Source of the DNA: a virus | Length of the DNA stretch: 64,000 nt | Reading direction: 5' to 3' (one strand) | IMG/VR virus record: IMGVR_UViG_3300031787_000051 | Location: 1-64,000 of that record | The notes under the pieces: generated by a model | What the model saw: only the letters and a program-made list of their open reading frames with translations | The model's database searches: none | Told to the model about the DNA's origin: nothing | In this document: positions 1 through 64,000 of the stretch, in pieces | Layout: each line of letters opens with the position of its first letter | How positions within the stretch are numbered: position 1 is the stretch's first letter | Translations under genes and position numbers: made by a program

Positions 1-26
1 TTTGGCTTTATATGTTACGCAACATA

Positions 27-52
27 ACAAAAAAGCGCACCGAAGTGCGCTT
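27..52 (-). terminator. Rho-independent terminator after gp23
   Basis: On the minus strand an 8-bp stem (AAGCGCAC / GTGCGCTT) closes a TTCG tetraloop and runs into a T tract. It lies about 35 bases after the gp23 stop and would end the head-gene transcript. Confidence 0.9.
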
Positions 53-86
53 CCTTGTTCTTCCCATCCCGATTGAGAATAAAAGA

Positions 87-1283
87 TTATTGGAATGTTA
101 GGTTGCTTACTGCGATTTCACCAACATAGTCAGCCGCGTTACCGAAGCTTGATGCAGTGTTAGTTAACTCAATATAACCATAACGAGTCATGAAGCTAAC
201 TACTGGCTCAAATGTTGATGGATCTAGAACAACACCACTGCTCATCAATGGAATGTATGGGCAATAGAATGCTGCTGCGTCAGTTTCGCTTGATCCTTTG
301 TAACCAACTAGTACTGGAGTTGTGTCAGGAGCATAGCTATCAACAAACACACGCATAGCACCATTCAATGTACCAACAAACTTAGTGTTTGTAGGAGCTT
401 CGAATGTACCTTCTGTTGTACGTGCAAATGCTGAAGTTGTAGCTGACTGTAGAACAGTCAATGCTGCTGAGCTAACAACTGCCCAGTTACCAGCGCCACG
501 ACGTGTACGCTGAGCGATTAAGTTAGCAACACGGTTGATTAGAACAGCTAATGCAGCGTGTTCGTCACCAACATAAGTAGCTGTACCGCTTACTGTAGCT
601 TGGTTGAATGTAAATTCAGTTGTTGCTAATGTACGTAGTGATAGCAAGATTTCCTGATCGATTTCAGCAGTAATTTCTTGTGCTAACGCTGCCATAATTT
701 CTGCTTCAACGTCAATACCATGCTGGCTTTGAGCGTCTTGTGCAGCTTCGAATGTCCAACGAGCTTGTAGCTTACGTGACTTAGCTTCAACAGCCTGACG
801 TAAGATTTGTACGCTGATTTGCTTACCGCCGTTACCTTCTAAAGCAGCAGTATCGTTACCAGTGTAACCACTTGTTGATGAATCACCTGACTTAGCACGT
901 GAATATGCTTGAGCAATCTTGAATGGTGATAGTGCTTCTTCACCTGCAACAACGCTTGTACCTGCTGCGCTGTTGTCTGTTAAGCTGTTTGCATAACGTA
1001 CACGTAGTGTATGAATTTGGCCTACTGGACCAGTCATTGGCTGAACGCCGACTAGTTCATTAGCGATAACAGTAGGCATCACACGACGGATAACCGGTAG
1101 AATTACACGGTTTAATGTAGCGATGTTACCAGCTGTTGTTGTACCTGCTGAACTTTCAGCAAGTAGTTGCTTGCGAGTGTTTTCTAAAAGAACACCCATT
1201 GTTGAACGACGATTTGCCTTTAAGCCTTCTAACAGAGCTTCTTTGGTCTCGTCCCAACGGCTTTCTAAGAGTACTTGTGACAT
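87..1283 (-). CDS. 23: Major capsid protein, T4 gp23-like
   Basis: This 398-residue protein forms the hexamers of the T4-type capsid. The N-terminal part (LLENTRKQLL, then NRVILPVIRRVMPTVIANEL and GPVGQIHTLRVRY) is the typical gp23 start. The motif L-A-E43 followed by Ser fits the prohead-protease cleavage rule (L/I)-x-E, so a propeptide of about 43 residues is likely removed. It is shorter than T4 gp23 (521 residues) but near the size seen in marine T4-like phages. The start has a good AGGAGA Shine-Dalgarno site. The gene is last in the series gp20 to gp23 and is followed by a strong terminator, as expected for the most abundant virion protein. No gp24 vertex paralogue is visible in the window. 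Confidence 0.95.
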   Translation of the reverse strand: MSQVLLESRWDETKEALLEGLKANRRSTMGVLLENTRKQLLAESSAGTTTAGNIATLNRVILPVIRRVMPTVIANELVGVQPMTGPVGQIHTLRVRYANSLTDNSAAGTSVVAGEEALSPFKIAQAYSRAKSGDSSTSGYTGNDTAALEGNGGKQISVQILRQAVEAKSRKLQARWTFEAAQDAQSQHGIDVEAEIMAALAQEITAEIDQEILLSLRTLATTEFTFNQATVSGTATYVGDEHAALAVLINRVANLIAQRTRRGAGNWAVVSSAALTVLQSATTSAFARTTEGTFEAPTNTKFVGTLNGAMRVFVDSYAPDTTPVLVGYKGSSETDAAAFYCPYIPLMSSGVVLDPSTFEPVVSFMTRYGYIELTNTASSFGNAADYVGEIAVSNLTFQ

Positions 1284-1312
1284 AATATATTTCTCCTAAT
1301 TCGTATGTCTAA

Positions 1313-2413
1313 TTAAAGCCCTGCCAAACGCTTAATGTCGATCACGTTGTCACGTGATTCTTCGACTTTAGGTTTGATTGCAGCTTTATCACCAGTAACT
1401 TCCTTAACTGATTCAGTTAAAACAGGTTTTCTACTTGTTGTTTTTTCTGTTCCGTTATTAAGAACTGCTGGTAGATACTTATCAAAAGCGGCCTGTAAAC
1501 GATGTGTTTGGACGCTTTCTAGTAAGTTCTTCATTAATGAAGCCTTTTCTTCGTTTAATGGACCTAGCAAATCTGCCATAGTCTTTTCACGAAGGTTGCT
1601 TTCCTTAATTACACGAACTTCACGTTCTTTACTCTCAACTAGAACTCTCGCTCTGTTGATTTGGTCGATGGACTCGGCTAGTTGTTGGTCTTTTTCTTCT
1701 AATGCATTAATTAACTTACGTGTTTCCGCTTTCTCATTTAAATGAGTTACGCTAAACTCGCTTGCATATGCTTCAAAGATTTTACGTCCAAATGCATTTT
1801 CACGTGCAAGTTGGATATCTTCCTTCAACTGACCAATTTCACCCTTAAGTTGTGATGTAACAGCACTGTTGATACGCTTTGCGCTTTCGGCAACGAACTT
1901 TTGCTTCAATGCCACTAATTGCTTGCGTCCTTCAGCAACCAACTTAACCTTAGCTTCAACAACTGCTTGCTTGTCTTGTGCGAATTCTTTAATTTCACGT
2001 GCAAGTGCATGAACAATAAATTGCTCTAGCTTTTGTTGACTTTCTTTTTGTATTTGGCGATCACTACGTAGTTCTTTGATTTCTTCTGCTAATTTTGTTA
2101 CCATAAAATCATTGAACTTACTTGCGTTTTCACGTAGTTTTAATTGTGCCTTAACGCGGTCTTCGTTCATTGCTTGTCTATCATTGTGAAATTCTGCAAT
2201 TTCTTGTGATAAACTCTCTGTCATCATGTTGTCAAGGGCTTCCACCATTACATTCTTGTCATGTTCATATCTTTGTGCGAATTCCTCACGTAGTTCTGCA
2301 CGGACTTGTTCTTTGGCTTCATGTAACTTATATTCCCATGCCTCGTTTATAGCTTGGCTGGTTTCTTCGTTAATGATACCACTCTCAAGTAATGGTTTGA
2401 TAGCATCTAACAT
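1313..2413 (-). CDS. 22: Prohead scaffold (core) protein, gp22-like
   Basis: This 366-residue, highly charged protein is predicted to be almost entirely helical, with long coiled-coil stretches rich in K, E, Q and A from about residue 30 to 290. It sits between protease gp21 and capsid gp23, the T4 position of the major scaffold gp22, which fills the prohead and is then degraded. Several L-x-E and V-x-E motifs are candidate gp21 cleavage sites. Sequence identity among gp22 proteins is low, so the call rests on size, composition and gene order. Confidence 0.85.
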   Translation of the reverse strand: MLDAIKPLLESGIINEETSQAINEAWEYKLHEAKEQVRAELREEFAQRYEHDKNVMVEALDNMMTESLSQEIAEFHNDRQAMNEDRVKAQLKLRENASKFNDFMVTKLAEEIKELRSDRQIQKESQQKLEQFIVHALAREIKEFAQDKQAVVEAKVKLVAEGRKQLVALKQKFVAESAKRINSAVTSQLKGEIGQLKEDIQLARENAFGRKIFEAYASEFSVTHLNEKAETRKLINALEEKDQQLAESIDQINRARVLVESKEREVRVIKESNLREKTMADLLGPLNEEKASLMKNLLESVQTHRLQAAFDKYLPAVLNNGTEKTTSRKPVLTESVKEVTGDKAAIKPKVEESRDNVIDIKRLAGL

Positions 2414-2425
2414 GCTTAAACTCCC

Positions 2426-3061
2426 TTATATCTTGAGGTCCTTGATAAGACGAACCACTTCGTCTTTCAGGTATCTCTGTACTTTCTTGTCGTTTTGTGC
2501 GTCTTTTGCTATTTCTAGTAACTTATGACCATGCTTCATATTCATCATGCCTTCATAAATTGCTTTTGGATAAGCATTAGGCGCACTAGGCTGTGCGACA
2601 ATATCCACAGTGACTATTTCAAAGTCACTAACCTTACCTGTAGTATCATCCACGTTGCCGCTTCCTCTACTACTAACACCTAACTTCACTCCAGCTTCTA
2701 ACATACTTGAAATAAGTTGTCCCATTGGAGTTGGTAATATTTTCAATTTACCGAAACCATTAGGACCGTCCATCCACATATTAGTAATCATGTGTGACAC
2801 ACGGTCTAAATTGATTTTTAAATCATCTGGGTGGTCAACCTCGCCTAAAACGCTGTTGCCTTCAAGAATTTGTTCATTTAGAGTTTGCACAGCATTTTCA
2901 ATTTCATTAACAGGGTAAACACGCTCATTTGCGTTCTTTACCCCGCCCTGAATGAAAATACCCTTCATATAGAGAGACTTTTTGTTCTCTCCATCTGCTA
3001 TACTTTCAACGACCATGTTAGCACGGTCGAATGTTAAGTTTTCTCTAAGATACAAAGCCAT
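2426..3061 (-). CDS. 21: Prohead core protease, gp21-like (peptidase S77)
   Basis: This is the 211-residue serine protease that cleaves scaffold and capsid precursors during T4-type head maturation. The conserved stretch with His in GEVDHPDD (about residue 76) and the downstream GVSSRGSG (nucleophile Ser, about residue 129) matches the His/Ser pair of the S77 (formerly U9) family. The N-terminal KGIFIQGGVKNANERVYP is also typical. The C-terminal basic helix (KVQRYLKDEVVRLIKDLKI) is probably removed by self-cleavage. Length equals T4 gp21 (about 212 residues). It lies 12 bases upstream of gp22 in the same transcript. Confidence 0.92.
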   Translation of the reverse strand: MALYLRENLTFDRANMVVESIADGENKKSLYMKGIFIQGGVKNANERVYPVNEIENAVQTLNEQILEGNSVLGEVDHPDDLKINLDRVSHMITNMWMDGPNGFGKLKILPTPMGQLISSMLEAGVKLGVSSRGSGNVDDTTGKVSDFEIVTVDIVAQPSAPNAYPKAIYEGMMNMKHGHKLLEIAKDAQNDKKVQRYLKDEVVRLIKDLKI

Positions 3062-3076
3062 TTGTTTTAGAGTTCC

Positions 3077-3946
3077 TTACTTCTTAATAATTTTCTTAAC
3101 GGACTTCTTGGACTCACCAACGATACTCTTGTTGTTTTGTCCTTGGCTTCCTTCACCGTGCTTTGGCTTAGGAGCTGCTTCGCCCTTTTCACTAAAGTTC
3201 TTACCACCTGGTGCGTTCTTGTAACTACCTGGAATTGTCTTTGGACTTGGGTTTAATACACCACCTTGTGTACCACCTGAACTTGACTCACCTGAGAAGT
3301 TAACTGCTTTAGCGCCAGTTTGTGTGACTTTTGGCTTGCTTAGTGCAACACTCTTTGTGTTCTGACCGTCATCACCACCTATTTTGCTGTCATATAGGCC
3401 AGGAACTTTTTTCAATTGAACAGATTCTTCTAGATTTTCTTCTTCATCTAGTGCTTCTGATTCTTCAACTGCTTCTTCTCCTTCTGGGTCACGAGAGCCT
3501 TCCATAAACTGTTCTTCATCGCCCATGTCGCCCATTTCTTCATCGCCCATGTCGCCTTCTTGGCCCATTAGTTCTTCGAACTCAGCCATTAGCATATCTA
3601 GTTTATCTTCTAGATCAACAACACGGTCCTCTAATTCTTCTTCACCGTCGCCCATATCCATATCCATGTCTGACTCATCGCCCATACCATCTTCGTCATC
3701 AACGTCAATGTCGGCAAACTCATCATCTTCTTCGGTCATGCCTGATTCTTCTCTCTCAACTTCGGCTCCGATTTCACCTAATAGATCACCTACTTCACCA
3801 TGGGGCATATCGCCTTCTGCGTACATCATGGACTCATATATTTCACGACTTTTTTCTACTACGATATCGTGAAATAACGCACGTGCTTTATCTTCTTCCT
3901 CATTGATAATCATATCAATAAGTTGTTCAAATTTTCTGTTATCCAT
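3077..3946 (-). CDS. Acidic prohead core protein (gp67/gp68-like)
   Basis: The 289-residue protein has a helical N-terminus (KFEQLIDMIINEEEDKARAL) resembling T4 gp67, then a very acidic, Met/Gly-rich middle (residues about 60-165) with repeated GDMGDEE and DMDMGDGEE units and a short coiled coil. The tail is Gly/Ser/Lys-rich and basic, ending KKSVKKIIKK. In T4 the order is 20-67-68-21, so by position it matches gp68, but its chemistry is that of gp67. It is probably a minor scaffold component trimmed by gp21. A late-promoter box lies 35 bases upstream of the start. Confidence 0.65.
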   Translation of the reverse strand: MDNRKFEQLIDMIINEEEDKARALFHDIVVEKSREIYESMMYAEGDMPHGEVGDLLGEIGAEVEREESGMTEEDDEFADIDVDDEDGMGDESDMDMDMGDGEEELEDRVVDLEDKLDMLMAEFEELMGQEGDMGDEEMGDMGDEEQFMEGSRDPEGEEAVEESEALDEEENLEESVQLKKVPGLYDSKIGGDDGQNTKSVALSKPKVTQTGAKAVNFSGESSSGGTQGGVLNPSPKTIPGSYKNAPGGKNFSEKGEAAPKPKHGEGSQGQNNKSIVGESKKSVKKIIKK

Positions 3947-3981
3947 TATTCAATTCTCCTATAGAAATGGCTTTGTAAATT

Positions 3982-3989
3982 TATTTAGC
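3982..3989 (-). promoter_or_regulatory. Late-promoter box GCTAAATA
   Basis: The minus strand reads GCTAAATA, matching the T4-type late consensus (TATAAATA) in its TAAATA core. It lies 35 bases upstream of the acidic core-protein gene and would be read by RNA polymerase with the gp55-like sigma factor encoded at 17413-18309. Confidence 0.6.
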
Positions 3990-4050
3990 GAGTAGTACTA
4001 AAAACAGCTCAAAATGTGCTATTTTTTTACGTTTTTTGAAAAATTTTGGA

Positions 4051-4275
4051 TTAAATTGGTGCCGCAGCCTGTTCAGCTGGTTTATATTGATTACGTATTT
4101 TTTTGAGTTTTTGTGCCCTTTCGTAATTTCTTACATCATTCATCTTACGTAGTTTACGAATTTGGCGTAATGTGAGTTTAGTTTTGCGACTTTCTTTCCA
4201 ACGTGGTTTGCTGTTATCGTCTTTTTCATCCTGATAACCTGGTACTGCTTTGTCAAACATTTCGAAAAGTTTCAT
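4051..4275 (-). CDS. Small basic head-region protein (gp67 position)
   Basis: This is a 74-residue basic protein starting MKLFEMFDKAVPGYQDEKDD, with a Lys/Arg-rich helical middle (KLTLRQIRKLRKMNDVRNYE). It lies between portal gp20 and the acidic core protein, the gp67 slot of T4. I chose the ATG at 4275 and not the longer frame from 4353, because the longer version overlaps gp20 and because a late-promoter box ends exactly five bases before 4275. Its role is unknown; association with the prohead core or portal is inferred only from position. Confidence 0.65.
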   Translation of the reverse strand: MKLFEMFDKAVPGYQDEKDDNSKPRWKESRKTKLTLRQIRKLRKMNDVRNYERAQKLKKIRNQYKPAEQAAAPI

Positions 4276-4280
4276 ACTAT

Positions 4281-4288
4281 TATTTATC
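4281..4288 (-). promoter_or_regulatory. Late-promoter box GATAAATA, five bases before ATG
   Basis: The minus strand reads GATAAATA, then ATAGT, then the ATG at 4275. In T4 late promoters transcription starts about six bases after this box, so the message would begin at or next to the start codon (leaderless). Confidence 0.6.
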
Positions 4289-6043
4289 TTACATAGCGCC
4301 CGGTGGAGCCATTGGTGGTGCCATTGCGGGCGCTGATTCAGGACCCATAACACCTGGGGCTACTTCAGGAGGTTGGCCCATATCTTGACCTTGTTCCATA
4401 CCTTCTGCACTTTCTAAGTCAGTGTCTATGTCACCTGCACTAACTCCGATGTTACGTAGGTCTCCGCCTTGTGGTTCCATATCATCAGGCTTTTCTCTTT
4501 CTTCTTCCCACATTTTTTCGTTTTCTTTGAGTTCTTCTTCAGTCAATCCTAAGAAACGTTTGAGTGCGAATCGTTTACTAATGTAGGGGAAGGCTTCCAT
4601 ACTAGCAAATGTTGTTACTCTTGCTGTGTCAAGTTCACTTTGGCGATATGCTGCAAAGTTCTGTGGTTCATTGAATCGTAAGTCAAACAAACTAGAATCA
4701 ATGTTAAACCCTCTCCAACGTAGGAAAAGCTTGAATTCATTATCTATTTGTTGACTGACAGACTTTTGTAATCTCTTGCAATATTCATTAAATCTAAATT
4801 CCTGAATCATTGCAGTACCTACACGACCATCATTTAATGGTGTTTGACCATCATCAGGTCCAGTAGGTAAGTAACTACTTGGAACACGTAGACCACGTGC
4901 TAATCTATTATTGAAGTATTTTAGGTCATCAATCTCACCTAAGTTTTGACCGCCCTGTAGTATTTCTACGCTTGATCCACGACCGTCAGCAGTAACAGGA
5001 AAGAAGTAATCTTCATTGATACTTAGTGGATTATATGTAGCATCCATTGTGCCGCCACCGCCACCTACTGTTGGGATTCTACGCTGATGAATCTCATTCT
5101 TAACACGGTCAACGAAAGCCATAGCCATATGACTTGGCATATTACCAACATCAATCTTAAACATTCTGCGCTCTGGAGCACGTGAAATACGGTAGATAAG
5201 AATAGCATCTTCCAGCAATTCTTTTTGTTTGTATACTTTAAATATATTCTCTAAAATACTTTGACCAAAAGGCCAATATCTGTCTAACCCCTCTGTTAAA
5301 CTTAGATGAACAATATGTTTAGCATCTATTGCGGATTCATTTTGTCCTAAACTAAATCTACTTCCTGTGGTACCGTAAGGCTCATTCGGAACTGTGTAAC
5401 TATATGGCGCGCTATATCCTGCTGTTGGGGGTTGCGCTTGAAAATCTGTTGTAGTCTTTGCTGCAACTGAAAGATTCTGTAAATTTACGTTAATGTCTTT
5501 GATGACATACTGCTCAGGTTCTTTACCTGTACTTTCATTGACAATTACTTTGCCAACTTTAGTCATGTCTACCCAATATAACTTAAAATTCTCAGGGTCA
5601 CGGATAAAGACTTGATCACCGTACTTTATAGTGTTTCTGAAGATTTTAAACATACGGTTGTCAAACTCATTGAGTTTGCACCATTGTTGTAGTTGCTTTT
5701 TAATTAGTTCTACTTCGTGTTCAGTAGGATCTTCTTTAAAATCAATGTGAAAAGGTGTGCTATTTTGTTCGTTTAGTTGTGTACTGAACTCAGCGATAAT
5801 GTCTAAACAAGCATTGACTTCGGCATCTACATCCATCATTTCGTATTGGTTATATCTTTCAATACGATTAGGATGTCCAGTATAAACTTCTGGCAATCTG
5901 CTTAGATAATTCTTGTATCCAAATTCTTGATTGTTCCAACCACCAGTTGGGCTGTTCCAATTATCGGAATTACTGTTAAAACCAGAAATGGGGCTTAGTG
6001 CCCCTGTAGTATTAACAGCCGTAAAACGCTTTTTATATTTCAT
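4289..6043 (-). CDS. 20: Portal vertex protein, gp20-like
   Basis: This 584-residue protein matches T4-type portals in length (T4 gp20 is about 524) and motifs: RIERYNQYEMMDVDAEVNAC near the N-terminus, YGDQVFIRDPENFKLYWVDM, the stem region RRIPTVGGGGGTMDATYNP, and EDYFFPVTADGRGSSVEILQ followed by LGEIDDLKYFNNRLARGLRV. It forms the dodecameric ring through which DNA is packaged and onto which the neck assembles. The C-terminus is extended by an acidic then Pro/Met/Ala-rich tail. A late-promoter box ends five bases before its ATG. Confidence 0.95.
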   Translation of the reverse strand: MKYKKRFTAVNTTGALSPISGFNSNSDNWNSPTGGWNNQEFGYKNYLSRLPEVYTGHPNRIERYNQYEMMDVDAEVNACLDIIAEFSTQLNEQNSTPFHIDFKEDPTEHEVELIKKQLQQWCKLNEFDNRMFKIFRNTIKYGDQVFIRDPENFKLYWVDMTKVGKVIVNESTGKEPEQYVIKDINVNLQNLSVAAKTTTDFQAQPPTAGYSAPYSYTVPNEPYGTTGSRFSLGQNESAIDAKHIVHLSLTEGLDRYWPFGQSILENIFKVYKQKELLEDAILIYRISRAPERRMFKIDVGNMPSHMAMAFVDRVKNEIHQRRIPTVGGGGGTMDATYNPLSINEDYFFPVTADGRGSSVEILQGGQNLGEIDDLKYFNNRLARGLRVPSSYLPTGPDDGQTPLNDGRVGTAMIQEFRFNEYCKRLQKSVSQQIDNEFKLFLRWRGFNIDSSLFDLRFNEPQNFAAYRQSELDTARVTTFASMEAFPYISKRFALKRFLGLTEEELKENEKMWEEEREKPDDMEPQGGDLRNIGVSAGDIDTDLESAEGMEQGQDMGQPPEVAPGVMGPESAPAMAPPMAPPGAM

Positions 6044-6048
6044 ACTTG

Positions 6049-6056
6049 TATTTATT
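6049..6056 (-). promoter_or_regulatory. Late-promoter box AATAAATA, five bases before gp20 ATG
   Basis: The minus strand reads AATAAATA, then CAAGT, then the gp20 ATG. The spacing is identical to that at 4275 and 61280. No Shine-Dalgarno site is present between box and ATG. Confidence 0.6.
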
Positions 6057-6058
6057 GT

Positions 6059-8821
6059 TTAATTGCGTAGATACATTTTTAGATCGTTGTGTATGGAATT
6101 GCTGCGATCCACACTAGAAATCATATTTTCAAGCTTATTAACTAACGCATCTGCTAATGATGTATCTACTGTATCCTCTTGATTTTCTTGGTAAAATTGA
6201 TTTAAGTTTACTATTTTTGCCTTAATATTATTGGTTATCTCAGTAAAATCTACTGTAGTATCTTTAGCTTTTAGATCAACTTTGTTGGTCTTTTCTTGTA
6301 GTTTTTGACGCATTTCATTAGCTCTTTCAGCTAATTCATTAAACTTTTTCTTATGGTCAATCTTAAGATTTTTGTCATTAATCTTTACTTGAATTGGTTT
6401 TCCATTGAATGGGACGATTGCCTCTCTACCATGTAGTGTAACATCATAACCAGATTCTGGACCTTGACCTACGCCACCTCTTTTAAACTGAGGATAAATG
6501 TGTTTTGTTCCCTTAACTAAACTACCACCCTCTTTAGGCATGCCGCTAAAATGCATAGGATCCTTCCACTTACCTCCCCAATCCTTACCCCATCCTAAGC
6601 CATATTTTTTCGCTAATTGAGAAAAATATGCTGGCATGTCAGTTTTAACTGGTCCTTCACCTCCAGTATCCATGTTACCCCAGTTTTCTTTAGCATTAAC
6701 ATCAATGGCTATACCAAAGGCATGTGCGCTATAAGGACCTCCACGAACCGTATTATGTTTTCTATAACCGCTTAGTGTTTTTACCTTATAGCCCCTTTCT
6801 TCCATTTCATCAATCAATCCTTGAAATTGTTTTTGGAATCTAGCATCTACATAATCTATGTTACTAAACTTTCCTTTGACAGGTGCTAGCTCAGGGTATA
6901 TTGTTCTATCATCATCTTCACCGCTCTCCATCTTAGGCGGCTTATATGGTCTTCTTTTCCCATCATCTTTTTTGTCTGTTCTTACGGGCGGAACTGTTTG
7001 ATCCGCTTTAGTTGTTTGCTTGCGTTCTTTTTCTACCCTACGACTTTGATCAAGTAGTTTTTTTCTATCTCTTTCAAGTTCTTGTTTGGTTCTTTTTTCT
7101 TCTAATTCTTTTTCTTTACGTTTTAATATTTCAATTTCTCTTTGTTTACGCTCAATCAATATTTCGTTATTTCTTTGTGTTTCTTTAGCTAGGTCGCTTG
7201 TTGGATCTTTTTGAACGTCTGCATCTAATTTTGTTTTTCTTTCTTGTGCTTCTTTTAATTCCGATTCAGAGAGTTTAATTGATTTAGCTATATTTTCTCT
7301 ATCTTTTATTTGTTTGGATATCTCATCAATTTTTCCATCTAGTTCTTTTTTAGTTTCTCCTAATCCATCCTTACTACTTAAAATAGTTTCTAATTCTTTT
7401 AATGATTCTTCTAATTTCCCGTCAATTGGTAACATAAGTGCTAATTTAATAGTACCTCTTGCTGTCTGCTTTACAATTTCTATTAATCCAAGTATAACAT
7501 CTACGCCGGTTCCAAACAACATTTGACTTAGTTTATCATTTAAATGACTGGCTTTTCTCTCTAAATTTATTGTTTCACTTTGATTTGATTTTCTAGCATC
7601 CTCCCGTTTAGCAGCAGCCTCTACCATTTTATCAACATCTTCTTTACTTCTAATTTCTAATAATCTAGTTGCGCCTGCGATAGTATCACCTGATGATGAC
7701 ATTCTTTCTCTAAATTCATCACTGAAGGTTAAAGCTTCTCTATTGCCCTGCGTAAATTGTTGTTCTGCTTTTGCTATTTTTCTTGCGAGTTCAACCTCAT
7801 CCATTGTTCCTGCTTCAACATCACGAACCCATTTTGCAATTTGTCCTTGAGTTTTATACAATAGCATTTCACCTTCTTTGGTAGTAGCTGTACCATTAGC
7901 TACGAAATCTCTTAATCCCGAACTATAATCATCACCTAAATTTAATCCAACAATGGCTCCTGCCTTATCAAATGCATCAATAGCTTTTTGATTACCTTTG
8001 GCTGTAAGTTCTTGAATTTTTAATGCGTACCTAATATCTTTGCGATTCTTAGCAATTTCTTGAGCAACTTTATCTCTTGATTCACCTGTTAATGCACTTA
8101 ACTTAGTTAAAGATTTTGCGTACTCTAATGAGCTTTCACGCAATAGATTATCATTTGATGTAAGTTTTAATCCTACTGTAGCTTGACTTTTAATATATTC
8201 TAATTGAAGTTTGTTTAGTTCTTTTGGACCCAAACCCAACTTTAAAAAGCTTTCCTGCGCCCCTTCTAGTTGGGTAACGTTAAAAACACTTGCTAATCTA
8301 TCTAAACCTTTAGCCGATGTTTCTCCTAATGAGGTAAGAGTTGTTCCCGAATCTTTGACTAGCTTATAAAACTCTTTTGAATTAGCAAGTGTATATCCTG
8401 CTTGGTGCATTAAATCAAGAATTTGATCTGTAGTTCTACTTGCTGTTACTCCTAATGCCGATACACTATCATAAAATTGAGTTAAGCTTTCACCAAACTG
8501 AGTCACTGACTTTAAGCTTGCTTCAAAGCCTTTTATTACTCCCTTAAATGCTATTCCATATTTTCCAAAAAATACGCTAAATCTTTGTATGGAATTTGAG
8601 GTGGCAGTAATTGCACCATCAAATTTTTGAAAATCGCTGTTTATATCACTTATACTAGAAGCAGTTGATTTAAGAGTAGTGGCAAATGTTTGTAAAGATA
8701 GTTTTACTGCATTTGCTCCTGTTGCAGCAGTTTTAGAAGCAGATGCAATATCTGCGCTGGCAGAACCTAACGATCTAGCTAGGTTAGATAATTCTCTGTT
8801 AATTTCTTCTGGAGTTGCCAT
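6059..8821 (-). CDS. Tape-measure-like tail protein with M15 peptidase domain
   Basis: The 920-residue protein has three parts. Residues about 1-450 are helical, with hydrophobic patches, and are paralogous to the neighbour at 8825-11254 (shared core: LxKLSALTGE, I.ALKIQE and surroundings). Residues about 460-620 form a long charged coiled coil. Residues about 655-765 carry a D-Ala-D-Ala-carboxypeptidase/VanY-type M15 domain, with GYRKHNTVRGGPYSAHAFGI, then AIDVN and DPMHFSG supplying the His, Asp and His zinc ligands. Such a domain cuts peptidoglycan peptides. The likely role is a tail or baseplate protein that crosses the cell wall during DNA entry. It starts three bases after the upstream stop. 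It is longer than T4 gp29, and I cannot prove it is the ruler. Confidence 0.75.
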   Translation of the reverse strand: MATPEEINRELSNLARSLGSASADIASASKTAATGANAVKLSLQTFATTLKSTASSISDINSDFQKFDGAITATSNSIQRFSVFFGKYGIAFKGVIKGFEASLKSVTQFGESLTQFYDSVSALGVTASRTTDQILDLMHQAGYTLANSKEFYKLVKDSGTTLTSLGETSAKGLDRLASVFNVTQLEGAQESFLKLGLGPKELNKLQLEYIKSQATVGLKLTSNDNLLRESSLEYAKSLTKLSALTGESRDKVAQEIAKNRKDIRYALKIQELTAKGNQKAIDAFDKAGAIVGLNLGDDYSSGLRDFVANGTATTKEGEMLLYKTQGQIAKWVRDVEAGTMDEVELARKIAKAEQQFTQGNREALTFSDEFRERMSSSGDTIAGATRLLEIRSKEDVDKMVEAAAKREDARKSNQSETINLERKASHLNDKLSQMLFGTGVDVILGLIEIVKQTARGTIKLALMLPIDGKLEESLKELETILSSKDGLGETKKELDGKIDEISKQIKDRENIAKSIKLSESELKEAQERKTKLDADVQKDPTSDLAKETQRNNEILIERKQREIEILKRKEKELEEKRTKQELERDRKKLLDQSRRVEKERKQTTKADQTVPPVRTDKKDDGKRRPYKPPKMESGEDDDRTIYPELAPVKGKFSNIDYVDARFQKQFQGLIDEMEERGYKVKTLSGYRKHNTVRGGPYSAHAFGIAIDVNAKENWGNMDTGGEGPVKTDMPAYFSQLAKKYGLGWGKDWGGKWKDPMHFSGMPKEGGSLVKGTKHIYPQFKRGGVGQGPESGYDVTLHGREAIVPFNGKPIQVKINDKNLKIDHKKKFNELAERANEMRQKLQEKTNKVDLKAKDTTVDFTEITNNIKAKIVNLNQFYQENQEDTVDTSLADALVNKLENMISSVDRSNSIHNDLKMYLRN

Positions 8822-8824
8822 GTA

Positions 8825-11254
8825 TTATCTTCTACTCTTTAGTAAAGTAGTATATTGATTATCTACGTTTTCATTCATCTTACTAGCTAAAACATCCATT
8901 TTTTCAACTATAACAGATAAAATATCATTAACATTATTAGATTTCATTTGAGATTTTTCGGGCATCTTAATAGTATTATCAATTGATTTTTTAAGTGTTT
9001 CTGCATAGTTACCTGTAATACTATCCATATTATCCGTATCTCTCAATATATTTTTACTATTCATTTCAAAATTAGCAGGTACGGCATCTATTTTCATATT
9101 TTGCATAGCATTTTGAAGTGATGCAAAAATGTCAGTGTTATTACTAGCACCGGGTTGTGCTGACATTAATTTTGATAGTAAATCTTCAGATAAAGAAACA
9201 TCAGCTGGTAAATTAATACCATTCGGTAAAGGTATTTTGGCATTTCCACCTAAATGTGAAACAAGGCTATTAGCTTGATTTGGATTCCTAGCGATACCAC
9301 CTCGCATAAATTTTTGTGTTGGTTGTTGACCATTGCTAGGAGCAGATGTACTTGTTCTTGGTTGTTCGTTAGTATTTACCGTCGCAGTAGTTGTACTTGT
9401 AGGAGTTTGAGGTGGTCCAACAGTATTTGCGGTAGCTGATTCTTTTGGTTGCTGATTCTTCGCTGCTTCCTTATTTGCCGCTTCTTCTTTTGTTTTACCT
9501 TCTCTTAAATTTTTCTCTCTTTCTTCTAATGCTTTTTTATATCCTTCAGTACCTAAAAGTTTTTCTAATTGTTGGGTTGTTCCCCTGTATGTTTCTTCTG
9601 CTTCAAGATAGTTGTATCTTTCTTTAACTAAAGATGGATTCTTAAGTAGGGCCTTTACAGAATTTGGATCTTCAAATTTTGATTTAGGTGATGTTCCTTT
9701 TTCTTTAAATAATTTTTCTATTCGAATCATTTCTTTATTTGATTCGATCTGTTGATCAAGTAATTCTTCAATAGAATCAAACGCAAATGGCATAGTAGGA
9801 TCTACTTTAGACTTATCACCGAAATTTTTAGCTAAGCCAATAAAATTTACAAACTTCGTTATACCTTTAGTTAATGCCTGCAATGAATAAATTAATCCTT
9901 TGAATGCAGCATGTACAGGTCCAGAAATTAATTTTATAAATTCATCAAACGCTCTGGTTAATTGAGTAGTTGCATCTTGAATCGCAACTTGACCATCTTT
10001 TATTTCGTCTTTTCTATCTTTGACATTTTTAACATCGTCTTTTACTTGCTGCGATGTGTTTTCACCAATCGTTTTAGATTGGAATTCCATTGTTTTTGCA
10101 GAAATCGCATAAACATTGCTTAAACCTTGCGCATCTAGTTGGAATCCTTTTCCTAATTTTTCAAATGTAGCCTTATTAGCTTGTTGAAATCTTCTTCTAA
10201 ACTCATCTTCTTTAATCATTCCCTTTTCGAATGATTGCACTGTTTCTACAAAATCTAAACCAGCCATACTAAATCGTTGCTGTAGCGCAGCAGCGGCAGG
10301 ACCAACGGCAGATCCCTTAGCAACAACTTCCATAACTGCTTTACGTGAGCCTTCATCAACTTGGCCTGCTAGTTCAACACCTCTTTGAATATTCAACTTA
10401 AGTTGTTGACCATTCTTTTGTTGCATTCTTTCTTGCAACGCTAGATTATATCCAATGTCTTTTAAATCGTTTTCTTGCCTTTTCTTAATCTCATCAATAT
10501 TTTCACCAGTTAAGGCACTTAACTCAACTAAATTTCTTATATAAGATAATGATTCTTTTCTTAAAGTTTCATTATCTTTGTATCTACGGCCACCTAATTT
10601 TATTTCATTAGCAAGATATGAAGCTTGTAATTGCGCTACCTTTTTTTGTCCTATACCTAAGCGTGTGAATTCTTCCCTAACAACAGGTTCCATCTCGACA
10701 ATTTTCATGAAGTTTTTAATACCAACGCCAGCTGTTGTGCCCAATCCTGTTACGTTGTTACCAAATTCAGCGACCACATCTACTAGTTGCGTAAATGCAC
10801 CGTCGCTAACAGTCCACTTCATTTCAAGTGCTAAATCTCTTAAGCCGTCGGTGCTAAATGCAGTAGCACCTCCCATCTCTGCTAATTTGTCATACCCCTG
10901 AATAAGAGTATCGTCTGTTTTTAAAACCTGTCCTACAAGTTTACCTACAACTTTTATTAATAAACCTGCGACTATACCAAAAGGTCCTAACAAGCTTACT
11001 AAATCACCTACCCCTGAAGCTGCTTGATCGATAGCAGATCCGTATTTTCCCATACTCCCCGAATTTTCAGTTAAAGTTCTTGAAAAGGATATGGCACTTC
11101 CGGCTAACTGCTCAACTCCGGCTTTAGCTCTTTCTATTCTTTCTCTTTTTTCTGCTTCTGCTTCTACTGCCCTACGTAGGGCGTTGGCAGCTTCCCTAGC
11201 CGCTCTGGAAGCATCTTCGCTTGTATCTCTTAAGTCATCAGGAATATCAGCCAT
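8825..11254 (-). CDS. Tape-measure-like tail protein, paralogue of the neighbour
   Basis: The 809-residue protein starts with a charged helix (residues 1-50). A very hydrophobic stretch follows near residues 90-115 (VSLLGPFGIVAGLLIKVVGK), then a domain shared with the 6059-8821 product (LVELSALTGENIDEIKKRQE against LTKLSALTGESRDKVAQEIA). A second hydrophobic region lies around 440-480, and a low-complexity Thr/Ala/Gln tail around 610-660. It has no peptidase domain. Hydrophobic helices plus coiled coil in a tail protein suggest a tape measure or its partner. It diverges from gp26, which in T4 is also near the hub and tape-measure genes. Confidence 0.65.
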   Translation of the reverse strand: MADIPDDLRDTSEDASRAAREAANALRRAVEAEAEKRERIERAKAGVEQLAGSAISFSRTLTENSGSMGKYGSAIDQAASGVGDLVSLLGPFGIVAGLLIKVVGKLVGQVLKTDDTLIQGYDKLAEMGGATAFSTDGLRDLALEMKWTVSDGAFTQLVDVVAEFGNNVTGLGTTAGVGIKNFMKIVEMEPVVREEFTRLGIGQKKVAQLQASYLANEIKLGGRRYKDNETLRKESLSYIRNLVELSALTGENIDEIKKRQENDLKDIGYNLALQERMQQKNGQQLKLNIQRGVELAGQVDEGSRKAVMEVVAKGSAVGPAAAALQQRFSMAGLDFVETVQSFEKGMIKEDEFRRRFQQANKATFEKLGKGFQLDAQGLSNVYAISAKTMEFQSKTIGENTSQQVKDDVKNVKDRKDEIKDGQVAIQDATTQLTRAFDEFIKLISGPVHAAFKGLIYSLQALTKGITKFVNFIGLAKNFGDKSKVDPTMPFAFDSIEELLDQQIESNKEMIRIEKLFKEKGTSPKSKFEDPNSVKALLKNPSLVKERYNYLEAEETYRGTTQQLEKLLGTEGYKKALEEREKNLREGKTKEEAANKEAAKNQQPKESATANTVGPPQTPTSTTTATVNTNEQPRTSTSAPSNGQQPTQKFMRGGIARNPNQANSLVSHLGGNAKIPLPNGINLPADVSLSEDLLSKLMSAQPGASNNTDIFASLQNAMQNMKIDAVPANFEMNSKNILRDTDNMDSITGNYAETLKKSIDNTIKMPEKSQMKSNNVNDILSVIVEKMDVLASKMNENVDNQYTTLLKSRR

Positions 11255-11266
11255 GTGTTTTTTGCC

Positions 11267-11293
11267 ACTAAATATTTGACTATTATATTTAGT
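11267..11293. promoter_or_regulatory. Inverted pair of late-promoter boxes (divergent promoter)
   Basis: ACTAAATA on the plus strand (11267-11274) and its exact inverse TATTTAGT (11286-11293) are separated by 11 bases in the gap between two divergent genes. Each would serve the gene on its side: gp26 (plus) and the tape-measure-like pair (minus). Confidence 0.6.
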
Positions 11294-11322
11294 CGCAAAA
11301 AATTACCGTTTTAGGAGATAGA

Positions 11323-12156
11323 ATGAGCAGTATCGAACATAACCCACTTAAGCAATACTTTCGCAGACCAGGAATCTATTTAAAATTACCAACTCAAGGG
11401 AAAGGATATGGTCCTGATGTTTTGGTTATGACAGAAACTGGTGAACTACCAGTTTATCCTATGACTGCTATTGATGAGATAACCAGTAAAACACCTGATG
11501 CATTATACAATGGATCAGCGGTGGCTGAGATAATACGCAGTTGTGTACCTAGTATTAAAGACCCATGGGCTATAAGCAGTGTTGATTTGGATGCTATATT
11601 AGTTGCTATTAAAATAGCGACTAATGGTAATGATATGGATTTAGATACTACATGTCCAAATTGTAATGAAGATAGTAAGTTTGGATTAAATTTAAGTTTT
11701 GTACTTAATAACTTCGCCCCGGGTGATTATGATAGACCATTAATGATTGATAATTTACGTATTAAATTTAGACCATTAATGTACAAAGAACTTACTAATA
11801 GCACTGCAAGGCAATTAGAAATTCAAAGAGCATTTATCACTCTAAACTCTATGGAAGAAGGCCCAGAACGTGAGGCTAGAAGTACCGAAATTCTCAAAAT
11901 AATCGGGGACAGCACAATTGATGTATTAGTTAATGTTATAGAATACATAGCTACACCTGAAGCAGTAGTATCTGAAAAGGCTTATATTAAAGATTTTCTC
12001 AATAATACCGATAAGAAAACCTTTGAAATGATTCGTGAAACCAGCATTAAATTAAGAGAAACCACACAAATTAAACCATTACATATTGCATGTACACATT
12101 GTAAGCATGAATATGATCAACCATTCACGTTGAACATCAGCGATTTTTTCGAATAA
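11323..12156 (+). CDS. 26: Baseplate hub assembly protein, gp26-like
   Basis: The 277-residue protein belongs to the T4 baseplate protein family that includes gp26 (conserved YFRRPGIYLKLPTQGKGYGP at the N-terminus, then ELPVYPMTAIDEI). Two CxxC pairs, CPNC near residue 110 and CTHC near 257, look like a zinc site; each lies in a (T/A)C-x-x-C turn followed by a short strand. T4 gp26 is needed for hub assembly and is encoded next to gp51. Here the end of the gene carries a frameshift signal that would join it to a gp51-like domain. A strong AGGAGA ribosome site precedes the ATG. Confidence 0.85.
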   Translation: MSSIEHNPLKQYFRRPGIYLKLPTQGKGYGPDVLVMTETGELPVYPMTAIDEITSKTPDALYNGSAVAEIIRSCVPSIKDPWAISSVDLDAILVAIKIATNGNDMDLDTTCPNCNEDSKFGLNLSFVLNNFAPGDYDRPLMIDNLRIKFRPLMYKELTNSTARQLEIQRAFITLNSMEEGPEREARSTEILKIIGDSTIDVLVNVIEYIATPEAVVSEKAYIKDFLNNTDKKTFEMIRETSIKLRETTQIKPLHIACTHCKHEYDQPFTLNISDFFE

Positions 12157-12201
12157 AGCTTCTATACCTCGACTCCGAGGGTATCGGGAAGCTTATAGAA
12201 G
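12144..12201 (+). promoter_or_regulatory. Programmed -1 ribosomal frameshift signal
   Basis: T TTT TTC (12144-12150) is in the correct phase of the gp26 frame for tandem -1 slippage and lies just before the GAA TAA end. An 8-base spacer (12151-12158) follows, then a structured element: an outer stem CTTCTATA (12159-12166) with TATAGAAG (12194-12201), enclosing a GC-rich hairpin CCTCG (12167-12171) with CGAGG (12176-12180). The -1 frame is open from the slip site to 12380. Slippery heptamer, spacer and structure together match the classical signal. Confidence 0.8.
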
Positions 12202-12380
12202 GCATGGAGAAAGACGTTAAGGCTATTAAGAAAAATGCACAACGTATAGCCTGGTATATGCGCGGAGCTGTATCCTATGAAGATGTATTAAACATGAGCC
12301 CGGAAGAACTCCAATCATTAAACGAAATTATTGAAGAAAACCTAGAAACCACAAAAAAATCTCAGATGCCATTCTTTTAA
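12150..12380 (+). CDS. 51: gp51-like C-terminal domain made by -1 frameshift from gp26
   Basis: In the -1 frame the reading continues from the slippery site as RIKLLYLDSEGIGKLIEGME, then through a small helical domain (QRIAWYMRGAVSYEDVLNMS and EENLETTKKSQMPFF) to the TAA at 12378. The extension is about 76 residues. Its helix, then YMRGAVSYED, then helix pattern resembles the short partner domains of tail and baseplate chaperones. An internal ATG at 12204 exists but has no properly spaced ribosome site, so the fusion is the more likely product. T4 gp51 also follows gp26, but is a separate 249-residue protein. The gp51 name is by position. Confidence 0.65.
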   Translation, partial: RIKLLYLDSEGIGKLIEGMEKDVKAIKKNAQRIAWYMRGAVSYEDVLNMSPEELQSLNEIIEENLETTKKSQMPFF

Positions 12381-12838
12381 GAGATTAGCTTCGCTAATCT
12401 AAGTCCTTCACACTCATTCGCTATCGCTCATTCGTTTGTTCGGACTTATTCTTATTATAGGATTATATTAACTAATTGCCGATTTGAATCCATGGTAGTG
12501 CTATTCAGCACTACCATTGGTAAAGGTTACTTGCCATGACCGTCACCCATGTTGTCTATTCCCCGACTAACTAGCCCTTTTCGCTGTCAATCGCCACCGG
12601 TTGCTCTGTAAAGTTTATTGGGACTGTAGTGAGACTATTATTTCTTATAAATAACGCCTCAGCAACGCATGTTACATAGTCGCAAGACAAAGTTAACTAT
12701 GTACTCATTCAGGGTTCGCTCCACACGATTGCCCTGTCGGTGTTCCCTAAGATTAATCTTAGGCGTACTCCAGATCCGTCAGCACAGCACTACCTGTACG
12801 TCCTCAAGGAGGGTCAACAACTTGACCGTCGAATTGTA
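12381..12838. other. GC-richer hairpin-dense intergenic region, candidate structured RNA
   Basis: This 458-base stretch between convergent genes has no credible protein frame. About half its bases are G or C, against roughly a third in neighbouring genes. Perfect hairpins include 12382-12400 (8-bp stem), 12492-12517 (11-bp stem, 4-base loop), 12673-12704 (TACATAGT with ACTATGTA), an 18-base palindrome at 12746-12763, and 12812-12827 (6-bp stem). The decamer CAGCACTACC occurs twice (in the 12492-12517 hairpin and near 12786), which allows alternative pairing. An exact TATAAATA late box lies at 12646-12653 on the plus strand. Both flanking transcripts run into it, so parts may be terminators. 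Orientation and function are unknown. Confidence 0.5.
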
Positions 12839-13399
12839 TTAAATGTCTATTGTAAGTAATGAAGTGCTTGACTTGGTGTCTGATGTGCCTGTGTTGCCTG
12901 AATATGCCTTGAGTAAATTTTTATTGTGAGCCATAAAATGATCAAATTCTATTATATACCAATCACCAACTTTTTTACTTGCATAAAAAGTAAAATTATC
13001 AATGATCCATGTTAAGTGACATTGCACTGCTACATATCTTCCTATTCTATTAAACTTCATAAAAAGTATGTTGCAATCACCCGGGTCAGCTACATCAAGT
13101 AATTGTTGTATCCAACCATCTAAAACCTTATGTTCACCTGTTAGCAACAAATGAAATGCAAAGTCACTATAGAACTTACATTCTGCATTGAATTTTGGAA
13201 AACTTTCTCCGGGAACAATATCCCCTTTGAAACTGCGAATCTGGCCCTCATGTAATATCTGAGTGCGATTCTGATTTTTGCCACCTATATAAGCACCGGA
13301 TCCGGGCGCACGAATAAAGCTCTCTCCGTATGTTTCACTGAGATACTTAGCAATTTCTCGCTCAAATCCTGATCCTTTAGCTTTCTGTGGTGATGGCAT
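12839..13399 (-). CDS. PD-(D/E)XK nuclease, Holliday-junction-resolvase-like
   Basis: The 186-residue protein begins KGSGFEREIAKYLSE, a helix with Glu13, followed by GD60 and E73-C-K75 (FNAECKFY). This is the E...D...ExK catalytic pattern of the PD-(D/E)XK fold, as in archaeal Hjc resolvases and related phage nucleases. A Trp/Phe-rich second half (HLTWIIDNFTFYASKKVGDW) completes the fold. Near gp46/gp47 it probably acts on branched recombination or packaging intermediates; a T4 gp49-like role would be functional, not homologous. Exact substrate is unknown. Confidence 0.65.
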   Translation of the reverse strand: MPSPQKAKGSGFEREIAKYLSETYGESFIRAPGSGAYIGGKNQNRTQILHEGQIRSFKGDIVPGESFPKFNAECKFYSDFAFHLLLTGEHKVLDGWIQQLLDVADPGDCNILFMKFNRIGRYVAVQCHLTWIIDNFTFYASKKVGDWYIIEFDHFMAHNKNLLKAYSGNTGTSDTKSSTSLLTIDI

Positions 13400-13419
13400 G
13401 AGTCTACTTATCTAGTTCC

Positions 13420-13905
13420 TTAATCCTGCAGATTTTTTAGTTGTTCAATTGTATCTTTAAATGTTTTATGATGTATTCCAATGCCACCAGCACTACGCCA
13501 TTCTTCTATGTTGCTGGTTCTGTCATCAATTAATATGTCTCCCATTACACAATGGACATGTTTATCTTTACTAAACGGACCAAAGTGAACAGGTATGTTT
13601 GGAAAATGTTTGTGCGCCCACATTACCTTATCGTAGAATGACCAATGCATGTCATTGTTTTTTGGTACAGCAGTTAAAAATATTAAATTGTACTTGTTCC
13701 ATGCGAACTCTCTACAAAACTCAATAAGTTCATCCGCATAAGAAGTTTTATCTAAATCTCTGTACAATCTTTCATTATCACGCAACTTAACCCACTTCTC
13801 ATTAGGGTAAACTCCCTCAGTTGGTGGCGCACGTAATACGTCATACGCATATTTGTTGAAGTCAGCTACGACCCCGTCCATATCTAGATATAATGTCGAT
13901 TTCAT
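13420..13905 (-). CDS. HAD-family 5'(3')-deoxyribonucleotidase
   Basis: The 161-residue protein starts with the HAD motif I, LYLDMDGVVADF (nucleophile Asp8, acid Asp10). Motif II lies in NLIFLTAVPK and the metal-binding motif in GDILIDDRTSN. Size and the DMDGV(V)ADF form match the 5'-nucleotidase NT5C-type family, which removes phosphate from deoxynucleotides and helps balance pools. Its ATG overlaps the stop of the HNH gene upstream (ATGA), so the two are translated from one message. The substrate cannot be read from sequence. Confidence 0.8.
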   Translation of the reverse strand: MKSTLYLDMDGVVADFNKYAYDVLRAPPTEGVYPNEKWVKLRDNERLYRDLDKTSYADELIEFCREFAWNKYNLIFLTAVPKNNDMHWSFYDKVMWAHKHFPNIPVHFGPFSKDKHVHCVMGDILIDDRTSNIEEWRSAGGIGIHHKTFKDTIEQLKNLQD

Positions 13906-14549
13906 TTTAGTATGTTATTTAAATTTTTACATCTATCACCGTGCCACCGTTTCATAATCCCTAACCCACCTTCAGACCCGCAATGCAAACATTTAATTTT
14001 TTGTTGAGGACCTTTTAATTTTCCTAATGATTCTTTACTTCTGCGGAGTCGCATTTCTTTTGCCTTAGTCGCACCAAAAATTTCTTCGTATGATTTACCT
14101 TTTTTCTTAGCAGACATAACTTCTTTAGTAGAATCAGAATGTTTTTTATTATGAAACGGGTTCAAACTACCTTGCATCCTAATGCTATGATTTTTTGCAT
14201 TTTGTTCTCTAGCTATTGCATATTCTTTTGCATCTATTTGATAATCACGTGATTGATTTTTGCTTTGTTTATTCATCATTCGCCACAATGCACTCCACAT
14301 TTTACCATTAGCAGTGTCAACCGTCATTTCTGTGAGTAGTTTATGACATATGAAATGTTCTTCTGCGGTTAACCATACTTTGTTAGAAAGAACATCTTTT
14401 CCACCTAAACATTTAGGTATGATGTGATGATCTTCAATGTACCCTCTAATTTCCATTGCTTCAGTCTTTTTTATAGTTCTTGGGCAAATTTTATTTGCAT
14501 TTTCAATTATTTCATAGTATCTAATATATGATTCGTTTTTGATAAACAT
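13902..14549 (-). CDS. HNH endonuclease, probably homing-type
   Basis: The 215-residue protein carries an HNH motif, DHHIIPKCLGGKD, then NKVWLTAEEHFICHKLL (about residues 35-75). A DNA-binding region with NUMOD-like basic segments (NPFHNKKHSDSTKEVMSAKK) follows, and a C-terminal CxxC...H...C zinc-finger-like end (CLHCG, then HGDRC). This architecture is common in free-standing phage homing enzymes. It has its own late-promoter box and an AGGAGA ribosome site. It sits between gp46 and the nucleotidase and overlaps the latter by four bases. No intron is visible in flanking genes. Confidence 0.85.
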   Translation of the reverse strand: MFIKNESYIRYYEIIENANKICPRTIKKTEAMEIRGYIEDHHIIPKCLGGKDVLSNKVWLTAEEHFICHKLLTEMTVDTANGKMWSALWRMMNKQSKNQSRDYQIDAKEYAIAREQNAKNHSIRMQGSLNPFHNKKHSDSTKEVMSAKKKGKSYEEIFGATKAKEMRLRRSKESLGKLKGPQQKIKCLHCGSEGGLGIMKRWHGDRCKNLNNILK

Positions 14550-14575
14550 AAGTTCTCCTGTTTGGATTCACTTCT

Positions 14576-14583
14576 TATTTATC
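14576..14583 (-). promoter_or_regulatory. Late-promoter box GATAAATA before HNH gene
   Basis: The minus strand reads GATAAATA 26 bases upstream of the HNH start, leaving room for a normal leader with a Shine-Dalgarno site. Confidence 0.5.
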
Positions 14584-14597
14584 AAATTTGCATAAAA

Positions 14598-16358
14598 TTA
14601 TCCTATTTCGGCTGCGGATGAGTATGAGGTAAATCCACCCTCTTTTATAACCTTCAAGACACTAGGCACCCTTCCTGCTAATTCTTCTCTATGTGATACT
14701 AACCAAATAGATTTTTGTCGTCTACGTGACATATCTTTTAAAATCGCAATACTATTTTCAACGCCCATAGTATCGAGACCACTGTCAATTAATTCGTCAA
14801 TAAACAATGCATTGATTGGGGTGTACAAGTTCTCCCACACGTCACGAAAAGCAAAACTTAATCCTAGTATCAATCTATTACGCTCACCTCTAGACAAGTT
14901 ATCAAAGTCTAATTCACGACCCAACTCTGTAATTTCTACGGTTAGATCATTTAAGAATATAACTTGATGGGGTAGTCCAATCTTGTCAAGATAGTGTGTC
15001 AATCTTGCGTTCAAATAACTTAGGTTCTGATCAATAATCTTTTTACGAACAAAACTATCTTTGCTTGTTAACAAATCTAATAGGAACTTTTGATGCTCCA
15101 TAACCCTAGTAATCTTATTGATTGCATCAAAGTCTATAGTTTGTAATGCTTGATTTTCCATATCAGTGATTTGTTCTGCATATGGATCAGTTTCTTCTGA
15201 TTTTTTAGCAATCTGTTCTTCTAGGCTAGTTATCTTACCTGCGTGTTCGAACGCCAACTGTTCAGTATCATAGAAACATTTAGGCATAGAACCCACGTCG
15301 CCTATGTCTGCAATTTGTGTTATTAATTCATCTATTTGACCTGAGGTAGATAAAACTTGCAACGCAGTTTCCTGTAACTGCTTTTCTTTGCTAGCAAGAA
15401 CCTCTTCATGCTTAGCGTCATGCATTGTTTGACCACAAGCATAACATTCATGTTTTCTTAATTTCTCAACCTCAAGATTAAGCTTTTCTAACAACTTGTT
15501 TTCTTTGGCTAACGAAAGCTCAGCACTTGTCAACCATTTTTGTTTTTCGGTCTTATCTTTAACCTTCTCATTATAAGCTGCCAAGTCTTTGTGCGCCTTC
15601 AACTCTATCGCAATGTCAAGCTTTGACAACTCATCATATTTTGTAACTAAAGCAGACAAATCCGTTTCATGCTTTTGCTTCCAAAGCGTCTGTCTGCGTC
15701 TTAATGAATCAATCTGCTCCTTAACTCTTTTATTTGCTTCTTCAATAGCTTTTATTTTAAATTCCTCTTGTTGAATATTATCTTTGCTATCTTTAATTAA
15801 GCCCTTAATTACTTCTGCTTTCTCACTTAACAATGTAATGCCAAGTAATTGCTCAATGATGTTTCTTTGGTCGTTAGCCTTCATAGCTAAGAACGGTTCA
15901 GAGTACGTGTTCAACGCAACGATATGCTTGAACATATCCAAACTCATGTGAATGACTTTTTCTATCTCAGCTTGCGTTTCTTTATTTTCACCCTGCGCAT
16001 CATCTTTAGATGTTTGCTCATTGTTTGCATAGAATCTAAGTATATTCGGCTTACGACCTCTTTCTATTTTATAAGAAACACCGTTAACCTCAAACTCTAG
16101 GGTAACTAACATACCCTTACCGTTTGTTCGATTTACTAGATTATCTTTGCGAATGTTATTGATTGGATTACCGAACAACGCATAACAGAGTCCCTGAATC
16201 AATGTGGTTTTACCCGTACCGTTACGGGCACCGTCGCCACCTAGGTCTAAGTTTTCACCTAAGATAAGAGTTAAATCCGATCTGTTAAAATCAACTGCTT
16301 GTGTTACTGCTCCGATACTTAGAAAGTTTCGTAATGTAATATTTTTTAATAAAATCAT
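14598..16358 (-). CDS. 46: Recombination exonuclease subunit, gp46/SbcC/Rad50-like ATPase
   Basis: The 586-residue SMC-type ATPase has Walker A at residues 46-52 (NGTGKTT), then long coiled-coil arms. At their tip is a zinc hook with Cys305-x-x-Cys308 (ECYACGQ). The ABC signature LSRGERNRL and Walker B ALFIDELIDSGLD follow, and a late His in WLVSHRE. With gp47 it processes DNA ends for recombination-dependent replication. Length is close to T4 gp46 (560 residues). It overlaps gp47 by ATGA, so the two subunits are translationally coupled. Confidence 0.95.
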   Translation of the reverse strand: MILLKNITLRNFLSIGAVTQAVDFNRSDLTLILGENLDLGGDGARNGTGKTTLIQGLCYALFGNPINNIRKDNLVNRTNGKGMLVTLEFEVNGVSYKIERGRKPNILRFYANNEQTSKDDAQGENKETQAEIEKVIHMSLDMFKHIVALNTYSEPFLAMKANDQRNIIEQLLGITLLSEKAEVIKGLIKDSKDNIQQEEFKIKAIEEANKRVKEQIDSLRRRQTLWKQKHETDLSALVTKYDELSKLDIAIELKAHKDLAAYNEKVKDKTEKQKWLTSAELSLAKENKLLEKLNLEVEKLRKHECYACGQTMHDAKHEEVLASKEKQLQETALQVLSTSGQIDELITQIADIGDVGSMPKCFYDTEQLAFEHAGKITSLEEQIAKKSEETDPYAEQITDMENQALQTIDFDAINKITRVMEHQKFLLDLLTSKDSFVRKKIIDQNLSYLNARLTHYLDKIGLPHQVIFLNDLTVEITELGRELDFDNLSRGERNRLILGLSFAFRDVWENLYTPINALFIDELIDSGLDTMGVENSIAILKDMSRRRQKSIWLVSHREELAGRVPSVLKVIKEGGFTSYSSAAEIG

Positions 16359-17368
16359 AGATTTCTATATATGTCCAGCAACAACTTTTGATCATAAAAT
16401 TCACTTTCAATAGAACTTATTTGATCAAGTATAATTTGGTCAACTGACTCAAACTTTAATTCGCCTGTGTAATCAGTTGCCATAGTATCTAGTTTCATTG
16501 GTATCAATGCCATTTCACGTAAACTATGTTGTGGTATTAGTGTCTCACGAATGAAATTAGCCTCTTCGTAACTTATATCTATATCTAAATGAACTCTTAC
16601 ATGAGAATCTTTTAGTAATAATCCTTCTGGATTTTCTAAAATTTCACTTAGTTTATAAACACGATATTTAGGTTGATCTGGCCAACTAACAAACTCTGGC
16701 TCACTTCCCCATTCAAGTATCATCATGCCTCTAGCGTCATCGCCTGCGTCAGCATAGTTATGCGGGAATGCGTTACCAATATACCATACATTACTACGTG
16801 CTTGACGTTTATGAAAATGACCACTGAATACTTTTTCAAAGCCAACCATATGCGTATCATTAAGCTCACCATGATCAGGCATCTCTACCATAGCATTCAT
16901 ATAGAATCTAGGCAATTCAAAATGACCGAATAGATACTTGCCGCCCATCTTTTGTAAACGCTTCCAGTCTTCTTGTACAAGCCATGGAGCAATGACTACA
17001 TCGTTTGTTACGAACCAATCATTGATAATTTTTACATTTGGTAAATGTTTAGCCCACTCTACTGAATGTATATCACGACGATCCCTATAATACAAATCAT
17101 GATTACCGGGGATAAAATAGACGCTACTGAAATTATCATTAAGTTTTTCCAATGCTCTTAAACCATATTGCATGGTCTGAATGTTTATACTAGCACGGTG
17201 ATGGTTATAATCTCCCAAGAAGAAACAAGTCTCACACCCTTCTTTCTTTGCTTGGGAGATAAACCAATCTACAAACTTTTCACAATCTTGATTGTGCTGT
17301 AAGCTATTTGACTTTAAACCAAAATGTATATCTGTGAATACTGCTGCTTTATTAAATAAATTTGCCAT
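16355..17368 (-). CDS. 47: Recombination nuclease subunit, gp47/SbcD/Mre11-like
   Basis: The 337-residue metallophosphoesterase shows all expected metal-binding motifs: FTDIHFG (Asp13, His15), FFLGDYNHH, YFIPGNHDLYY, then FGHFELP and FSGHFHKRQ. It is the nuclease partner of gp46, cutting DNA ends during recombination and DNA turnover. Length equals T4 gp47 (339 residues). It lies between gp55 and gp46. Confidence 0.95.
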   Translation of the reverse strand: MANLFNKAAVFTDIHFGLKSNSLQHNQDCEKFVDWFISQAKKEGCETCFFLGDYNHHRASINIQTMQYGLRALEKLNDNFSSVYFIPGNHDLYYRDRRDIHSVEWAKHLPNVKIINDWFVTNDVVIAPWLVQEDWKRLQKMGGKYLFGHFELPRFYMNAMVEMPDHGELNDTHMVGFEKVFSGHFHKRQARSNVWYIGNAFPHNYADAGDDARGMMILEWGSEPEFVSWPDQPKYRVYKLSEILENPEGLLLKDSHVRVHLDIDISYEEANFIRETLIPQHSLREMALIPMKLDTMATDYTGELKFESVDQIILDQISSIESEFYDQKLLLDIYRNL

Positions 17369-17412
17369 AAGGATATATTAACAACTTTAGCACAACAAAT
17401 CAACTACATTGG

Positions 17413-18309
17413 TTATTCTTCGTAAACGGTTGAGCCTTCGGCCCCTTGTCTACTCCAACTTGGATTTAGTCCATTCATCTCTAAGATATCGTCACGAATG
17501 TTTTGATTTCGTTTTTCTGAATTCAACACTCTACAAAAACTATTAGTGATTGCGGCAGTATAATATGCGAATGGGTTAGCCGACTTTGCCTCATTGAATC
17601 TTAACCCAACATAGGTTAACTGTAAAATGGCACTATTACGCATCTCATCATTGTACGTATATCCACGCCAATTATATTTCATAGCGTATTTTTCACATAA
17701 CATAATATACATACGGGCTAGCTTATTGGTTATGTTGCCGTGATCTTTATTAAAGGTGCCTGTTGTTAAGTCACCCTCCCAATGGCTTTTTCCTATGCAT
17801 TGGAACGACTTGTTTTCATCCATCCGAAAATGTTGGAAAGGAGGAAAGTTAACTTTGATATGAACCATATCATCAACTTCTCCCGCTGTAGTTGGATCCT
17901 CTAGATCAACAAACGCCTCGTCAACGATTTCTTCAAACTCAAAAATGTCTTTTGCACTTTTCTTCTTATCAATCTTTCTGGGTTGCTTAGGGGCAACCGG
18001 AACATGATCCCAAGTCATTACTCTAAACACTAAATCTGTGTTTGGTACTTTCTTAGGATCAACCGTAGTTCCTGTTTCTACAGATAATCTAGCTGCACGA
18101 TTAGCTTTAGCTTCTTTGATTATCTTTGGTTTTGCTGCGTATTTTAGACTATCTTCAATACTAGCATGTGGCATATCCACAATAAAATCATACTTGTGAT
18201 CGTTTTTTGGATCTAGATATGTACAAAATGTGTTTTTACTTGCATGTATTTCTTTGAGAATGTCTTTGTTGTTTAGGTAATTTACTGGTTTTTTTGTTGG
18301 TATTGTCAT
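17413..18309 (-). CDS. 55: Late-transcription sigma factor, gp55-like
   Basis: The C-terminal half (residues about 190-290) has the conserved gp55 pattern NKLARMYIMLCEKYAMKYNW, then NDEMRNSAILQLTYVGLRF and NPFAYYTAAITNSFCRVLN, a sigma region 2-like fold that reads the TATAAATA box. At 298 residues it is longer than T4 gp55 (185); the extra N-terminal about 130 residues are charged and unassigned. Its presence agrees with the many TAAATA-type boxes in the window. It is transcribed divergently from the baseplate genes. Confidence 0.88.
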   Translation of the reverse strand: MTIPTKKPVNYLNNKDILKEIHASKNTFCTYLDPKNDHKYDFIVDMPHASIEDSLKYAAKPKIIKEAKANRAARLSVETGTTVDPKKVPNTDLVFRVMTWDHVPVAPKQPRKIDKKKSAKDIFEFEEIVDEAFVDLEDPTTAGEVDDMVHIKVNFPPFQHFRMDENKSFQCIGKSHWEGDLTTGTFNKDHGNITNKLARMYIMLCEKYAMKYNWRGYTYNDEMRNSAILQLTYVGLRFNEAKSANPFAYYTAAITNSFCRVLNSEKRNQNIRDDILEMNGLNPSWSRQGAEGSTVYEE

Positions 18310-18396
18310 AGGTTAGTGTGTAAAGTTACATGTATTGTAACATAAAAATACAAGAAAGTTAAGTATTTTTTTAGGAAAAGGTAAAAATAGTGATAT

Positions 18397-18412
18397 TATT
18401 TAGCGATAAATA
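18397..18412. promoter_or_regulatory. Back-to-back late-promoter boxes (divergent)
   Basis: TATTTAGC (18397-18404; GCTAAATA on the minus strand) abuts GATAAATA (18405-18412, plus). The pair lies between gp55 (minus) and the baseplate series (plus), and would fire both ways. If active on the minus strand, gp55 would feed back on its own gene. Confidence 0.6.
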
Positions 18413-18429
18413 TCAAAAAGGATACAATT

Positions 18430-19710
18430 ATGGCATTCCCAACCCCAACAGTTCCGGACGCAGCTGGTATAATTGCAGCTAATCAATTCAATCAAAATAC
18501 CAACGCAAGTGTAGTAGCTGCTATCACTAGGAATAACAGTCCACAACCAACAGTAGGTAACAGTGGCAGTGGTTATTTTTCAGGACAAACTAATATTGGT
18601 GGCTACGCACAATCTGCTAGCAATTTTAAAGATTCACCAATCAGCTATTCAGGACCAGTGACTAGTAGTTATTCTCCGGGACCAACTAGTATGGGTGGAT
18701 ATGCACAGTCTGCGACTAATTTTAAGCCTGAAAACTTTAATACTAGCTCAAGCTATTATTCAGGACCTACATCGGGAGGAGGGTATGCAGCTTCAGCTAC
18801 AAATAGCACCGGAGCCGCACCTACTACATTTAGTGCGGAACCACTTAAAAAAGGTATATTCGCTAACCCAACAATGCCTCCTGCTCAACCCTCTAGAGGA
18901 TTTAATATCAATGAAAATGACTGGAGAGTAAGGTTACAATTAGCACCAAACGCAAATTATTTGTATATGGATGCAAGAGATGATAGTCATGTTTTATATC
19001 CTTTAAGACAAACTAACGGCGTTATATTCCCGTATACTCCTATAATAAACTTAAGTTATCAAGCAAGTTATGATCCTGTTGATTTAACTCATACAAATTA
19101 TAAATTTTATCAATATAGAAACAGTAATGTAGGTGAGATACAAATTTCAGCAGAATTTACTGCACAAGATACCAATGAAGCAAGATATTTACTTGCAGTA
19201 ATTCATTTCTTTAAATCAGTGACAAAAATGTTTTATGGTATGGATAAGGATCCCATGAAAGGGACTCCCCCGCCATTATGCTATTTGTCTGGATACGGAC
19301 AATATCAATTTTCTAAACATCCATTAGTGATAACTAACTTTACCTATTCTCTTCCAAATGATGTTGATTATATAAGAGCAAGTTTGCCCGCCAACACTGG
19401 CGGACAAAATTTAGGCTCATATAGTCCTGTAACTAAATCTGCTGCCGGCGGAGGTAGATCCGGTGTAGGGGGAATTTTTAATACGATCATATCAAAAGTA
19501 CTTCGCAGAGAATCAGCACAAATACCTGCAGGGGCCGAACCTGACAGACCTATGTTTCGTAACGAACATTCTAAAGAGGCTACATACGTACCGACTAAAC
19601 TTACTATTCAATTAGGTGCAAGCCCAATGATTAGTAGATATGATTCTAGTAACAAGTTCTCTGTTAAAGATTATGCTAAAGGTGATCTAATCAAGAAAGG
19701 TATTTGGTAA
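18430..19710 (+). CDS. Baseplate tube-cap-like protein (gp48/gp54 type)
   Basis: The 426-residue protein has an unusual low-complexity N-terminus (residues 1-145) with one NQFNQ module and four YYSGP-type repeats. A folded domain starts at NENDWRVRLQLAPNANYLYM and continues with GVIFPYTPIINLSYQASYDP and LLAVIHFFKSVTKMFYG. This second part resembles marine T4-like proteins annotated as tail-tube/baseplate junction proteins, and its place just before gp53 agrees. In T4, gp48 and gp54 cap the baseplate and start the tube. Which of the two it represents is uncertain. Confidence 0.6.
   Translation: MAFPTPTVPDAAGIIAANQFNQNTNASVVAAITRNNSPQPTVGNSGSGYFSGQTNIGGYAQSASNFKDSPISYSGPVTSSYSPGPTSMGGYAQSATNFKPENFNTSSSYYSGPTSGGGYAASATNSTGAAPTTFSAEPLKKGIFANPTMPPAQPSRGFNINENDWRVRLQLAPNANYLYMDARDDSHVLYPLRQTNGVIFPYTPIINLSYQASYDPVDLTHTNYKFYQYRNSNVGEIQISAEFTAQDTNEARYLLAVIHFFKSVTKMFYGMDKDPMKGTPPPLCYLSGYGQYQFSKHPLVITNFTYSLPNDVDYIRASLPANTGGQNLGSYSPVTKSAAGGGRSGVGGIFNTIISKVLRRESAQIPAGAEPDRPMFRNEHSKEATYVPTKLTIQLGASPMISRYDSSNKFSVKDYAKGDLIKKGIW
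18561..18800 (+). repeat. YYSGPT-GGYAQSA peptide repeats, four copies
   Basis: Four imperfect copies of a unit like S-x-Y-(Y/F)-SGP-T-x-x-GGYAQSA-x-NF are coded here. Three closer copies lie in the next-but-one gene, at 20237-20386 and 22333-22388. The DNA is also similar (tattcaggaccaact), so they arose by duplication. Confidence 0.85.
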
Positions 19711-20012
19711 TGGCTGCATATAAACAAACTAGTCCATATTTTACTACTAAACTTGTTAATAAACAGTTTTTAGATATTATGGAAAATAGGTATATACCTA
19801 AAAATCCACAAGATATAAATTGGACAATAAATGTAACATATAATTTACGACCTGATTTATTGGCATATGACTTATATGATGACGCAAATTTATGGTGGGT
19901 CTTTGCTGCTAGAAATCCTAATAAACTAAAAGATCCTTTATTCGATTTTGTTTCAGGCACCTCAATTTACTTGCCACAAGCAACTGCAATAAAAGAAATT
20001 TTAGGACTATAA
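19710..20012 (+). CDS. 53: Baseplate wedge protein, gp53-like
   Basis: The protein (100 residues from this start) reads FTTKLVNKQFLDIMENRYIP, then YNLRPDLLAYDLYDDANLWW and VFAARNPNKLKDPLFDFVSG. This is the typical gp53 pattern: a small LysM-like wedge component that clamps around the gp6 ring. I use the ATG at 19710, which overlaps the previous stop as TAATG. T4 gp53 is about twice as long, so this is a short form, as in other marine T4-like phages. Confidence 0.85.
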   Translation: MAAYKQTSPYFTTKLVNKQFLDIMENRYIPKNPQDINWTINVTYNLRPDLLAYDLYDDANLWWVFAARNPNKLKDPLFDFVSGTSIYLPQATAIKEILGL

Positions 20013-20013
20013 T

Positions 20014-22665
20014 ATGACTTTCCCAACACTGAATAATATAGGCGGTGTAATTTCTGCAAATCAATTTAATCAAAAAACAAATGCAGACTTTGTGGCTGCC
20101 GTCACAAAACAAAATACGACTCCTGCGACTCCGACAACTTCTACGACTCCTATAACCGCTATAAATCCTGATGATAGAAATGCCGCTGCTTTTGGTAGAC
20201 AGATAAACGCTAATGGCACAAGCACAATAAGCACATCAAGTTATTATTCAGGACCAACTAATCCCGGTGGATATGCACAATCGGCAAATAATTTCACAGA
20301 CACTATTGTGCCTACCAACAATTCAAGTAGCAGTTATTATTCAGGACCAACTAATCCCGGTGGATATGCACAATCAGCAGTCGTATCTAATACAGGAAAC
20401 GATGTCGCATTTAAGCCTCCGGTTACGCCATCAAGTGTTGCAACAGCAACAGGTCCTCGCCTACACAACCCACTATCAACTATGATAAGCTATACTTACA
20501 ATTTAAGTTTGTATATGTGTACTAGTGAAATTTATAATGATTTTATAGAAACAGGTGAAACATCTTTAGAAGGTATGTATGTAGTTGCTGAATCGGGCGG
20601 AACTAACCGCAGTGGTTCAGGAGGTAAGGCTTTATTTGAACGTGATTATTATATTGATGATTTAAATTTTAAAACATTTGTTAATACAAAATCAACTGAC
20701 GGCCCAACTGTTGATAGTACAGCATTTGAGTTCAAAATCTATGAACCATATGGATTTAAATTTTTAAGTGAACTTAAAACTGCTGCACTTAGAGTATCAT
20801 CACAAGAAAAAATTCCAAATGGGAATATGGCAAACCATCATATGCAACAATTGTATATATTGGGTATCAAATTTTATGGATATGACAGTGAAGGCAATCC
20901 AGTTAAAGGTGGAGGGACAGATCAATTCAGTTTGTTCCCAAGATATTTTCCCCTAACACTAACAGGTATATCATTCAAATTAGACGGCAAAGCAACTACT
21001 TATAGTATTAAAGCACAAAATACGTCAGTACAGGCAGGATTCGGAACTAAAAGGGGAATAATTAAAAATCAACTTACCCTTTGTGGTAAAACAGTTGAAG
21101 AAATTTTATCAACGCATCCTACAGATAGTCTTATCACATCACTGAACAAATTTGAAGATGATTTGATTACAGGTGGCACTAACAAAATTCAAGCAGCAGA
21201 ATTAAAAAACACTTATCAAATTAAATTTATAGATAACGGATCAATAAAAAGTTCGTTATTAGTTGATGAAACTGATAATGAAATTAAAAACTATAAAGCC
21301 AATACATCAACAAACATTAAAAAAACAAGTGAATCGAATGATAAAAATAGTCAAATAGCCACTGCAAGTTTCGATAGAAAAAATAGAACATTTGGTATTG
21401 ACTCTGGAACCACTATAGCACAAGCTATAGATACCATAATAGGACAAAGTAGTTATGTAAGAGAGGCACTTAACAAACAGTACAAGGAAGATCCAGAACC
21501 AGACATTGATGAAAGTGCAGGCGGTGGTGAGAAAAAAGAGTTTATGTGGTTTACTGTGACTCCGGTAGTGAAGCGTACCGGATACGATAACATAAGAAAG
21601 GGTCATGTCTATGACACGACCTACTTAATTAATAATTATAAAATACCATATCTACGTTCAGCATTCATTAACAAAACAAGTTCTTACCCCGGTCCACATA
21701 AAAGGTATAACTATATCTATACAGGTCTTAATAATGAAATTTTAAGTTATGAACAAAGTTATAATGCCTTGTATTACATGAACAGTTTACAACAATCTCC
21801 GCCCAATACAAGTCCTCCTGTTGAAGTTAATATGATGACCAAACAGAATGAGTCAGACTCCGGAGCATTTGGTAAAGCAGGTCAAGCAGCAGCAAGTATT
21901 AGAACTAGTTTGTATAGCCCCGGTGATAAGGCTTCGGCAAAAATTTCAATATTGGGCGATCCAGATTTCTTAATAGCCACTTCAGGTATGCGATATGATT
22001 TGTATCCAAAGCGATATGGACCAGATAATAGTGTAGACGCACATGATGGTCAAGTGTTTATTGAAATTAAATTTAATGAAGCAATTGATTATGATAACAA
22101 TACTGGATTAATGACTCCAAGTGAAAATATTGAAGTTTATAAATACCCCCCTGAACTTGAAAAAGTTTTGAACGGTGCAATTTCTTATATGGTGGTAGAT
22201 GTAACATCAACTTTTAGTAGAGGCAGATTTACACAAGATTTAAATTTAATATTGTGGAGCCCACCATGGAATAATGGTGCAAGTGCAACTAAATCAAGTA
22301 ATACAACCGCTAGTCAAACTTCTGTTAATAATACTAGTAGTAGTTACTATTCAGGACCAACTAATCCAGGCGGGTACGCACAATCAGTAAGTTATGGGGA
22401 AGCACAGCGTTCGTCTGCTGAAGCAGCCTCCCCAACAACTTATCAAGGTAAACAACCAACTGGTATGCCGCAAGTAGCAACTGCACGACAAGGTCCTGAT
22501 CCAGCCGGTATAATAGCAGCTAATCAATTTAATCAACGAACAAATGCTAGCATTGTAGGTGCCATCAGAAGTCCCACAAACCCAAAACCCAATCAAGCCA
22601 TTGATGATGATAATAGTCAATCATCTAAGGACATGGATTGGATTAAGAGCAGAAGTTATTTTTAA
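20014..22665 (+). CDS. Large baseplate/hub-region structural protein
   Basis: The 883-residue protein begins with an NQFNQ module (residues 8-33) and two YYSGPTNPGGYAQSA repeats. The folded part runs from about residue 150 (TMISYTYNLSLYMCTSEIYN) to 755, and the C-terminus ends with one more YYSGP repeat and a second NQFNQ module. It lies immediately before gp5, where the hub gp27 partner might be expected. I see no clear gp27 motif and call it structural by context. The symmetrical end modules suggest the same partner or anchor binds both ends. Confidence 0.6.
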   Translation: MTFPTLNNIGGVISANQFNQKTNADFVAAVTKQNTTPATPTTSTTPITAINPDDRNAAAFGRQINANGTSTISTSSYYSGPTNPGGYAQSANNFTDTIVPTNNSSSSYYSGPTNPGGYAQSAVVSNTGNDVAFKPPVTPSSVATATGPRLHNPLSTMISYTYNLSLYMCTSEIYNDFIETGETSLEGMYVVAESGGTNRSGSGGKALFERDYYIDDLNFKTFVNTKSTDGPTVDSTAFEFKIYEPYGFKFLSELKTAALRVSSQEKIPNGNMANHHMQQLYILGIKFYGYDSEGNPVKGGGTDQFSLFPRYFPLTLTGISFKLDGKATTYSIKAQNTSVQAGFGTKRGIIKNQLTLCGKTVEEILSTHPTDSLITSLNKFEDDLITGGTNKIQAAELKNTYQIKFIDNGSIKSSLLVDETDNEIKNYKANTSTNIKKTSESNDKNSQIATASFDRKNRTFGIDSGTTIAQAIDTIIGQSSYVREALNKQYKEDPEPDIDESAGGGEKKEFMWFTVTPVVKRTGYDNIRKGHVYDTTYLINNYKIPYLRSAFINKTSSYPGPHKRYNYIYTGLNNEILSYEQSYNALYYMNSLQQSPPNTSPPVEVNMMTKQNESDSGAFGKAGQAAASIRTSLYSPGDKASAKISILGDPDFLIATSGMRYDLYPKRYGPDNSVDAHDGQVFIEIKFNEAIDYDNNTGLMTPSENIEVYKYPPELEKVLNGAISYMVVDVTSTFSRGRFTQDLNLILWSPPWNNGASATKSSNTTASQTSVNNTSSSYYSGPTNPGGYAQSVSYGEAQRSSAEAASPTTYQGKQPTGMPQVATARQGPDPAGIIAANQFNQRTNASIVGAIRSPTNPKPNQAIDDDNSQSSKDMDWIKSRSYF
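20237..20386 (+). repeat. Two YYSGPTNPGGYAQSA repeats
   Basis: Two nearly identical copies separated by a Thr/Asn/Ser linker lie in the N-terminal part of the 883-residue protein. They are the best-conserved of the seven copies in the window, with almost identical DNA. Confidence 0.85.
22333..22565 (+). repeat. C-terminal YYSGP repeat and NQFNQ module
   Basis: 22333-22388 encodes another YYSGPTNPGGYAQS copy. About 22500-22565 encodes AGIIAANQFNQRTNASIVGA, matching the modules at about 18463-18525 (AGIIAANQFNQNTNASVVAA) and 20041-20103 (GGVISANQFNQKTNADFVAA). Confidence 0.85.
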
Positions 22666-22676
22666 GGTATTAAACT

Positions 22677-25481
22677 ATGGATGACGTAACTAAAGTAAGA
22701 GGTACTACCGGGTCGTATAAACCTAATCCTGGTGGACAAGTAGAAATTCCCTATCCTGTAAAAGGTATAGTTAAAGACAACATTGACGCTGCAAGAACAG
22801 GAAGAATTCGTGTTTATATTGAAGCTTTTAGTGGTCTTGATCCTGACAATGCTGACCAATGGATACCAGTTAGTTTCTTACCTCCTTTCTTTGGTGGAAC
22901 TACAGGAACAATTGACAAAGAAACTTCTGAATATGGCAAATATAAAGAGAATCCACATGCATATGGATTTTGGGCGCAACCACCTGATGTTGAATCAGAA
23001 GTAGTTTGTTTATTTTTAAATGGTAAAAAAGACTTTGGATTTTATATAGGATGTGTTCCGGCGCCAGGACTTACGCACATGGTTCCTGCTGTTGGATCAA
23101 CGAATTTTGTTGTATTAGATTCTGATGAATCAACTGCATACGGCGGTGCTAGTGTACTGCCTGTAGTTGAAATGCAGCCCTACAATAAAGCCTTAGCAAA
23201 TAGCCGAAATCCGTATGCTACAGTTAGACCAACGCATAAAAGAGTAGCCACACAATTATTTGAACAAGGTTTAATAAAAGATAAAGTTAGAGGAGTAATC
23301 ACAAGCTCAAGTATGCGTGAGAGTCCCTCAAGAGTGTTTGGTATAAGCACCCCAGGCAGACCTTTATATAAGGGCGGATTTGAAGGTACCGATGAAGAAA
23401 TAGCAGCGAAAATACCAAACGCAAATGATGAAGATTTAAAGATTATAGGTCGTAGAGGTGGTCATTCACTTGTTATGGATGACGGTGATTTTGATGGAAA
23501 AAATAATTTAGTAAGAGTTAGAACCTCAGCAGGTCATCAAATTACAATGAGTGATGACGGTCAAACTATCTTCGTAATTCATAGCAATGGACAAAGTTAC
23601 GTTGAATTAGGAAAAGAAGGCACGGTTGATGTGTTTGCTACCAACAGCGTTAACATAAGAACACAAGGTGATTTAAATTTTCATGCTGATAGAAAAATTA
23701 ATTTTCATGCAGGTAAAGAAGTTAATTTATTTACAGAAAAAATCACAGTAGAAAGTTCCAAAGACACTAGCATTAGAGTAGGCACAGAATTTAAACAACA
23801 CACAGTAGGAGACCATACTCTTAAAGTTGACAAAAAAATGAGTTTTGATAGTGCAGGTGATGCGAGTATGGCTAGCGCAGCTACCTCATTTGTTAACGGA
23901 GCTAAAGTAAATTTAAATACAGGCTCTACATCACTTAAACCAGCTACATTAAAACCTTTCGTTCCATCTTGCTACGCTGAAACATTGTTTGACAAAACAA
24001 AAGGTTGGACACCATGTCCTGGTAAACTAAAAAGTATAACAACACGATGCCCTACACATACACCTTGGCCAGATCATAATAAAGGTGTTTGCTGTAAAGG
24101 TAGTTGCAATGCTAGCGCAAAACAATCATCTGGTTGTAGTGGTAAGGTATCATCATGCAATGGTTCGGTTGGATCAAGCTGTTCTAATCCAGTAAAACCG
24201 CCGGTAAAGGACACGGTGCCGGAATCAGAAGAAATACAAGTTAATCCAGTTATTTTCGATAAAACAACAACTGCAACACTAATAGCACAATCAGCAACAA
24301 ACGCCGAAAGTGATGAACTTAATAAGAGAGCAGTGAACGGTATTACAACAGATTCTAGTGGGAATAAATTTGCTGTTATTGGTAAGTTTGGGCACACACC
24401 AACTCAACTAGAAAGAGCAGGTTATTTAAAGCCAGGAAGTGGACTATTAGCCGAAAAGTTAATTTCTTCGGGTAGTGCATTATCTGCTGCAATGCCTAAT
24501 AGGTTATTCACAGGAAAAGATAACATAAATTCTGTAAATGAATATTTGTCTAATAAAAAGATTCAAATAAAAGCTGAACAAACTTTAATTACAAAAGGAA
24601 TGACAGACCTATATAGAAAAGGTATTATATCAGGTAAAGAAAGCTCAGATCAATTGGGAGGATTAGCATTAACTAGTGCTAAGTTTGGCTCTGACAAAAC
24701 AATTCAATTTGTCAACGACCCAAGCAACAATAATCGATTTGATCCTATTGTTAAAACTTATGCTTCAGGTAACTATGCAGCTATAATAGCAGATAAAAAA
24801 TTAAGCGCAGCCGGCAAGTTATCAGATTCAACAGATGACGATTCTACAAATAATGATAATAGAGGTTCTAGTAATAGTTTGTTTGAAAAAATTAAAAAGT
24901 CATACGCCCCGTTGGGAACAGGACCTTTAAATCTTGCAACAAACAAAATTACTGACTTCAGTTTTAGTAACGAAAGAAGATTTTCATCCTTTAGTTTTCC
25001 AGTATTAGATCCTGAGAAAATGAAAACACTAATGCAGAACAAAAAGATTAGTCTTAAGTCAGCAGCATATTTTGAAGCCGATGCAGAAAAAAAGAAAAAT
25101 TTAAATAATCTATTTGGTTCTTTAAACACATCTAACCTTAACGATGCCCGACTGCCTGCTGTAGGTGTAGATACTTTCGACCGTACTGAAATTAATGAAA
25201 AGGTAAAAACATTATTAGGATCCGGAGTACCAGTATCAGCAAGTTCATTTACGGGTACATCATCTCTTGATCCAAATAATCAAATCACAAGATTAGAAGA
25301 ATTGCAACAAGAGCGTGACGCTTATCTGCCGCAAAAGAATCAATCATACCAAACTTACTTAGAAGCCCGAAAGAAATATGGTCCTGATAGTACTGATGCT
25401 AAAAATGCGGAAGAAAATTACAAAACTCTGTTAAACAAATTAGACAGTATCAACACAGAAATTTATAAGTTAAAAGGATAA
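22677..25481 (+). CDS. 5: Baseplate central spike/hub protein, gp5-like, with Cys-rich segment
   Basis: The 934-residue protein has an N-terminal OB-fold as in gp5 and VgrG (KDNIDAARTGRIRVYIEAFS, then WIPVSFLPPF and SEVVCLFLNG). A triple-beta-helix spike lies around residues 260-420 (GHSLVMDD, HQITMSDDG, NFHADRKINFHAGKEVNLF). There is no T4-type lysozyme domain between them. Residues 432-502 hold nine Cys plus His (CPTHTPWPDHNKGVCC), near the expected spike apex. The remaining about 430 residues are helical and unassigned (HTPTQLERAGYLKPGSG). It should be the membrane-piercing spike; wall digestion may be left to the M15 protein. Confidence 0.8.
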   Translation: MDDVTKVRGTTGSYKPNPGGQVEIPYPVKGIVKDNIDAARTGRIRVYIEAFSGLDPDNADQWIPVSFLPPFFGGTTGTIDKETSEYGKYKENPHAYGFWAQPPDVESEVVCLFLNGKKDFGFYIGCVPAPGLTHMVPAVGSTNFVVLDSDESTAYGGASVLPVVEMQPYNKALANSRNPYATVRPTHKRVATQLFEQGLIKDKVRGVITSSSMRESPSRVFGISTPGRPLYKGGFEGTDEEIAAKIPNANDEDLKIIGRRGGHSLVMDDGDFDGKNNLVRVRTSAGHQITMSDDGQTIFVIHSNGQSYVELGKEGTVDVFATNSVNIRTQGDLNFHADRKINFHAGKEVNLFTEKITVESSKDTSIRVGTEFKQHTVGDHTLKVDKKMSFDSAGDASMASAATSFVNGAKVNLNTGSTSLKPATLKPFVPSCYAETLFDKTKGWTPCPGKLKSITTRCPTHTPWPDHNKGVCCKGSCNASAKQSSGCSGKVSSCNGSVGSSCSNPVKPPVKDTVPESEEIQVNPVIFDKTTTATLIAQSATNAESDELNKRAVNGITTDSSGNKFAVIGKFGHTPTQLERAGYLKPGSGLLAEKLISSGSALSAAMPNRLFTGKDNINSVNEYLSNKKIQIKAEQTLITKGMTDLYRKGIISGKESSDQLGGLALTSAKFGSDKTIQFVNDPSNNNRFDPIVKTYASGNYAAIIADKKLSAAGKLSDSTDDDSTNNDNRGSSNSLFEKIKKSYAPLGTGPLNLATNKITDFSFSNERRFSSFSFPVLDPEKMKTLMQNKKISLKSAAYFEADAEKKKNLNNLFGSLNTSNLNDARLPAVGVDTFDRTEINEKVKTLLGSGVPVSASSFTGTSSLDPNNQITRLEELQQERDAYLPQKNQSYQTYLEARKKYGPDSTDAKNAEENYKTLLNKLDSINTEIYKLKG

Positions 25482-25485
25482 AATT

Positions 25486-25941
25486 ATGGCTTACTACGTA
25501 GGATTTTCAACGCAACATACAAATAAACCTAGAGATGTAAATATACCCACAGGGGTCACTGAGGATATGGGTTTGCGTAGGCCAGTAGCGCCTGCGTCTA
25601 ACAAATTTAGGCTTACTGATAATGATCTAGTAAAAAGAGACTTATTGAATGCTTTTAATATCCCTCAAGGATCTAAGCCAGGTAGACCTGAATACGGCAC
25701 AGCAATTTATAATATGATTTACGAACCAAACACTGCTGATGTACAAGCACAGGTGGAATATGAAGTTCGCAGAATTATTGAACAGGATCCTAGAGTTGCA
25801 GTAAACAGAGTTGAAGTTAGTTCAAGTTCAGGAGAAAATATAATTATCGTAGAAGCAGAGATAGCAATTAGACCTCAAAATATGGTAGAAATACTAACAA
25901 TTCAATTTGACGAGAGAAGCACAACCGCAATAATGCTGTAA
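25486..25941 (+). CDS. 25: Baseplate wedge protein, gp25-like
   Basis: The 151-residue protein has the gp25/GPW fold: NDLVKRDLLNAFNIPQGSKP, GRPEYGTAIYNMIYEPNTAD, EVRRIIEQDPRVAVNRVEV. It contacts gp6 and gp53 in the inner wedge and is conserved from phages to type VI secretion (TssE), where it templates sheath assembly. Length equals the family norm. It starts five bases after gp5. Confidence 0.93.
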   Translation: MAYYVGFSTQHTNKPRDVNIPTGVTEDMGLRRPVAPASNKFRLTDNDLVKRDLLNAFNIPQGSKPGRPEYGTAIYNMIYEPNTADVQAQVEYEVRRIIEQDPRVAVNRVEVSSSSGENIIIVEAEIAIRPQNMVEILTIQFDERSTTAIML

Positions 25942-25961
25942 AAATGCGGGTTTTCAGCATA

Positions 25962-25969
25962 GATAAATA
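25962..25969 (+). promoter_or_regulatory. Late-promoter box GATAAATA before gp6
   Basis: GATAAATA lies 24 bases upstream of the gp6 ATG, in the short gap after gp25. Confidence 0.55.
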
Positions 25970-25993
25970 TATTGATAAACAGAAGAAATACAT

Positions 25994-28900
25994 ATGGCCA
26001 CAAGTTCTAGACAAACCGCTATCTTTGGTGCTAACGATTGGAAAGCAGTATACCAAACCTTTAGTCAGGCAGACTTTCAAAGTTATGATTACGAAACATT
26101 AAGAAAGAGTTTCGTAGACTACCTTAGAACACAGTATCCTGAAACCTTCAACGATTATACAGAAAGCTCAGAATACATCGCTTTGCTTGACGTTATTGCC
26201 TTTATGGGGCAAGCATTAGCGTTTAGAAACGACCTAAATACTAGAGAAAACTTTATCGATACTGCTGAACGCAGAGATAGTATTATTAAATTAGCTAATC
26301 TAGTTGGATATAATCCTAAAAGAAATACGCCGGCTCAAGGGTATTTAAAAGTTACCAGCGTACAGACCACAGAAAATATATCTGATATTAATGGATTTAA
26401 CTTAGCTGGTATTCCTGTTATTTGGAATGATCCGGCTAATACCAATTGGCAAGAACAGTTCAATACAGTAGTCAATGCTTCATTGCGTGGAACTCAAAAA
26501 ATTGGTCGTCCCGGCAACAGACAGACTATTTTAGGTATAGATACGCAAGAATATACGGTACAAATTCCAACTACAGCCGTTCCAGTAATACCATTTACTG
26601 CCAGAGTTCAAAGTACCAACATGAACTTTGAAGCGGTTAATGTCACAAGTTTGGGACAAGAATATATCTATGAACAAACTCCTAACCCAGCAGGCAAATT
26701 TAACATAATATATCGCAATGATAATTTGGGCTATGGAAGCGCAAACACAGGCTTCTTTATATACTTTAAGCAGGGCACCCTTCAAACATTTGATTTTACA
26801 ACGGATCAACAGATAGCTAACCAAGCGGTCGATATCGACATACAGGGTATAAATGAAACTGATACTTGGTTGTTTAAAGTGGATCCAACTACATTAGAAT
26901 TAAGTGAGTGGAAGCAAGTAGAAAGTGTGTATGCAAGTGCGTACAGCAATTATAATTCCGAAGATAGAAAATTTTTTAGCGTAAAATCTAGATTCAACGA
27001 CCAAGTAACATATACTTTTGGTGACGGTGTATTTGGTGAAATTCCATTAGGAAACTTCAAAGCATTTATTCGTTCAAGTAATGCTTTAACATATACGATT
27101 GATCCTAGTGAAATGCAAAATGTTCAAATTTCATTTACCTATGTTAGTAAGTTAGGTAGAAACGAAACTATGACTATGGTGTTAACATTAACATCAACCA
27201 TTTCAAATGCTCAATCAAGAGAAACATTAGAAGATATTAAACTAAAAGCACCAACACGCTATTATACACAAAATCGTATGGTTAATGGGGAAGATTATAA
27301 TGTTTTCCCATTTACATTGTATAACTCTATTATTAAAAGTAAAGCATTAAACAGAAGCAGTATTGGTACAAGCAGAAACTTAGACTTACTTGATCCTACA
27401 GGAAAGTATAGTAGCACAAGTAGTTTTAGTCACGATGGCGCTCTATATAAAGTCGAAAAAGATGACTTTAGTGAATTCACTGTTGAAAGAGGTGCAGGCA
27501 CATTAGTAGCCTTTTTAACAAACAAAATTCTAAAAGTATTATCAAGTAATAGGGCGATACAATATTATATTACAAATTATCCTAAATACAAAGTTATTTT
27601 TAATAGAATAATAGGTGGATCACCTGTTGTATTAAAGCCAATTTGGAAGTTAACGTCTTATAAGGGTTCAAAGATAACTGGACATTTTACAGTAGATAAT
27701 GAACCAGTTCCAGTTGGTGTATTCACAAGTGATAACTTAAAATACTTCACAACTGGTGCATACGTTAAGTTTGTTCCACCTGCAGGATATTTCTTTGATG
27801 AAGGTAGATTAGTAGCAGGATTAGCGACACCTAGCAGCAAAACACATATTTGGACTACAGTATTAAATGTCGTAGACGATGGATATAATGGTGGTAAAGG
27901 TGATTTGTATAATGGTTTAGGTCCTGTAACTTTAAACGAACATATACCCAATGGGGCATTATTAGAAGAAATTATACCAGCGTTTGATAATATGGTACCA
28001 AACGATGTTATACAAAGCGCAATTGCTAGAGTAAACATCGGACAAAGTTTCAGTTTGGTTTTTGACAATAGCCTTACGTCTAATGTAAGTCGTTGGTTCA
28101 TTAGAAATTTTGACAATGCGAACGCTTTTGTTAAATTTAAAAGTTTGGGTGAGGGTAAGTATGAAGTCACAAACAAAGCATTGTCATATTATTTTGGTAG
28201 TGTAAAGGACACAAGATTTACTTACGACAGAACCAAAGTAATCTATGACCCATTAACAGGTAAACTGTTATATGATATGATTAAAGTATTAAAGGCTAAT
28301 TCACTACCTAACAACAACTATTCAATGGCAGAAGATATTGCATTGGCAGTTGTTGGTCAGACTATTGAGACAGACGGATATCCTAACGATTATAGTGTTG
28401 AAGTATGTAGTTTTGACCCAACGAGCAGTAGATTATTAGCAGATCCTGACTTCTTTACTAATATTACAGGTTATCAAGTTGGAGTTAACAACACAGATAA
28501 GTTCGTGTTTACTAGACAAATTATAGATGTTAACTTATTGAGTAAGTTTGAATTAGTTGCAAGTAAGGACATCGTCTATGCTTATCCTACGGAAAATCAA
28601 ATTGCTGTAGTAAAGTATGAATACCCAGTAGGACAAATGTTCTACGCATACGGTGAAAATAAATTTTTCAAAACGATAGAAGATACAACCTCTGCTAATA
28701 TATTATTACTTGCACAGGTTACTAATTACAAAGCTTATGATGGTCGTCAAGGATTATACTTTCATTACAGACATAATAGTAGCAACACAACAAGAATTAA
28801 TCCAGCAACTACAAATATAATTGATTTATATTTGGTAACTAACAGCTATTATACAAGATATCAGAATTGGATTAAAGATTCAACTGGCACAATCAAAGAA

Positions 28901-29356
28901 CCGTCAATGCCAAGTATTGTAGAACTTAAACAATCATATAGCAAAATTGATGATTATAAAATGTTGAGCGATACTGTGGTTCTAAATAGCGTTAAGTTTA
29001 AACCATTATTTGGTGACAAAGCACCATCTAATTTACAGGCAACATTTAAAGTAATTAAAAATAGTAATGCATCAGCAAGTGATAGTGAAATAAGAATAGC
29101 TGTAATTAATGAAATTAATACTTATTTTGATATAGCTAATTGGAATTTTGGAGATACATTTTACTTCAGCGAATTAAGTGCGTATTTACATAGAAGGTTA
29201 GGTACATTAATAAGCTCAATAGTATTGACACCTAACGACCCTAATGCTACGTTTGGTACTTTGTATGAAATTCGTTCAGCTCCATATGAGATATTTGTCA
29301 ACGCAGCACAAGCAACAGATGTAGTGGTAATTTCAGCCCTTACACAGATTAATTAA
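25994..29356 (+). CDS. 6: Baseplate wedge protein, gp6-like
   Basis: The 1120-residue protein opens with the conserved gp6 N-terminus (FVDYLRTQYPETFNDYTESS, then YIALLDVIAFMGQALAFRND). The baseplate J-type core follows (QVTYTFGDGVFGEIPLGNFK, then APTRYYTQNRMVNGEDYNVF), and a C-terminal dimerisation part (NASASDSEIRIAVINEINTY). gp6 dimers make the inner ring that ties the six wedges together. It is nearly twice the length of T4 gp6 (660), mainly from insertions between residues about 480 and 950. Confidence 0.92.
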   Translation: MATSSRQTAIFGANDWKAVYQTFSQADFQSYDYETLRKSFVDYLRTQYPETFNDYTESSEYIALLDVIAFMGQALAFRNDLNTRENFIDTAERRDSIIKLANLVGYNPKRNTPAQGYLKVTSVQTTENISDINGFNLAGIPVIWNDPANTNWQEQFNTVVNASLRGTQKIGRPGNRQTILGIDTQEYTVQIPTTAVPVIPFTARVQSTNMNFEAVNVTSLGQEYIYEQTPNPAGKFNIIYRNDNLGYGSANTGFFIYFKQGTLQTFDFTTDQQIANQAVDIDIQGINETDTWLFKVDPTTLELSEWKQVESVYASAYSNYNSEDRKFFSVKSRFNDQVTYTFGDGVFGEIPLGNFKAFIRSSNALTYTIDPSEMQNVQISFTYVSKLGRNETMTMVLTLTSTISNAQSRETLEDIKLKAPTRYYTQNRMVNGEDYNVFPFTLYNSIIKSKALNRSSIGTSRNLDLLDPTGKYSSTSSFSHDGALYKVEKDDFSEFTVERGAGTLVAFLTNKILKVLSSNRAIQYYITNYPKYKVIFNRIIGGSPVVLKPIWKLTSYKGSKITGHFTVDNEPVPVGVFTSDNLKYFTTGAYVKFVPPAGYFFDEGRLVAGLATPSSKTHIWTTVLNVVDDGYNGGKGDLYNGLGPVTLNEHIPNGALLEEIIPAFDNMVPNDVIQSAIARVNIGQSFSLVFDNSLTSNVSRWFIRNFDNANAFVKFKSLGEGKYEVTNKALSYYFGSVKDTRFTYDRTKVIYDPLTGKLLYDMIKVLKANSLPNNNYSMAEDIALAVVGQTIETDGYPNDYSVEVCSFDPTSSRLLADPDFFTNITGYQVGVNNTDKFVFTRQIIDVNLLSKFELVASKDIVYAYPTENQIAVVKYEYPVGQMFYAYGENKFFKTIEDTTSANILLLAQVTNYKAYDGRQGLYFHYRHNSSNTTRINPATTNIIDLYLVTNSYYTRYQNWIKDSTGTIKEPSMPSIVELKQSYSKIDDYKMLSDTVVLNSVKFKPLFGDKAPSNLQATFKVIKNSNASASDSEIRIAVINEINTYFDIANWNFGDTFYFSELSAYLHRRLGTLISSIVLTPNDPNATFGTLYEIRSAPYEIFVNAAQATDVVVISALTQIN

Positions 29357-29370
29357 GTACGGATAATTAA

Positions 29371-32300
29371 ATGGTTAATAAAGTAAGAACTTTAGATTTT
29401 CTTCCTGAGATTTTTAGAACCAAGCCTAATGAAGAATTTTTAGGCGCGACATTAGACCAATTGGTTCAGACACCTAACACACAACGTGTCGAAGGATATA
29501 TTGGAAGAAAGTTTGAATATGGTATTGATCCCAATGCCGTATATGTTAAAGAACCTAATTCAACAAGACAGAATTATCAATTAGAACCCGGAGTTGTCTT
29601 TACTAAACCAGAGACTTCTGTAGCAAAAGATTTTATAAGCTACCCTGGATTAATTGATGCTATCAAAACACAAAATGGTATTACTGATAACCATTCTTTA
29701 TTATTTAGAAATGAATTTTATAGTTGGGATAGTTTTGTAGACTTAGATAAGGTTGTAAATTTTAGTCAGTATTATTGGTTACCTGACGGTCCTGATCAGG
29801 TACCAGTCACAACAGAAACAGTAAACAGTGAAGCCGACTTTACAATCATATCAGATTCATCAGTTTATGCCGTAAGAGAAAATTTTAAAAGAATACCTCA
29901 AAGTAATCCTACACTAAAATTAGTTCGTGGCGGCACATACAAGTTTATAGTAAATCAAAATAGTAACTTTTGGATACAGACTGATCCTGGTATAAATGGT
30001 AAAAATCCTATTAGACCTAATGTAACATCTAGAGAAATTTATGGTGTTGAAAATAATGGTGCAAATGCCGGTATAATCGAATTCACTGTGCCACAAGCAT
30101 CTGATCAGGATGAGTGGATTTTTTCTGGTGAAAATTATGTTGACTTAATTTCTGATACACCGATAAGTGAATTACATGGTAAAAAGTTAAGTGAAGTTTT
30201 ATCTAAGTATCCTAAGGGATTAATTGACGGTATTAATCAAATCCGTGAAAAAAGAGTTATATTTTTAAATTACAAACCAGGTCAATCAGTTGAACTACCG
30301 ACTCCGTACGATCTCTATTCACTAGAAGAAAAAGAGTTTGATGATGCTCCAAAAACTATTCCAAATAATAATTATTATAAAATTAGATTTTTACAACTAG
30401 ACAATGATTTTATAATAAGCGTAGATGAAGATGGTGAACTTCCTATAGCAGAAAAGATTATAGCAACGAACGGGAGAAAATACGTTAGTCAAGAGTTTGT
30501 CAGATTGCCTGTAGGTGAAATAGCAAAAATACCTATTATAACTGCCCCATTAGATACTCTGTATTATCAAGATGAAAGCACACCTAATAAAGTAGGAACA
30601 ATTAAATTACTAGATGCCAAAGTTAACAATGCTATTAATATTGAAACTGATGTATTAGGGAAGAAAAATTATACAGGTCCTAATGGTGTACAATTTACAA
30701 ACGGGTTAAAAGTTAAATTTGTTGGTAATATTATTCCAGCTCCATATAAAACAGGTAGTTATTATGTTGAAGGAGTAGGGACAAGTATAAAATTAATTAA
30801 AGCAGAAGATTTAAATATTGTAGAACCATTTGGGCAACTAATTTACACAATCTATGATAATGAAGGATTCGATACACTAAGATACGGTGGCAGAACTTCA
30901 ATGCCAGCACAAAAAGATTATATTACAATTAATCGTAGCGCAATCAATAAAAATGCATGGAGTCGCAGCAATCGTTGGTTTCATATAGATGTTCTTAAGG
31001 CAACAGCAGAATACACTTCGGGTGATGTAGTTTTAGCCGCACTTAATAATAGAGAAAACAGAGCAAATAGACCTATCTTAGAATTTTATCCTGAGCTAAA
31101 ATTATTTGATTCAGGAACCATTGGTAAGGGCTACGTAGACTTTATCGATAATACTACAACTGACGTAATGAATAGTAATCCAACTATAGGGGTAGTTGGC
31201 AGAACAGAATATTATCCTGATGGGAATCAGTATAAAGCTATTCAAGGTAGTAGAGTTATTTTTGCAAACGACAGTGATCCAAATGTAAGAAATAAAATTT
31301 TCATTATTAACTTTGCATCAATAAACGAAACACAAGAACCAACCATTGTTCTTACAAAGGCAGCAGATGGCGACATACAAGACCTAGATCAAGTTTATGT
31401 TAACTTTGGGACAGCAAACAGTGGAAAGAGTTTTTATTTTGATAAAGGATATTGGAATCAAGCACAACAAAAAACATATGTAAATCAACCACCATTATTT
31501 GATATTTTTGATAAAAACAATATAAGTTTAGCCGATAAAGATTTTTATCCAGGCAGTAATTTTATAGGTTGCACGTTGTTTGAATTTAAACCTGGTGTGG
31601 GCGAAAATGACCCAGTATTAGGGTTTCCATTAGCATACAGTTCAGTAGCCAATATTGGAGATATCAGTTTTAGAATATCATTGAATGAAGATGTATTCAA
31701 ATATTCTTTAATGACAGGACCTGTAACAGAAAAAGTTAGCATAGGTTATCCTCATCGCTATACGGATAGATATGAATTTACGAGAGAATTGGGTTGGGTA
31801 AAAACAGTTGGTGAAAGCTTTCAGTATCAAGCATATAATTTTACATATAATCCTATACTAAGACAAAATTCATTTACATGTAATGCAGTCGCTATAGATC
31901 AGAACGATAGCCCATGGCCAGTCATTAAGGTCAGTGTAAATGAAAATATATTAACCAGTGATCAGTACACAGTTACTAAAACTGATAAAGAAACAATTGT
32001 TACACTACTAAATCCTCCTGTAACTGAGTCCCCTGTTGAGGTACTTATACACAGTGAGGGACCATTGGGTGAGGGGGCATACTATACTATCCCTATTAAC
32101 TTAAGCAGCAACCCATTTAACACACCGATAGCGTCATTAAGTTTAGGTGATATAAGAAATCACTATCAAACTATTTTTGTTAATAGTCAACAACTGACAG
32201 GACAAGTTTTTGGATCAAACAATTACAGAGATGCGGGTAATTTAATCACGTATGGTGATAAAATTATTCAAAACAGTGCCCCATTAATTTATGCTGCGGC

Positions 32301-35300
32301 ATGTCTAAGAAACAAAAATTTTAATTTATTTGATTCATTAACTTATAGTGCAAATGAATATGTTAATTTTAAATTATTAATTACAAGTATTATTGAAACA
32401 GTAGAATATAGCGGAGAGAGTGCATCTGATTTATTAGATTTAGCACTACAACAAATCGCAAGCTATAAGGATCAAAACACTTCATTCTTTTGGAGTGACA
32501 TGATACCTAGCAGAGCACCTTTCGCTGCAAATACCTACGCATTCAACGCATTTATAGATACAAGTTTCTTTCCATTAAGCAAGATTTACGATTTTAGTAA
32601 AGCAAGCTATGATGGAATTTTGATATACCTAACTAAAGAAACAGAGAGTGAGACACGAATAACGCAGCTATTAAGAAATCGTGATTATACAATTAGCCAA
32701 GACGAACCAAAAGTTATTATTACATTAGATTTAGAACCTGGTGATAAGATTACAATAAAAGAGTATAATCAAACTTATGGTAGCTTCGTACCAAATACTC
32801 CAACCAAGTTAGGTTTATATCCTTTATTCGAACCAAAAGTGGTTTACGATGATACATACGTTTTCCCTGCATACTTCATACAAGGTCATGATGGCTCATA
32901 TACTAGAATATATGGTAAAGTATCAAAAGAAGGTACTTTATTAGATTTTAGAGACAGAGTATTATTTGAATTTGAATGCAGAGTTTATAATAATGTTAAG
33001 TTAAATGTAAACACTTTTGTATCCAACGATGATGTTCTATCCGGTTATTTTAGAAAAACTGATTTTACATATGAATTTACAAAAAATTTATATACGACAT
33101 ATTTCTTAAACTGGATAGGTCAACACAGAGTGGATTATAAAACTCAATATTTCTTGCCAGACAATCAATTTACCTATAATTTTGATCAGTGTAAGTTCAA
33201 ATTAGACGGTGAAGGGTTTAAGCAAGGAAATTGGAGAGGTATATATCTACATCTATATGATACTACAACTCCGCACAAATCCCCATGGGAAATGTTAGGC
33301 TTCGTTTCAAAACCATCATGGTGGGACGAACGATATGGTGCAGCACCATATACATACGATAACAAGATTTTATGGGAAGATTTAGAAAATGGAGTCGTCT
33401 ACAATGACGGTGACAGTTATACTATACCAACAAGAAAGAGACCAGGTTTAAGTAAAATCATTCCAGTTGATAGTAGAGGTAATTTAAGAAATCCATTAGA
33501 TTTTCTAACTATTGGAACAGACCAACCTACATATGACAGAGGTTGGAATGCAGGTGATTATGGTCCGCAAGAATTTTCATATTGTAAAAGCAGTACCTAT
33601 CCATTTGATTTAATTAAAATATTAGCCATAGCTAGACCAGCTAAATTTTTTGCTCTAACCCAAAATTTAGATGCATACAATAAAAATGCTGAATTTAATC
33701 AGTGGTTAATTAACGACAGAAGCAGAATAACAACGAGTTTCGTAGATTATGGTTCTGGAAAAGCACAGCATGGATATATAAATTGGATTGTAGATTATGT
33801 TCAAAGCTTTGGTCTAAACGGAAACGCAACATTTAAAGAGCTTTTAAATAATTTAGATGTTAGATTAGTATATCGCATGGCTGGTTTTAGTGATAAAGAT
33901 TTACTAAAATTTTACTTAGAAAAAAGTTCTGCTGGCTCAAAAAGCAATTCATTATTAATACCAGATGGTAGCTTTGCTTTGATGTTATACGAAAATGAAC
34001 CGTATGACAGAGTAATTTATAGTAGCGTGATTGTTCAAAAGACTAATAAAGGATTCAAAGTATACGGTAATAGCCAAAACAAGTCTTACTTCGTACAATA
34101 CACGCCTAATTACAATGGTAGATATAAGAATATAACTGTACTTGAAACAACAATATATGTTTCGGAAAACTTTTATAAAAATGAAATAATTGTTCCTTAT
34201 GGAAGTGAGTTCGTTTCATTAGAAGCATTATCAGAATTTATTATTAACTATGGCAGATACCTTGAAGATCAGGGTATGAAGTTTACGAACATTGAAGAAG
34301 GTATAGAAATTAATTGGCAGCAAATGATTGCCGAATTAATATATTGGAATTTAACTGGATGGGAAGCAGGCAGTACAATTAATATCAACCCAAGTGCAAA
34401 TGGTTTAGTCATTGATAAAGAAAATGCTATAGTTCAACCACTTACACTATTCCAACAAAACTATGCACTGAATCAAAACCTTGTTCCTATACAACTTAAA
34501 GATTTAGTTATATCTAGAAAAGGCACAGAATTTACATTACAAACTCTTAATACAGGAGATTCTGTATCCTATTTCACTGCTAATATGAGTACCATTGAGC
34601 ATGGAATCGTGTTTGATAATTATACTCAGTTTAATGATACTATCTATAATCCAATAACAGGATTGAGACAGCATAGAATATTAATGAAGGGTACAAAAAC
34701 TGCTGAGTGGAAAGGCACGCTTGATACCTACGGATTTATATTAAATCAAGATAACATTAAAGATTGGCAATCTAATCAGAGATATATTAAGGGTGAAATA
34801 GTTTACTATAAAAACAGTTATTGGATGGCAGCGGATAGAATAGCTGCCGAAGCAACCTTTAATCAAACCAAGTGGATTAAAACAGATTACGAAAAAATTC
34901 AAAAAGGTTTATTACCTAACGCAAGTAATCGCAGTTTGGAAAGTGAACTATATTACGACACTACAAATACTAATTTAGAAAGTGATGCCAACTTATTAGC
35001 GTTTGGTTTAATTGGTTATAGACCAAGAGATTATTTAAATGCAAGTAACTTAGATGATATCTCACAAGTTAATGTTTATAAGAACATTATTTCTGAAAAA
35101 GGCACAAGATTAATAGCAGATGCAGTTCAAAATATCACACTTACTACCGGTAAAATAAGCTATGATGTTTACGAAAACTGGGCTTTAAAAGTTAGCGAAT
35201 TTGGCGGCGTTGAAAATGAAAACTTTGTAGAATTTATATTTGATGAGACAAAATTAACAGGTAATCCTGCAATCGTTGGAATCGTTGACAAAATGATTAT

Positions 35301-38300
35301 ACCTAACGTAATGCAGTCAATACCTTTAAATTCTGTCATAAATTATGGAAGACCATTCAGTGAGAACAAAATCGCACCTGTCATAAAAGCAAATTATATT
35401 GAGAAGTTACCATCGGCAGGCTATGTGCATTTTGATGATGTAAGAGTTACAGGATACAGTATATCGTCATTAAAAAATAATCCAATAACAGCAAATGATG
35501 TTAATATGGATGATTATATTTGGGTTGCAGATGAAAAAGATGACTGGTTAGTAAACACTGCAATTTCAATTAGCGAAAAGAATTCTACAGTAAAAGTAGT
35601 TGAAGCTGTCAATAATCTAGACGGAACAATCACATTAAGGTTTGAAAATCAACACAACTTAGTTTTAGGTAATCATTTCATTTTATTGAAATTTGATTAT
35701 AGAGTTGATGGTTACTATGAAGTTAAAAACGTTACAACCTTAGATACTATTGTAATTGAAGTTACTTTGCCTAACAATGTGTTAAGTATTGTAGGTGAAG
35801 GTATTGTTGCTAAGTTTCAAAATCAACGTGTATCTACCCCAAGCAGCATTAACAATTTACAGTTAATTAACAGTGGCTTTAGTAAAGCAAAAGTTTGGGT
35901 AGATGAAGATACCGATGGTACTTGGGCAGTTTATCAAAAAAATATAAATTATATAAAGCAAGACATTGTAAAACCAAATAGTACAGGAACATTTGGATCA
36001 GCAATAGCGCATCACTCTAAATTGGGATATTTTGTATCCGACGCAGCACAAGGTAAAATTTATAGATATCAACCAGATGATTTTGAAAAATCAAAATACA
36101 GAGCCAATGAAGTTATAGATAAATTTTTAGGCGTGACCATTGGAGCCGGATTCGGTACACAAATAGCTATCGCTCAGGATACTATGATTGTGACTAAACC
36201 AGGAACAAATAGCACAATTTATGTATATCAAATTAAACGAACACGAACAGGTAATTATGTTGAAAAACCTGCAATAACAATTAATTCTCAGCGAGTAGGA
36301 GATTCAATTGCATTATCGGGTGATGCTAATTGGCTATATGCATCTTCTCACACAGTATCAGGTAATTTTGTAAGAACATATAAAAAGACTGCTGCTCAAA
36401 CCTATGAGTTTGTGAAAACTTATAACTTAGGCGGAGACTTACAGGACTTTTCTAAGATTACTCTTTCTACAAACTACAACGGTAGTAAATTGTTTATCGG
36501 CGCGCCATTAAAGAATTATGGTACATCACCCAATCAAATAGTAAACGTGGGTATGGCTGCTGTTTTAAACAGAGTTATTGAAAAGATTGATGTTAAGCGT
36601 GATTATGTTGAGGATACCGAGGTTTATTATAATCTATCAGTTTCGGCTCCAACAACAGATCATTATCTAGATGTTTTTGTTAATGGTAAGCTGATTGAAA
36701 ATACAAAATATCAAATTACAGTAGCTGGACTACAATTCTTGTATGATCTTAAAGCGGGAGACGTAATTGAAATATCATATCCTGATTTATTCAAGACACA
36801 AGAATTTCAATTAACTAATCTAGCAGAAATTCGTCCTGGTAACGCTTTTGGTCATGCATTAGACACAAATAGACATGGATCTGAATTACTAGTTGGTGCA
36901 CCATTCTTTGTAAGTGAAAATAATTTAGAAGGCTTAGTAGTACGCTATACTAACTATGGTAAAAAATACGGAATAATACAGGCTACTAATAACTATTCAC
37001 TTGCTAGCTCAAGTAAAATATTAATAAACGGATATCAAGTTACATTACCCACTAATCTACTAGGTGCAGTAAATGCTATTAATGATGCTAACATAACTAA
37101 TGTTTATGCAAGAGTAGTAGATAATAAACTTGTTATAGGATTAGTTGACCCTAACTTAGGTCCTATAGAAGAAAAATTAACAATTCAAGCACTAAATTCT
37201 ACAACACTACAACAAATTGGTATACTTGAATATCAAGAAAGTCAAAGAATCTCTGATCCTGAGAACGTAGAGGGTGCATCACAATTTGGTTTCTCAATCA
37301 AGTTTAATGAATATAATTCTTTTGCTGTTGGAGCACCAACTAGTACAAGAAAATCATTAACCACGTTCGATTTTACAGATGATCTAGACACAACTAATGA
37401 CACTATATTTGACAACAACTATACGAAATTTGTTGATGAATTGGGGTCAGCCGGCTCAGTTTATATCTATGACTATTTGGCTAATCATAATGAAAGCGCA
37501 GACAAATTAGGTAAATTTGTTTACTCACAGGCTGCAAATGATACAACATTAGATATTGGTGCTAACCCGCATTACGGTAAGGTTATTGAATTTAAAGATT
37601 ATAATCTAATCATTGGATGTCCTGATTATAAACCAGGTGTTGATAATGGTAGAATAGTATTTTATGAAAACAAACAAAACTTAAGAAACTGGCATGTGCT
37701 TAGAAAATCTAATGATGTTATTGATGTTAATAGATTACAAAACATTCAAATATTCAATGCCGAAAACAATGAAAGAATTGAGTCTTTGGATTATATAGAC
37801 CCTCTACAAGGTAAATTGTTAGGAATCGTAACTGAAAATATTGATTATATCAGTAGTCAAGATCCTGCAGGATATAACTCTCAATTAACAACTGGTAATT
37901 TAGTTTGGGGAGATGCATTTGTAGGTAAAATATGGTTTGACACTTCGACAACAAAGTTTTTAAATTACCATCAAGAAGATGTACTTTATAATGCACAGAA
38001 CTGGGGTAAAATATTCCCTGGCAGTACAGTCACAATTTACACGTGGATAGAAAGCAATGTGTTGCCTGTAAATTATCAAGGACCAGGTACCCCATATAAT
38101 ATAGAATATTATACTTCATTGTATAATGTTGACAACTCGGGTGCATTGACAAACAAATATTATTATTGGGTACGTAGTACAAATATTTTGAGTAGCGATA
38201 AAACATTACCTGATTCAATATTAGAACAATATATTACTGATCCACAAAGTTCAGGTATAGGTTATTTTGCCGCACTACAAAACAATGTGTATGGGTTATT

Positions 38301-41300
38301 TAATGCTATAGATTCTATTAAAGGTAAGTCTACGGGATTGCATATTGGATTCACAGATAAAATCAAAAAAGATGATTCTTATAATGAATTTAAATTAATC
38401 AAAGATGGTAATCCTAATGATTTCTTACCAGGAGTACCTAGTGCGTATACTGCATTTGAAATGCCAGAGAGTTTATATGATAAACTACTTGATAGCTTAT
38501 CTGGTATAGACGAGAGAGGTAATTTAGTCCCTGACATACATCTTCCAAAGCTATTACAGCAAGGAATTAAAGTAAGACCAAGACAAAGTTTCTTTAGTAA
38601 TAGATTAAAGGCACTTGAGAATTACTGCAAGTATGTAAACAGTGTTTTAATCAAGCATCCTATATCAGAAATTTTAACACCAAGCTTTATCGGAGAATCT
38701 AACAAAGAGTCAGTACCAAAAGGAGCTCCGGGCTTTTTAACAACTAGCGGAGAGTTTTTCAACACACCTGATTATTGGGAGCATGTATATTGGTGGGCAG
38801 ACGGCTACAATAATAATACAAAGCCTGATGTTGAAGTGTTAAAGTATTATGATTTAGCCACATTGAATCCATTTGAAAACATGTTAGCTGGTGTAACAAC
38901 CAACAGTGATGGCAAACGTGAGGTATATCTTTATACTAATGGTGATTGGGTACGAGTTGGTCTTGAGCAGGGCACCATTCAAATAAAAGAATCATTATGG
39001 AACTATGAGATACTTGGATTGGGATTCGGAAATACATTCTATGATACAGATAGTTTTGACGTTTTCCCTCACACAGAAACAAGATATATTGTAAGGTCCG
39101 TGACTGAAGAAATATTTACAAACGAATTGTTGATTCATAGAAATAAGAGTTTAATTACCCTATTTGAGTACATTATAAGTGAAGCTACATCAACAAATTG
39201 TTACCTAACATGGTTAAACAAAACAAGTTTAGTAGATGTAACTAATACACTACGTGAGTTGAAAGCCGACTTGAATTATCGTTCAGATAATCAAGATTTC
39301 TTGCAAGGATATCTCAAAGAGATTAAGCCTTATCATGTTGTTATGAAAGAGTTTGCAATAAAGTATACAGTAAATGATACATATGATGGTCAACTTACAG
39401 ATTTTGATTTACCGGCGCAATATGATTTTAATTTAGGTAAATTTATTACTCCTAATCTAACTTTCTTCCCTGTAACAGCAGTAGGAGAATTTGGACCAAC
39501 TGACGCAATATGGAACAGATCAATTTATTTTGATTGGTTAGATAATTATGGATTATCTTTAACTGGACAAAAGTCTGTAACAATAGGTTCATTGACAAAG
39601 TATATTACTCCTGTTAGTGAAACAATTTATATTGATAATGCTTATGGATTACCAGTAAACGGAGTAGTCAAAATTAATAATGAATATATTGGCTACGCAG
39701 GTGTTGATAGAGATGCAGGAAAACTCACATTCGTAAGCAGGGGTTTACGAGGCAGTGTGGCGTCTGATCATAATCCAAATAGCAAAGTTATTATAGATTT
39801 GCCTGAGGTCGTAGTCCTTAATACAGGTAGAAACTACATTGATGTACCGACTGTTATAGCATATATTGACACAACTAGATATCCTGCTCCATTACGTGAA
39901 GCGGTTCTTGAACCTATTATGGCAGACGATAAAGTAGTAGGTGTGAAAGTTGTAGATTCAGGTGCTGGTTACGCAGCAACACCTGAAATAATTATCCAAG
40001 CTTCAAAAACATTTAAGTTCAATAGTTCTGTTGTAAACTTTTTAGTTAACTCAATTAATATTGATAGTGTGGATTTAAACACAGGCGACGTAGTAAGATT
40101 CGTGCATGGTGAAGGTAACCCAATTAAGGGTCTTGCAAATAAAAAATATTATCACGTAAGAGTACTTTGGAAAGATGAAGTGTTTGGAGCTAAATCTATA
40201 ATCGCTTTATATAGCACAGCAGTTAATGCACAGCTAGACAACCATAGAATTGACTTAATAGACACTGGTTCTTCTACTGATAATAAACTAGAGTTAACAG
40301 CTAGAGCAGTTGCAGTTGCAAGTAACACACCAACCAGAGAGATTTCTACTAAACTTAAGTTTGACAGAACAAGCTACGTAAGTAAAGTTACGGAATGGAA
40401 ATCAGGTGAATTTTATGCTAGCGAATTCTCTCCCTCAGGAGATGAGTCAAGTACTTCCTCAATATCAGCTTCAGGTTCAACACTATCAAGTGTACAGCAT
40501 CGTGTGTTTGATATACAAGAAGTAACACTTGAAGAAGGCACAAATGAAGTTGCAGTATCAATTGATTATACCGGTTCTAGTTTATCACCAGGACAATTAA
40601 AAGGTCTACCTTTGTATTTCTACGTAGTTCCACCTACATACATGTACCCTCAGCATGTTAAAGTTAAAGATATAATTATAGGTAACCAATACAAAATTTT
40701 ATCTTTAGGCGATACTAATTGGAACTTTATGGCAGGGACAACAGGCTTAACATATAACGTAGGAGATTCAATCAAGCCTGTAGTAAGAGGGATGGGCACC
40801 GGAGTTGTCACAGCATTTTTAGCACCTAATAACTTAGAGTACGACAAATGGTATGTGATTGCCGAGTTAGGAGATACGAGATGGGATTTAATTGCTCAGA
40901 CCGAGGGAATTATTTATCAGGTAGGAAACAGAATTTGGATTGAAGATTTATCACCATCTAATTTTGGATCTACTCCAGGCAAAGCAATAGAAGAGGGCCA
41001 TGCTCTAATCAAATTCTACAGACCTAACTTTGTTTTCAACAAAGTATACAATGAGTATTTTGTAGAAGTGTTTAACAAAGGCACAATCTACAATGTAGGT
41101 GATAAAATTACTGTAGACGGTGTTTATTTAGGTGGTGTTAGCGGAGCAAATGATGCAACAATTAAGGTAGTCTATACACAGGCTAACAAAATGGAATTAT
41201 ATGAATTGTCTGGGTTGGCAGTAGGTGCCTTTAAGCAATACTATGTGAAACCTATAAATCAAACTCAGCTAAAAGTTTATCATGATGCCCCAATGGTTAG

Positions 41301-44300
41301 ACCTGTAATTGCTAGTCAAGTTTGGAAAGGCAACAAGAGTTACAAACGTGGTGACATTGTTTTAGCTAATGGAAAATACTATAGAGCAATAGCTGATGTT
41401 GAGCCAACAACTGTCAGTGCAAGAAGTATCGTAAAAGATAAGAGTTATTATGTAAAAACAGTTGGATTAATAGACTGGACCGTAATCGGAGCCGACACCG
41501 CAAATGAATTAGCAGGTACTGAACCATTTACAGCTACAGCAAATGGCAACATCTTTATAAACGCCTCTGCATTTGTTTATTTAAATGAGTTTAATCCTGC
41601 AGGTTACGTCAGATTAGAAGATAACCCGTTCCCATTTGATAATAACAGCTATATGTACTTACCTGAGCCTGTTCAATTAACTTCAGGATACTCACGTACT
41701 ACAAGTAGTATAGTAAGCTTAAACAACAGACTGTACAAGTGCTTGGTTAGTAACAATGACACAGAGTTTGATTTTGACAAATGGCAAGTTTTAGATAGTA
41801 ACAAAGAAGAATTAAATGCATTAGACAGAATCGTGGGTTTTTATCAGCCCACTACTAACATGCCAGGTAAAAACTTACCATTATTATTAACAGGTGTCGA
41901 TTACCCTAATAATACATATTATTCAAATAAGTTTGATGAAAATTATACTTTAGATACACAACTAAAAGATCAACCATTCTATCCAAAAGATATAAAGATT
42001 AGATCCGTATTATGGGATAATGAAAAGTATCTTGCTGTAGCAGACGGTAGAGATTATTCTATGATATTGTTGAGTTACGATGAAGGTATTACTTGGCAAA
42101 TTAAGAGAATAAGTGCTGATGTACTAGAAGTTTCCGACGTGATACATTCTGGAACACATTATGTATTAACAACTAGAAAGCCTAGCAATCCTGTCTTTAT
42201 AAGTTACGACGGGTTGTCATGGTTAGGTTTAGGTAGTTACACACCTTATGATAAAGTTGACTTTGACGAGCCCGGTGAAGCATGGGATAGCTCATCATTA
42301 ACTGCTCCCAGCGGCGGGCTTTATAATGTAGCTAGCCATAATGATTTTTATGTGGCAGCAGGTGATCAACTTGTAGCAAGTACAGACGCATATGCTTGGG
42401 ACAGCGTTTATAGCTTCCAAAGTAGAACAGAAGCAAGAGCAAATTATATCGACTACATTAACAGTGAATTCTATGCTGGCTTTATTGCAGTTGGATATGG
42501 ATTAGATGTTATTGAAGATCCAACTGAAGAAGTATCAGCGCAAGTAACAACTATTGGCAGAGTATTATTAAGTGAAAATGGTAGAGCATGGACACCAATA
42601 TATCCACACCCAACTAATAATGGATTGAACACAGTAGTAGGTGGACCTGAAATGATTGTTTTAGGTGGCGATAACGGAACAGTATTGTATTCTACGAACA
42701 TGCAGAATATATTTGCAGGAACAATAGAAGGTGATACTATAACAGATAACATTTTAGCTGGTTGTTATGCTGCTAATACGTTTGTGTTTGTAGGACAGAA
42801 TGGATTAATCTTAGTTAGTTATGATGGTATGTCATGGTCTAAGATTACCTCAGGAACGAATCAGAATCTTAATAGTGTTACACACGATGGACAACATTTC
42901 TTAGCAGTAGGTAACAATGCTACAATTCTACGCAGTTGGGAAGGATTAGTATGGCAAAATGTATCTGCAATAGGCGGTGCAAATACATTCTATGAAGTTA
43001 AAGGTGATCCTTTCACTTCTGGATATGGTCCTGAAGAAATGGTTCCAGGAGCTATTACTGATCAATTCTCAATGACAGTAATTACAAGATCAGGCAGTAC
43101 ATGGAATCCTGAAGTATATCAACATAATGGATATAAAGTTATAGGTAACAAAGTATCCCCTAATGGTGTAGAAATTGATTTCTCTAATTTCTCACAAGCA
43201 CCAGCACAATTAGCATTATCTATAATGGATCCGTTATCTAACCTTAGTAAAATGATTCATCCAAACGTTACACCAACTGACAATAATGAATACACATATT
43301 CAGTTGATTGGATTCAAAAGAAAATCACACTAAACAAAGAGATTAGAGAAACAGAAATTATTTTAGTTGAAGTTTATGAATTCGGTAATGGTAATCAATT
43401 AGTAAGAGCAACGTCAGATGATATACCAGTTACTATAGATGAATCCACAGGACATAGCCAAATCGTATTCAATATAAAATATGAAGAATTATTGACTGCT
43501 GATCCTGCAGTTTACATAAACGGAGAAAAGAAAACATTTACTAATGATTATGTAATAGCTTCTACTGATAACGGCAGAACAAAGCTGTTATTTGATAGAG
43601 TTTATGATACAACCGTTAATTTCATAAGTTTTGTATTATTTGGTAGCACGGTACAAAATTATGGTTATTCATTGCCAGAAACACAAGTTTTTGAATTTGA
43701 CAGTACAGGTCAAACTGGTCTAGCGTTAGATTATCAATTAATAGAAAATGAAAATGATTATATTCCTAGGATTGTTAGAGTCAATGGATTAGAACTACCC
43801 ATCACTGACTACACTATTACAATAGGACCTGTGTCTACTTTGGCAATTATCCCAACGTTGAACGAGGGCGATATAATAAGTATCACTACATTTAATGACA
43901 CTAGAGAGCAGTATTTCTTACAAGAAAGCATTTCTACATTGAGAGTTACTCCGTTATTAGCTGTTGCGATTGACAAGGATGTGGTATATTTGTATATAAC
44001 AACAGAAACAGACGAAGATCCTGGATTAACTACAGGTGATTTAATTCAGATAGATGGTATTTCTGGTACTAACCAATTAAACAATAATACGTATTACATG
44101 AAGTTAGAAACGAAATTTAGTGAAACATTTACTGAATACGATGATGAAGGTACGGAAACGTCTTACACTAAAGATGTGTACCCAATCACATTGTGGTTTA
44201 ATGATTCTTTAAGTAGACCAGTTACTAGTAGGTTCTTGTCAGAATATGTCGGAGGTGGATTCGTGTGGAAGTATGAAGATACACATGTAATACCTCAAAC

Positions 44301-45111
44301 CATCGATATTAGTGATAAAACTAGATTAAACGTTTCAGTTAATGGAATAAGATTGGGCAGCGACGGACTTAGATTAAATGACGGTAATTATTTAAGCATT
44401 TTGGCTGATATTAAACCAGATGACGTTATAATGATTACAAGTATGGTATCCAGCGCAACACCAAATGAAATGATTTATGTGAATGAAGTTGATAAAAACG
44501 GAGATCAATTTATTTACAGAGCAAATTCTAGTAATAGAACCTGGTTGACAGAAAACTTAGAACCACTACAAGACGTTATTCATGTAAAAGACGTTTCTAA
44601 GCTAATTGATATTGTAGAAGATACATATATTGTAGTAGCCGATAGTGACAGATTATTGGTCAGAATTATATATGACCTAGAAACAATCAAAGAAACCGAA
44701 GTTTATAATGAAACCACTCTTTCTAAATTAAATTCTAGTGATTTTACTCTATTAACAAATAATAGTGTAGCTTATCTTGTCTTTAGAAACGGAGTTTCTG
44801 AGGGCGATCAAATCAATGTTGTTATGAGATTAGGTGACACTATAAACGTTAACGGAGAAAAGATAAGATACTCAAAAGTTGACTATCAAAACAATACCAT
44901 AAGCAACTTAAAACGAGGTATTCAGGGCACTGCTATAAACAAGATGCACCTAAAATATTCTTCGGTGGTGGGAATTACTCCAAGTAACACGTTGTTTAAT
45001 TTCTATTATAATAGAAGCTGGAATAGTGAAATTTATAACGACACAGCAGGAGATCCATTACAAATAAGCGATTCTGCCCCAGCTAAGTTCCTGCAACAGG
45101 GTACAAAATAA
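29371..45111 (+). CDS. Giant baseplate/tail structural protein (5246 residues)
   Basis: One uninterrupted gene of 15.7 kb encodes a protein that by position stands where T4 has gp7, gp8 and gp10. The N-terminus (VRTLDFLPEIFRTKPNEEFL, WDSFVDLDKVVNFSQYYWLP) resembles large virion proteins of marine T4-like phages. Residues about 2205-2760 hold FG-GAP-like repeats (AFGHALDTN...ELLVGAPFF). Residues about 4210-4535 hold about seven Asp-box-like units (SYDEGITW, SYDGLSW, SENGRAW, SYDGMSW, SWEGLVW), a likely second propeller. Near 3440 and 5170 a related unit appears (GLRGSVASDH, GIQGTAINKMH). Several V-x-VNG...GD-x-I beta modules recur. It is probably a wedge backbone with carbohydrate-binding arms. 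Confidence 0.7.
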   Translation: MVNKVRTLDFLPEIFRTKPNEEFLGATLDQLVQTPNTQRVEGYIGRKFEYGIDPNAVYVKEPNSTRQNYQLEPGVVFTKPETSVAKDFISYPGLIDAIKTQNGITDNHSLLFRNEFYSWDSFVDLDKVVNFSQYYWLPDGPDQVPVTTETVNSEADFTIISDSSVYAVRENFKRIPQSNPTLKLVRGGTYKFIVNQNSNFWIQTDPGINGKNPIRPNVTSREIYGVENNGANAGIIEFTVPQASDQDEWIFSGENYVDLISDTPISELHGKKLSEVLSKYPKGLIDGINQIREKRVIFLNYKPGQSVELPTPYDLYSLEEKEFDDAPKTIPNNNYYKIRFLQLDNDFIISVDEDGELPIAEKIIATNGRKYVSQEFVRLPVGEIAKIPIITAPLDTLYYQDESTPNKVGTIKLLDAKVNNAINIETDVLGKKNYTGPNGVQFTNGLKVKFVGNIIPAPYKTGSYYVEGVGTSIKLIKAEDLNIVEPFGQLIYTIYDNEGFDTLRYGGRTSMPAQKDYITINRSAINKNAWSRSNRWFHIDVLKATAEYTSGDVVLAALNNRENRANRPILEFYPELKLFDSGTIGKGYVDFIDNTTTDVMNSNPTIGVVGRTEYYPDGNQYKAIQGSRVIFANDSDPNVRNKIFIINFASINETQEPTIVLTKAADGDIQDLDQVYVNFGTANSGKSFYFDKGYWNQAQQKTYVNQPPLFDIFDKNNISLADKDFYPGSNFIGCTLFEFKPGVGENDPVLGFPLAYSSVANIGDISFRISLNEDVFKYSLMTGPVTEKVSIGYPHRYTDRYEFTRELGWVKTVGESFQYQAYNFTYNPILRQNSFTCNAVAIDQNDSPWPVIKVSVNENILTSDQYTVTKTDKETIVTLLNPPVTESPVEVLIHSEGPLGEGAYYTIPINLSSNPFNTPIASLSLGDIRNHYQTIFVNSQQLTGQVFGSNNYRDAGNLITYGDKIIQNSAPLIYAAACLRNKNFNLFDSLTYSANEYVNFKLLITSIIETVEYSGESASDLLDLALQQIASYKDQNTSFFWSDMIPSRAPFAANTYAFNAFIDTSFFPLSKIYDFSKASYDGILIYLTKETESETRITQLLRNRDYTISQDEPKVIITLDLEPGDKITIKEYNQTYGSFVPNTPTKLGLYPLFEPKVVYDDTYVFPAYFIQGHDGSYTRIYGKVSKEGTLLDFRDRVLFEFECRVYNNVKLNVNTFVSNDDVLSGYFRKTDFTYEFTKNLYTTYFLNWIGQHRVDYKTQYFLPDNQFTYNFDQCKFKLDGEGFKQGNWRGIYLHLYDTTTPHKSPWEMLGFVSKPSWWDERYGAAPYTYDNKILWEDLENGVVYNDGDSYTIPTRKRPGLSKIIPVDSRGNLRNPLDFLTIGTDQPTYDRGWNAGDYGPQEFSYCKSSTYPFDLIKILAIARPAKFFALTQNLDAYNKNAEFNQWLINDRSRITTSFVDYGSGKAQHGYINWIVDYVQSFGLNGNATFKELLNNLDVRLVYRMAGFSDKDLLKFYLEKSSAGSKSNSLLIPDGSFALMLYENEPYDRVIYSSVIVQKTNKGFKVYGNSQNKSYFVQYTPNYNGRYKNITVLETTIYVSENFYKNEIIVPYGSEFVSLEALSEFIINYGRYLEDQGMKFTNIEEGIEINWQQMIAELIYWNLTGWEAGSTININPSANGLVIDKENAIVQPLTLFQQNYALNQNLVPIQLKDLVISRKGTEFTLQTLNTGDSVSYFTANMSTIEHGIVFDNYTQFNDTIYNPITGLRQHRILMKGTKTAEWKGTLDTYGFILNQDNIKDWQSNQRYIKGEIVYYKNSYWMAADRIAAEATFNQTKWIKTDYEKIQKGLLPNASNRSLESELYYDTTNTNLESDANLLAFGLIGYRPRDYLNASNLDDISQVNVYKNIISEKGTRLIADAVQNITLTTGKISYDVYENWALKVSEFGGVENENFVEFIFDETKLTGNPAIVGIVDKMIIPNVMQSIPLNSVINYGRPFSENKIAPVIKANYIEKLPSAGYVHFDDVRVTGYSISSLKNNPITANDVNMDDYIWVADEKDDWLVNTAISISEKNSTVKVVEAVNNLDGTITLRFENQHNLVLGNHFILLKFDYRVDGYYEVKNVTTLDTIVIEVTLPNNVLSIVGEGIVAKFQNQRVSTPSSINNLQLINSGFSKAKVWVDEDTDGTWAVYQKNINYIKQDIVKPNSTGTFGSAIAHHSKLGYFVSDAAQGKIYRYQPDDFEKSKYRANEVIDKFLGVTIGAGFGTQIAIAQDTMIVTKPGTNSTIYVYQIKRTRTGNYVEKPAITINSQRVGDSIALSGDANWLYASSHTVSGNFVRTYKKTAAQTYEFVKTYNLGGDLQDFSKITLSTNYNGSKLFIGAPLKNYGTSPNQIVNVGMAAVLNRVIEKIDVKRDYVEDTEVYYNLSVSAPTTDHYLDVFVNGKLIENTKYQITVAGLQFLYDLKAGDVIEISYPDLFKTQEFQLTNLAEIRPGNAFGHALDTNRHGSELLVGAPFFVSENNLEGLVVRYTNYGKKYGIIQATNNYSLASSSKILINGYQVTLPTNLLGAVNAINDANITNVYARVVDNKLVIGLVDPNLGPIEEKLTIQALNSTTLQQIGILEYQESQRISDPENVEGASQFGFSIKFNEYNSFAVGAPTSTRKSLTTFDFTDDLDTTNDTIFDNNYTKFVDELGSAGSVYIYDYLANHNESADKLGKFVYSQAANDTTLDIGANPHYGKVIEFKDYNLIIGCPDYKPGVDNGRIVFYENKQNLRNWHVLRKSNDVIDVNRLQNIQIFNAENNERIESLDYIDPLQGKLLGIVTENIDYISSQDPAGYNSQLTTGNLVWGDAFVGKIWFDTSTTKFLNYHQEDVLYNAQNWGKIFPGSTVTIYTWIESNVLPVNYQGPGTPYNIEYYTSLYNVDNSGALTNKYYYWVRSTNILSSDKTLPDSILEQYITDPQSSGIGYFAALQNNVYGLFNAIDSIKGKSTGLHIGFTDKIKKDDSYNEFKLIKDGNPNDFLPGVPSAYTAFEMPESLYDKLLDSLSGIDERGNLVPDIHLPKLLQQGIKVRPRQSFFSNRLKALENYCKYVNSVLIKHPISEILTPSFIGESNKESVPKGAPGFLTTSGEFFNTPDYWEHVYWWADGYNNNTKPDVEVLKYYDLATLNPFENMLAGVTTNSDGKREVYLYTNGDWVRVGLEQGTIQIKESLWNYEILGLGFGNTFYDTDSFDVFPHTETRYIVRSVTEEIFTNELLIHRNKSLITLFEYIISEATSTNCYLTWLNKTSLVDVTNTLRELKADLNYRSDNQDFLQGYLKEIKPYHVVMKEFAIKYTVNDTYDGQLTDFDLPAQYDFNLGKFITPNLTFFPVTAVGEFGPTDAIWNRSIYFDWLDNYGLSLTGQKSVTIGSLTKYITPVSETIYIDNAYGLPVNGVVKINNEYIGYAGVDRDAGKLTFVSRGLRGSVASDHNPNSKVIIDLPEVVVLNTGRNYIDVPTVIAYIDTTRYPAPLREAVLEPIMADDKVVGVKVVDSGAGYAATPEIIIQASKTFKFNSSVVNFLVNSINIDSVDLNTGDVVRFVHGEGNPIKGLANKKYYHVRVLWKDEVFGAKSIIALYSTAVNAQLDNHRIDLIDTGSSTDNKLELTARAVAVASNTPTREISTKLKFDRTSYVSKVTEWKSGEFYASEFSPSGDESSTSSISASGSTLSSVQHRVFDIQEVTLEEGTNEVAVSIDYTGSSLSPGQLKGLPLYFYVVPPTYMYPQHVKVKDIIIGNQYKILSLGDTNWNFMAGTTGLTYNVGDSIKPVVRGMGTGVVTAFLAPNNLEYDKWYVIAELGDTRWDLIAQTEGIIYQVGNRIWIEDLSPSNFGSTPGKAIEEGHALIKFYRPNFVFNKVYNEYFVEVFNKGTIYNVGDKITVDGVYLGGVSGANDATIKVVYTQANKMELYELSGLAVGAFKQYYVKPINQTQLKVYHDAPMVRPVIASQVWKGNKSYKRGDIVLANGKYYRAIADVEPTTVSARSIVKDKSYYVKTVGLIDWTVIGADTANELAGTEPFTATANGNIFINASAFVYLNEFNPAGYVRLEDNPFPFDNNSYMYLPEPVQLTSGYSRTTSSIVSLNNRLYKCLVSNNDTEFDFDKWQVLDSNKEELNALDRIVGFYQPTTNMPGKNLPLLLTGVDYPNNTYYSNKFDENYTLDTQLKDQPFYPKDIKIRSVLWDNEKYLAVADGRDYSMILLSYDEGITWQIKRISADVLEVSDVIHSGTHYVLTTRKPSNPVFISYDGLSWLGLGSYTPYDKVDFDEPGEAWDSSSLTAPSGGLYNVASHNDFYVAAGDQLVASTDAYAWDSVYSFQSRTEARANYIDYINSEFYAGFIAVGYGLDVIEDPTEEVSAQVTTIGRVLLSENGRAWTPIYPHPTNNGLNTVVGGPEMIVLGGDNGTVLYSTNMQNIFAGTIEGDTITDNILAGCYAANTFVFVGQNGLILVSYDGMSWSKITSGTNQNLNSVTHDGQHFLAVGNNATILRSWEGLVWQNVSAIGGANTFYEVKGDPFTSGYGPEEMVPGAITDQFSMTVITRSGSTWNPEVYQHNGYKVIGNKVSPNGVEIDFSNFSQAPAQLALSIMDPLSNLSKMIHPNVTPTDNNEYTYSVDWIQKKITLNKEIRETEIILVEVYEFGNGNQLVRATSDDIPVTIDESTGHSQIVFNIKYEELLTADPAVYINGEKKTFTNDYVIASTDNGRTKLLFDRVYDTTVNFISFVLFGSTVQNYGYSLPETQVFEFDSTGQTGLALDYQLIENENDYIPRIVRVNGLELPITDYTITIGPVSTLAIIPTLNEGDIISITTFNDTREQYFLQESISTLRVTPLLAVAIDKDVVYLYITTETDEDPGLTTGDLIQIDGISGTNQLNNNTYYMKLETKFSETFTEYDDEGTETSYTKDVYPITLWFNDSLSRPVTSRFLSEYVGGGFVWKYEDTHVIPQTIDISDKTRLNVSVNGIRLGSDGLRLNDGNYLSILADIKPDDVIMITSMVSSATPNEMIYVNEVDKNGDQFIYRANSSNRTWLTENLEPLQDVIHVKDVSKLIDIVEDTYIVVADSDRLLVRIIYDLETIKETEVYNETTLSKLNSSDFTLLTNNSVAYLVFRNGVSEGDQINVVMRLGDTINVNGEKIRYSKVDYQNNTISNLKRGIQGTAINKMHLKYSSVVGITPSNTLFNFYYNRSWNSEIYNDTAGDPLQISDSAPAKFLQQGTK

Positions 45112-45113
45112 AT

Positions 45114-45121
45114 GATAAATA
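45114..45121 (+). promoter_or_regulatory. Late-promoter box GATAAATA before the 48-residue gene
   Basis: GATAAATA begins just after the giant-gene stop and ends seven bases before the ATG at 45129, leaving almost no leader. Confidence 0.5.
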
Positions 45122-45128
45122 AATTATT

Positions 45129-45275
45129 ATGAACGAAAATACTAAAGATTTGAACCAAACCCAACAAAAAGAAGACAGGCCCAACGAAACATCCGGGTTT
45201 TACTTCAGTTCAGCTTTCAAAATCTTTGATCCTAACACTAAAGAAGTCTTGGTACAGCAAAGGGGTGACGATTAA
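45129..45275 (+). CDS. Small protein with FKIFDPNTKEVLV motif
   Basis: This 48-residue protein has a polar N-terminus (NENTKDLNQTQQKEDRPNET) followed by SGFYFSSAFKIFDPNTKEVL. The second half matches the N-terminus of the next protein (IKISDPNTGEVLV), so it looks like a detached or duplicated first beta-hairpin of that family. Its stop overlaps the next ATG (TAATG), which implies translational coupling and perhaps a complex. Function unknown; probably a virion component. Confidence 0.65.
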   Translation: MNENTKDLNQTQQKEDRPNETSGFYFSSAFKIFDPNTKEVLVQQRGDD

Positions 45276-45892
45276 TGTCATTAATACATACACTAAAAAT
45301 TGAGGGATTTATTAAAATTTCCGACCCCAACACAGGAGAGGTGTTAGTTGACAAGAAGAATGCTATACACTACGAAAACATATCTGAAGCGATAGCCGAC
45401 ACATTAAGTAATAGAGGGTATGGCTCAATGTACAGAATGGCTTTTGGAAACGGTGGTTCTAGTGTCGATGACACTGGAATAATCACATATTTGCCACCAA
45501 ATACAGTAGGACAAAATGCTAGCCTATACAATCAGACATATAGCAAAATTGTAGACGACACCAGCATACTTAACGTAGATCCTGCTAGAAACAAAATGCT
45601 AGTTTCTCATAGCCCAGGTAAGGTCTACACAGACATTCTAATACAATGCTTATTAGATTTCGGTGAACCAGCTGGGCAGACAGCGTTTGACAACGGAACT
45701 CAAGTGGATAGTTTATATACCTTTGATGAGATGGGCATTTTAGCTGGATACGGGACTGATGTAGCAGGAAATGAGCAAACAAGACTGCTTACGCACGTGG
45801 TTTTTCACCCTGTGCAGAAAAGCTTAAACAGACAAATACAGATTGATTACACGGTCAGAATCCAAAGCTTGACCAATGTAGTGACAATTTAA
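45275..45892 (+). CDS. Conserved virion protein of unknown function
   Basis: The 205-residue protein begins LKIEGFIKISDPNTGEVLVD, then IADTLSNRGYGSMYRMAFGN and GTQVDSLYTFDEMGILAGYG, and ends in a beta-rich segment (NRQIQIDYTVRIQSLTN). It is mainly beta and lies between the giant tail protein and the fibres. I recall similar proteins in marine T4-like phages without a known role. A baseplate or fibre-attachment part is plausible from the context alone. Confidence 0.65.
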   Translation: MSLIHTLKIEGFIKISDPNTGEVLVDKKNAIHYENISEAIADTLSNRGYGSMYRMAFGNGGSSVDDTGIITYLPPNTVGQNASLYNQTYSKIVDDTSILNVDPARNKMLVSHSPGKVYTDILIQCLLDFGEPAGQTAFDNGTQVDSLYTFDEMGILAGYGTDVAGNEQTRLLTHVVFHPVQKSLNRQIQIDYTVRIQSLTNVVTI

Positions 45893-45900
45893 GATAAATA
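45893..45900 (+). promoter_or_regulatory. Late-promoter box GATAAATA before fibre gene
   Basis: GATAAATA starts right after the previous stop and ends 22 bases upstream of the ATG, which has a GGAG ribosome site. Confidence 0.55.
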
Positions 45901-45922
45901 TACAAAATAGCGGAGTAAAACA

Positions 45923-47137
45923 ATGGCTTATACGATTATTAGAAGTGATGGAAGTACGTTAACTACTATTCAGGACGGTACTATCAACACTACAAGTACG
46001 TCTTTAGGACTTCCCGGACGTAGTTACGCAGGATATGGACAGACAATTGATACTAACTTTGTTCGTATACTAGAGAATTTTGCGAGTGCTAGTCCACCTG
46101 CTAATCCACTAAGAGGCCAACTTTGGTTTAACACCACTAGAGGCACGTTAAATGTTTGCCCAGCAGACAACACAGTAACCGCTAATTCCTGGTTAGAACT
46201 CGCTGCTACAGGCGAATCTGGAACAACTACATTTGGAAACGTTGCAGTTACAGGCAATTTAGTAGCAAATAATATTCAAGCATTAACTGATTTACAAGTA
46301 GGAAACACAATTACTACTTTGAATGCCAATGTAACTGGTGATTTATACGCATTGCGTGGCACAATACAAACAGCTACTTTAGCTAATGTAGTCACTCAAC
46401 AAATTACATCAGGAAATAACACAACTTCAGGCACACTAACTGGTATTTGGACAGTATATGGTCAAACAAATGGTAACGCAGTAGTAGTTAACTCAGGTAA
46501 CTTAGCTTTCTCAGCCAACAGTGTTAACGGTATCAAGTGCGACAACTACATGTATGCAAACGGTGTCACATTTAATCCAGCTGGTACATACACTAACAGT
46601 AACGTATCTGCTTTCTTAACTGGCGCTAATGGTGTTTCAAGATTTACAGGAAACATTGCTCCAACAAGAGTTACTACAACAAGATTAGACGGCGGCGGTG
46701 TTATCGCAGGTATATGGACACTAGCAGCCGGCGCAAGATTACAGGCAACATATGCTGACTTAGCAGAAAGATTTGAAGCAGACGACTTATATGATGCAGG
46801 TACAGTTGTTGAGTTGGGTGGTGAAAAAGAAATTACTGCTGTTAGAGATGAGTTAAGTGAGAGCGTGTTCGGAGTTGTAAGTAACACTGCCGCTTACTTG
46901 ATGAATACTGGTGCAGGTGAAGATAATACTCATCCTCCTGTAGCTATTAGCGGTAGAGTTCAAGTTAAAGTTAATGGTAAAGTTAAAAAAGGTGATCGTT
47001 TAGTAAGTGCAGGCAAGGGTTATGCAAGAGCAGCTAAACCAGGCGAAGCAAACGCATTCAATACTATTGGAAGAAGTCTTGCTAACAAAACTACGAATGG
47101 TTCAGGCACGGTTGAAGCCATTGTTGTAATTAAATAA
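45923..47137 (+). CDS. Tail-fibre-like protein with C-terminal AERFEAD domain
   Basis: The 404-residue protein has an N-terminal attachment region (IRSDGSTLTTIQDGTINTTS, then PLRGQLWFNTTRGTLNV) and a repetitive beta shaft (VTGNLVANNIQALTDLQVGN). The C-terminal domain opens with YADLAERFEADDLYDAGTVV and continues SGRVQVKVNGKVKKGDRLVS. That domain is common at the ends of phage fibres and may be a trimerising or self-processing unit. It is the probable side or short fibre of the virion. The receptor is unknown. Confidence 0.75.
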   Translation: MAYTIIRSDGSTLTTIQDGTINTTSTSLGLPGRSYAGYGQTIDTNFVRILENFASASPPANPLRGQLWFNTTRGTLNVCPADNTVTANSWLELAATGESGTTTFGNVAVTGNLVANNIQALTDLQVGNTITTLNANVTGDLYALRGTIQTATLANVVTQQITSGNNTTSGTLTGIWTVYGQTNGNAVVVNSGNLAFSANSVNGIKCDNYMYANGVTFNPAGTYTNSNVSAFLTGANGVSRFTGNIAPTRVTTTRLDGGGVIAGIWTLAAGARLQATYADLAERFEADDLYDAGTVVELGGEKEITAVRDELSESVFGVVSNTAAYLMNTGAGEDNTHPPVAISGRVQVKVNGKVKKGDRLVSAGKGYARAAKPGEANAFNTIGRSLANKTTNGSGTVEAIVVIK

Positions 47138-47148
47138 GGAATTGTAAA

Positions 47149-49038
47149 ATGGCTTACATTGCGGGCGGATTAATACAAGCAAGTGACTATAATAATTACG
47201 TAGGCACTGATCCCAGTGCAGCCCCGAATAGATTCAATACCGTATATGGTATGGGAAGTGGAAGATCAGGATATGGTCAGATACCCCTTCCACTAGTAGC
47301 TACAGACGCAGTTGTATCTTGGGGTAATTGGAATAATTTGATATCTGGCATTAATAGTGTTTCTAGGCATCAAAATACTATTGTTCCTACTATCTCTATA
47401 AATGAATCTGAAATTATTGAAGCGGAAGATAACGATAGCGTTACTTCAGCGTTTGAAACTGCATTAACCTCAATCTATAATAATAGAAATAATTGCGCTG
47501 CTCAGGGAGCAACAATCTCAGCTACCGTAGTAAAACAAGAACAATGGAATAATCACGTATTCTTTAGTCATACAATCACCTTCGATTCCGGAGACGCTGC
47601 AAGACATTTCTTTAATGCAGGCGGACAAATCGCTATCAACTTCACACACCCGAGTGGTACTGGTATCAATACATTATGGAATAACTTAACCAGAGATTGT
47701 GGAACTGTAGTAATCAGTAGTCCAGTTAGCGGTACTACAAAAATAGCAGGTGTAGACTATTCAGGCGTAACGAGAATAGGCGGCTCTGGCGCACCTACTA
47801 CACTAACTGCATCAATGGGGTATTATAATCTTAATACAACATATCGTGAAGTGTTTAAGCAAAAGGCAGCGCAAGGTAATTACAAATATCTACAGAGTTT
47901 TATAAGCGTAAACGTAAAAACAAATGGCACAAGAGGTAGTAATGGTGACGTAGGTAATGTAATCACCATTGTTACGAAATTTGATCAAGTACCTGATGGA
48001 CATTATTTGAGTTACGGCAGATCAATGGTAAGTAGCGGTAGCGCAGTGACAGTATCATTAAGGCCACCAAGTACCGCGTATATCGCAAATACATGGGGCA
48101 ATCCATTAATTATAGGTAACGTATTGGCAGTTAACAGTCCTAACTATCAAGGATACACTACTGGAAGCACAGTAACAACATTGCCAGGCGGTGCAGGTGA
48201 AGCATTATTTACTAATCCGGGTGTCTATACATGGAGAGCACCAATTGGTGTTACAAGTGTACATGCTGTCGCAGTTGGCGGCGGTGGCGCTGGCGGCGCA
48301 GCTTATTGGGCAGGTGGCGGTGGCGGCGGTGGCGGTCTCGGCTGGAAGAATAATATACCTATAGTACCAGGAAATAACTACACTGTTGTAGTTGGTGCAG
48401 GTGGTGTTGGTGTTAGTGCAGCAGCAGGTGGACAAGGTACTAATGGTGGTGACAGTTATTTTATTAACTCAAGCACTGTTGCAGGCTTCGGTGGAACCGC
48501 GGGTATAGGCACAGCAAGTAACACAAATACAAGTTACGCAGGCGGGATTGGTGGTTCATTTGCAGGTGACGGCGGTGGCCGCGGTGGTGATGGTGGCTCA
48601 AGTAATAGCGATTATCCTGGTGGCGGTGGTGGTGCAGGTGGATATTCTGGCACCGGTGGCCGCGGCGGAAGTCAAAACAGTGGATCATTTACAGGCGGTT
48701 TAGGTGGCGGATCAGCAGGTGGTGCGCACGATAGATCAAATGGATCAGCTGGATCTTCAGGATCAGGTGGCGGTACAGGATTATTAGGTTCAGGTAATTC
48801 AGGAAGTTTATCAGGTCAAGGTGGAAGTAATGGCAGCAACGGTTCCCCATTGTTCACAGTAGGTGGTGCAAGTAACACAGGCGGCTTCCCAGGCGGAGGT
48901 GGCGGTGGACAAAGTAATGATGCTAAGACAACTCCAGGATGTAATGGTGGACATGGAGCTGTTAGACTCATCTGGTCAGGTAGTTCTGGCATCAACAGAG
49001 CGTTCCCAAATACCAACACAGATACAATCATCACTTAA
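47149..49038 (+). CDS. Glycine-rich tail-fibre/adhesin protein
   Basis: The 629-residue protein shares the fibre-type N-terminus (AYIAGGLIQASDYNNYVGTD). A middle domain to about residue 345 is followed by a very glycine-rich domain (about 365-610) with runs such as GGGGAGG and GGSAGGAHDRSNGSAGSSGS. Such regions form polyglycine-II lattices in receptor-binding adhesins (T2/S16 gp38 type) and gly-rich fibre tips. The variable loops between glycine runs are the likely receptor contacts. It ends the fibre block and is directly followed by the sugar-modification genes. Confidence 0.75.
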   Translation: MAYIAGGLIQASDYNNYVGTDPSAAPNRFNTVYGMGSGRSGYGQIPLPLVATDAVVSWGNWNNLISGINSVSRHQNTIVPTISINESEIIEAEDNDSVTSAFETALTSIYNNRNNCAAQGATISATVVKQEQWNNHVFFSHTITFDSGDAARHFFNAGGQIAINFTHPSGTGINTLWNNLTRDCGTVVISSPVSGTTKIAGVDYSGVTRIGGSGAPTTLTASMGYYNLNTTYREVFKQKAAQGNYKYLQSFISVNVKTNGTRGSNGDVGNVITIVTKFDQVPDGHYLSYGRSMVSSGSAVTVSLRPPSTAYIANTWGNPLIIGNVLAVNSPNYQGYTTGSTVTTLPGGAGEALFTNPGVYTWRAPIGVTSVHAVAVGGGGAGGAAYWAGGGGGGGGLGWKNNIPIVPGNNYTVVVGAGGVGVSAAAGGQGTNGGDSYFINSSTVAGFGGTAGIGTASNTNTSYAGGIGGSFAGDGGGRGGDGGSSNSDYPGGGGGAGGYSGTGGRGGSQNSGSFTGGLGGGSAGGAHDRSNGSAGSSGSGGGTGLLGSGNSGSLSGQGGSNGSNGSPLFTVGGASNTGGFPGGGGGGQSNDAKTTPGCNGGHGAVRLIWSGSSGINRAFPNTNTDTIIT

Positions 49039-49062
49039 TAAAATTTGGTAAAAGGTGTTCAT

Positions 49063-49070
49063 TATAAATA
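49063..49070 (+). promoter_or_regulatory. Exact late-promoter consensus TATAAATA
   Basis: TATAAATA matches the T4 late consensus exactly. It lies 16 bases before the ATG at 49087, with AGGAG in between, and is the only box seen ahead of the eleven-gene modification cluster. Confidence 0.65.
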
Positions 49071-49086
49071 CTCTCAGGAGTATATA

Positions 49087-49392
49087 ATGGACACCAATTC
49101 ATTCTTAAAAGAAGCAAAAGCCAAATTTAATCACAACGCAGCAAAAGACTATCTCAAAGACAAATATCAGAGCAAATTAATTTTTGCAGACCAAGGTGGT
49201 TTGTGGAAAGCCACACCAGAATTTTTAAGTTTTCTTGGCTCTGTTACTACTGATGAAATAGTCATTTTAGACTTACATGAAAATCCAATTAAAGTAGAAA
49301 CAGAATTACTTAGTATAAAGGCTCATCAAACATACAATGATGTTATGACTGAGTGGCATGAAGAATGGTCTAAATTAAGAAAGCAAAGATGA
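49087..49392 (+). CDS. Small conserved phage protein, first gene of modification cluster
   Basis: This is a 101-residue protein with an N-terminal helix (NSFLKEAKAKFNHNAAKDYL), a central strand region (KLIFADQGGLWKATPEFLSF) and a C-terminal charged helix with several Trp. I use the ATG at 49087, preceded by AGGAG at 49076-49080, not the upstream frame from 49045 that overlaps the promoter. I do not recognise a function. The position between fibre and transferase genes would suit a fibre chaperone, but nothing in the sequence proves it. Confidence 0.7.
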   Translation: MDTNSFLKEAKAKFNHNAAKDYLKDKYQSKLIFADQGGLWKATPEFLSFLGSVTTDEIVILDLHENPIKVETELLSIKAHQTYNDVMTEWHEEWSKLRKQR

Positions 49393-50189
49393 AGCGCGGT
49401 GCATTACTCTTTGCTTTTAACAATGATGCTATTGATTATTACACAATGGCAGTCAAAACTGCTAAAAGAATTAATCATTTTTTAAATTTACCTGTCACTA
49501 TAGTTACGGATAAAACAACACCAAACAACAATTATCAGTTTGATAAAGTAATTAACGTAGCCGGCGACTTAAGTAATTTTAGAGATGAGAAAATTTGGAT
49601 TAACAAAGGAAGATATCAAGCCTATCAGTTTAGTCCATATGATGAAACATTGTTATTAGATACGGATTATTTAGTAAACTCGGATAAGTTATTATCAGCG
49701 TTTGATTATTGTGAAGATTTTTGTTTCCATCAAAATGCCAAATATTTAATGTTTAAAGAAGCTGGTTCCGATTTAATAGGAACTAACACATTCTTAACTT
49801 ATTGGGCAACGGTAATTGTATTTAAAAAGACACATAGAAGTAACCTTTTATTTGATTTTATTAAAATGGTGCAAGATAATTACACGCATTATGTGACTCT
49901 ACACAATTGTTTTTCTACACAATATAGAAATGATTATGCATTGACTATTGCAGCAAGAACTTTAAATGGTCATATTCGAGATAAATCTAATTTTATTCCA
50001 TGGGACTTACTACATGTGTCAAATGAATTACAACTTTTTAGTAAATCGGATAAGCAATTTAACACAGAATTCGTGTCGGTTTTAAAAACAATGTCTGATC
50101 CTTTTGAACCAGAAAAAACTACATATCTAGAGGTAAAAGATACAGACCTTCATATGCTTAGTAAGAAAAACTTTTTGGAGGTTGTATGA
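49389..50189 (+). CDS. Nucleotide-sugar-transferase-like protein (GT-A fold)
   Basis: The 266-residue protein starts with a beta strand and nucleotide-binding-type fold (RGALLFAFNNDAIDYYTMAV, then LPVTIVTDKTTP). The metal-binding DxD motif is LLLDTDYLV near residue 93. This is the pattern of GT-A glycosyltransferases. It overlaps the previous gene by ATGA and the next, a related transferase, by ATGA. Donor sugar and acceptor are unknown. Confidence 0.7.
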   Translation: MKRGALLFAFNNDAIDYYTMAVKTAKRINHFLNLPVTIVTDKTTPNNNYQFDKVINVAGDLSNFRDEKIWINKGRYQAYQFSPYDETLLLDTDYLVNSDKLLSAFDYCEDFCFHQNAKYLMFKEAGSDLIGTNTFLTYWATVIVFKKTHRSNLLFDFIKMVQDNYTHYVTLHNCFSTQYRNDYALTIAARTLNGHIRDKSNFIPWDLLHVSNELQLFSKSDKQFNTEFVSVLKTMSDPFEPEKTTYLEVKDTDLHMLSKKNFLEVV

Positions 50190-50989
50190 AGTGTGGTTAC
50201 GTTATACTCGCCCAAAATACAGCTAATGTAGATTATATAAAATGTGCTAGAGTTTTAGCAAAGAGTATTAAAAACTTTATGCCAAATGCAAGTGTTAGTT
50301 TGATTACCAGTAATGACTGCACAGACAGTATTTTTGATAATATAATTCCACTACCTTATGGTGATTTAGCACCAAATAGTTTTTGGAAACTAATCAATGA
50401 TTGGCAAGTTTATGAAGCTAGCCCATACGATTACACAATTAAGCTTGAAGCTGATATGTGTTTAACAAGATCAATTGATTATTGGTGGGATATATTGAAA
50501 CATAAGGATGTCGTAGTTTCTACTCACATACGAGATTTTACCGGTGATATTAGTGAGGTAAAGTCTTATAGAAAGTTTATATACGATAACAAATTACCTG
50601 ATACTTACAATGCTATAACATACTTTAAAAAATCAGAGTTCGCTAAACAATTCTTTGAATTAATTAAAGAAATTTTTAATAACTGGGAAGAATATAAAAC
50701 AATACTTAAATGTGATATGAAAGAAAGGGCTACAACAGATTGGGTATATGCAATAGCTTGTCATATACTAGGAGTAGAAAACACTACGATGCCTTTCTTT
50801 ACAGATATGTCAATGGTTCATATGAAAAAAGATATTAATGGATTATTAACAGAAGATTGGACTGACGAATTAGTTTATGAAATTCTACCAGAATGTTTAA
50901 GAATTAATACAATTTATCAAAAGTATCCATTTCACTATCATAACAAAGAATTTTCTGATAAACTTGAACAAGCCTATGAACGAACCTGA
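50186..50989 (+). CDS. Nucleotide-sugar-transferase-like protein (GT-A fold), second copy
   Basis: The 267-residue protein is organised like the preceding one (KCGYVILAQNTANVDYIKCA, then NASVSLITSND). KLEADMCLTRS stands where the DxD lies, so the metal motif is ExD. A C-terminal His/Tyr-rich end (YQKYPFHYHNKEFSD) may contribute to the active site. The two probably add different sugars or act as a pair. It ends 14 bases inside the next gene. Confidence 0.68.
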   Translation: MKCGYVILAQNTANVDYIKCARVLAKSIKNFMPNASVSLITSNDCTDSIFDNIIPLPYGDLAPNSFWKLINDWQVYEASPYDYTIKLEADMCLTRSIDYWWDILKHKDVVVSTHIRDFTGDISEVKSYRKFIYDNKLPDTYNAITYFKKSEFAKQFFELIKEIFNNWEEYKTILKCDMKERATTDWVYAIACHILGVENTTMPFFTDMSMVHMKKDINGLLTEDWTDELVYEILPECLRINTIYQKYPFHYHNKEFSDKLEQAYERT

Positions 50990-51266
50990 ATTTAAGTTAT
51001 ATTATGACACTTTTGGTAAAGTGTTGTTCTATTCTTGCGACATGCATGAGGGCGATTATTTGGTCATAGATGCCATGACATATGCTGAGGGTAGATTTGA
51101 TGTTCAGGTTGTAGATGGTAAAATAGAACCAATTAAGTATACTAGCACAATTTTTAAACTAGCAAAAGATACAACTGGCACTAAATGTCCTGTAGAAGAT
51201 ATTACTATTATAGCTAATGAAAACTACACAGGTGAAACTTATTTTTGGAACGTAAAAAATGTCTGA
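50976..51266 (+). CDS. Small beta-rich protein of unknown function
   Basis: The 96-residue protein, from the ATG at 50976, has strands (FKLYYDTFGKVLFYSCDMHE, then YLVIDAMTYAEGRFDVQVVD) and ends ENYTGETYFWNVKNV. I chose this ATG over the upstream TTG at 50964. It overlaps both neighbours. I recall similar small proteins in cyanophage genomes without a role. It may be a partner of the transferases. Confidence 0.65.
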   Translation: MNEPEFKLYYDTFGKVLFYSCDMHEGDYLVIDAMTYAEGRFDVQVVDGKIEPIKYTSTIFKLAKDTTGTKCPVEDITIIANENYTGETYFWNVKNV

Positions 51267-52191
51267 GATTGTAAGCGTAAGAGATTTAGATTGTATATAC
51301 CTTAGTTATGATGAACCACAAAAAGAAGAATTTTGGGTTAAAATTCAAAACATGGTTCCGTGGGCTAAAAGAGTAGATGGAGTTAAGGGAAGTGATGCCG
51401 CACACAAAGCAGCAGCAGAGGCAAGCGACACAGAAAGATTTATATTAATCGACGGTGACAATATGCCTGATCCGTCATTCTTTGATTTAGATTTAGATTT
51501 CACTGATAAACACCCTACCTATCAAATCGCACAATATCGTTGGAGAGCAATTAATGCTGTTAACGGTTTACGTTACGGTAATGGTGGCATGAGTAGTTGG
51601 ACTAAAACTTACGTCATGAATATGCGAACACACGAAAATAGTGACGGCGGTGCGGCGACGACGGTTGATTTTTGTTTAGATAGTAGTGACAATATATACT
51701 GGAGCATGTATGATTGTTATTCAACCACGTATCCTAACTATACACCATTTCAAGCTTGGCGTGCAGGATTTAGAGAAGGTGTAAAGATGTGCCTAGTAGT
51801 GGGCAATAAACCAAGTATTAGTTCATTTAAAGAAAGTGTAGCGAGTAGAAATCTTAATAATCTTACTATATGGCAGAATGTGGGTATGGATGTTGAGAAC
51901 GGTGAATGGGCTATCTATGGTGCAAGATTAGGAACATATTTGACTATGCTAACTGAGTGGGACTATAACAAAGTTCAAGATTTTGATGAACTAGTAAAGT
52001 TATGGGACACATTTGAACATAATGAACCTAAACAATTAGCCGAGTTATTGTCTGACAAGTTAGGGTTACCTATGTGTGCGTTAAGTGCAGAACAATCGAA
52101 GTTCTTCAAACGACACTATAATGCCGATAAATATAATTTAGGTCCCTTAGTCAGAGAAATGGACATTATACGGAAAATTGAAGGCTGGTAA
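51259..52191 (+). CDS. Glycosyltransferase-like protein with DGD motif
   Basis: The 310-residue protein has VDGVKGSDAAHKAAAEASDT, then FILIDGDNMPDPSFFDLDLD with the metal motif D65-G-D67, and a C-terminal helix region (TPFQAWRAGFREGVKMCL, then WAIYGARLGTYLTMLTEWDY). The same series of motifs occurs at the C-terminus of the repeat protein at 56867-60529, but there DGDN is replaced by VNAK. This copy is probably the active one. Confidence 0.7.
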   Translation: MSEIVSVRDLDCIYLSYDEPQKEEFWVKIQNMVPWAKRVDGVKGSDAAHKAAAEASDTERFILIDGDNMPDPSFFDLDLDFTDKHPTYQIAQYRWRAINAVNGLRYGNGGMSSWTKTYVMNMRTHENSDGGAATTVDFCLDSSDNIYWSMYDCYSTTYPNYTPFQAWRAGFREGVKMCLVVGNKPSISSFKESVASRNLNNLTIWQNVGMDVENGEWAIYGARLGTYLTMLTEWDYNKVQDFDELVKLWDTFEHNEPKQLAELLSDKLGLPMCALSAEQSKFFKRHYNADKYNLGPLVREMDIIRKIEGW

Positions 52192-53522
52192 TGTCAGTTC
52201 CACTTAAAGTTAAGATTAAAAGATTTTTATTAAACACACAGTTGTACAAATATGCTAAACGGAGATACAGAAAGCTAATGAAAGAGACAGACAATAAAAT
52301 ATGTGCAGTCCCGTGGATGCACTTAAACTTTGAACCAAACGGTAAAGTAGTTCCTTGCTGCTTAACTTCTACATATAATTATTTTGCTGGCGACCTAACT
52401 CATCAAACAATTGATCAGATTTGGAACAGCGACAATATGAAAAATCTCCGTGTACAGATGATGAACAACGAGGAGCCTGAGATATGTAGAAAGTGTTACG
52501 ACAAAGAAAAAGTTACAGGTGAAAGTGGTAGAATATATCACAACCGTGAATTCAAATCAGTATTAAAAAAGATTCCAGTCATTACAGAAAAAGATGGTAC
52601 TTGTAATGAAATGAAATTAAAGTATTGGGACTTTAGATTTAGTAATCTGTGTAATTTTAAATGTCGTAGCTGTGGGCCAAGATATAGTTCAGCATGGGTA
52701 CCTGATGCAAAGAAATTAGGCTACACTGATCAGGAAAAAGTTTGGAATATTGATGCAGTCGGTCAACAAACTAACTATGATTTCTTACAGGATCAGGTTC
52801 AACATGTAGAGAAGATTTACTTTGCAGGTGGTGAACCATTGTTAATGCCTGAGCATTGGCAGATACTTGATATGTTAGTTGAAGGTAAACGTTTCGACGT
52901 TAAGCTTTCATATAATACAAACTGTTCAGTATTAGAATATGGTAAAAAGAATGTGTTAGATTACTGGAGTCAATGGGATTACGGTAAGTTAGAAATTTGG
53001 CCTAGTATTGATGAGATAGGTGCAAGAGCAGAGTTAATTCGCAGCGGTACTATATGGCCTAAAGTAGAAGAAAATCTTATAGCAATGACTAAATTGGATA
53101 ATCTTATAGTCAGACCTGGATTAACTATTGGTGCTATGAACGTATTCAGACTACCTGAGATAATTGATAAATTGCTAGAGTTGGGTGTTATTAAAGAAAA
53201 GCTTTGGTATAAAAACTTCTTCATTAATCTACTTGAACAACCTAGTTATTATCACGTTCATATTTTACCAGATGAGTTTAAAGATTCTATCATTGAAAGA
53301 ATCAATGGTTATATCGGAGAATACGATAAAAAGTATTCAACAGATATAGGACCTCATTTTGCACAAATAATACATGAGTTGAAAAAGCCTCATAATCCTA
53401 AAGATGCTATTAAGTTTTTAAGAACAAGCTATCAAGTGGATCAAGTAAGAGATGAAAGTATATTTGATACAATACCTGAGCTAGAGTGCTTGCGTACAAT
53501 GTATCCTGGAAAATATAGATGA
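52191..53522 (+). CDS. Radical SAM protein with N-terminal SPASM-like cysteines
   Basis: The 443-residue protein carries the radical SAM cluster motif C154-x3-C158-x2-C161 (LCNFKCRSCG) and the SAM-binding IYFAGGEPLLMPEH. Before it lies a SPASM/twitch-like set: C38, C56-C57, C99 and C102 (ICAVPWMHLNFEPNGKVVPC and PEICRKCYD), so the accessory cluster domain precedes the barrel. Enzymes of this class modify peptides (sactipeptide, quinohemoprotein and similar maturases) or sugars. It abuts the transferase by TAATG and overlaps a second radical SAM gene by ATGA. Confidence 0.85.
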   Translation: MSVPLKVKIKRFLLNTQLYKYAKRRYRKLMKETDNKICAVPWMHLNFEPNGKVVPCCLTSTYNYFAGDLTHQTIDQIWNSDNMKNLRVQMMNNEEPEICRKCYDKEKVTGESGRIYHNREFKSVLKKIPVITEKDGTCNEMKLKYWDFRFSNLCNFKCRSCGPRYSSAWVPDAKKLGYTDQEKVWNIDAVGQQTNYDFLQDQVQHVEKIYFAGGEPLLMPEHWQILDMLVEGKRFDVKLSYNTNCSVLEYGKKNVLDYWSQWDYGKLEIWPSIDEIGARAELIRSGTIWPKVEENLIAMTKLDNLIVRPGLTIGAMNVFRLPEIIDKLLELGVIKEKLWYKNFFINLLEQPSYYHVHILPDEFKDSIIERINGYIGEYDKKYSTDIGPHFAQIIHELKKPHNPKDAIKFLRTSYQVDQVRDESIFDTIPELECLRTMYPGKYR

Positions 53523-54460
53523 AAAAGATAATAAGGATAGAACAACCTAATTACGCACCGTTTCATTTAACTTGGGTAATAAACAATATCTGTACAAACA
53601 AGTGTAGTTATTGCCCAAGCGATTTACATGAGGGTAAGAATCATCATTATGAATGGGAGAATGCTAAAAAATTCTTTCATATGTTGTTTGATAGACATCC
53701 TAAAATTCATGTAACTATCACAGGTGGCGAACCTAGTTTAAGTCCTTTCTTTAAAGAATTAGTTCAAATGCTCTATGAAAAAAATCATAGCATAGGAATG
53801 ACTAGTAACGCAGCAAGAACTGTAAGATATTGGGAAGAAATCGCATACTACATGAGTTACATTTGTTTCTCATATCATCCTGAATTCCCTGATCCTGACT
53901 TCATTGAAAAAGTAACAGTTAGTAGTAAAATTACAAATGTAACTGTTAGAGTAATGATGCATCCTAAATACTGGGATCAGTCAATGGAATTATATAAAAA
54001 GATTTTAGATATACCTAGTTTAAATGTTGAGCCAGTAAGAATAACTGATTGGATTGGAAAAGATAGAGAAGCGCACCTTTATAACAAAGACCAATTAGAA
54101 TTCTTTTCTAATAATGGGTATACAGACAGAAAAGAAAAGCTAGAACGACTTATCAGAGATCCTCAAATTAATTATAACACATATTATTTTGATGATGGCA
54201 CAGAACATTATATGCCAGTAGCTAATGATTACATAAATGCTGGAATGACAAACTTTTACAACTATACTTGTGATATAGGTATAAAGGCAATGTTTGTGTA
54301 TTGGAATGGCGATATTAATCTTGGTAATTGCGGGGTAGGTGGAGTTATAGGCAATATCAATAAACCAGATGATATTATATGGCCAACTAAGCCTGTAGTT
54401 TGCACTAAAAATGCTATTTGTCATTGTTCTAGTGATGTTGATATAAGTAAATGGATTTGA
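53519..54460 (+). CDS. Radical SAM protein, second enzyme of the pair
   Basis: The 313-residue protein has C25-x3-C29-x2-C32 (ICTNKCSYCPSD) and HVTITGGEPSLSPFF. The C-terminal Cys set (YTCDIGIKAMF, NLGNCGVGGVIGN, VVCTKNAICHCSS) fits an auxiliary iron-sulphur cluster domain. It is shorter than the first enzyme and has the usual order. The two probably act on the same substrate in sequence or as a complex. Confidence 0.85.
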   Translation: MKKIIRIEQPNYAPFHLTWVINNICTNKCSYCPSDLHEGKNHHYEWENAKKFFHMLFDRHPKIHVTITGGEPSLSPFFKELVQMLYEKNHSIGMTSNAARTVRYWEEIAYYMSYICFSYHPEFPDPDFIEKVTVSSKITNVTVRVMMHPKYWDQSMELYKKILDIPSLNVEPVRITDWIGKDREAHLYNKDQLEFFSNNGYTDRKEKLERLIRDPQINYNTYYFDDGTEHYMPVANDYINAGMTNFYNYTCDIGIKAMFVYWNGDINLGNCGVGGVIGNINKPDDIIWPTKPVVCTKNAICHCSSDVDISKWI

Positions 54461-54461
54461 A

Positions 54462-55277
54462 ATGAATACTGTATATGTTTATGGAGATAGTTTTGCTTCT
54501 GCTTCTACTCCCATACAAAATTTAGATTGGCCCAGTAGATTTGCAATTAAGTTAGGATGTAAAATTAAAAACAAAGCAATGACTGGGGGTAGTACTGAGC
54601 ATGCCTTAAAATGCTTACTTGAAGATTATGAACGTTTTGTAGACGGTGATGTGGTTGTATTTTGCAGAAGTACTCCGGGAAGATTAAAATTAGAATTTCA
54701 AAAAGAAAGACCTGAAACGGCAGCGGTATATTTACATCCAGTCTCAGATTATAAGTTACCAAAACATGAATGGTACAGAGAAAATAAAAAATATTTAGAA
54801 TGGTTTGTTGCTAATCAAGATGGGTATATAGAAACTGTGACTCATGAGGCAATGACTCATTTAGTAAGAAATATCGCAGAAAAACTACCTAAGGTTACGT
54901 TTATCTTTCTCATGAATAGTAATATCACTGTAAATGTTTCTTTTGCAAAAGAACTAGATAATTTTTTACGACCAAACATTGAATTGCTTACAATATGCAA
55001 TGAAGAATTAATTTCAGATAAACCAGAAACTGCTTACTATAATTGGATAAAGAAAACACAAATTGATTTAAGGGATAATCATATGAGTATTCCGAATCTT
55101 GAAATTTTGTCTAACATGTTAGTAGAAGCAGTAAAAACTAAAAAAGTAGATCATATAAGTATGGATAAATTTAAGAAAAATTTATTAAAACCTGTTAACA
55201 CTATTCAACAATATATGGATTATGTCAATGCAGGGTTATTGCCATATCAAGACTGGAAAGTTGAGCATCTAAGGTAA
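54462..55277 (+). CDS. SGNH/GDSL-type hydrolase-like protein
   Basis: The 271-residue protein starts VYVYGDSFASAS (block I, Ser10), continues with a Gly-Gly-Ser turn (KAMTGGSTEHALK) and VFCRSTPGR, and has RDNHMSIPN near residue 207, the block V-type D-x-H. This arrangement is typical of SGNH esterases that remove or transfer acyl groups on glycans. Inside this cluster a role on a sugar side group is plausible. It follows the radical SAM gene by one base. Confidence 0.7.
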   Translation: MNTVYVYGDSFASASTPIQNLDWPSRFAIKLGCKIKNKAMTGGSTEHALKCLLEDYERFVDGDVVVFCRSTPGRLKLEFQKERPETAAVYLHPVSDYKLPKHEWYRENKKYLEWFVANQDGYIETVTHEAMTHLVRNIAEKLPKVTFIFLMNSNITVNVSFAKELDNFLRPNIELLTICNEELISDKPETAYYNWIKKTQIDLRDNHMSIPNLEILSNMLVEAVKTKKVDHISMDKFKKNLLKPVNTIQQYMDYVNAGLLPYQDWKVEHLR

Positions 55278-55281
55278 AATT

Positions 55282-55383
55282 ATGTATTTTATTAGAATGA
55301 TTTTAAATAAAATTCGCAGAGAATTATTACACAGAAAAAAATTAAGAGAAGCAAGAAAACGTGATCCATTTATTTACAAATGA
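55282..55383 (+). CDS. 33-residue basic microprotein
   Basis: ATG at 55282 opens a short frame, MYFIRMILNKIRRELLHRKK and on to RKRDPFIYK. It is an amphipathic, strongly basic helix with a hydrophobic start. It begins four bases after the hydrolase stop and overlaps the carbamoyltransferase ATG by ATGA, so it fits the tight coupling of the cluster. It may only serve translation of the next gene. Function unknown. Confidence 0.5.
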   Translation: MYFIRMILNKIRRELLHRKKLREARKRDPFIYK

Positions 55384-56870
55384 ATTTTATAGGCATAAGC
55401 AACGGATTTCATGATGCAGCGGTCAGTTTAATAGACGACCGTGGTAATATTCTTTTCGCTGGTCACAGCGAAAGATATAGCAAAATTAAAAATGACCCAA
55501 ACTTAAACGTTCATTTAATTACGGACGTACTAAAACATTCTTCCTCAGGGCATGATTTACATTATTACGAAAGACCTTATTTACGATTCTTAAGGTCATT
55601 GCGATCAGGTGAACCACTAGATTTCTCTGTTTTTAGTAAAACAAGATTAATAGGTAAAGAAGTTCAAAAAAGATTAGGTAAGAAAAAGTTACACTATCAC
55701 AATCATCATTTAAGCCATGCAGCAGCAGGTTTTCAAACAAGTCCGTTCAATAATGCTACGGTATTAATAATAGATGCTATCGGAGAATTTGACACAATAT
55801 CAATTTGGGATGCAGATTATGACCGTAATGGTAAAGCTATATATAAAAATCTGTATACAAAAAAATATCCAAATAGCTTAGGCTTATTCTACAGTGCTAT
55901 GACACAACATGTAGGTTTACATCCGATGGATGAAGAATACATTATGATGGGTATGGCTGCTTATGGCAACCCTACATACACCGAACAAATGTTTGAATCA
56001 TTTGTATACGATAAAAACAATTTTGAATTCAAAGAAAACTTACATACTGGTATAGACGAACGCCATAGCTTCTTGCATCATGCTAATGAAATGGATATAG
56101 CAGCTAGTGCGCAGAAGTTTTTAGAAGAAATGTTAGAAGTAGCGTTAACACTGTGCAAAGAAAAAGGTTATAGTAATAACTTAGTATACGGTGGTGGCGT
56201 TGCATTAAATTGTTTGGCTAACAGAATACTAGGTAAATATTTTGACAAAGTTTGGATTATGCCTAATCCAGGTGATGCAGGTAGCAGTTTAGGAGCAGCA
56301 GCACTAGGTTATGGGCGTAATTTAAATTGGAAGAATGCTTATCTTGGTCATAACATAAAAGGGCATTATCCTACTGTAGATTTATATGATGAACTTAAGA
56401 AAAACAAGATAGTGGGTGTAGCTTCAGGTCGTGCTGAGTTTGGACCTAGGGCATTAGGCAATCGCAGTTTATTAGCTGATCCTAGAGGGAATGAAATAAA
56501 AGATAAAGTAAATGAAATTAAGCGTAGGCAAAAGTTTAGACCATTTGCACCCGTAATATTAGAAGAATATGCAAATGAATATTTTGATATGCCTAAATGT
56601 TGGGTAGATAGTAGATACATGCAAATAGTTGCTAACTGTAAATATCCAGAAAAGTTTCCTGCTATCGTACACCATGATAATACAAGTAGAGTACAGACTG
56701 TACCTAAAGACGGATCAGGTATTAGAGAGTTATTAGAATTTTGGCATTATCATACAGGTTGTCCTATGTTATTAAACACCTCACTTAATATCAAAGGTGA
56801 ACCAATGGTAAATGATAGAGCAGATGCAGATAGATTTCAAAGCAAATATAAAATAAAGGTGTGTTCATGA
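55380..56870 (+). CDS. Carbamoyltransferase, NodU/TobZ family
   Basis: The 496-residue protein has an N-terminal ISNGFHDAAVSLI, the metal/His motif HHLSHAAAGFQTSPF, and DAIGEFDTISIW. The C-terminal YrdC-like half shows GRAEFGPRALGNRSLLADPR, RRQKFRPFAPVILEE and NTSLNIKGEPMVN. These are the signatures of O-carbamoyltransferases that place a carbamoyl group on hydroxyls of sugars or antibiotics, using carbamoyl phosphate and ATP. Length is somewhat below the usual about 550-600, with a short end after GEPMVN. In this cluster the substrate is probably a glycan. Confidence 0.9.
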   Translation: MNFIGISNGFHDAAVSLIDDRGNILFAGHSERYSKIKNDPNLNVHLITDVLKHSSSGHDLHYYERPYLRFLRSLRSGEPLDFSVFSKTRLIGKEVQKRLGKKKLHYHNHHLSHAAAGFQTSPFNNATVLIIDAIGEFDTISIWDADYDRNGKAIYKNLYTKKYPNSLGLFYSAMTQHVGLHPMDEEYIMMGMAAYGNPTYTEQMFESFVYDKNNFEFKENLHTGIDERHSFLHHANEMDIAASAQKFLEEMLEVALTLCKEKGYSNNLVYGGGVALNCLANRILGKYFDKVWIMPNPGDAGSSLGAAALGYGRNLNWKNAYLGHNIKGHYPTVDLYDELKKNKIVGVASGRAEFGPRALGNRSLLADPRGNEIKDKVNEIKRRQKFRPFAPVILEEYANEYFDMPKCWVDSRYMQIVANCKYPEKFPAIVHHDNTSRVQTVPKDGSGIRELLEFWHYHTGCPMLLNTSLNIKGEPMVNDRADADRFQSKYKIKVCS

Positions 56871-59800
56871 TGGTAGAACAAAAAGATTACGATATAGAAG
56901 AAAGAATTAAGTTATGGGAACAAGGTTATTGGGTTATCCCCGATAATGTTGATACTGAGGGCTTTGACTTTTCATGGAGACCTAGTTACTATGACAGACC
57001 TTATACGCATCAGTTTGGAACACAATGGCAGAAAACTGGCGGACCTAAGTTTGTAATTCCCGAAAGTGAAGGTGTTAAGTACCATGACTTTCAAACAGTA
57101 AGACATTTGCAACATAAAGAAAACTTTTTTATTAAAAATGATAAATTAGATTTTGACTTTAGCTGGCATCCTGATGACACTGAAGAACCCTTCGTGTATA
57201 TTTTTATTGGTTCAATAGATGAAGAAGAAAAAATTGTTGCAGAATATCATGTAGAGGGCGCTGAAAAACAAAAGTATATTTCAATAGACTTAAAATATAA
57301 AATTCCTCCTATCCTTACATTTTCCTCTCAAAAAGAATTCAAAGAGTTAGTTAGCTTATACTTTGATACAGAATTTTGGGCTGTGCCTGTTAACGTAGAT
57401 GTATCAAACTTTGACTTTGGTTGGATGCCGAATAAACATGAACCTCCATATGTTCATGTATTTGGAACACAATGGGACTCTGATGGAGGACCTTGCTATG
57501 TAGTACCGAATAATCAAGGTACTAAGTATCAGCAAAGTCAAAAAGCATTACGAAAGTGTATGGTTCCTATTTATGAAATAGATGATACTACGACAGTTGA
57601 GGATTTAATTTACGAATATCCTAGTGATGCATTTTGGGCAGTACCTAACAATATAGACAAAGAATCATTTGATTTTACGTGGGTACCTAACAGATATGAC
57701 CCTCCTTATATTCATCAATTCGGTACGAGATTTAATACATCAGATGGACCTGCATATGTAGTACCTTCTAATAAAGGTTACAAGTATCATGATTATCCTT
57801 TAGCAGCTAAAATACCACTTAAAAAATATACATTAGATAAAATTAATACGTTACAAAAAATAATATCTGAACATAGAACTGAAACTTTTTGGGTAGTACC
57901 TGAAAATTTAAATGATGAAGATTTTGATTATAGTTGGGAACCTCCTATAGGAGAACCTCCGTATTTACATCAGTTTGGTACGCAATGGAATCAAGATGCA
58001 GGACCTGCACTTATCGTTCCTAATTATATGGGAGTAAAATATCAAACATTTCAGATAGCAAAAAAATCATCTGATACGGTAATTCATTATATTGAAACCG
58101 ATTTAGATGATTTAATAAATGAATTCCCTGAAGATAATTTTTGGGCAGTGCCTAAAGGTCTAGATGTAAGTAAGTTTGATTTCAGTTGGGAACCAAGAAA
58201 AGACGAACCTTACTTACATATGTTTGGCACACAATGGCAAAATACGGGTGGTCCTGTTTATGTGGTTGCTGATTATGAAGGTATTAAATATCAAACATTT
58301 CAAGCAGCAATCAAATTGCCGGATGAATCAAGATTTACAAAGTTAACTACTGATGAAATTTTATTCGATTATAGTTGGCATCATGATGATAGAGACCCTC
58401 CCTATATCTACAAATTTGGAGTCAAAAATGAGTATAGAGATAATTTAAAATATGTGTTAGAATATAAAATAGAAGGTGCAACGCAGACAAAGTTTGTTGC
58501 TAATCCTATTGTAAAATTAATTAACAAAAACATCAAAAAATATTATATTGAAACTACACTTGAGGATTTAATTAAACAACATCCTGATGAAATGTTTTGG
58601 GCCCTAAACGCTGAATTAAATTACGACAAGTTTGATTTTAGTTGGGAACCCGAAGATTATGAATCCCCATATGTGCATGTTTTTGGAAACAAAGAGAGCC
58701 TAGACCTACAGACGTACTTTGTTATTGAAAAACACTGTAAAGAAAAAATACAGTATAATTATGTTTCTGAACTAGAAATTGATGTAGATTCTAAACTAGA
58801 TATGTTTTATATTGATAGAATGAATAAGGATAGTTTAGAAAATTTTGAAATACTACAAGAAAAGTTTCCTCAAATAAAGAAAACAAGATTCGCTAACGGC
58901 TGGGCTGAAGTAATTGCTAGTTGTGCCAACAAGTCTAAAACTAAACTGTTTTGGGTTTTAAGTAGCGAGATTGATTATGCTGATTTTGATTTTAACTACT
59001 ATCCTAGTATTTGGCAAACAAGAATGCTTCACGTATTTAAGACCCAATGGACTCAGTGGGGTTACACTTATCTTGTAAATAAGGATTCATATCTTATTGA
59101 ATATAAAAAAGATAAACTACTTGAAGATATGTCTATGCTAAACTTTGTTAACAAAGAGGCTAAGATAAAAGAATCATTGCATGACATTTATCTAATTGAT
59201 TTTGGCAATCAACACACTTGTTTAGAAACTTTAAAAGACAGAGTTCCAAACAGAAATATCACAGTTATCCCACACGACACAGATTACTATCAGACGTTCT
59301 TTTCTATTGTAGAATCATTGCCTACTAAGAACGAGCATTATATTTGGATATGTAGTTCAATTTGTGATTATAGTAATTTTGATTTTACTCAGACGTTTGA
59401 TACAGGTACAAGCGAACAGATGTATGTGTTTGCTAGTAATAATCAAAAGTTCGGTGACACATTCTTAGTAAATGTGAATGAATTAAGAATGTTTTTACCA
59501 ATTATTAAAAAGTTAGATGATTACCCTGAAATAAATTTTAAAGGTGAGCAATCAGTTCCAAGATTGCCTGCTCCTGTTACTATAGTAGATGATGATACTT
59601 TGGTTAATAGCATTCACAATCAAGTAGACTTTCCATATCAAGTTCTTATTACAGCAGATAATAAAAACATGAGGCATGAAGATATTGATACAATGTCATT
59701 ATGGAAAGCAGAAGATAAAACTGTTATAATCACAAGTACAGGTGCAAGTAGAATCATTGCTCCCAAAGAAACAAGTAAGTTTGTTAAGAAAGAAATTTAC

Positions 59801-60529
59801 GATTATCCATATATAATCACAAGTAAAAAATTATCGCAAAGCAAACCATTAGATATTGTTTTCTTTAGTAATGGTGAAGCTTGCGCGGAAGAAAACTACG
59901 AACATCTGTTGAATATAGCAAAAGACTTGCCTAACATAGTAGTAGGTGTTGATGGTATTAAAGGTCGTGTAGCTAGTCAACATGAAGCAGCTAGAATGTC
60001 AAACACACCTTGGTATTTCTTAGTGAACGCAAAGCTTAAAGTCAATGAAGATTTTAATTTTGATTGGCAACCAGATAGATTACAGATACCAAAGCATTAT
60101 ATCTTTACTGCTACTAACCCATTAAATGGATTAGAATATGGTCACCAAGCTATTGTCGCCAACAATAAAAAGTTGACACTTAATACTATTGTTAAGGGTC
60201 TAGACTTTACACTTGACAGTGAACACGAAGTTGTTAATATTAATTCAGGGATTAGTCGGTTTAATACAAGCAAATGGGATACTTGGAGAACTGCTTTTAG
60301 AGAAGTAGTCAAACTTAAGCATAGCGTAGAAACTATAGGATCTGAAGAAAACAAAGAAAGACTTGACATTTGGCTTACCGTGGCTACCGGAGAATACAGC
60401 GAATATTGCTTGAAGGGTGCAAACGAAGCGGTCAAGTATTATGAAAGTGTTAAGGGTGACTTTGAGAAACTAAGATTAACCTATGACTGGGCTTGGATCA
60501 AAGAGTACTACGATAATTTATACCCGTAA
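56867..60529 (+). CDS. Repeat protein of degenerate glycosyltransferase-like modules
   Basis: The 1220-residue protein is built from at least nine related modules. Four close copies start near residues 168, 255, 339 and 424 (period about 85). Their core is FWAVPxNxD, then FDFSWxP, PPYxHxFGTQW, GGPxYVVP and KYQxxQ. Copies near 20, 576, 694, 825 and 1048 are more decayed. The last lies in a domain (about 1027-1215) paralogous to the 51259-52191 transferase: VDGIKGRVASQHEAA and TWRTAFREVVKLK align, but DGDN is VNAK. So it seems a chain of GT-derived, probably non-catalytic units, perhaps a sugar-binding scaffold. It overlaps the carbamoyltransferase by ATGA and ends the cluster. Confidence 0.7.
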   Translation: MMVEQKDYDIEERIKLWEQGYWVIPDNVDTEGFDFSWRPSYYDRPYTHQFGTQWQKTGGPKFVIPESEGVKYHDFQTVRHLQHKENFFIKNDKLDFDFSWHPDDTEEPFVYIFIGSIDEEEKIVAEYHVEGAEKQKYISIDLKYKIPPILTFSSQKEFKELVSLYFDTEFWAVPVNVDVSNFDFGWMPNKHEPPYVHVFGTQWDSDGGPCYVVPNNQGTKYQQSQKALRKCMVPIYEIDDTTTVEDLIYEYPSDAFWAVPNNIDKESFDFTWVPNRYDPPYIHQFGTRFNTSDGPAYVVPSNKGYKYHDYPLAAKIPLKKYTLDKINTLQKIISEHRTETFWVVPENLNDEDFDYSWEPPIGEPPYLHQFGTQWNQDAGPALIVPNYMGVKYQTFQIAKKSSDTVIHYIETDLDDLINEFPEDNFWAVPKGLDVSKFDFSWEPRKDEPYLHMFGTQWQNTGGPVYVVADYEGIKYQTFQAAIKLPDESRFTKLTTDEILFDYSWHHDDRDPPYIYKFGVKNEYRDNLKYVLEYKIEGATQTKFVANPIVKLINKNIKKYYIETTLEDLIKQHPDEMFWALNAELNYDKFDFSWEPEDYESPYVHVFGNKESLDLQTYFVIEKHCKEKIQYNYVSELEIDVDSKLDMFYIDRMNKDSLENFEILQEKFPQIKKTRFANGWAEVIASCANKSKTKLFWVLSSEIDYADFDFNYYPSIWQTRMLHVFKTQWTQWGYTYLVNKDSYLIEYKKDKLLEDMSMLNFVNKEAKIKESLHDIYLIDFGNQHTCLETLKDRVPNRNITVIPHDTDYYQTFFSIVESLPTKNEHYIWICSSICDYSNFDFTQTFDTGTSEQMYVFASNNQKFGDTFLVNVNELRMFLPIIKKLDDYPEINFKGEQSVPRLPAPVTIVDDDTLVNSIHNQVDFPYQVLITADNKNMRHEDIDTMSLWKAEDKTVIITSTGASRIIAPKETSKFVKKEIYDYPYIITSKKLSQSKPLDIVFFSNGEACAEENYEHLLNIAKDLPNIVVGVDGIKGRVASQHEAARMSNTPWYFLVNAKLKVNEDFNFDWQPDRLQIPKHYIFTATNPLNGLEYGHQAIVANNKKLTLNTIVKGLDFTLDSEHEVVNINSGISRFNTSKWDTWRTAFREVVKLKHSVETIGSEENKERLDIWLTVATGEYSEYCLKGANEAVKYYESVKGDFEKLRLTYDWAWIKEYYDNLYP
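57369..58310 (+). repeat. Four regular copies of the 85-residue module
   Basis: Copies begin near 57370, 57632, 57884 and 58138. Core FWAVP-FDFSW-HxFGTQW-YVVP-KYQ is kept in each while the spacer (LxxLIxExPxxxFW) varies. Two shorter variants with FDFSWHPDD and FDYSWHHDD, ending in (H/K)(V/I)EGA, lie before and after the set. Confidence 0.8.
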
Positions 60530-60531
60530 TT

Positions 60532-60539
60532 TATAAATA
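60532..60539 (+). promoter_or_regulatory. Exact late-promoter consensus TATAAATA
   Basis: TATAAATA ends five bases before the ATG at 60545, the same spacing as at gp20, at 4275 and at 61280. It would give a message starting at or next to the start codon. Confidence 0.6.
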
Positions 60540-60544
60540 ATTAT

Positions 60545-60682
60545 ATGTCAGTTGAAGGATTATATTTTGTAATTGGATTTCTGCTTGGGGTTTTATTAAC
60601 CGGTTGTATCTGTTTGGCTTGTGTTTTAATATACCATGAATGGATAAGTAAAGAAAAGCCACTGAGCGATTACGAAGATTAG
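60545..60682 (+). CDS. Small single-pass membrane protein
   Basis: The 45-residue protein MSVEGLYFVIGFLLGVLLTG continues to LACVLIYHEW and an acidic end KPLSDYED. One membrane helix spans about residues 6-31. No homologue recognised. It is short enough to be regulatory or to act at lysis, but this is a guess from the shape. Confidence 0.55.
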   Translation: MSVEGLYFVIGFLLGVLLTGCICLACVLIYHEWISKEKPLSDYED

Positions 60683-60696
60683 TTTATTTCGACATA

Positions 60697-60891
60697 ATGA
60701 CATATAACCGGGAATTATATGTGAATTATGTATTAATTGTTGCTGTTATTATCTCAGGACATATCCATGAAAGTCAATGGAAAACATTTGACAGAATGGA
60801 AGAATGTTTAGAAGTCGCACGTAGCATCACACACAATAGACCAAACATGACCGCATTTTGTGTGCCCGAACAACAAGTTAAGAAACCCTAA
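60697..60891 (+). CDS. Small two-cysteine protein with hydrophobic N-terminus
   Basis: The 64-residue frame has a hydrophobic stretch (YVLIVAVIISG), then EECLEVARSI and AFCVPEQ, with two Cys 22 residues apart. A GTG at 60721 would give a 56-residue form that better resembles the proteins at 61280 and 61481: hydrophobic start, then E-x-C, then C. It is probably exported or membrane-anchored. Function unknown. Confidence 0.5.
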   Translation: MTYNRELYVNYVLIVAVIISGHIHESQWKTFDRMEECLEVARSITHNRPNMTAFCVPEQQVKKP

Positions 60892-60895
60892 TTTG

Positions 60896-60922
60896 TTGAC
60901 AATCTTTCCGAATAAATATAAA
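60896..60922 (+). promoter_or_regulatory. Promoter of the tmRNA gene
   Basis: TTGACA (60896-60901), a 15-base gap, then TATAAA (60917-60922) resembles a host sigma-70 promoter. An overlapping AATAAATA (60911-60918) matches the phage late box. So the tmRNA could be made early by host enzyme and again late. Confidence 0.6.
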
Positions 60923-60923
60923 C

Positions 60924-60995
60924 TACAGGTTATTGCTGTATGAAGCAACCCCAAAAGGGTTCTGGACGCGGGTTCGACTCCCGCCTGGTCCACCA
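60924..60995 (+). ncRNA. ssrA: tmRNA acceptor piece (permuted ssrA, 3' part encoded first)
   Basis: This segment ends in the T arm GCGGG-TTCGACT-CCCGC and acceptor strand CTGGTCC-A-CCA (CCA at 60993-60995), preceded by the near-universal tmRNA block GGACGCGGGTTCGA. Two hairpins lie upstream (TACAG/CTGTA and AACCC/GGGTT). The strand CTGGTCC pairs with GGGCCAG at 61077-61083 downstream, including the G3-U70 wobble recognised by alanyl-tRNA synthetase. In an ordinary tmRNA this part is at the 3' end; here it precedes the tag. The exact 5' end is uncertain. Confidence 0.85.
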
Positions 60996-61076
60996 AAAGC
61001 AAATGGCTTCGGATACTGTGCGGCCGCTACGGTTCCTGAATGTTGGTATAATAAGTAGCTCCAACTTGCTTTTGAT
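60996..61076 (+). other. Intervening segment of permuted tmRNA precursor
   Basis: These bases join the two tmRNA pieces and should be cut out. Its ends pair: CCAAAAGCAA next to the CCA end with TTGCTTTTG before 61077 extend the acceptor stem. This would hold the precursor together for cleavage by RNase P and 3' nucleases. Confidence 0.75.
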
Positions 61077-61240
61077 GGGCCAGACATGGTTTCGACAGGG
61101 TCAAGAGTAGGCGAGTGGACAGCACGGTAGGCGATGACCGTAAATCAAGCAAAATTATAACTGCAAACGCAGCTAACGATGAGGTTTTTGCTCTAGCAGC
61201 ATGATCTCCGGGGGAACTATCCCTTGTTACCAAAAATAGT
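61077..61240 (+). ncRNA. ssrA: tmRNA coding piece with tag ANAANDEVFALAA
   Basis: The piece starts GGGCCAGACATGGTTTCGACA, matching the tmRNA acceptor strand and D-loop region. AGGGTC can pair with GGTTCT of the acceptor piece as helix P2. After ATAACT the resume codon GCA (61163) opens the tag GCA AAC GCA GCT AAC GAT GAG GTT TTT GCT CTA GCA GCA, stop TGA at 61202-61204. The tag ends in ALAA, a ClpXP-type degron. tmRNA frees stalled ribosomes and marks the peptides. The 3' end is set before the terminator and is approximate. Confidence 0.88.
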
Positions 61241-61265
61241 AATAGGGACTTCGGTCCCTATTTTT
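61241..61265 (+). terminator. Rho-independent terminator of the tmRNA gene
   Basis: AATAGGGAC-TTCG-GTCCCTATT followed by TTT: a 9-bp stem with TTCG loop and T tract. Confidence 0.9.
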
Positions 61266-61266
61266 A

Positions 61267-61274
61267 ACTAAATA
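61267..61274 (+). promoter_or_regulatory. Late-promoter box ACTAAATA, five bases before ATG
   Basis: ACTAAATA, then ATAGT, then the ATG at 61280. The string TAAATAATAGTATG is identical to that before the gene at 4275, on the other strand 57 kb away. Confidence 0.6.
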
Positions 61275-61279
61275 ATAGT

Positions 61280-61480
61280 ATGTGGATTCTCATTATCAGT
61301 ATGTATTTGCCACAATCTTATGGCTTTACACAAAGTCAGGGAGTTATACAGGCTCCTCAGCCTAGTTACGAAACATGTATGCGTGAAAAAGAAAGAATCA
61401 GGGCTACTTGGTATACAGATGGTTACAGAGTAAGTCCAAGATGTATCTACATTAAATATTACAATTCACCCGGTGGTTGA
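61280..61480 (+). CDS. Small two-cysteine protein with hydrophobic N-terminus
   Basis: The 66-residue protein has a short hydrophobic start (MWILIISMYLPQSYGF), then YETCMREKERI and VSPRCIYIKY. The plan matches the proteins at 60697 and 61481. It probably leaves the cytoplasm or stays in the inner membrane with a disulphide. The late box five bases upstream suggests a leaderless message. Its stop directly abuts the stop of the convergent gene at 61481. Confidence 0.6.
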   Translation: MWILIISMYLPQSYGFTQSQGVIQAPQPSYETCMREKERIRATWYTDGYRVSPRCIYIKYYNSPGG

Positions 61481-61684
61481 TTATTGATCAAATGTTTTGT
61501 TTGGTGTAAGATAATCTTTAAAAGTACAATTTCCTGATATTTGTGTGTCTTTTAAATATAGTGCTTGCATAGCCTTAGTCAATTCTTTCCTACACTCACT
61601 TTCAGTAAGATAAAAGTTATTAACACTTCCTTTATGTCTATAAGGAGGTTCAGAACTAAGAACGATTATAAGTAATACCCACAT
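61481..61684 (-). CDS. Small two-cysteine protein with hydrophobic N-terminus
   Basis: The 67-residue protein MWVLLIIVLSSEPPYRHKGS has a hydrophobic start like its convergent neighbour (MWILIISM), then ESECRKELTKAM and SGNCTFKDYL. It follows the amidotransferase-like gene with one base between. The two Cys are about 22 residues apart. It is probably the third member of the same small family. Function unknown. Confidence 0.55.
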   Translation of the reverse strand: MWVLLIIVLSSEPPYRHKGSVNNFYLTESECRKELTKAMQALYLKDTQISGNCTFKDYLTPNKTFDQ

Positions 61685-61685
61685 A

Positions 61686-62330
61686 TTATTTCTTTAGTAA
61701 GCGATATGTAAAATCCAACAATAATTTACCATGAGTGTTGTTATGATAATGTCTACGCATCCAACTATAACCATCATACCAATGCTTTTCACTCTCTGGA
61801 TGACAACCTATTAATCCGACATTATCTTGAATAATAGCCATTGGATCGCCGTTCTTGTATCTAGCGATAGTTTCAAATTTACTCTCATCCCCGACCAAAG
61901 CACACCCGTCAAAGAAGTACATATTCATAGGATTGTTTTCCCATGTGATTTGAATGTTTTTTGCGTGGGGTCGGCGTGTGTCGGTACCTGGTCTTTTTAT
62001 ATATTGAACCACTCTTGTCGTATTCAATAGCCCTAAGTATTCAGTGTCGGCCCAATAAGCACCCATACAAATTCCTAAGTACTTTCCACCTGATGCGACA
62101 AAGTTCCGTATGGACTGAGCATGAATTTTCATCAGATATTTGTAAGTATCGCTGTCTCCGATTCCTCCGGGAACTGCAATAATATCCACATCATCAAAAA
62201 AGTCATCCTCTAGTTCATGTTTTGTGAAAATCTTGAATCTAAAGTGTGGGCTTAATGCTTTGATAATCCCATTTCCGCTTTGCACTGAACACTTAGGTTG
62301 GTGTAAAAATAAAGCTATTGTTGGGAGCAT
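61686..62330 (-). CDS. Class I glutamine-amidotransferase-like protein (BPL_N type)
   Basis: From the ATG at 62330 the protein has 214 residues; a longer start at 62351 adds seven residues but contains the late-promoter box. Motifs: VPGGIGDSDTYKYLM, the nucleophile elbow GKYLGICMGAYWAD (Cys95 in the long numbering), and IGCHPESEKHW with His184 and Glu186. These give a complete Cys-His-Glu triad. Start LPTIALFLHQPKCSVQSGNG is like the biotin-protein-ligase N-terminal-domain family. No partner synthetase domain is present, so the amide donor and acceptor are unknown. Cell-wall precursor or nucleotide amidation are possibilities. Confidence 0.75.
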   Translation of the reverse strand: MLPTIALFLHQPKCSVQSGNGIIKALSPHFRFKIFTKHELEDDFFDDVDIIAVPGGIGDSDTYKYLMKIHAQSIRNFVASGGKYLGICMGAYWADTEYLGLLNTTRVVQYIKRPGTDTRRPHAKNIQITWENNPMNMYFFDGCALVGDESKFETIARYKNGDPMAIIQDNVGLIGCHPESEKHWYDGYSWMRRHYHNNTHGKLLLDFTYRLLKK

Positions 62331-62338
62331 GATATGTC

Positions 62339-62346
62339 TATTTATC
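62339..62346 (-). promoter_or_regulatory. Late-promoter box GATAAATA before amidotransferase-like gene
   Basis: The minus strand reads GATAAATA, then eight bases, then the ATG at 62330. It lies just after the porin terminator, so the gene has its own promoter. Confidence 0.5.
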
Positions 62347-62352
62347 TCCATT

Positions 62353-62372
62353 AAAAAAGCCCCGAAGGGCTT
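62353..62372 (-). terminator. Rho-independent terminator of the pstS-porin operon
   Basis: On the minus strand AAGCCC-TTCG-GGGCTT followed by TTTT, starting four bases after the porin stop. Like 27-52 and 61241-61265 it uses a TTCG loop. Confidence 0.88.
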
Positions 62373-62375
62373 ATT

Positions 62376-63782
62376 TTAGAAGCTTAACTGACTCCTGAAC
62401 ATGATTGCTCTGTCACCGTTTACACGACTACCTGAGCTACCTACAAGACTGTCAAACTTTGTGTCTACGTAGTTTAACATAAAGCGTAGATTATCTGTAC
62501 AGAACCAAGTAACTCCATAAGTCATAGCAGTAGCACGATTTGATTTGCCAGTAACTACAGTAATATCACTAGCATCAAACTCGCTGATACGCACACCTAC
62601 CTGCCATGCACCCTTACCACCTTTATCAGTTGGGTTGTTAGGTTTGATCCAATTAAAGATACCATCTTTGTAGTTGTGACTTTCGCCTGTCAAGTTATAC
62701 AAAGCTTGCACATAGTATCCATTTATTTTCTGATCGTTACCTGTAGTAGGATCATAATTGAATTGGAACTGTTCACCTTGTACCTTTAGACCATTATAAG
62801 CAAATGCTGCTTCAAGACCTTGGCGTGTTCTTGTAGTAGTACCACTTAACGCTGGACCTGTGAACCATGCTGATTGACTGCGTGATTCTGTTCTACCGCT
62901 TGCTGGTGTAACACCACCTTTAACTTCGCCTGTGCTATATGCTGCACCTAAGTGTAATACATATGCTTTGCTACCTTGTAATTCGGCTACGTTTGTTACA
63001 ACACGACCGATGTAATCAAAGCCATCATTAGATGCATCTTTGTTAGCACGACCACGGCTTAGTGCTACTTGATAGAGTAGACCAGGCTTAGGAATACCAT
63101 GTAACATAAAGCCAGTTTCTTTTCCTGGTATAAACTCACCATCAGTATTACCAATTAAACTACGCTCCATAAAATCAATATTGTTAGAGCTTGTTAATTG
63201 TTCTAAACTAAAAGGCATTTTAAACAAACCAAACTGAAATTGCATTTCAGGATTAGCAGCATAGTTTACCCACATTTCATCTGCTGTTGTAGTAGTTGCA
63301 GAGGCACCTACTTCATTGCCGAAGTTAGCAAGTAACTGATATCTAAAGTCTTTGGCGAACTGTCCACGTACACCAAATCTAGCACGACGAACTTCTGCTA
63401 GGTTCTGATACGAATCTGTGGTTTGACCTGCACCATAAGCGGGGTCGTACTGACGATAGTCCATATGAAGTCTACCTGTAAGTTGGATGGTATTGTTTCC
63501 ATCTTTACTTTTGAGTCCGATCCCGTTTTCGGTAACTGAACCATCGTTTGCTCTAGCTTGTCTCCACTTGTTGTTATCGCTAACATCTTTGTCGATTCTT
63601 TGTTCTGCAAACTTTTTGTTTTCTTCTCTTTCTTCATATGCTTGGAGTTTAGAATTATACTCTTGTTGTGTAAGAATGCCTTTATCTCTAAGAATACTTA
63701 ATGTTTCTTTGTACTCATCAGCAAAAGCAGGTATTGCAGTTGCTAATGCTAATATAATACTTAATTTTGCAAATTTTTTCAT
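62376..63782 (-). CDS. Phosphate-selective porin O/P family outer-membrane protein
   Basis: The 468-residue protein has a signal peptide (MKKFAKLSIILALATAIPAF, cut near residue 21), then a coiled coil (LRDKGILTQQEYNSKLQAYE) as in OprP/OprO. The beta-barrel starts around residue 95 (IQLTGRLHMDYRQYDPAYGA, ARFGVRGQFAKDFRYQLLAN), and the protein ends in Phe (MFRSQLSF), the barrel-assembly signal. Trimers of this family let phosphate or polyphosphate through the outer membrane. It starts nine bases after pstS, so the two form a phosphate-uptake operon. Porins in phage genomes are rare. It was probably taken from a proteobacterial host. Confidence 0.88.
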   Translation of the reverse strand: MKKFAKLSIILALATAIPAFADEYKETLSILRDKGILTQQEYNSKLQAYEEREENKKFAEQRIDKDVSDNNKWRQARANDGSVTENGIGLKSKDGNNTIQLTGRLHMDYRQYDPAYGAGQTTDSYQNLAEVRRARFGVRGQFAKDFRYQLLANFGNEVGASATTTTADEMWVNYAANPEMQFQFGLFKMPFSLEQLTSSNNIDFMERSLIGNTDGEFIPGKETGFMLHGIPKPGLLYQVALSRGRANKDASNDGFDYIGRVVTNVAELQGSKAYVLHLGAAYSTGEVKGGVTPASGRTESRSQSAWFTGPALSGTTTRTRQGLEAAFAYNGLKVQGEQFQFNYDPTTGNDQKINGYYVQALYNLTGESHNYKDGIFNWIKPNNPTDKGGKGAWQVGVRISEFDASDITVVTGKSNRATAMTYGVTWFCTDNLRFMLNYVDTKFDSLVGSSGSRVNGDRAIMFRSQLSF

Positions 63783-63791
63783 GATTTTCCC

Positions 63792-64000
63792 TTATTTCCA
63801 AATTGCGTTACCATCTGGACCTTTGAAGTCACGGCGCCAGTTTTCTTGTATCAACTTAATAACTGACTGTGGTAAGTGAACATATTCTAATTCTTCACTC
63901 ATCTTGCTACCATTTTTGTAACTCCAATCAAAGAATTTCAAAATAGCACGACCAGTTAATGCATCTGCTTGTTGTTTGTGCATTAGAATAAAACTTGCGC
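63792..64000 (-). CDS. pstS: PstS phosphate-binding protein, C-terminal part (cut by window edge)
   Basis: The last 68 residues are inside the window: ASFILMHKQQADALTGRAIL, FFDWSYKNGSKMSEELEYVH, LPQSVIKLIQENW and GPDGNAIWK. This is the typical end of periplasmic PstS, the phosphate-binding partner of the PstCAB transporter. The 5' part and any Pho box lie beyond base 64000. PstS is a known host-derived gene of marine T4-like phages, and here it is joined to a phosphate porin. Confidence 0.9.
   Translation of the reverse strand, partial: ASFILMHKQQADALTGRAILKFFDWSYKNGSKMSEELEYVHLPQSVIKLIQENWRRDFKGPDGNAIWK

Follow-up and report, generated by a model that had tools for sequence, protein, structure and literature searches.

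A probable programmed -1 frameshift joining the phage baseplate chaperone gp26 to a gp51-like domain

We analysed a 64,000-nucleotide stretch of viral DNA (positions 1 to 64,000 of IMG/VR virus record IMGVR_UViG_3300031787_000051; hereafter the window), in which one gene very probably yields both a short gp26 and a longer gp26–gp51 fusion through programmed -1 frameshifting at the heptamer T_TTT_TTC. The original prediction, that gp26 and a gp51-like domain are joined in this way, is supported by the sequence tests reported here, and the sequence observation behind it is confirmed overall: all 38 clusters of slip-type genes keep the heptamer, as against 18.9 expected.

The gp26 gene and its slip site

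The source record of the window is 84,877 bases long and includes genes for a major capsid protein, a portal protein, and an SbcC/SbcD-type nuclease. The features at the end of gp26 are as follows.

11323–12156, + strand: gp26, 0-frame short form, 277 aa (open reading frame; family T4_baseplate, PF12322)
12144–12150, + strand: slippery heptamer T_TTT_TTC in the gp26 frame, a canonical -1 heptamer of the X_XXY_YYZ type
12151–12156, + strand: spacer of 6 nt, counted to the first stem pair that is broadly conserved among relatives (12157)
12154–12156, + strand: 0-frame stop TAA, the second codon past the slip site
12157–12193, + strand: predicted compound stem-loop, outer helix 12157–12163/12187–12193
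12164–12168/12180–12184 and 12169–12171/12176–12178, + strand: inner helices of the stem-loop
12150–12380, + strand: -1 frame, putative gp51-type helical domain, 76 aa (long form together with gp26)
12204–12380, + strand: 58-aa open reading frame starting at the earliest NTG of the -1 frame, an ATG

The 0-frame product matches PF12322 over residues 55–277 (E 3.7e-18; 66.4 bits, gathering score 24.5) and PHROG 150, “baseplate hub” (E 2.7e-17). Its AlphaFold2 model has a pLDDT of 91.3, and a BFVD search with gp26 returned T4-type hub proteins. The gene ends GAT TTT TTC GAA TAA; the heptamer is thus present in the gp26 frame, with an open -1 frame behind it, just as had been described. The domain in that frame begins RIKLLYL and ends KKSQMPFF.

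The genes adjoining gp26 lie on the opposite strand, and the 809-aa open reading frame beside it (8825–11254) could not be shown by Pfam or PHROG profiles to be a tape measure. Rfam found nothing above its gathering scores in 11800–12900. A small hairpin directly 5′ of the T6 run (12128–12150) resembles an intrinsic terminator; two such sites were found, with 1.0 expected by chance. Past the gp51 frame lies an inverted repeat (12492–12517) of 11 bp without mismatch, its loop being 4 nt long.

Elsewhere, the window carries a permuted (two-piece) tmRNA gene at 60903–61295 on the + strand, called as tmRNA* by ARAGORN with the tag ANAANDEVFALAA and matched by the Rfam models tmRNA_permuted (E 6.9e-28) and beta_tmRNA (E 1.6e-42). 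As a virus-borne tmRNA of betaproteobacterial type, it may hint at the host. A 5246-aa open reading frame (29371–45111, + strand), scanned in two halves, gave CBM_5_12 as its only Pfam match at E 1e-4; this match lies in the second half and is just over the cut-off, no single stretch passing.

Conservation of the heptamer and the -1 frame

A tblastn search with gp26 returned 62 phage records, from which we picked 16 named jumbo phages for diversity. All 16 carry the heptamer at the conserved Phe–Phe (T_TTT_TTC in 15, T_TTT_TTT in XacN1) and, in an open -1 frame, a related domain. An IMG/VR profile search with gp26 gave 64 loci, one of which (L048) ends before the C-terminus; the other 63 all have the heptamer, with a final C in 53 and a final T in 10, and a -1 frame open for 70–79 codons. 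When the gp26 of cyanophage DSL-LC02 served as query, the best 80 of 127 loci included one that ends before the C-terminus (L158); the heptamer is present in 79 of the 79 readable ones (78 with C, 1 with T), the -1 frame reaching its stop after 58–66 codons in 78 and being cut by the contig end in L112.

Searches were also run from the domain side. With the cyanophage-type -1 domain alone as query, TTTTTTC stands exactly at the junction in all of the best 80 of at least 596 loci, and the 0 frame ahead of it has no stop for 180 codons or more; over the first 120 domain bases, none of these loci is identical to one found by DSL-LC02 gp26. With the window's own -1 domain, TTTTTTC at the junction, an upstream 0 frame of 180 codons or more, and a -1 frame of 76 codons occur in each of the best 80 of 140 loci, none of which shares its first 120 domain bases with the IMG/VR loci found by gp26; these two sets of 80, like the DSL-LC02 set, are nearest relatives and not random samples.

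Grouped at 60% gp26 identity, the 164 slip-type genes form 38 clusters, which are not fully independent. Clustering removed the overlap between IMG/VR loci and named records (such as L040/Atu_ph07 and L076/RaK2), and five of the clustered genomes were hand-picked (DSL-LC02, Ah1, S-PM2, Cr30, and IC12). Because they are without the heptamer, two-gene genomes of the T4 type were not clustered, nor were those of the Det7, K397, and Cygsa01 types; every clustered gene is thus of the slip type. Within this set, T_TTT_TTY occurs in all 38 clusters, and the expectation of 18.9 is that predicted from codon use given the amino acids (log10 P -12); T_TTT occurs at 67 of 379 other codon–Phe pairs of the cluster representatives. 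The second Phe codon is TTC in 33 of the 38 clusters, TTT making up 73% of Phe codons (p 2e-14). When the -1 frame is entered at the 9278 other codons of gp26, the median run is 4 open codons and 58 or more are open in 0.05% of cases, as against 58–79 at the slip site.

Since the relatives keep both heptamer and frame, a chance origin of the slip site is excluded. The comparison across related phages that had been proposed as a check therefore came out in favour, with heptamer and frame kept while other codons drift, and a -1 stop ahead of the domain, named beforehand as evidence against the idea, occurs in 0 of the slip-type relatives read to the end.

Candidate stimulatory elements

The window's stem-loop has a predicted energy of -17.5 kcal/mol (z -2.8), a stability reached by 1 of 200 shuffles, and z is -1.9 when 60 nt are folded. 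The stable compound stem-loop originally described, with its 8-bp outer stem, thus stands for the window; the 8-base spacer does not, the distance being the 6 nt given above or 5 nt if counted to the window's own first A–U pair.

Among 11 window-clade sequences, 80% of stem cells are paired and the covariation score is 0.297, compared to 0.207 in shuffles (0 of 500 as high); five pairs have changed on both sides, compared to 1.8 in shuffles (4 of 500 as high), a number also reached when the register is slid by +2. RNAalifold, unaided, kept only the outer seven stem pairs. Among 51 distinct relatives, 83.3% of stem cells pair (shuffles 78.1), both sides have changed in 48 cells (shuffles 23.0), with a covariation score of 0.256 (shuffles 0.184); none of 500 shuffles matches any of these three values, and all three exceed those of six slid registers. 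By contrast, two further measures in the same 51 are at shuffle level: 6 pairs have changed on both sides (shuffles 5.4; equalled or exceeded in 194 of 500), and there are 20 pair types (shuffles 20.3; equalled or exceeded in 358 of 500). We take the support for the stem as moderate, because the structure tested came from folding the window itself, such shuffles can be outdone by related sequences, and the same bases also code. For the 60 nt past the slip site, the mean z in the 38 clusters is -1.30 versus -0.22 for the control, a modest gain in stability over shuffles, and in several clusters the fold is no better than in shuffles.

Cyanophage-type genes have a GGAGG-like, that is, Shine–Dalgarno (SD)-like, element ∼10 nt upstream of the heptamer. 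Its Glu codon is GAG in 25 of 28 cyanophage representatives, compared to 29% elsewhere (p 6e-11), and its Gly codon shows no significant bias (p 0.07). The string GGAG stands upstream in 43 of the 80 cyanophage-type domain-first loci (best 80 of at least 596); in the window and the listed members of its clade, the GGAGG-like upstream element is absent. A putative stimulator of -1 frameshifting is therefore found beside the heptamer in both groups, as a stem in the window clade and as an SD-like element in cyanophages, and is not universal. The heptamer itself, as U_UUU_UUC, is placed among the more efficient ones in Escherichia coli in the available text of PMC4066793.

Identity of the -1 domain

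In S-PM2, the cyanophage -1 domain is annotated as gp51, and this protein matches PHROG 634, “baseplate hub assembly catalyst” (1.9e-27). Compared by hhalign, the -1 domain of cyanophage-type and allied phages matches the C-terminus of T4-type gp51 at 97.9% (E 5.5e-13), the alignment running from the junction on, and the cyanophage-type rows on their own do so at 96.1% (E 3e-9). As judged from these profiles, the cyanophage -1 domain is clearly gp51.

For the window, hmmscan gave no match of the domain to PHROG 634 at E up to 1. The window-type domain, that of the jumbo phages, aligns with the cyanophage-type and T4-type domains combined at 79% (E 1.6e-5), over 32 columns only, and with the T4-type alone at 69%; an alignment forced end to end gave 16%, and smaller alignments against gp51 gave 6.7% and 20%. 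Calling the window's own domain gp51 is thus a weaker claim, with a shared C-terminal motif, the size, and the position as its main grounds, so that the term “gp51-like” used for it is upheld by position and by the strong homology of the cyanophage domain, less so by the window's own match of 79%. The domain had been described as helical and conserved-looking; a related domain occurs across relatives, and the AlphaFold2 model (pLDDT 90.5) has predicted helices at residues 2–6, 9–37, 43–47, and 51–71.

In BFVD, the domain's top match, to an uncharacterised protein of a phage, has E 0.0024, so that none falls below 0.001; phage Moogle's “tape measure chaperone,” at rank 8, is not significant (E 0.74). 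Fold matches in the PDB, with a best Z of 5.6 for the domain and of 8.8 for gp26 (the latter covering 55 residues in a two-helix stretch), reflect common helical arrangements only, and for this reason we claim no kinship with tail assembly chaperones; these are absent among the 50 PDB rows listed, and a shared fold could still exist.

Annotation, published accounts, and loci with a shorter slip sequence

None of the 22 annotated slip-type records (L001–L016, L086, L087, L170, L171, L174, and L273) joins the two frames. The -1 frame is listed, in whole or in part, as a separate gene in 18, and nothing is listed in the other four (Paride, PA5oct, RaK2, and Ah1). If the frameshift reading holds, this would be a correctable annotation error, and gp26 and the -1 frame should be joined.

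The same reading would bear on two published puzzles. In the available text of Sullivan et al. 2010 (PMC3037559), gp51 of cyanophages and marine vibriophages is without its first ∼200 residues, and gp51 is missing only in Aeh1. The Aeh1-type locus L176 reads GAT TTT TTC, with a gp51 domain in -1, and vibriophage ValKK3 reads GAT TTT TTC GTA TAA TG, again with gp51 in -1. A slip would explain both the “truncated” gp51 of cyanophages, which would look short, like that of vibriophages, because gp26 supplies the missing ∼200 residues, and the supposed absence of gp51 from Aeh1. Within a full-text PMC subset, which is without preprints and most subscription journals, we found no report of a frameshift joining gp26 and gp51; the frameshift in PMC4168068, as far as its available text goes, concerns another gene.

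The heptamer is absent from the Ackermannviridae phage Det7, from 15 loci found with Det7 gp26, and from Vibrio K397 and Pseudomonas Cygsa01. All of these (L172, L173, L089, and L178–L192) have a T_TTC tetramer in the same place and the domain in -1 at the same spacing. K397 and Cygsa01 have TAATG at the overlap; Det7 has only ATT there, with no NTG until inside the domain. With T_TTC and the domain spacing retained, the Det7, K397, and Cygsa01 types could either shift on the tetramer or start separately.

Coding constraint and alternative explanations

Where the -1 frame could be started by an ordinary initiation codon bears directly on whether gp51 might instead be a separate small protein with its own start in the overlap (12204 in the window), coupled to the end of gp26, the T-run then being incidental. 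We hold this to be improbable. The first 8 codons after the slip site include an NTG in 17 of the 38 clusters and an ATG in 10, so that a separate start is possible in those 10, and in ValKK3 and Cr30 the start codon overlaps the gp26 stop. However, in 16 of the 38 clusters, the first NTG comes at codon 15 or later or is absent; the -1 frame of Paride (L003) has none at all, and 59 of 80 window-type loci (best 80 of 140) have none before codon 15. The separate genes annotated in 18 of the 22 slip-type records, such as S-PM2 gp51 and ValKK3 gp51, agree with this alternative, as do Cygsa01 and K397, with their TAATG and no heptamer, yet it would leave the kept heptamer and the preference for TTC unexplained, and the SD-like element of the cyanophages stands too far upstream to serve a separate start (∼25 nt, counted on L111).

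The pattern of selection also speaks against a separate start. Over codons 1–18, the stretch that precedes the window's first ATG, pN/pS in the -1 frame of nine window-clade sequences is 0.47, and it is 0.37 thereafter (other frames 0.78–1.46); in 54 distinct sequences found with the window's own domain, the values are 0.47 and then 0.35 (other frames 0.90–1.52). Because pN/pS is low in codons 1–18 too, these sequence comparisons indicate that purifying selection on the -1 frame sets in from the slip site onward, not from a start codon. In the structural model, moreover, initiation at 12204 (codon 19) would cut through the predicted long helix 9–37.

Slippage of RNA polymerase on the T-run, by which some mRNAs would gain a base and open the -1 frame, would have the same effect on the protein and finds a run of 6–8 T in all 38 clusters. 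The run is exactly 6 T in 32 of them, however, which is short for polymerase slippage, and the stem and the SD-like element fit stimulators of ribosomal shifting; we regard it as highly improbable. That the two frames result from decay of an in-frame fusion or from an error in sequencing, to which the single base separating them might point, has negligible probability and was already refuted by the survey, given the same arrangement in 63, 79, 80, and 80 readable IMG/VR loci as well as in named phages, and purifying selection in the -1 frame.

The T4 gene pair and the origin of the arrangement

T4 has gp26 and gp51 as two full-length genes on opposite strands. Its gp26 ends GAG TTC TTT GAG TTA CTA TAA, has no slip site, and is followed by gene 25. 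Its gp51 matches PF12322 at residues 1–201 (E 3.9e-52) and PHROG 634 at 147–246, and an alignment of the gp26 profile with that of gp51 spans 191 columns (E 4.8e-20). Because of its PF12322 part and this profile alignment, T4 gp51 is, on sequence grounds, a gp26 paralogue with the gp51 domain fused in frame. The statement that T4 makes the two as separate proteins is therefore right as to the two genes and needs amending as to gp51, which is more than the domain. This two-gene form without a heptamer at the end of gp26 is seen in five of five genomes (T4, 44RR, EC-F2, an Acinetobacter phage, and Proteus SJ_PmiM), the gp26 label in EC-F2 having been assigned in this analysis.

In a 37-row tree, rooted by midpoint only, the N-terminal parts of gp51 form one clade (100/99), and gp26 and gp51 of the two-gene phages together form another (99/95), whose neighbour is the slip-type Ah1/Aeh1 (96/91). 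The gp26 copies of the two-gene phages do not form a clade of their own; those of 44RR and EC-F2, which are on long branches, fall nearer gp51 (93/82 and 90/26). A single duplication is the simplest reading of the two-gene phages and is not shown by the tree. Slip-type genes on both sides of the two-gene clade favour an ancestral slip site with later duplication, and duplication seems to have replaced frameshifting in the two-gene phages. If so, T4 gp51 would be the long form of gp26, and T4's need for both genes would be explained.

Putting these lines together, we think it likely that frameshifting is ancestral for T4-type hub chaperones; that a dosage-tuned pair of short and long gp26 is a core feature in jumbo phages, cyanophages, and part of the Straboviridae, much as G/GT is in lambda but in an unrelated family; and that T4 gp51 is a frameshift product frozen by gene duplication.

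Proposed mechanism and comparison with known systems

Most ribosomes would read gp26 through to the TAA at 12154–12156 and make the short form. The stem-loop would slow ribosomes, and a minority, on T_TTT_TTC, would move back by one base in a tandem slip in which the two Phe tRNAs pair anew with TTT TTT; the slipped ribosomes would go on to add the 76-aa helical gp51 domain and so make a minor long form. One mRNA could in this way provide short and long forms in a set ratio, and, by analogy with T4, the two may jointly serve as chaperones while the baseplate hub or the tape measure is assembled. T4 and its near relatives would have the same pair by duplication, with gp26 as the short form and gp51 as a second copy that has the domain in frame. 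We infer, in particular, the ribosomal shift, the ratio of short to long form, the partners, and the role of each form.

In T4, according to the available text of PMC3004832, gp26 and gp51 are hub assembly chaperones, gp51 being essential and absent from the particle, and T4 genetics place gp26 in the hub. The gp26 of CBB is annotated as “structural protein.” On account of the T4 hub genetics and the CBB annotation, we suggest that the short form may stay in the virion.

Among known systems, lambda gpG/gpGT offers a likeness in principle: a single gene encodes a short chaperone plus a longer, rarer one that arises from a -1 slip close to the end of the gene, and both products are absent from the virion (PMC5009743, available text). 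If our reading is true, this principle of short and long chaperones would extend from lambda-type phages to T4-type hub chaperones. There are differences. The protein gp26 belongs to PF12322, a family of T4-type contractile-tail phages, and may be in the virion; we take the lambda-type chaperone families to differ from PF12322. The pair in the window is not directly upstream of a tape measure gene, its neighbours lying on the other strand. In Cr30, an annotated tape measure gene does come after the pair, with one small gene between, and the PHROG tape-measure matches of the following genes are weak in Cr30 and ValKK3.

The T4 pair resembles that of the window in that gp26 is of the same family and gp51 combines a gp26-like part with the C-terminal domain, and differs in that the long form is made without frameshifting. 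The “short gp51” of cyanophages and vibriophages is a further likeness, with the same -1 domain right after gp26. Finally, the cyanophage sites recall E. coli dnaX, which combines an SD-like element, a heptamer, and a hairpin: they, too, have an SD-like element ∼10 nt upstream and a heptamer, with a hairpin in some. The heptamer of dnaX is A_AAA_AAG and its shifted product is the shorter one, whereas the cyanophages and the window have T_TTT_TTC.
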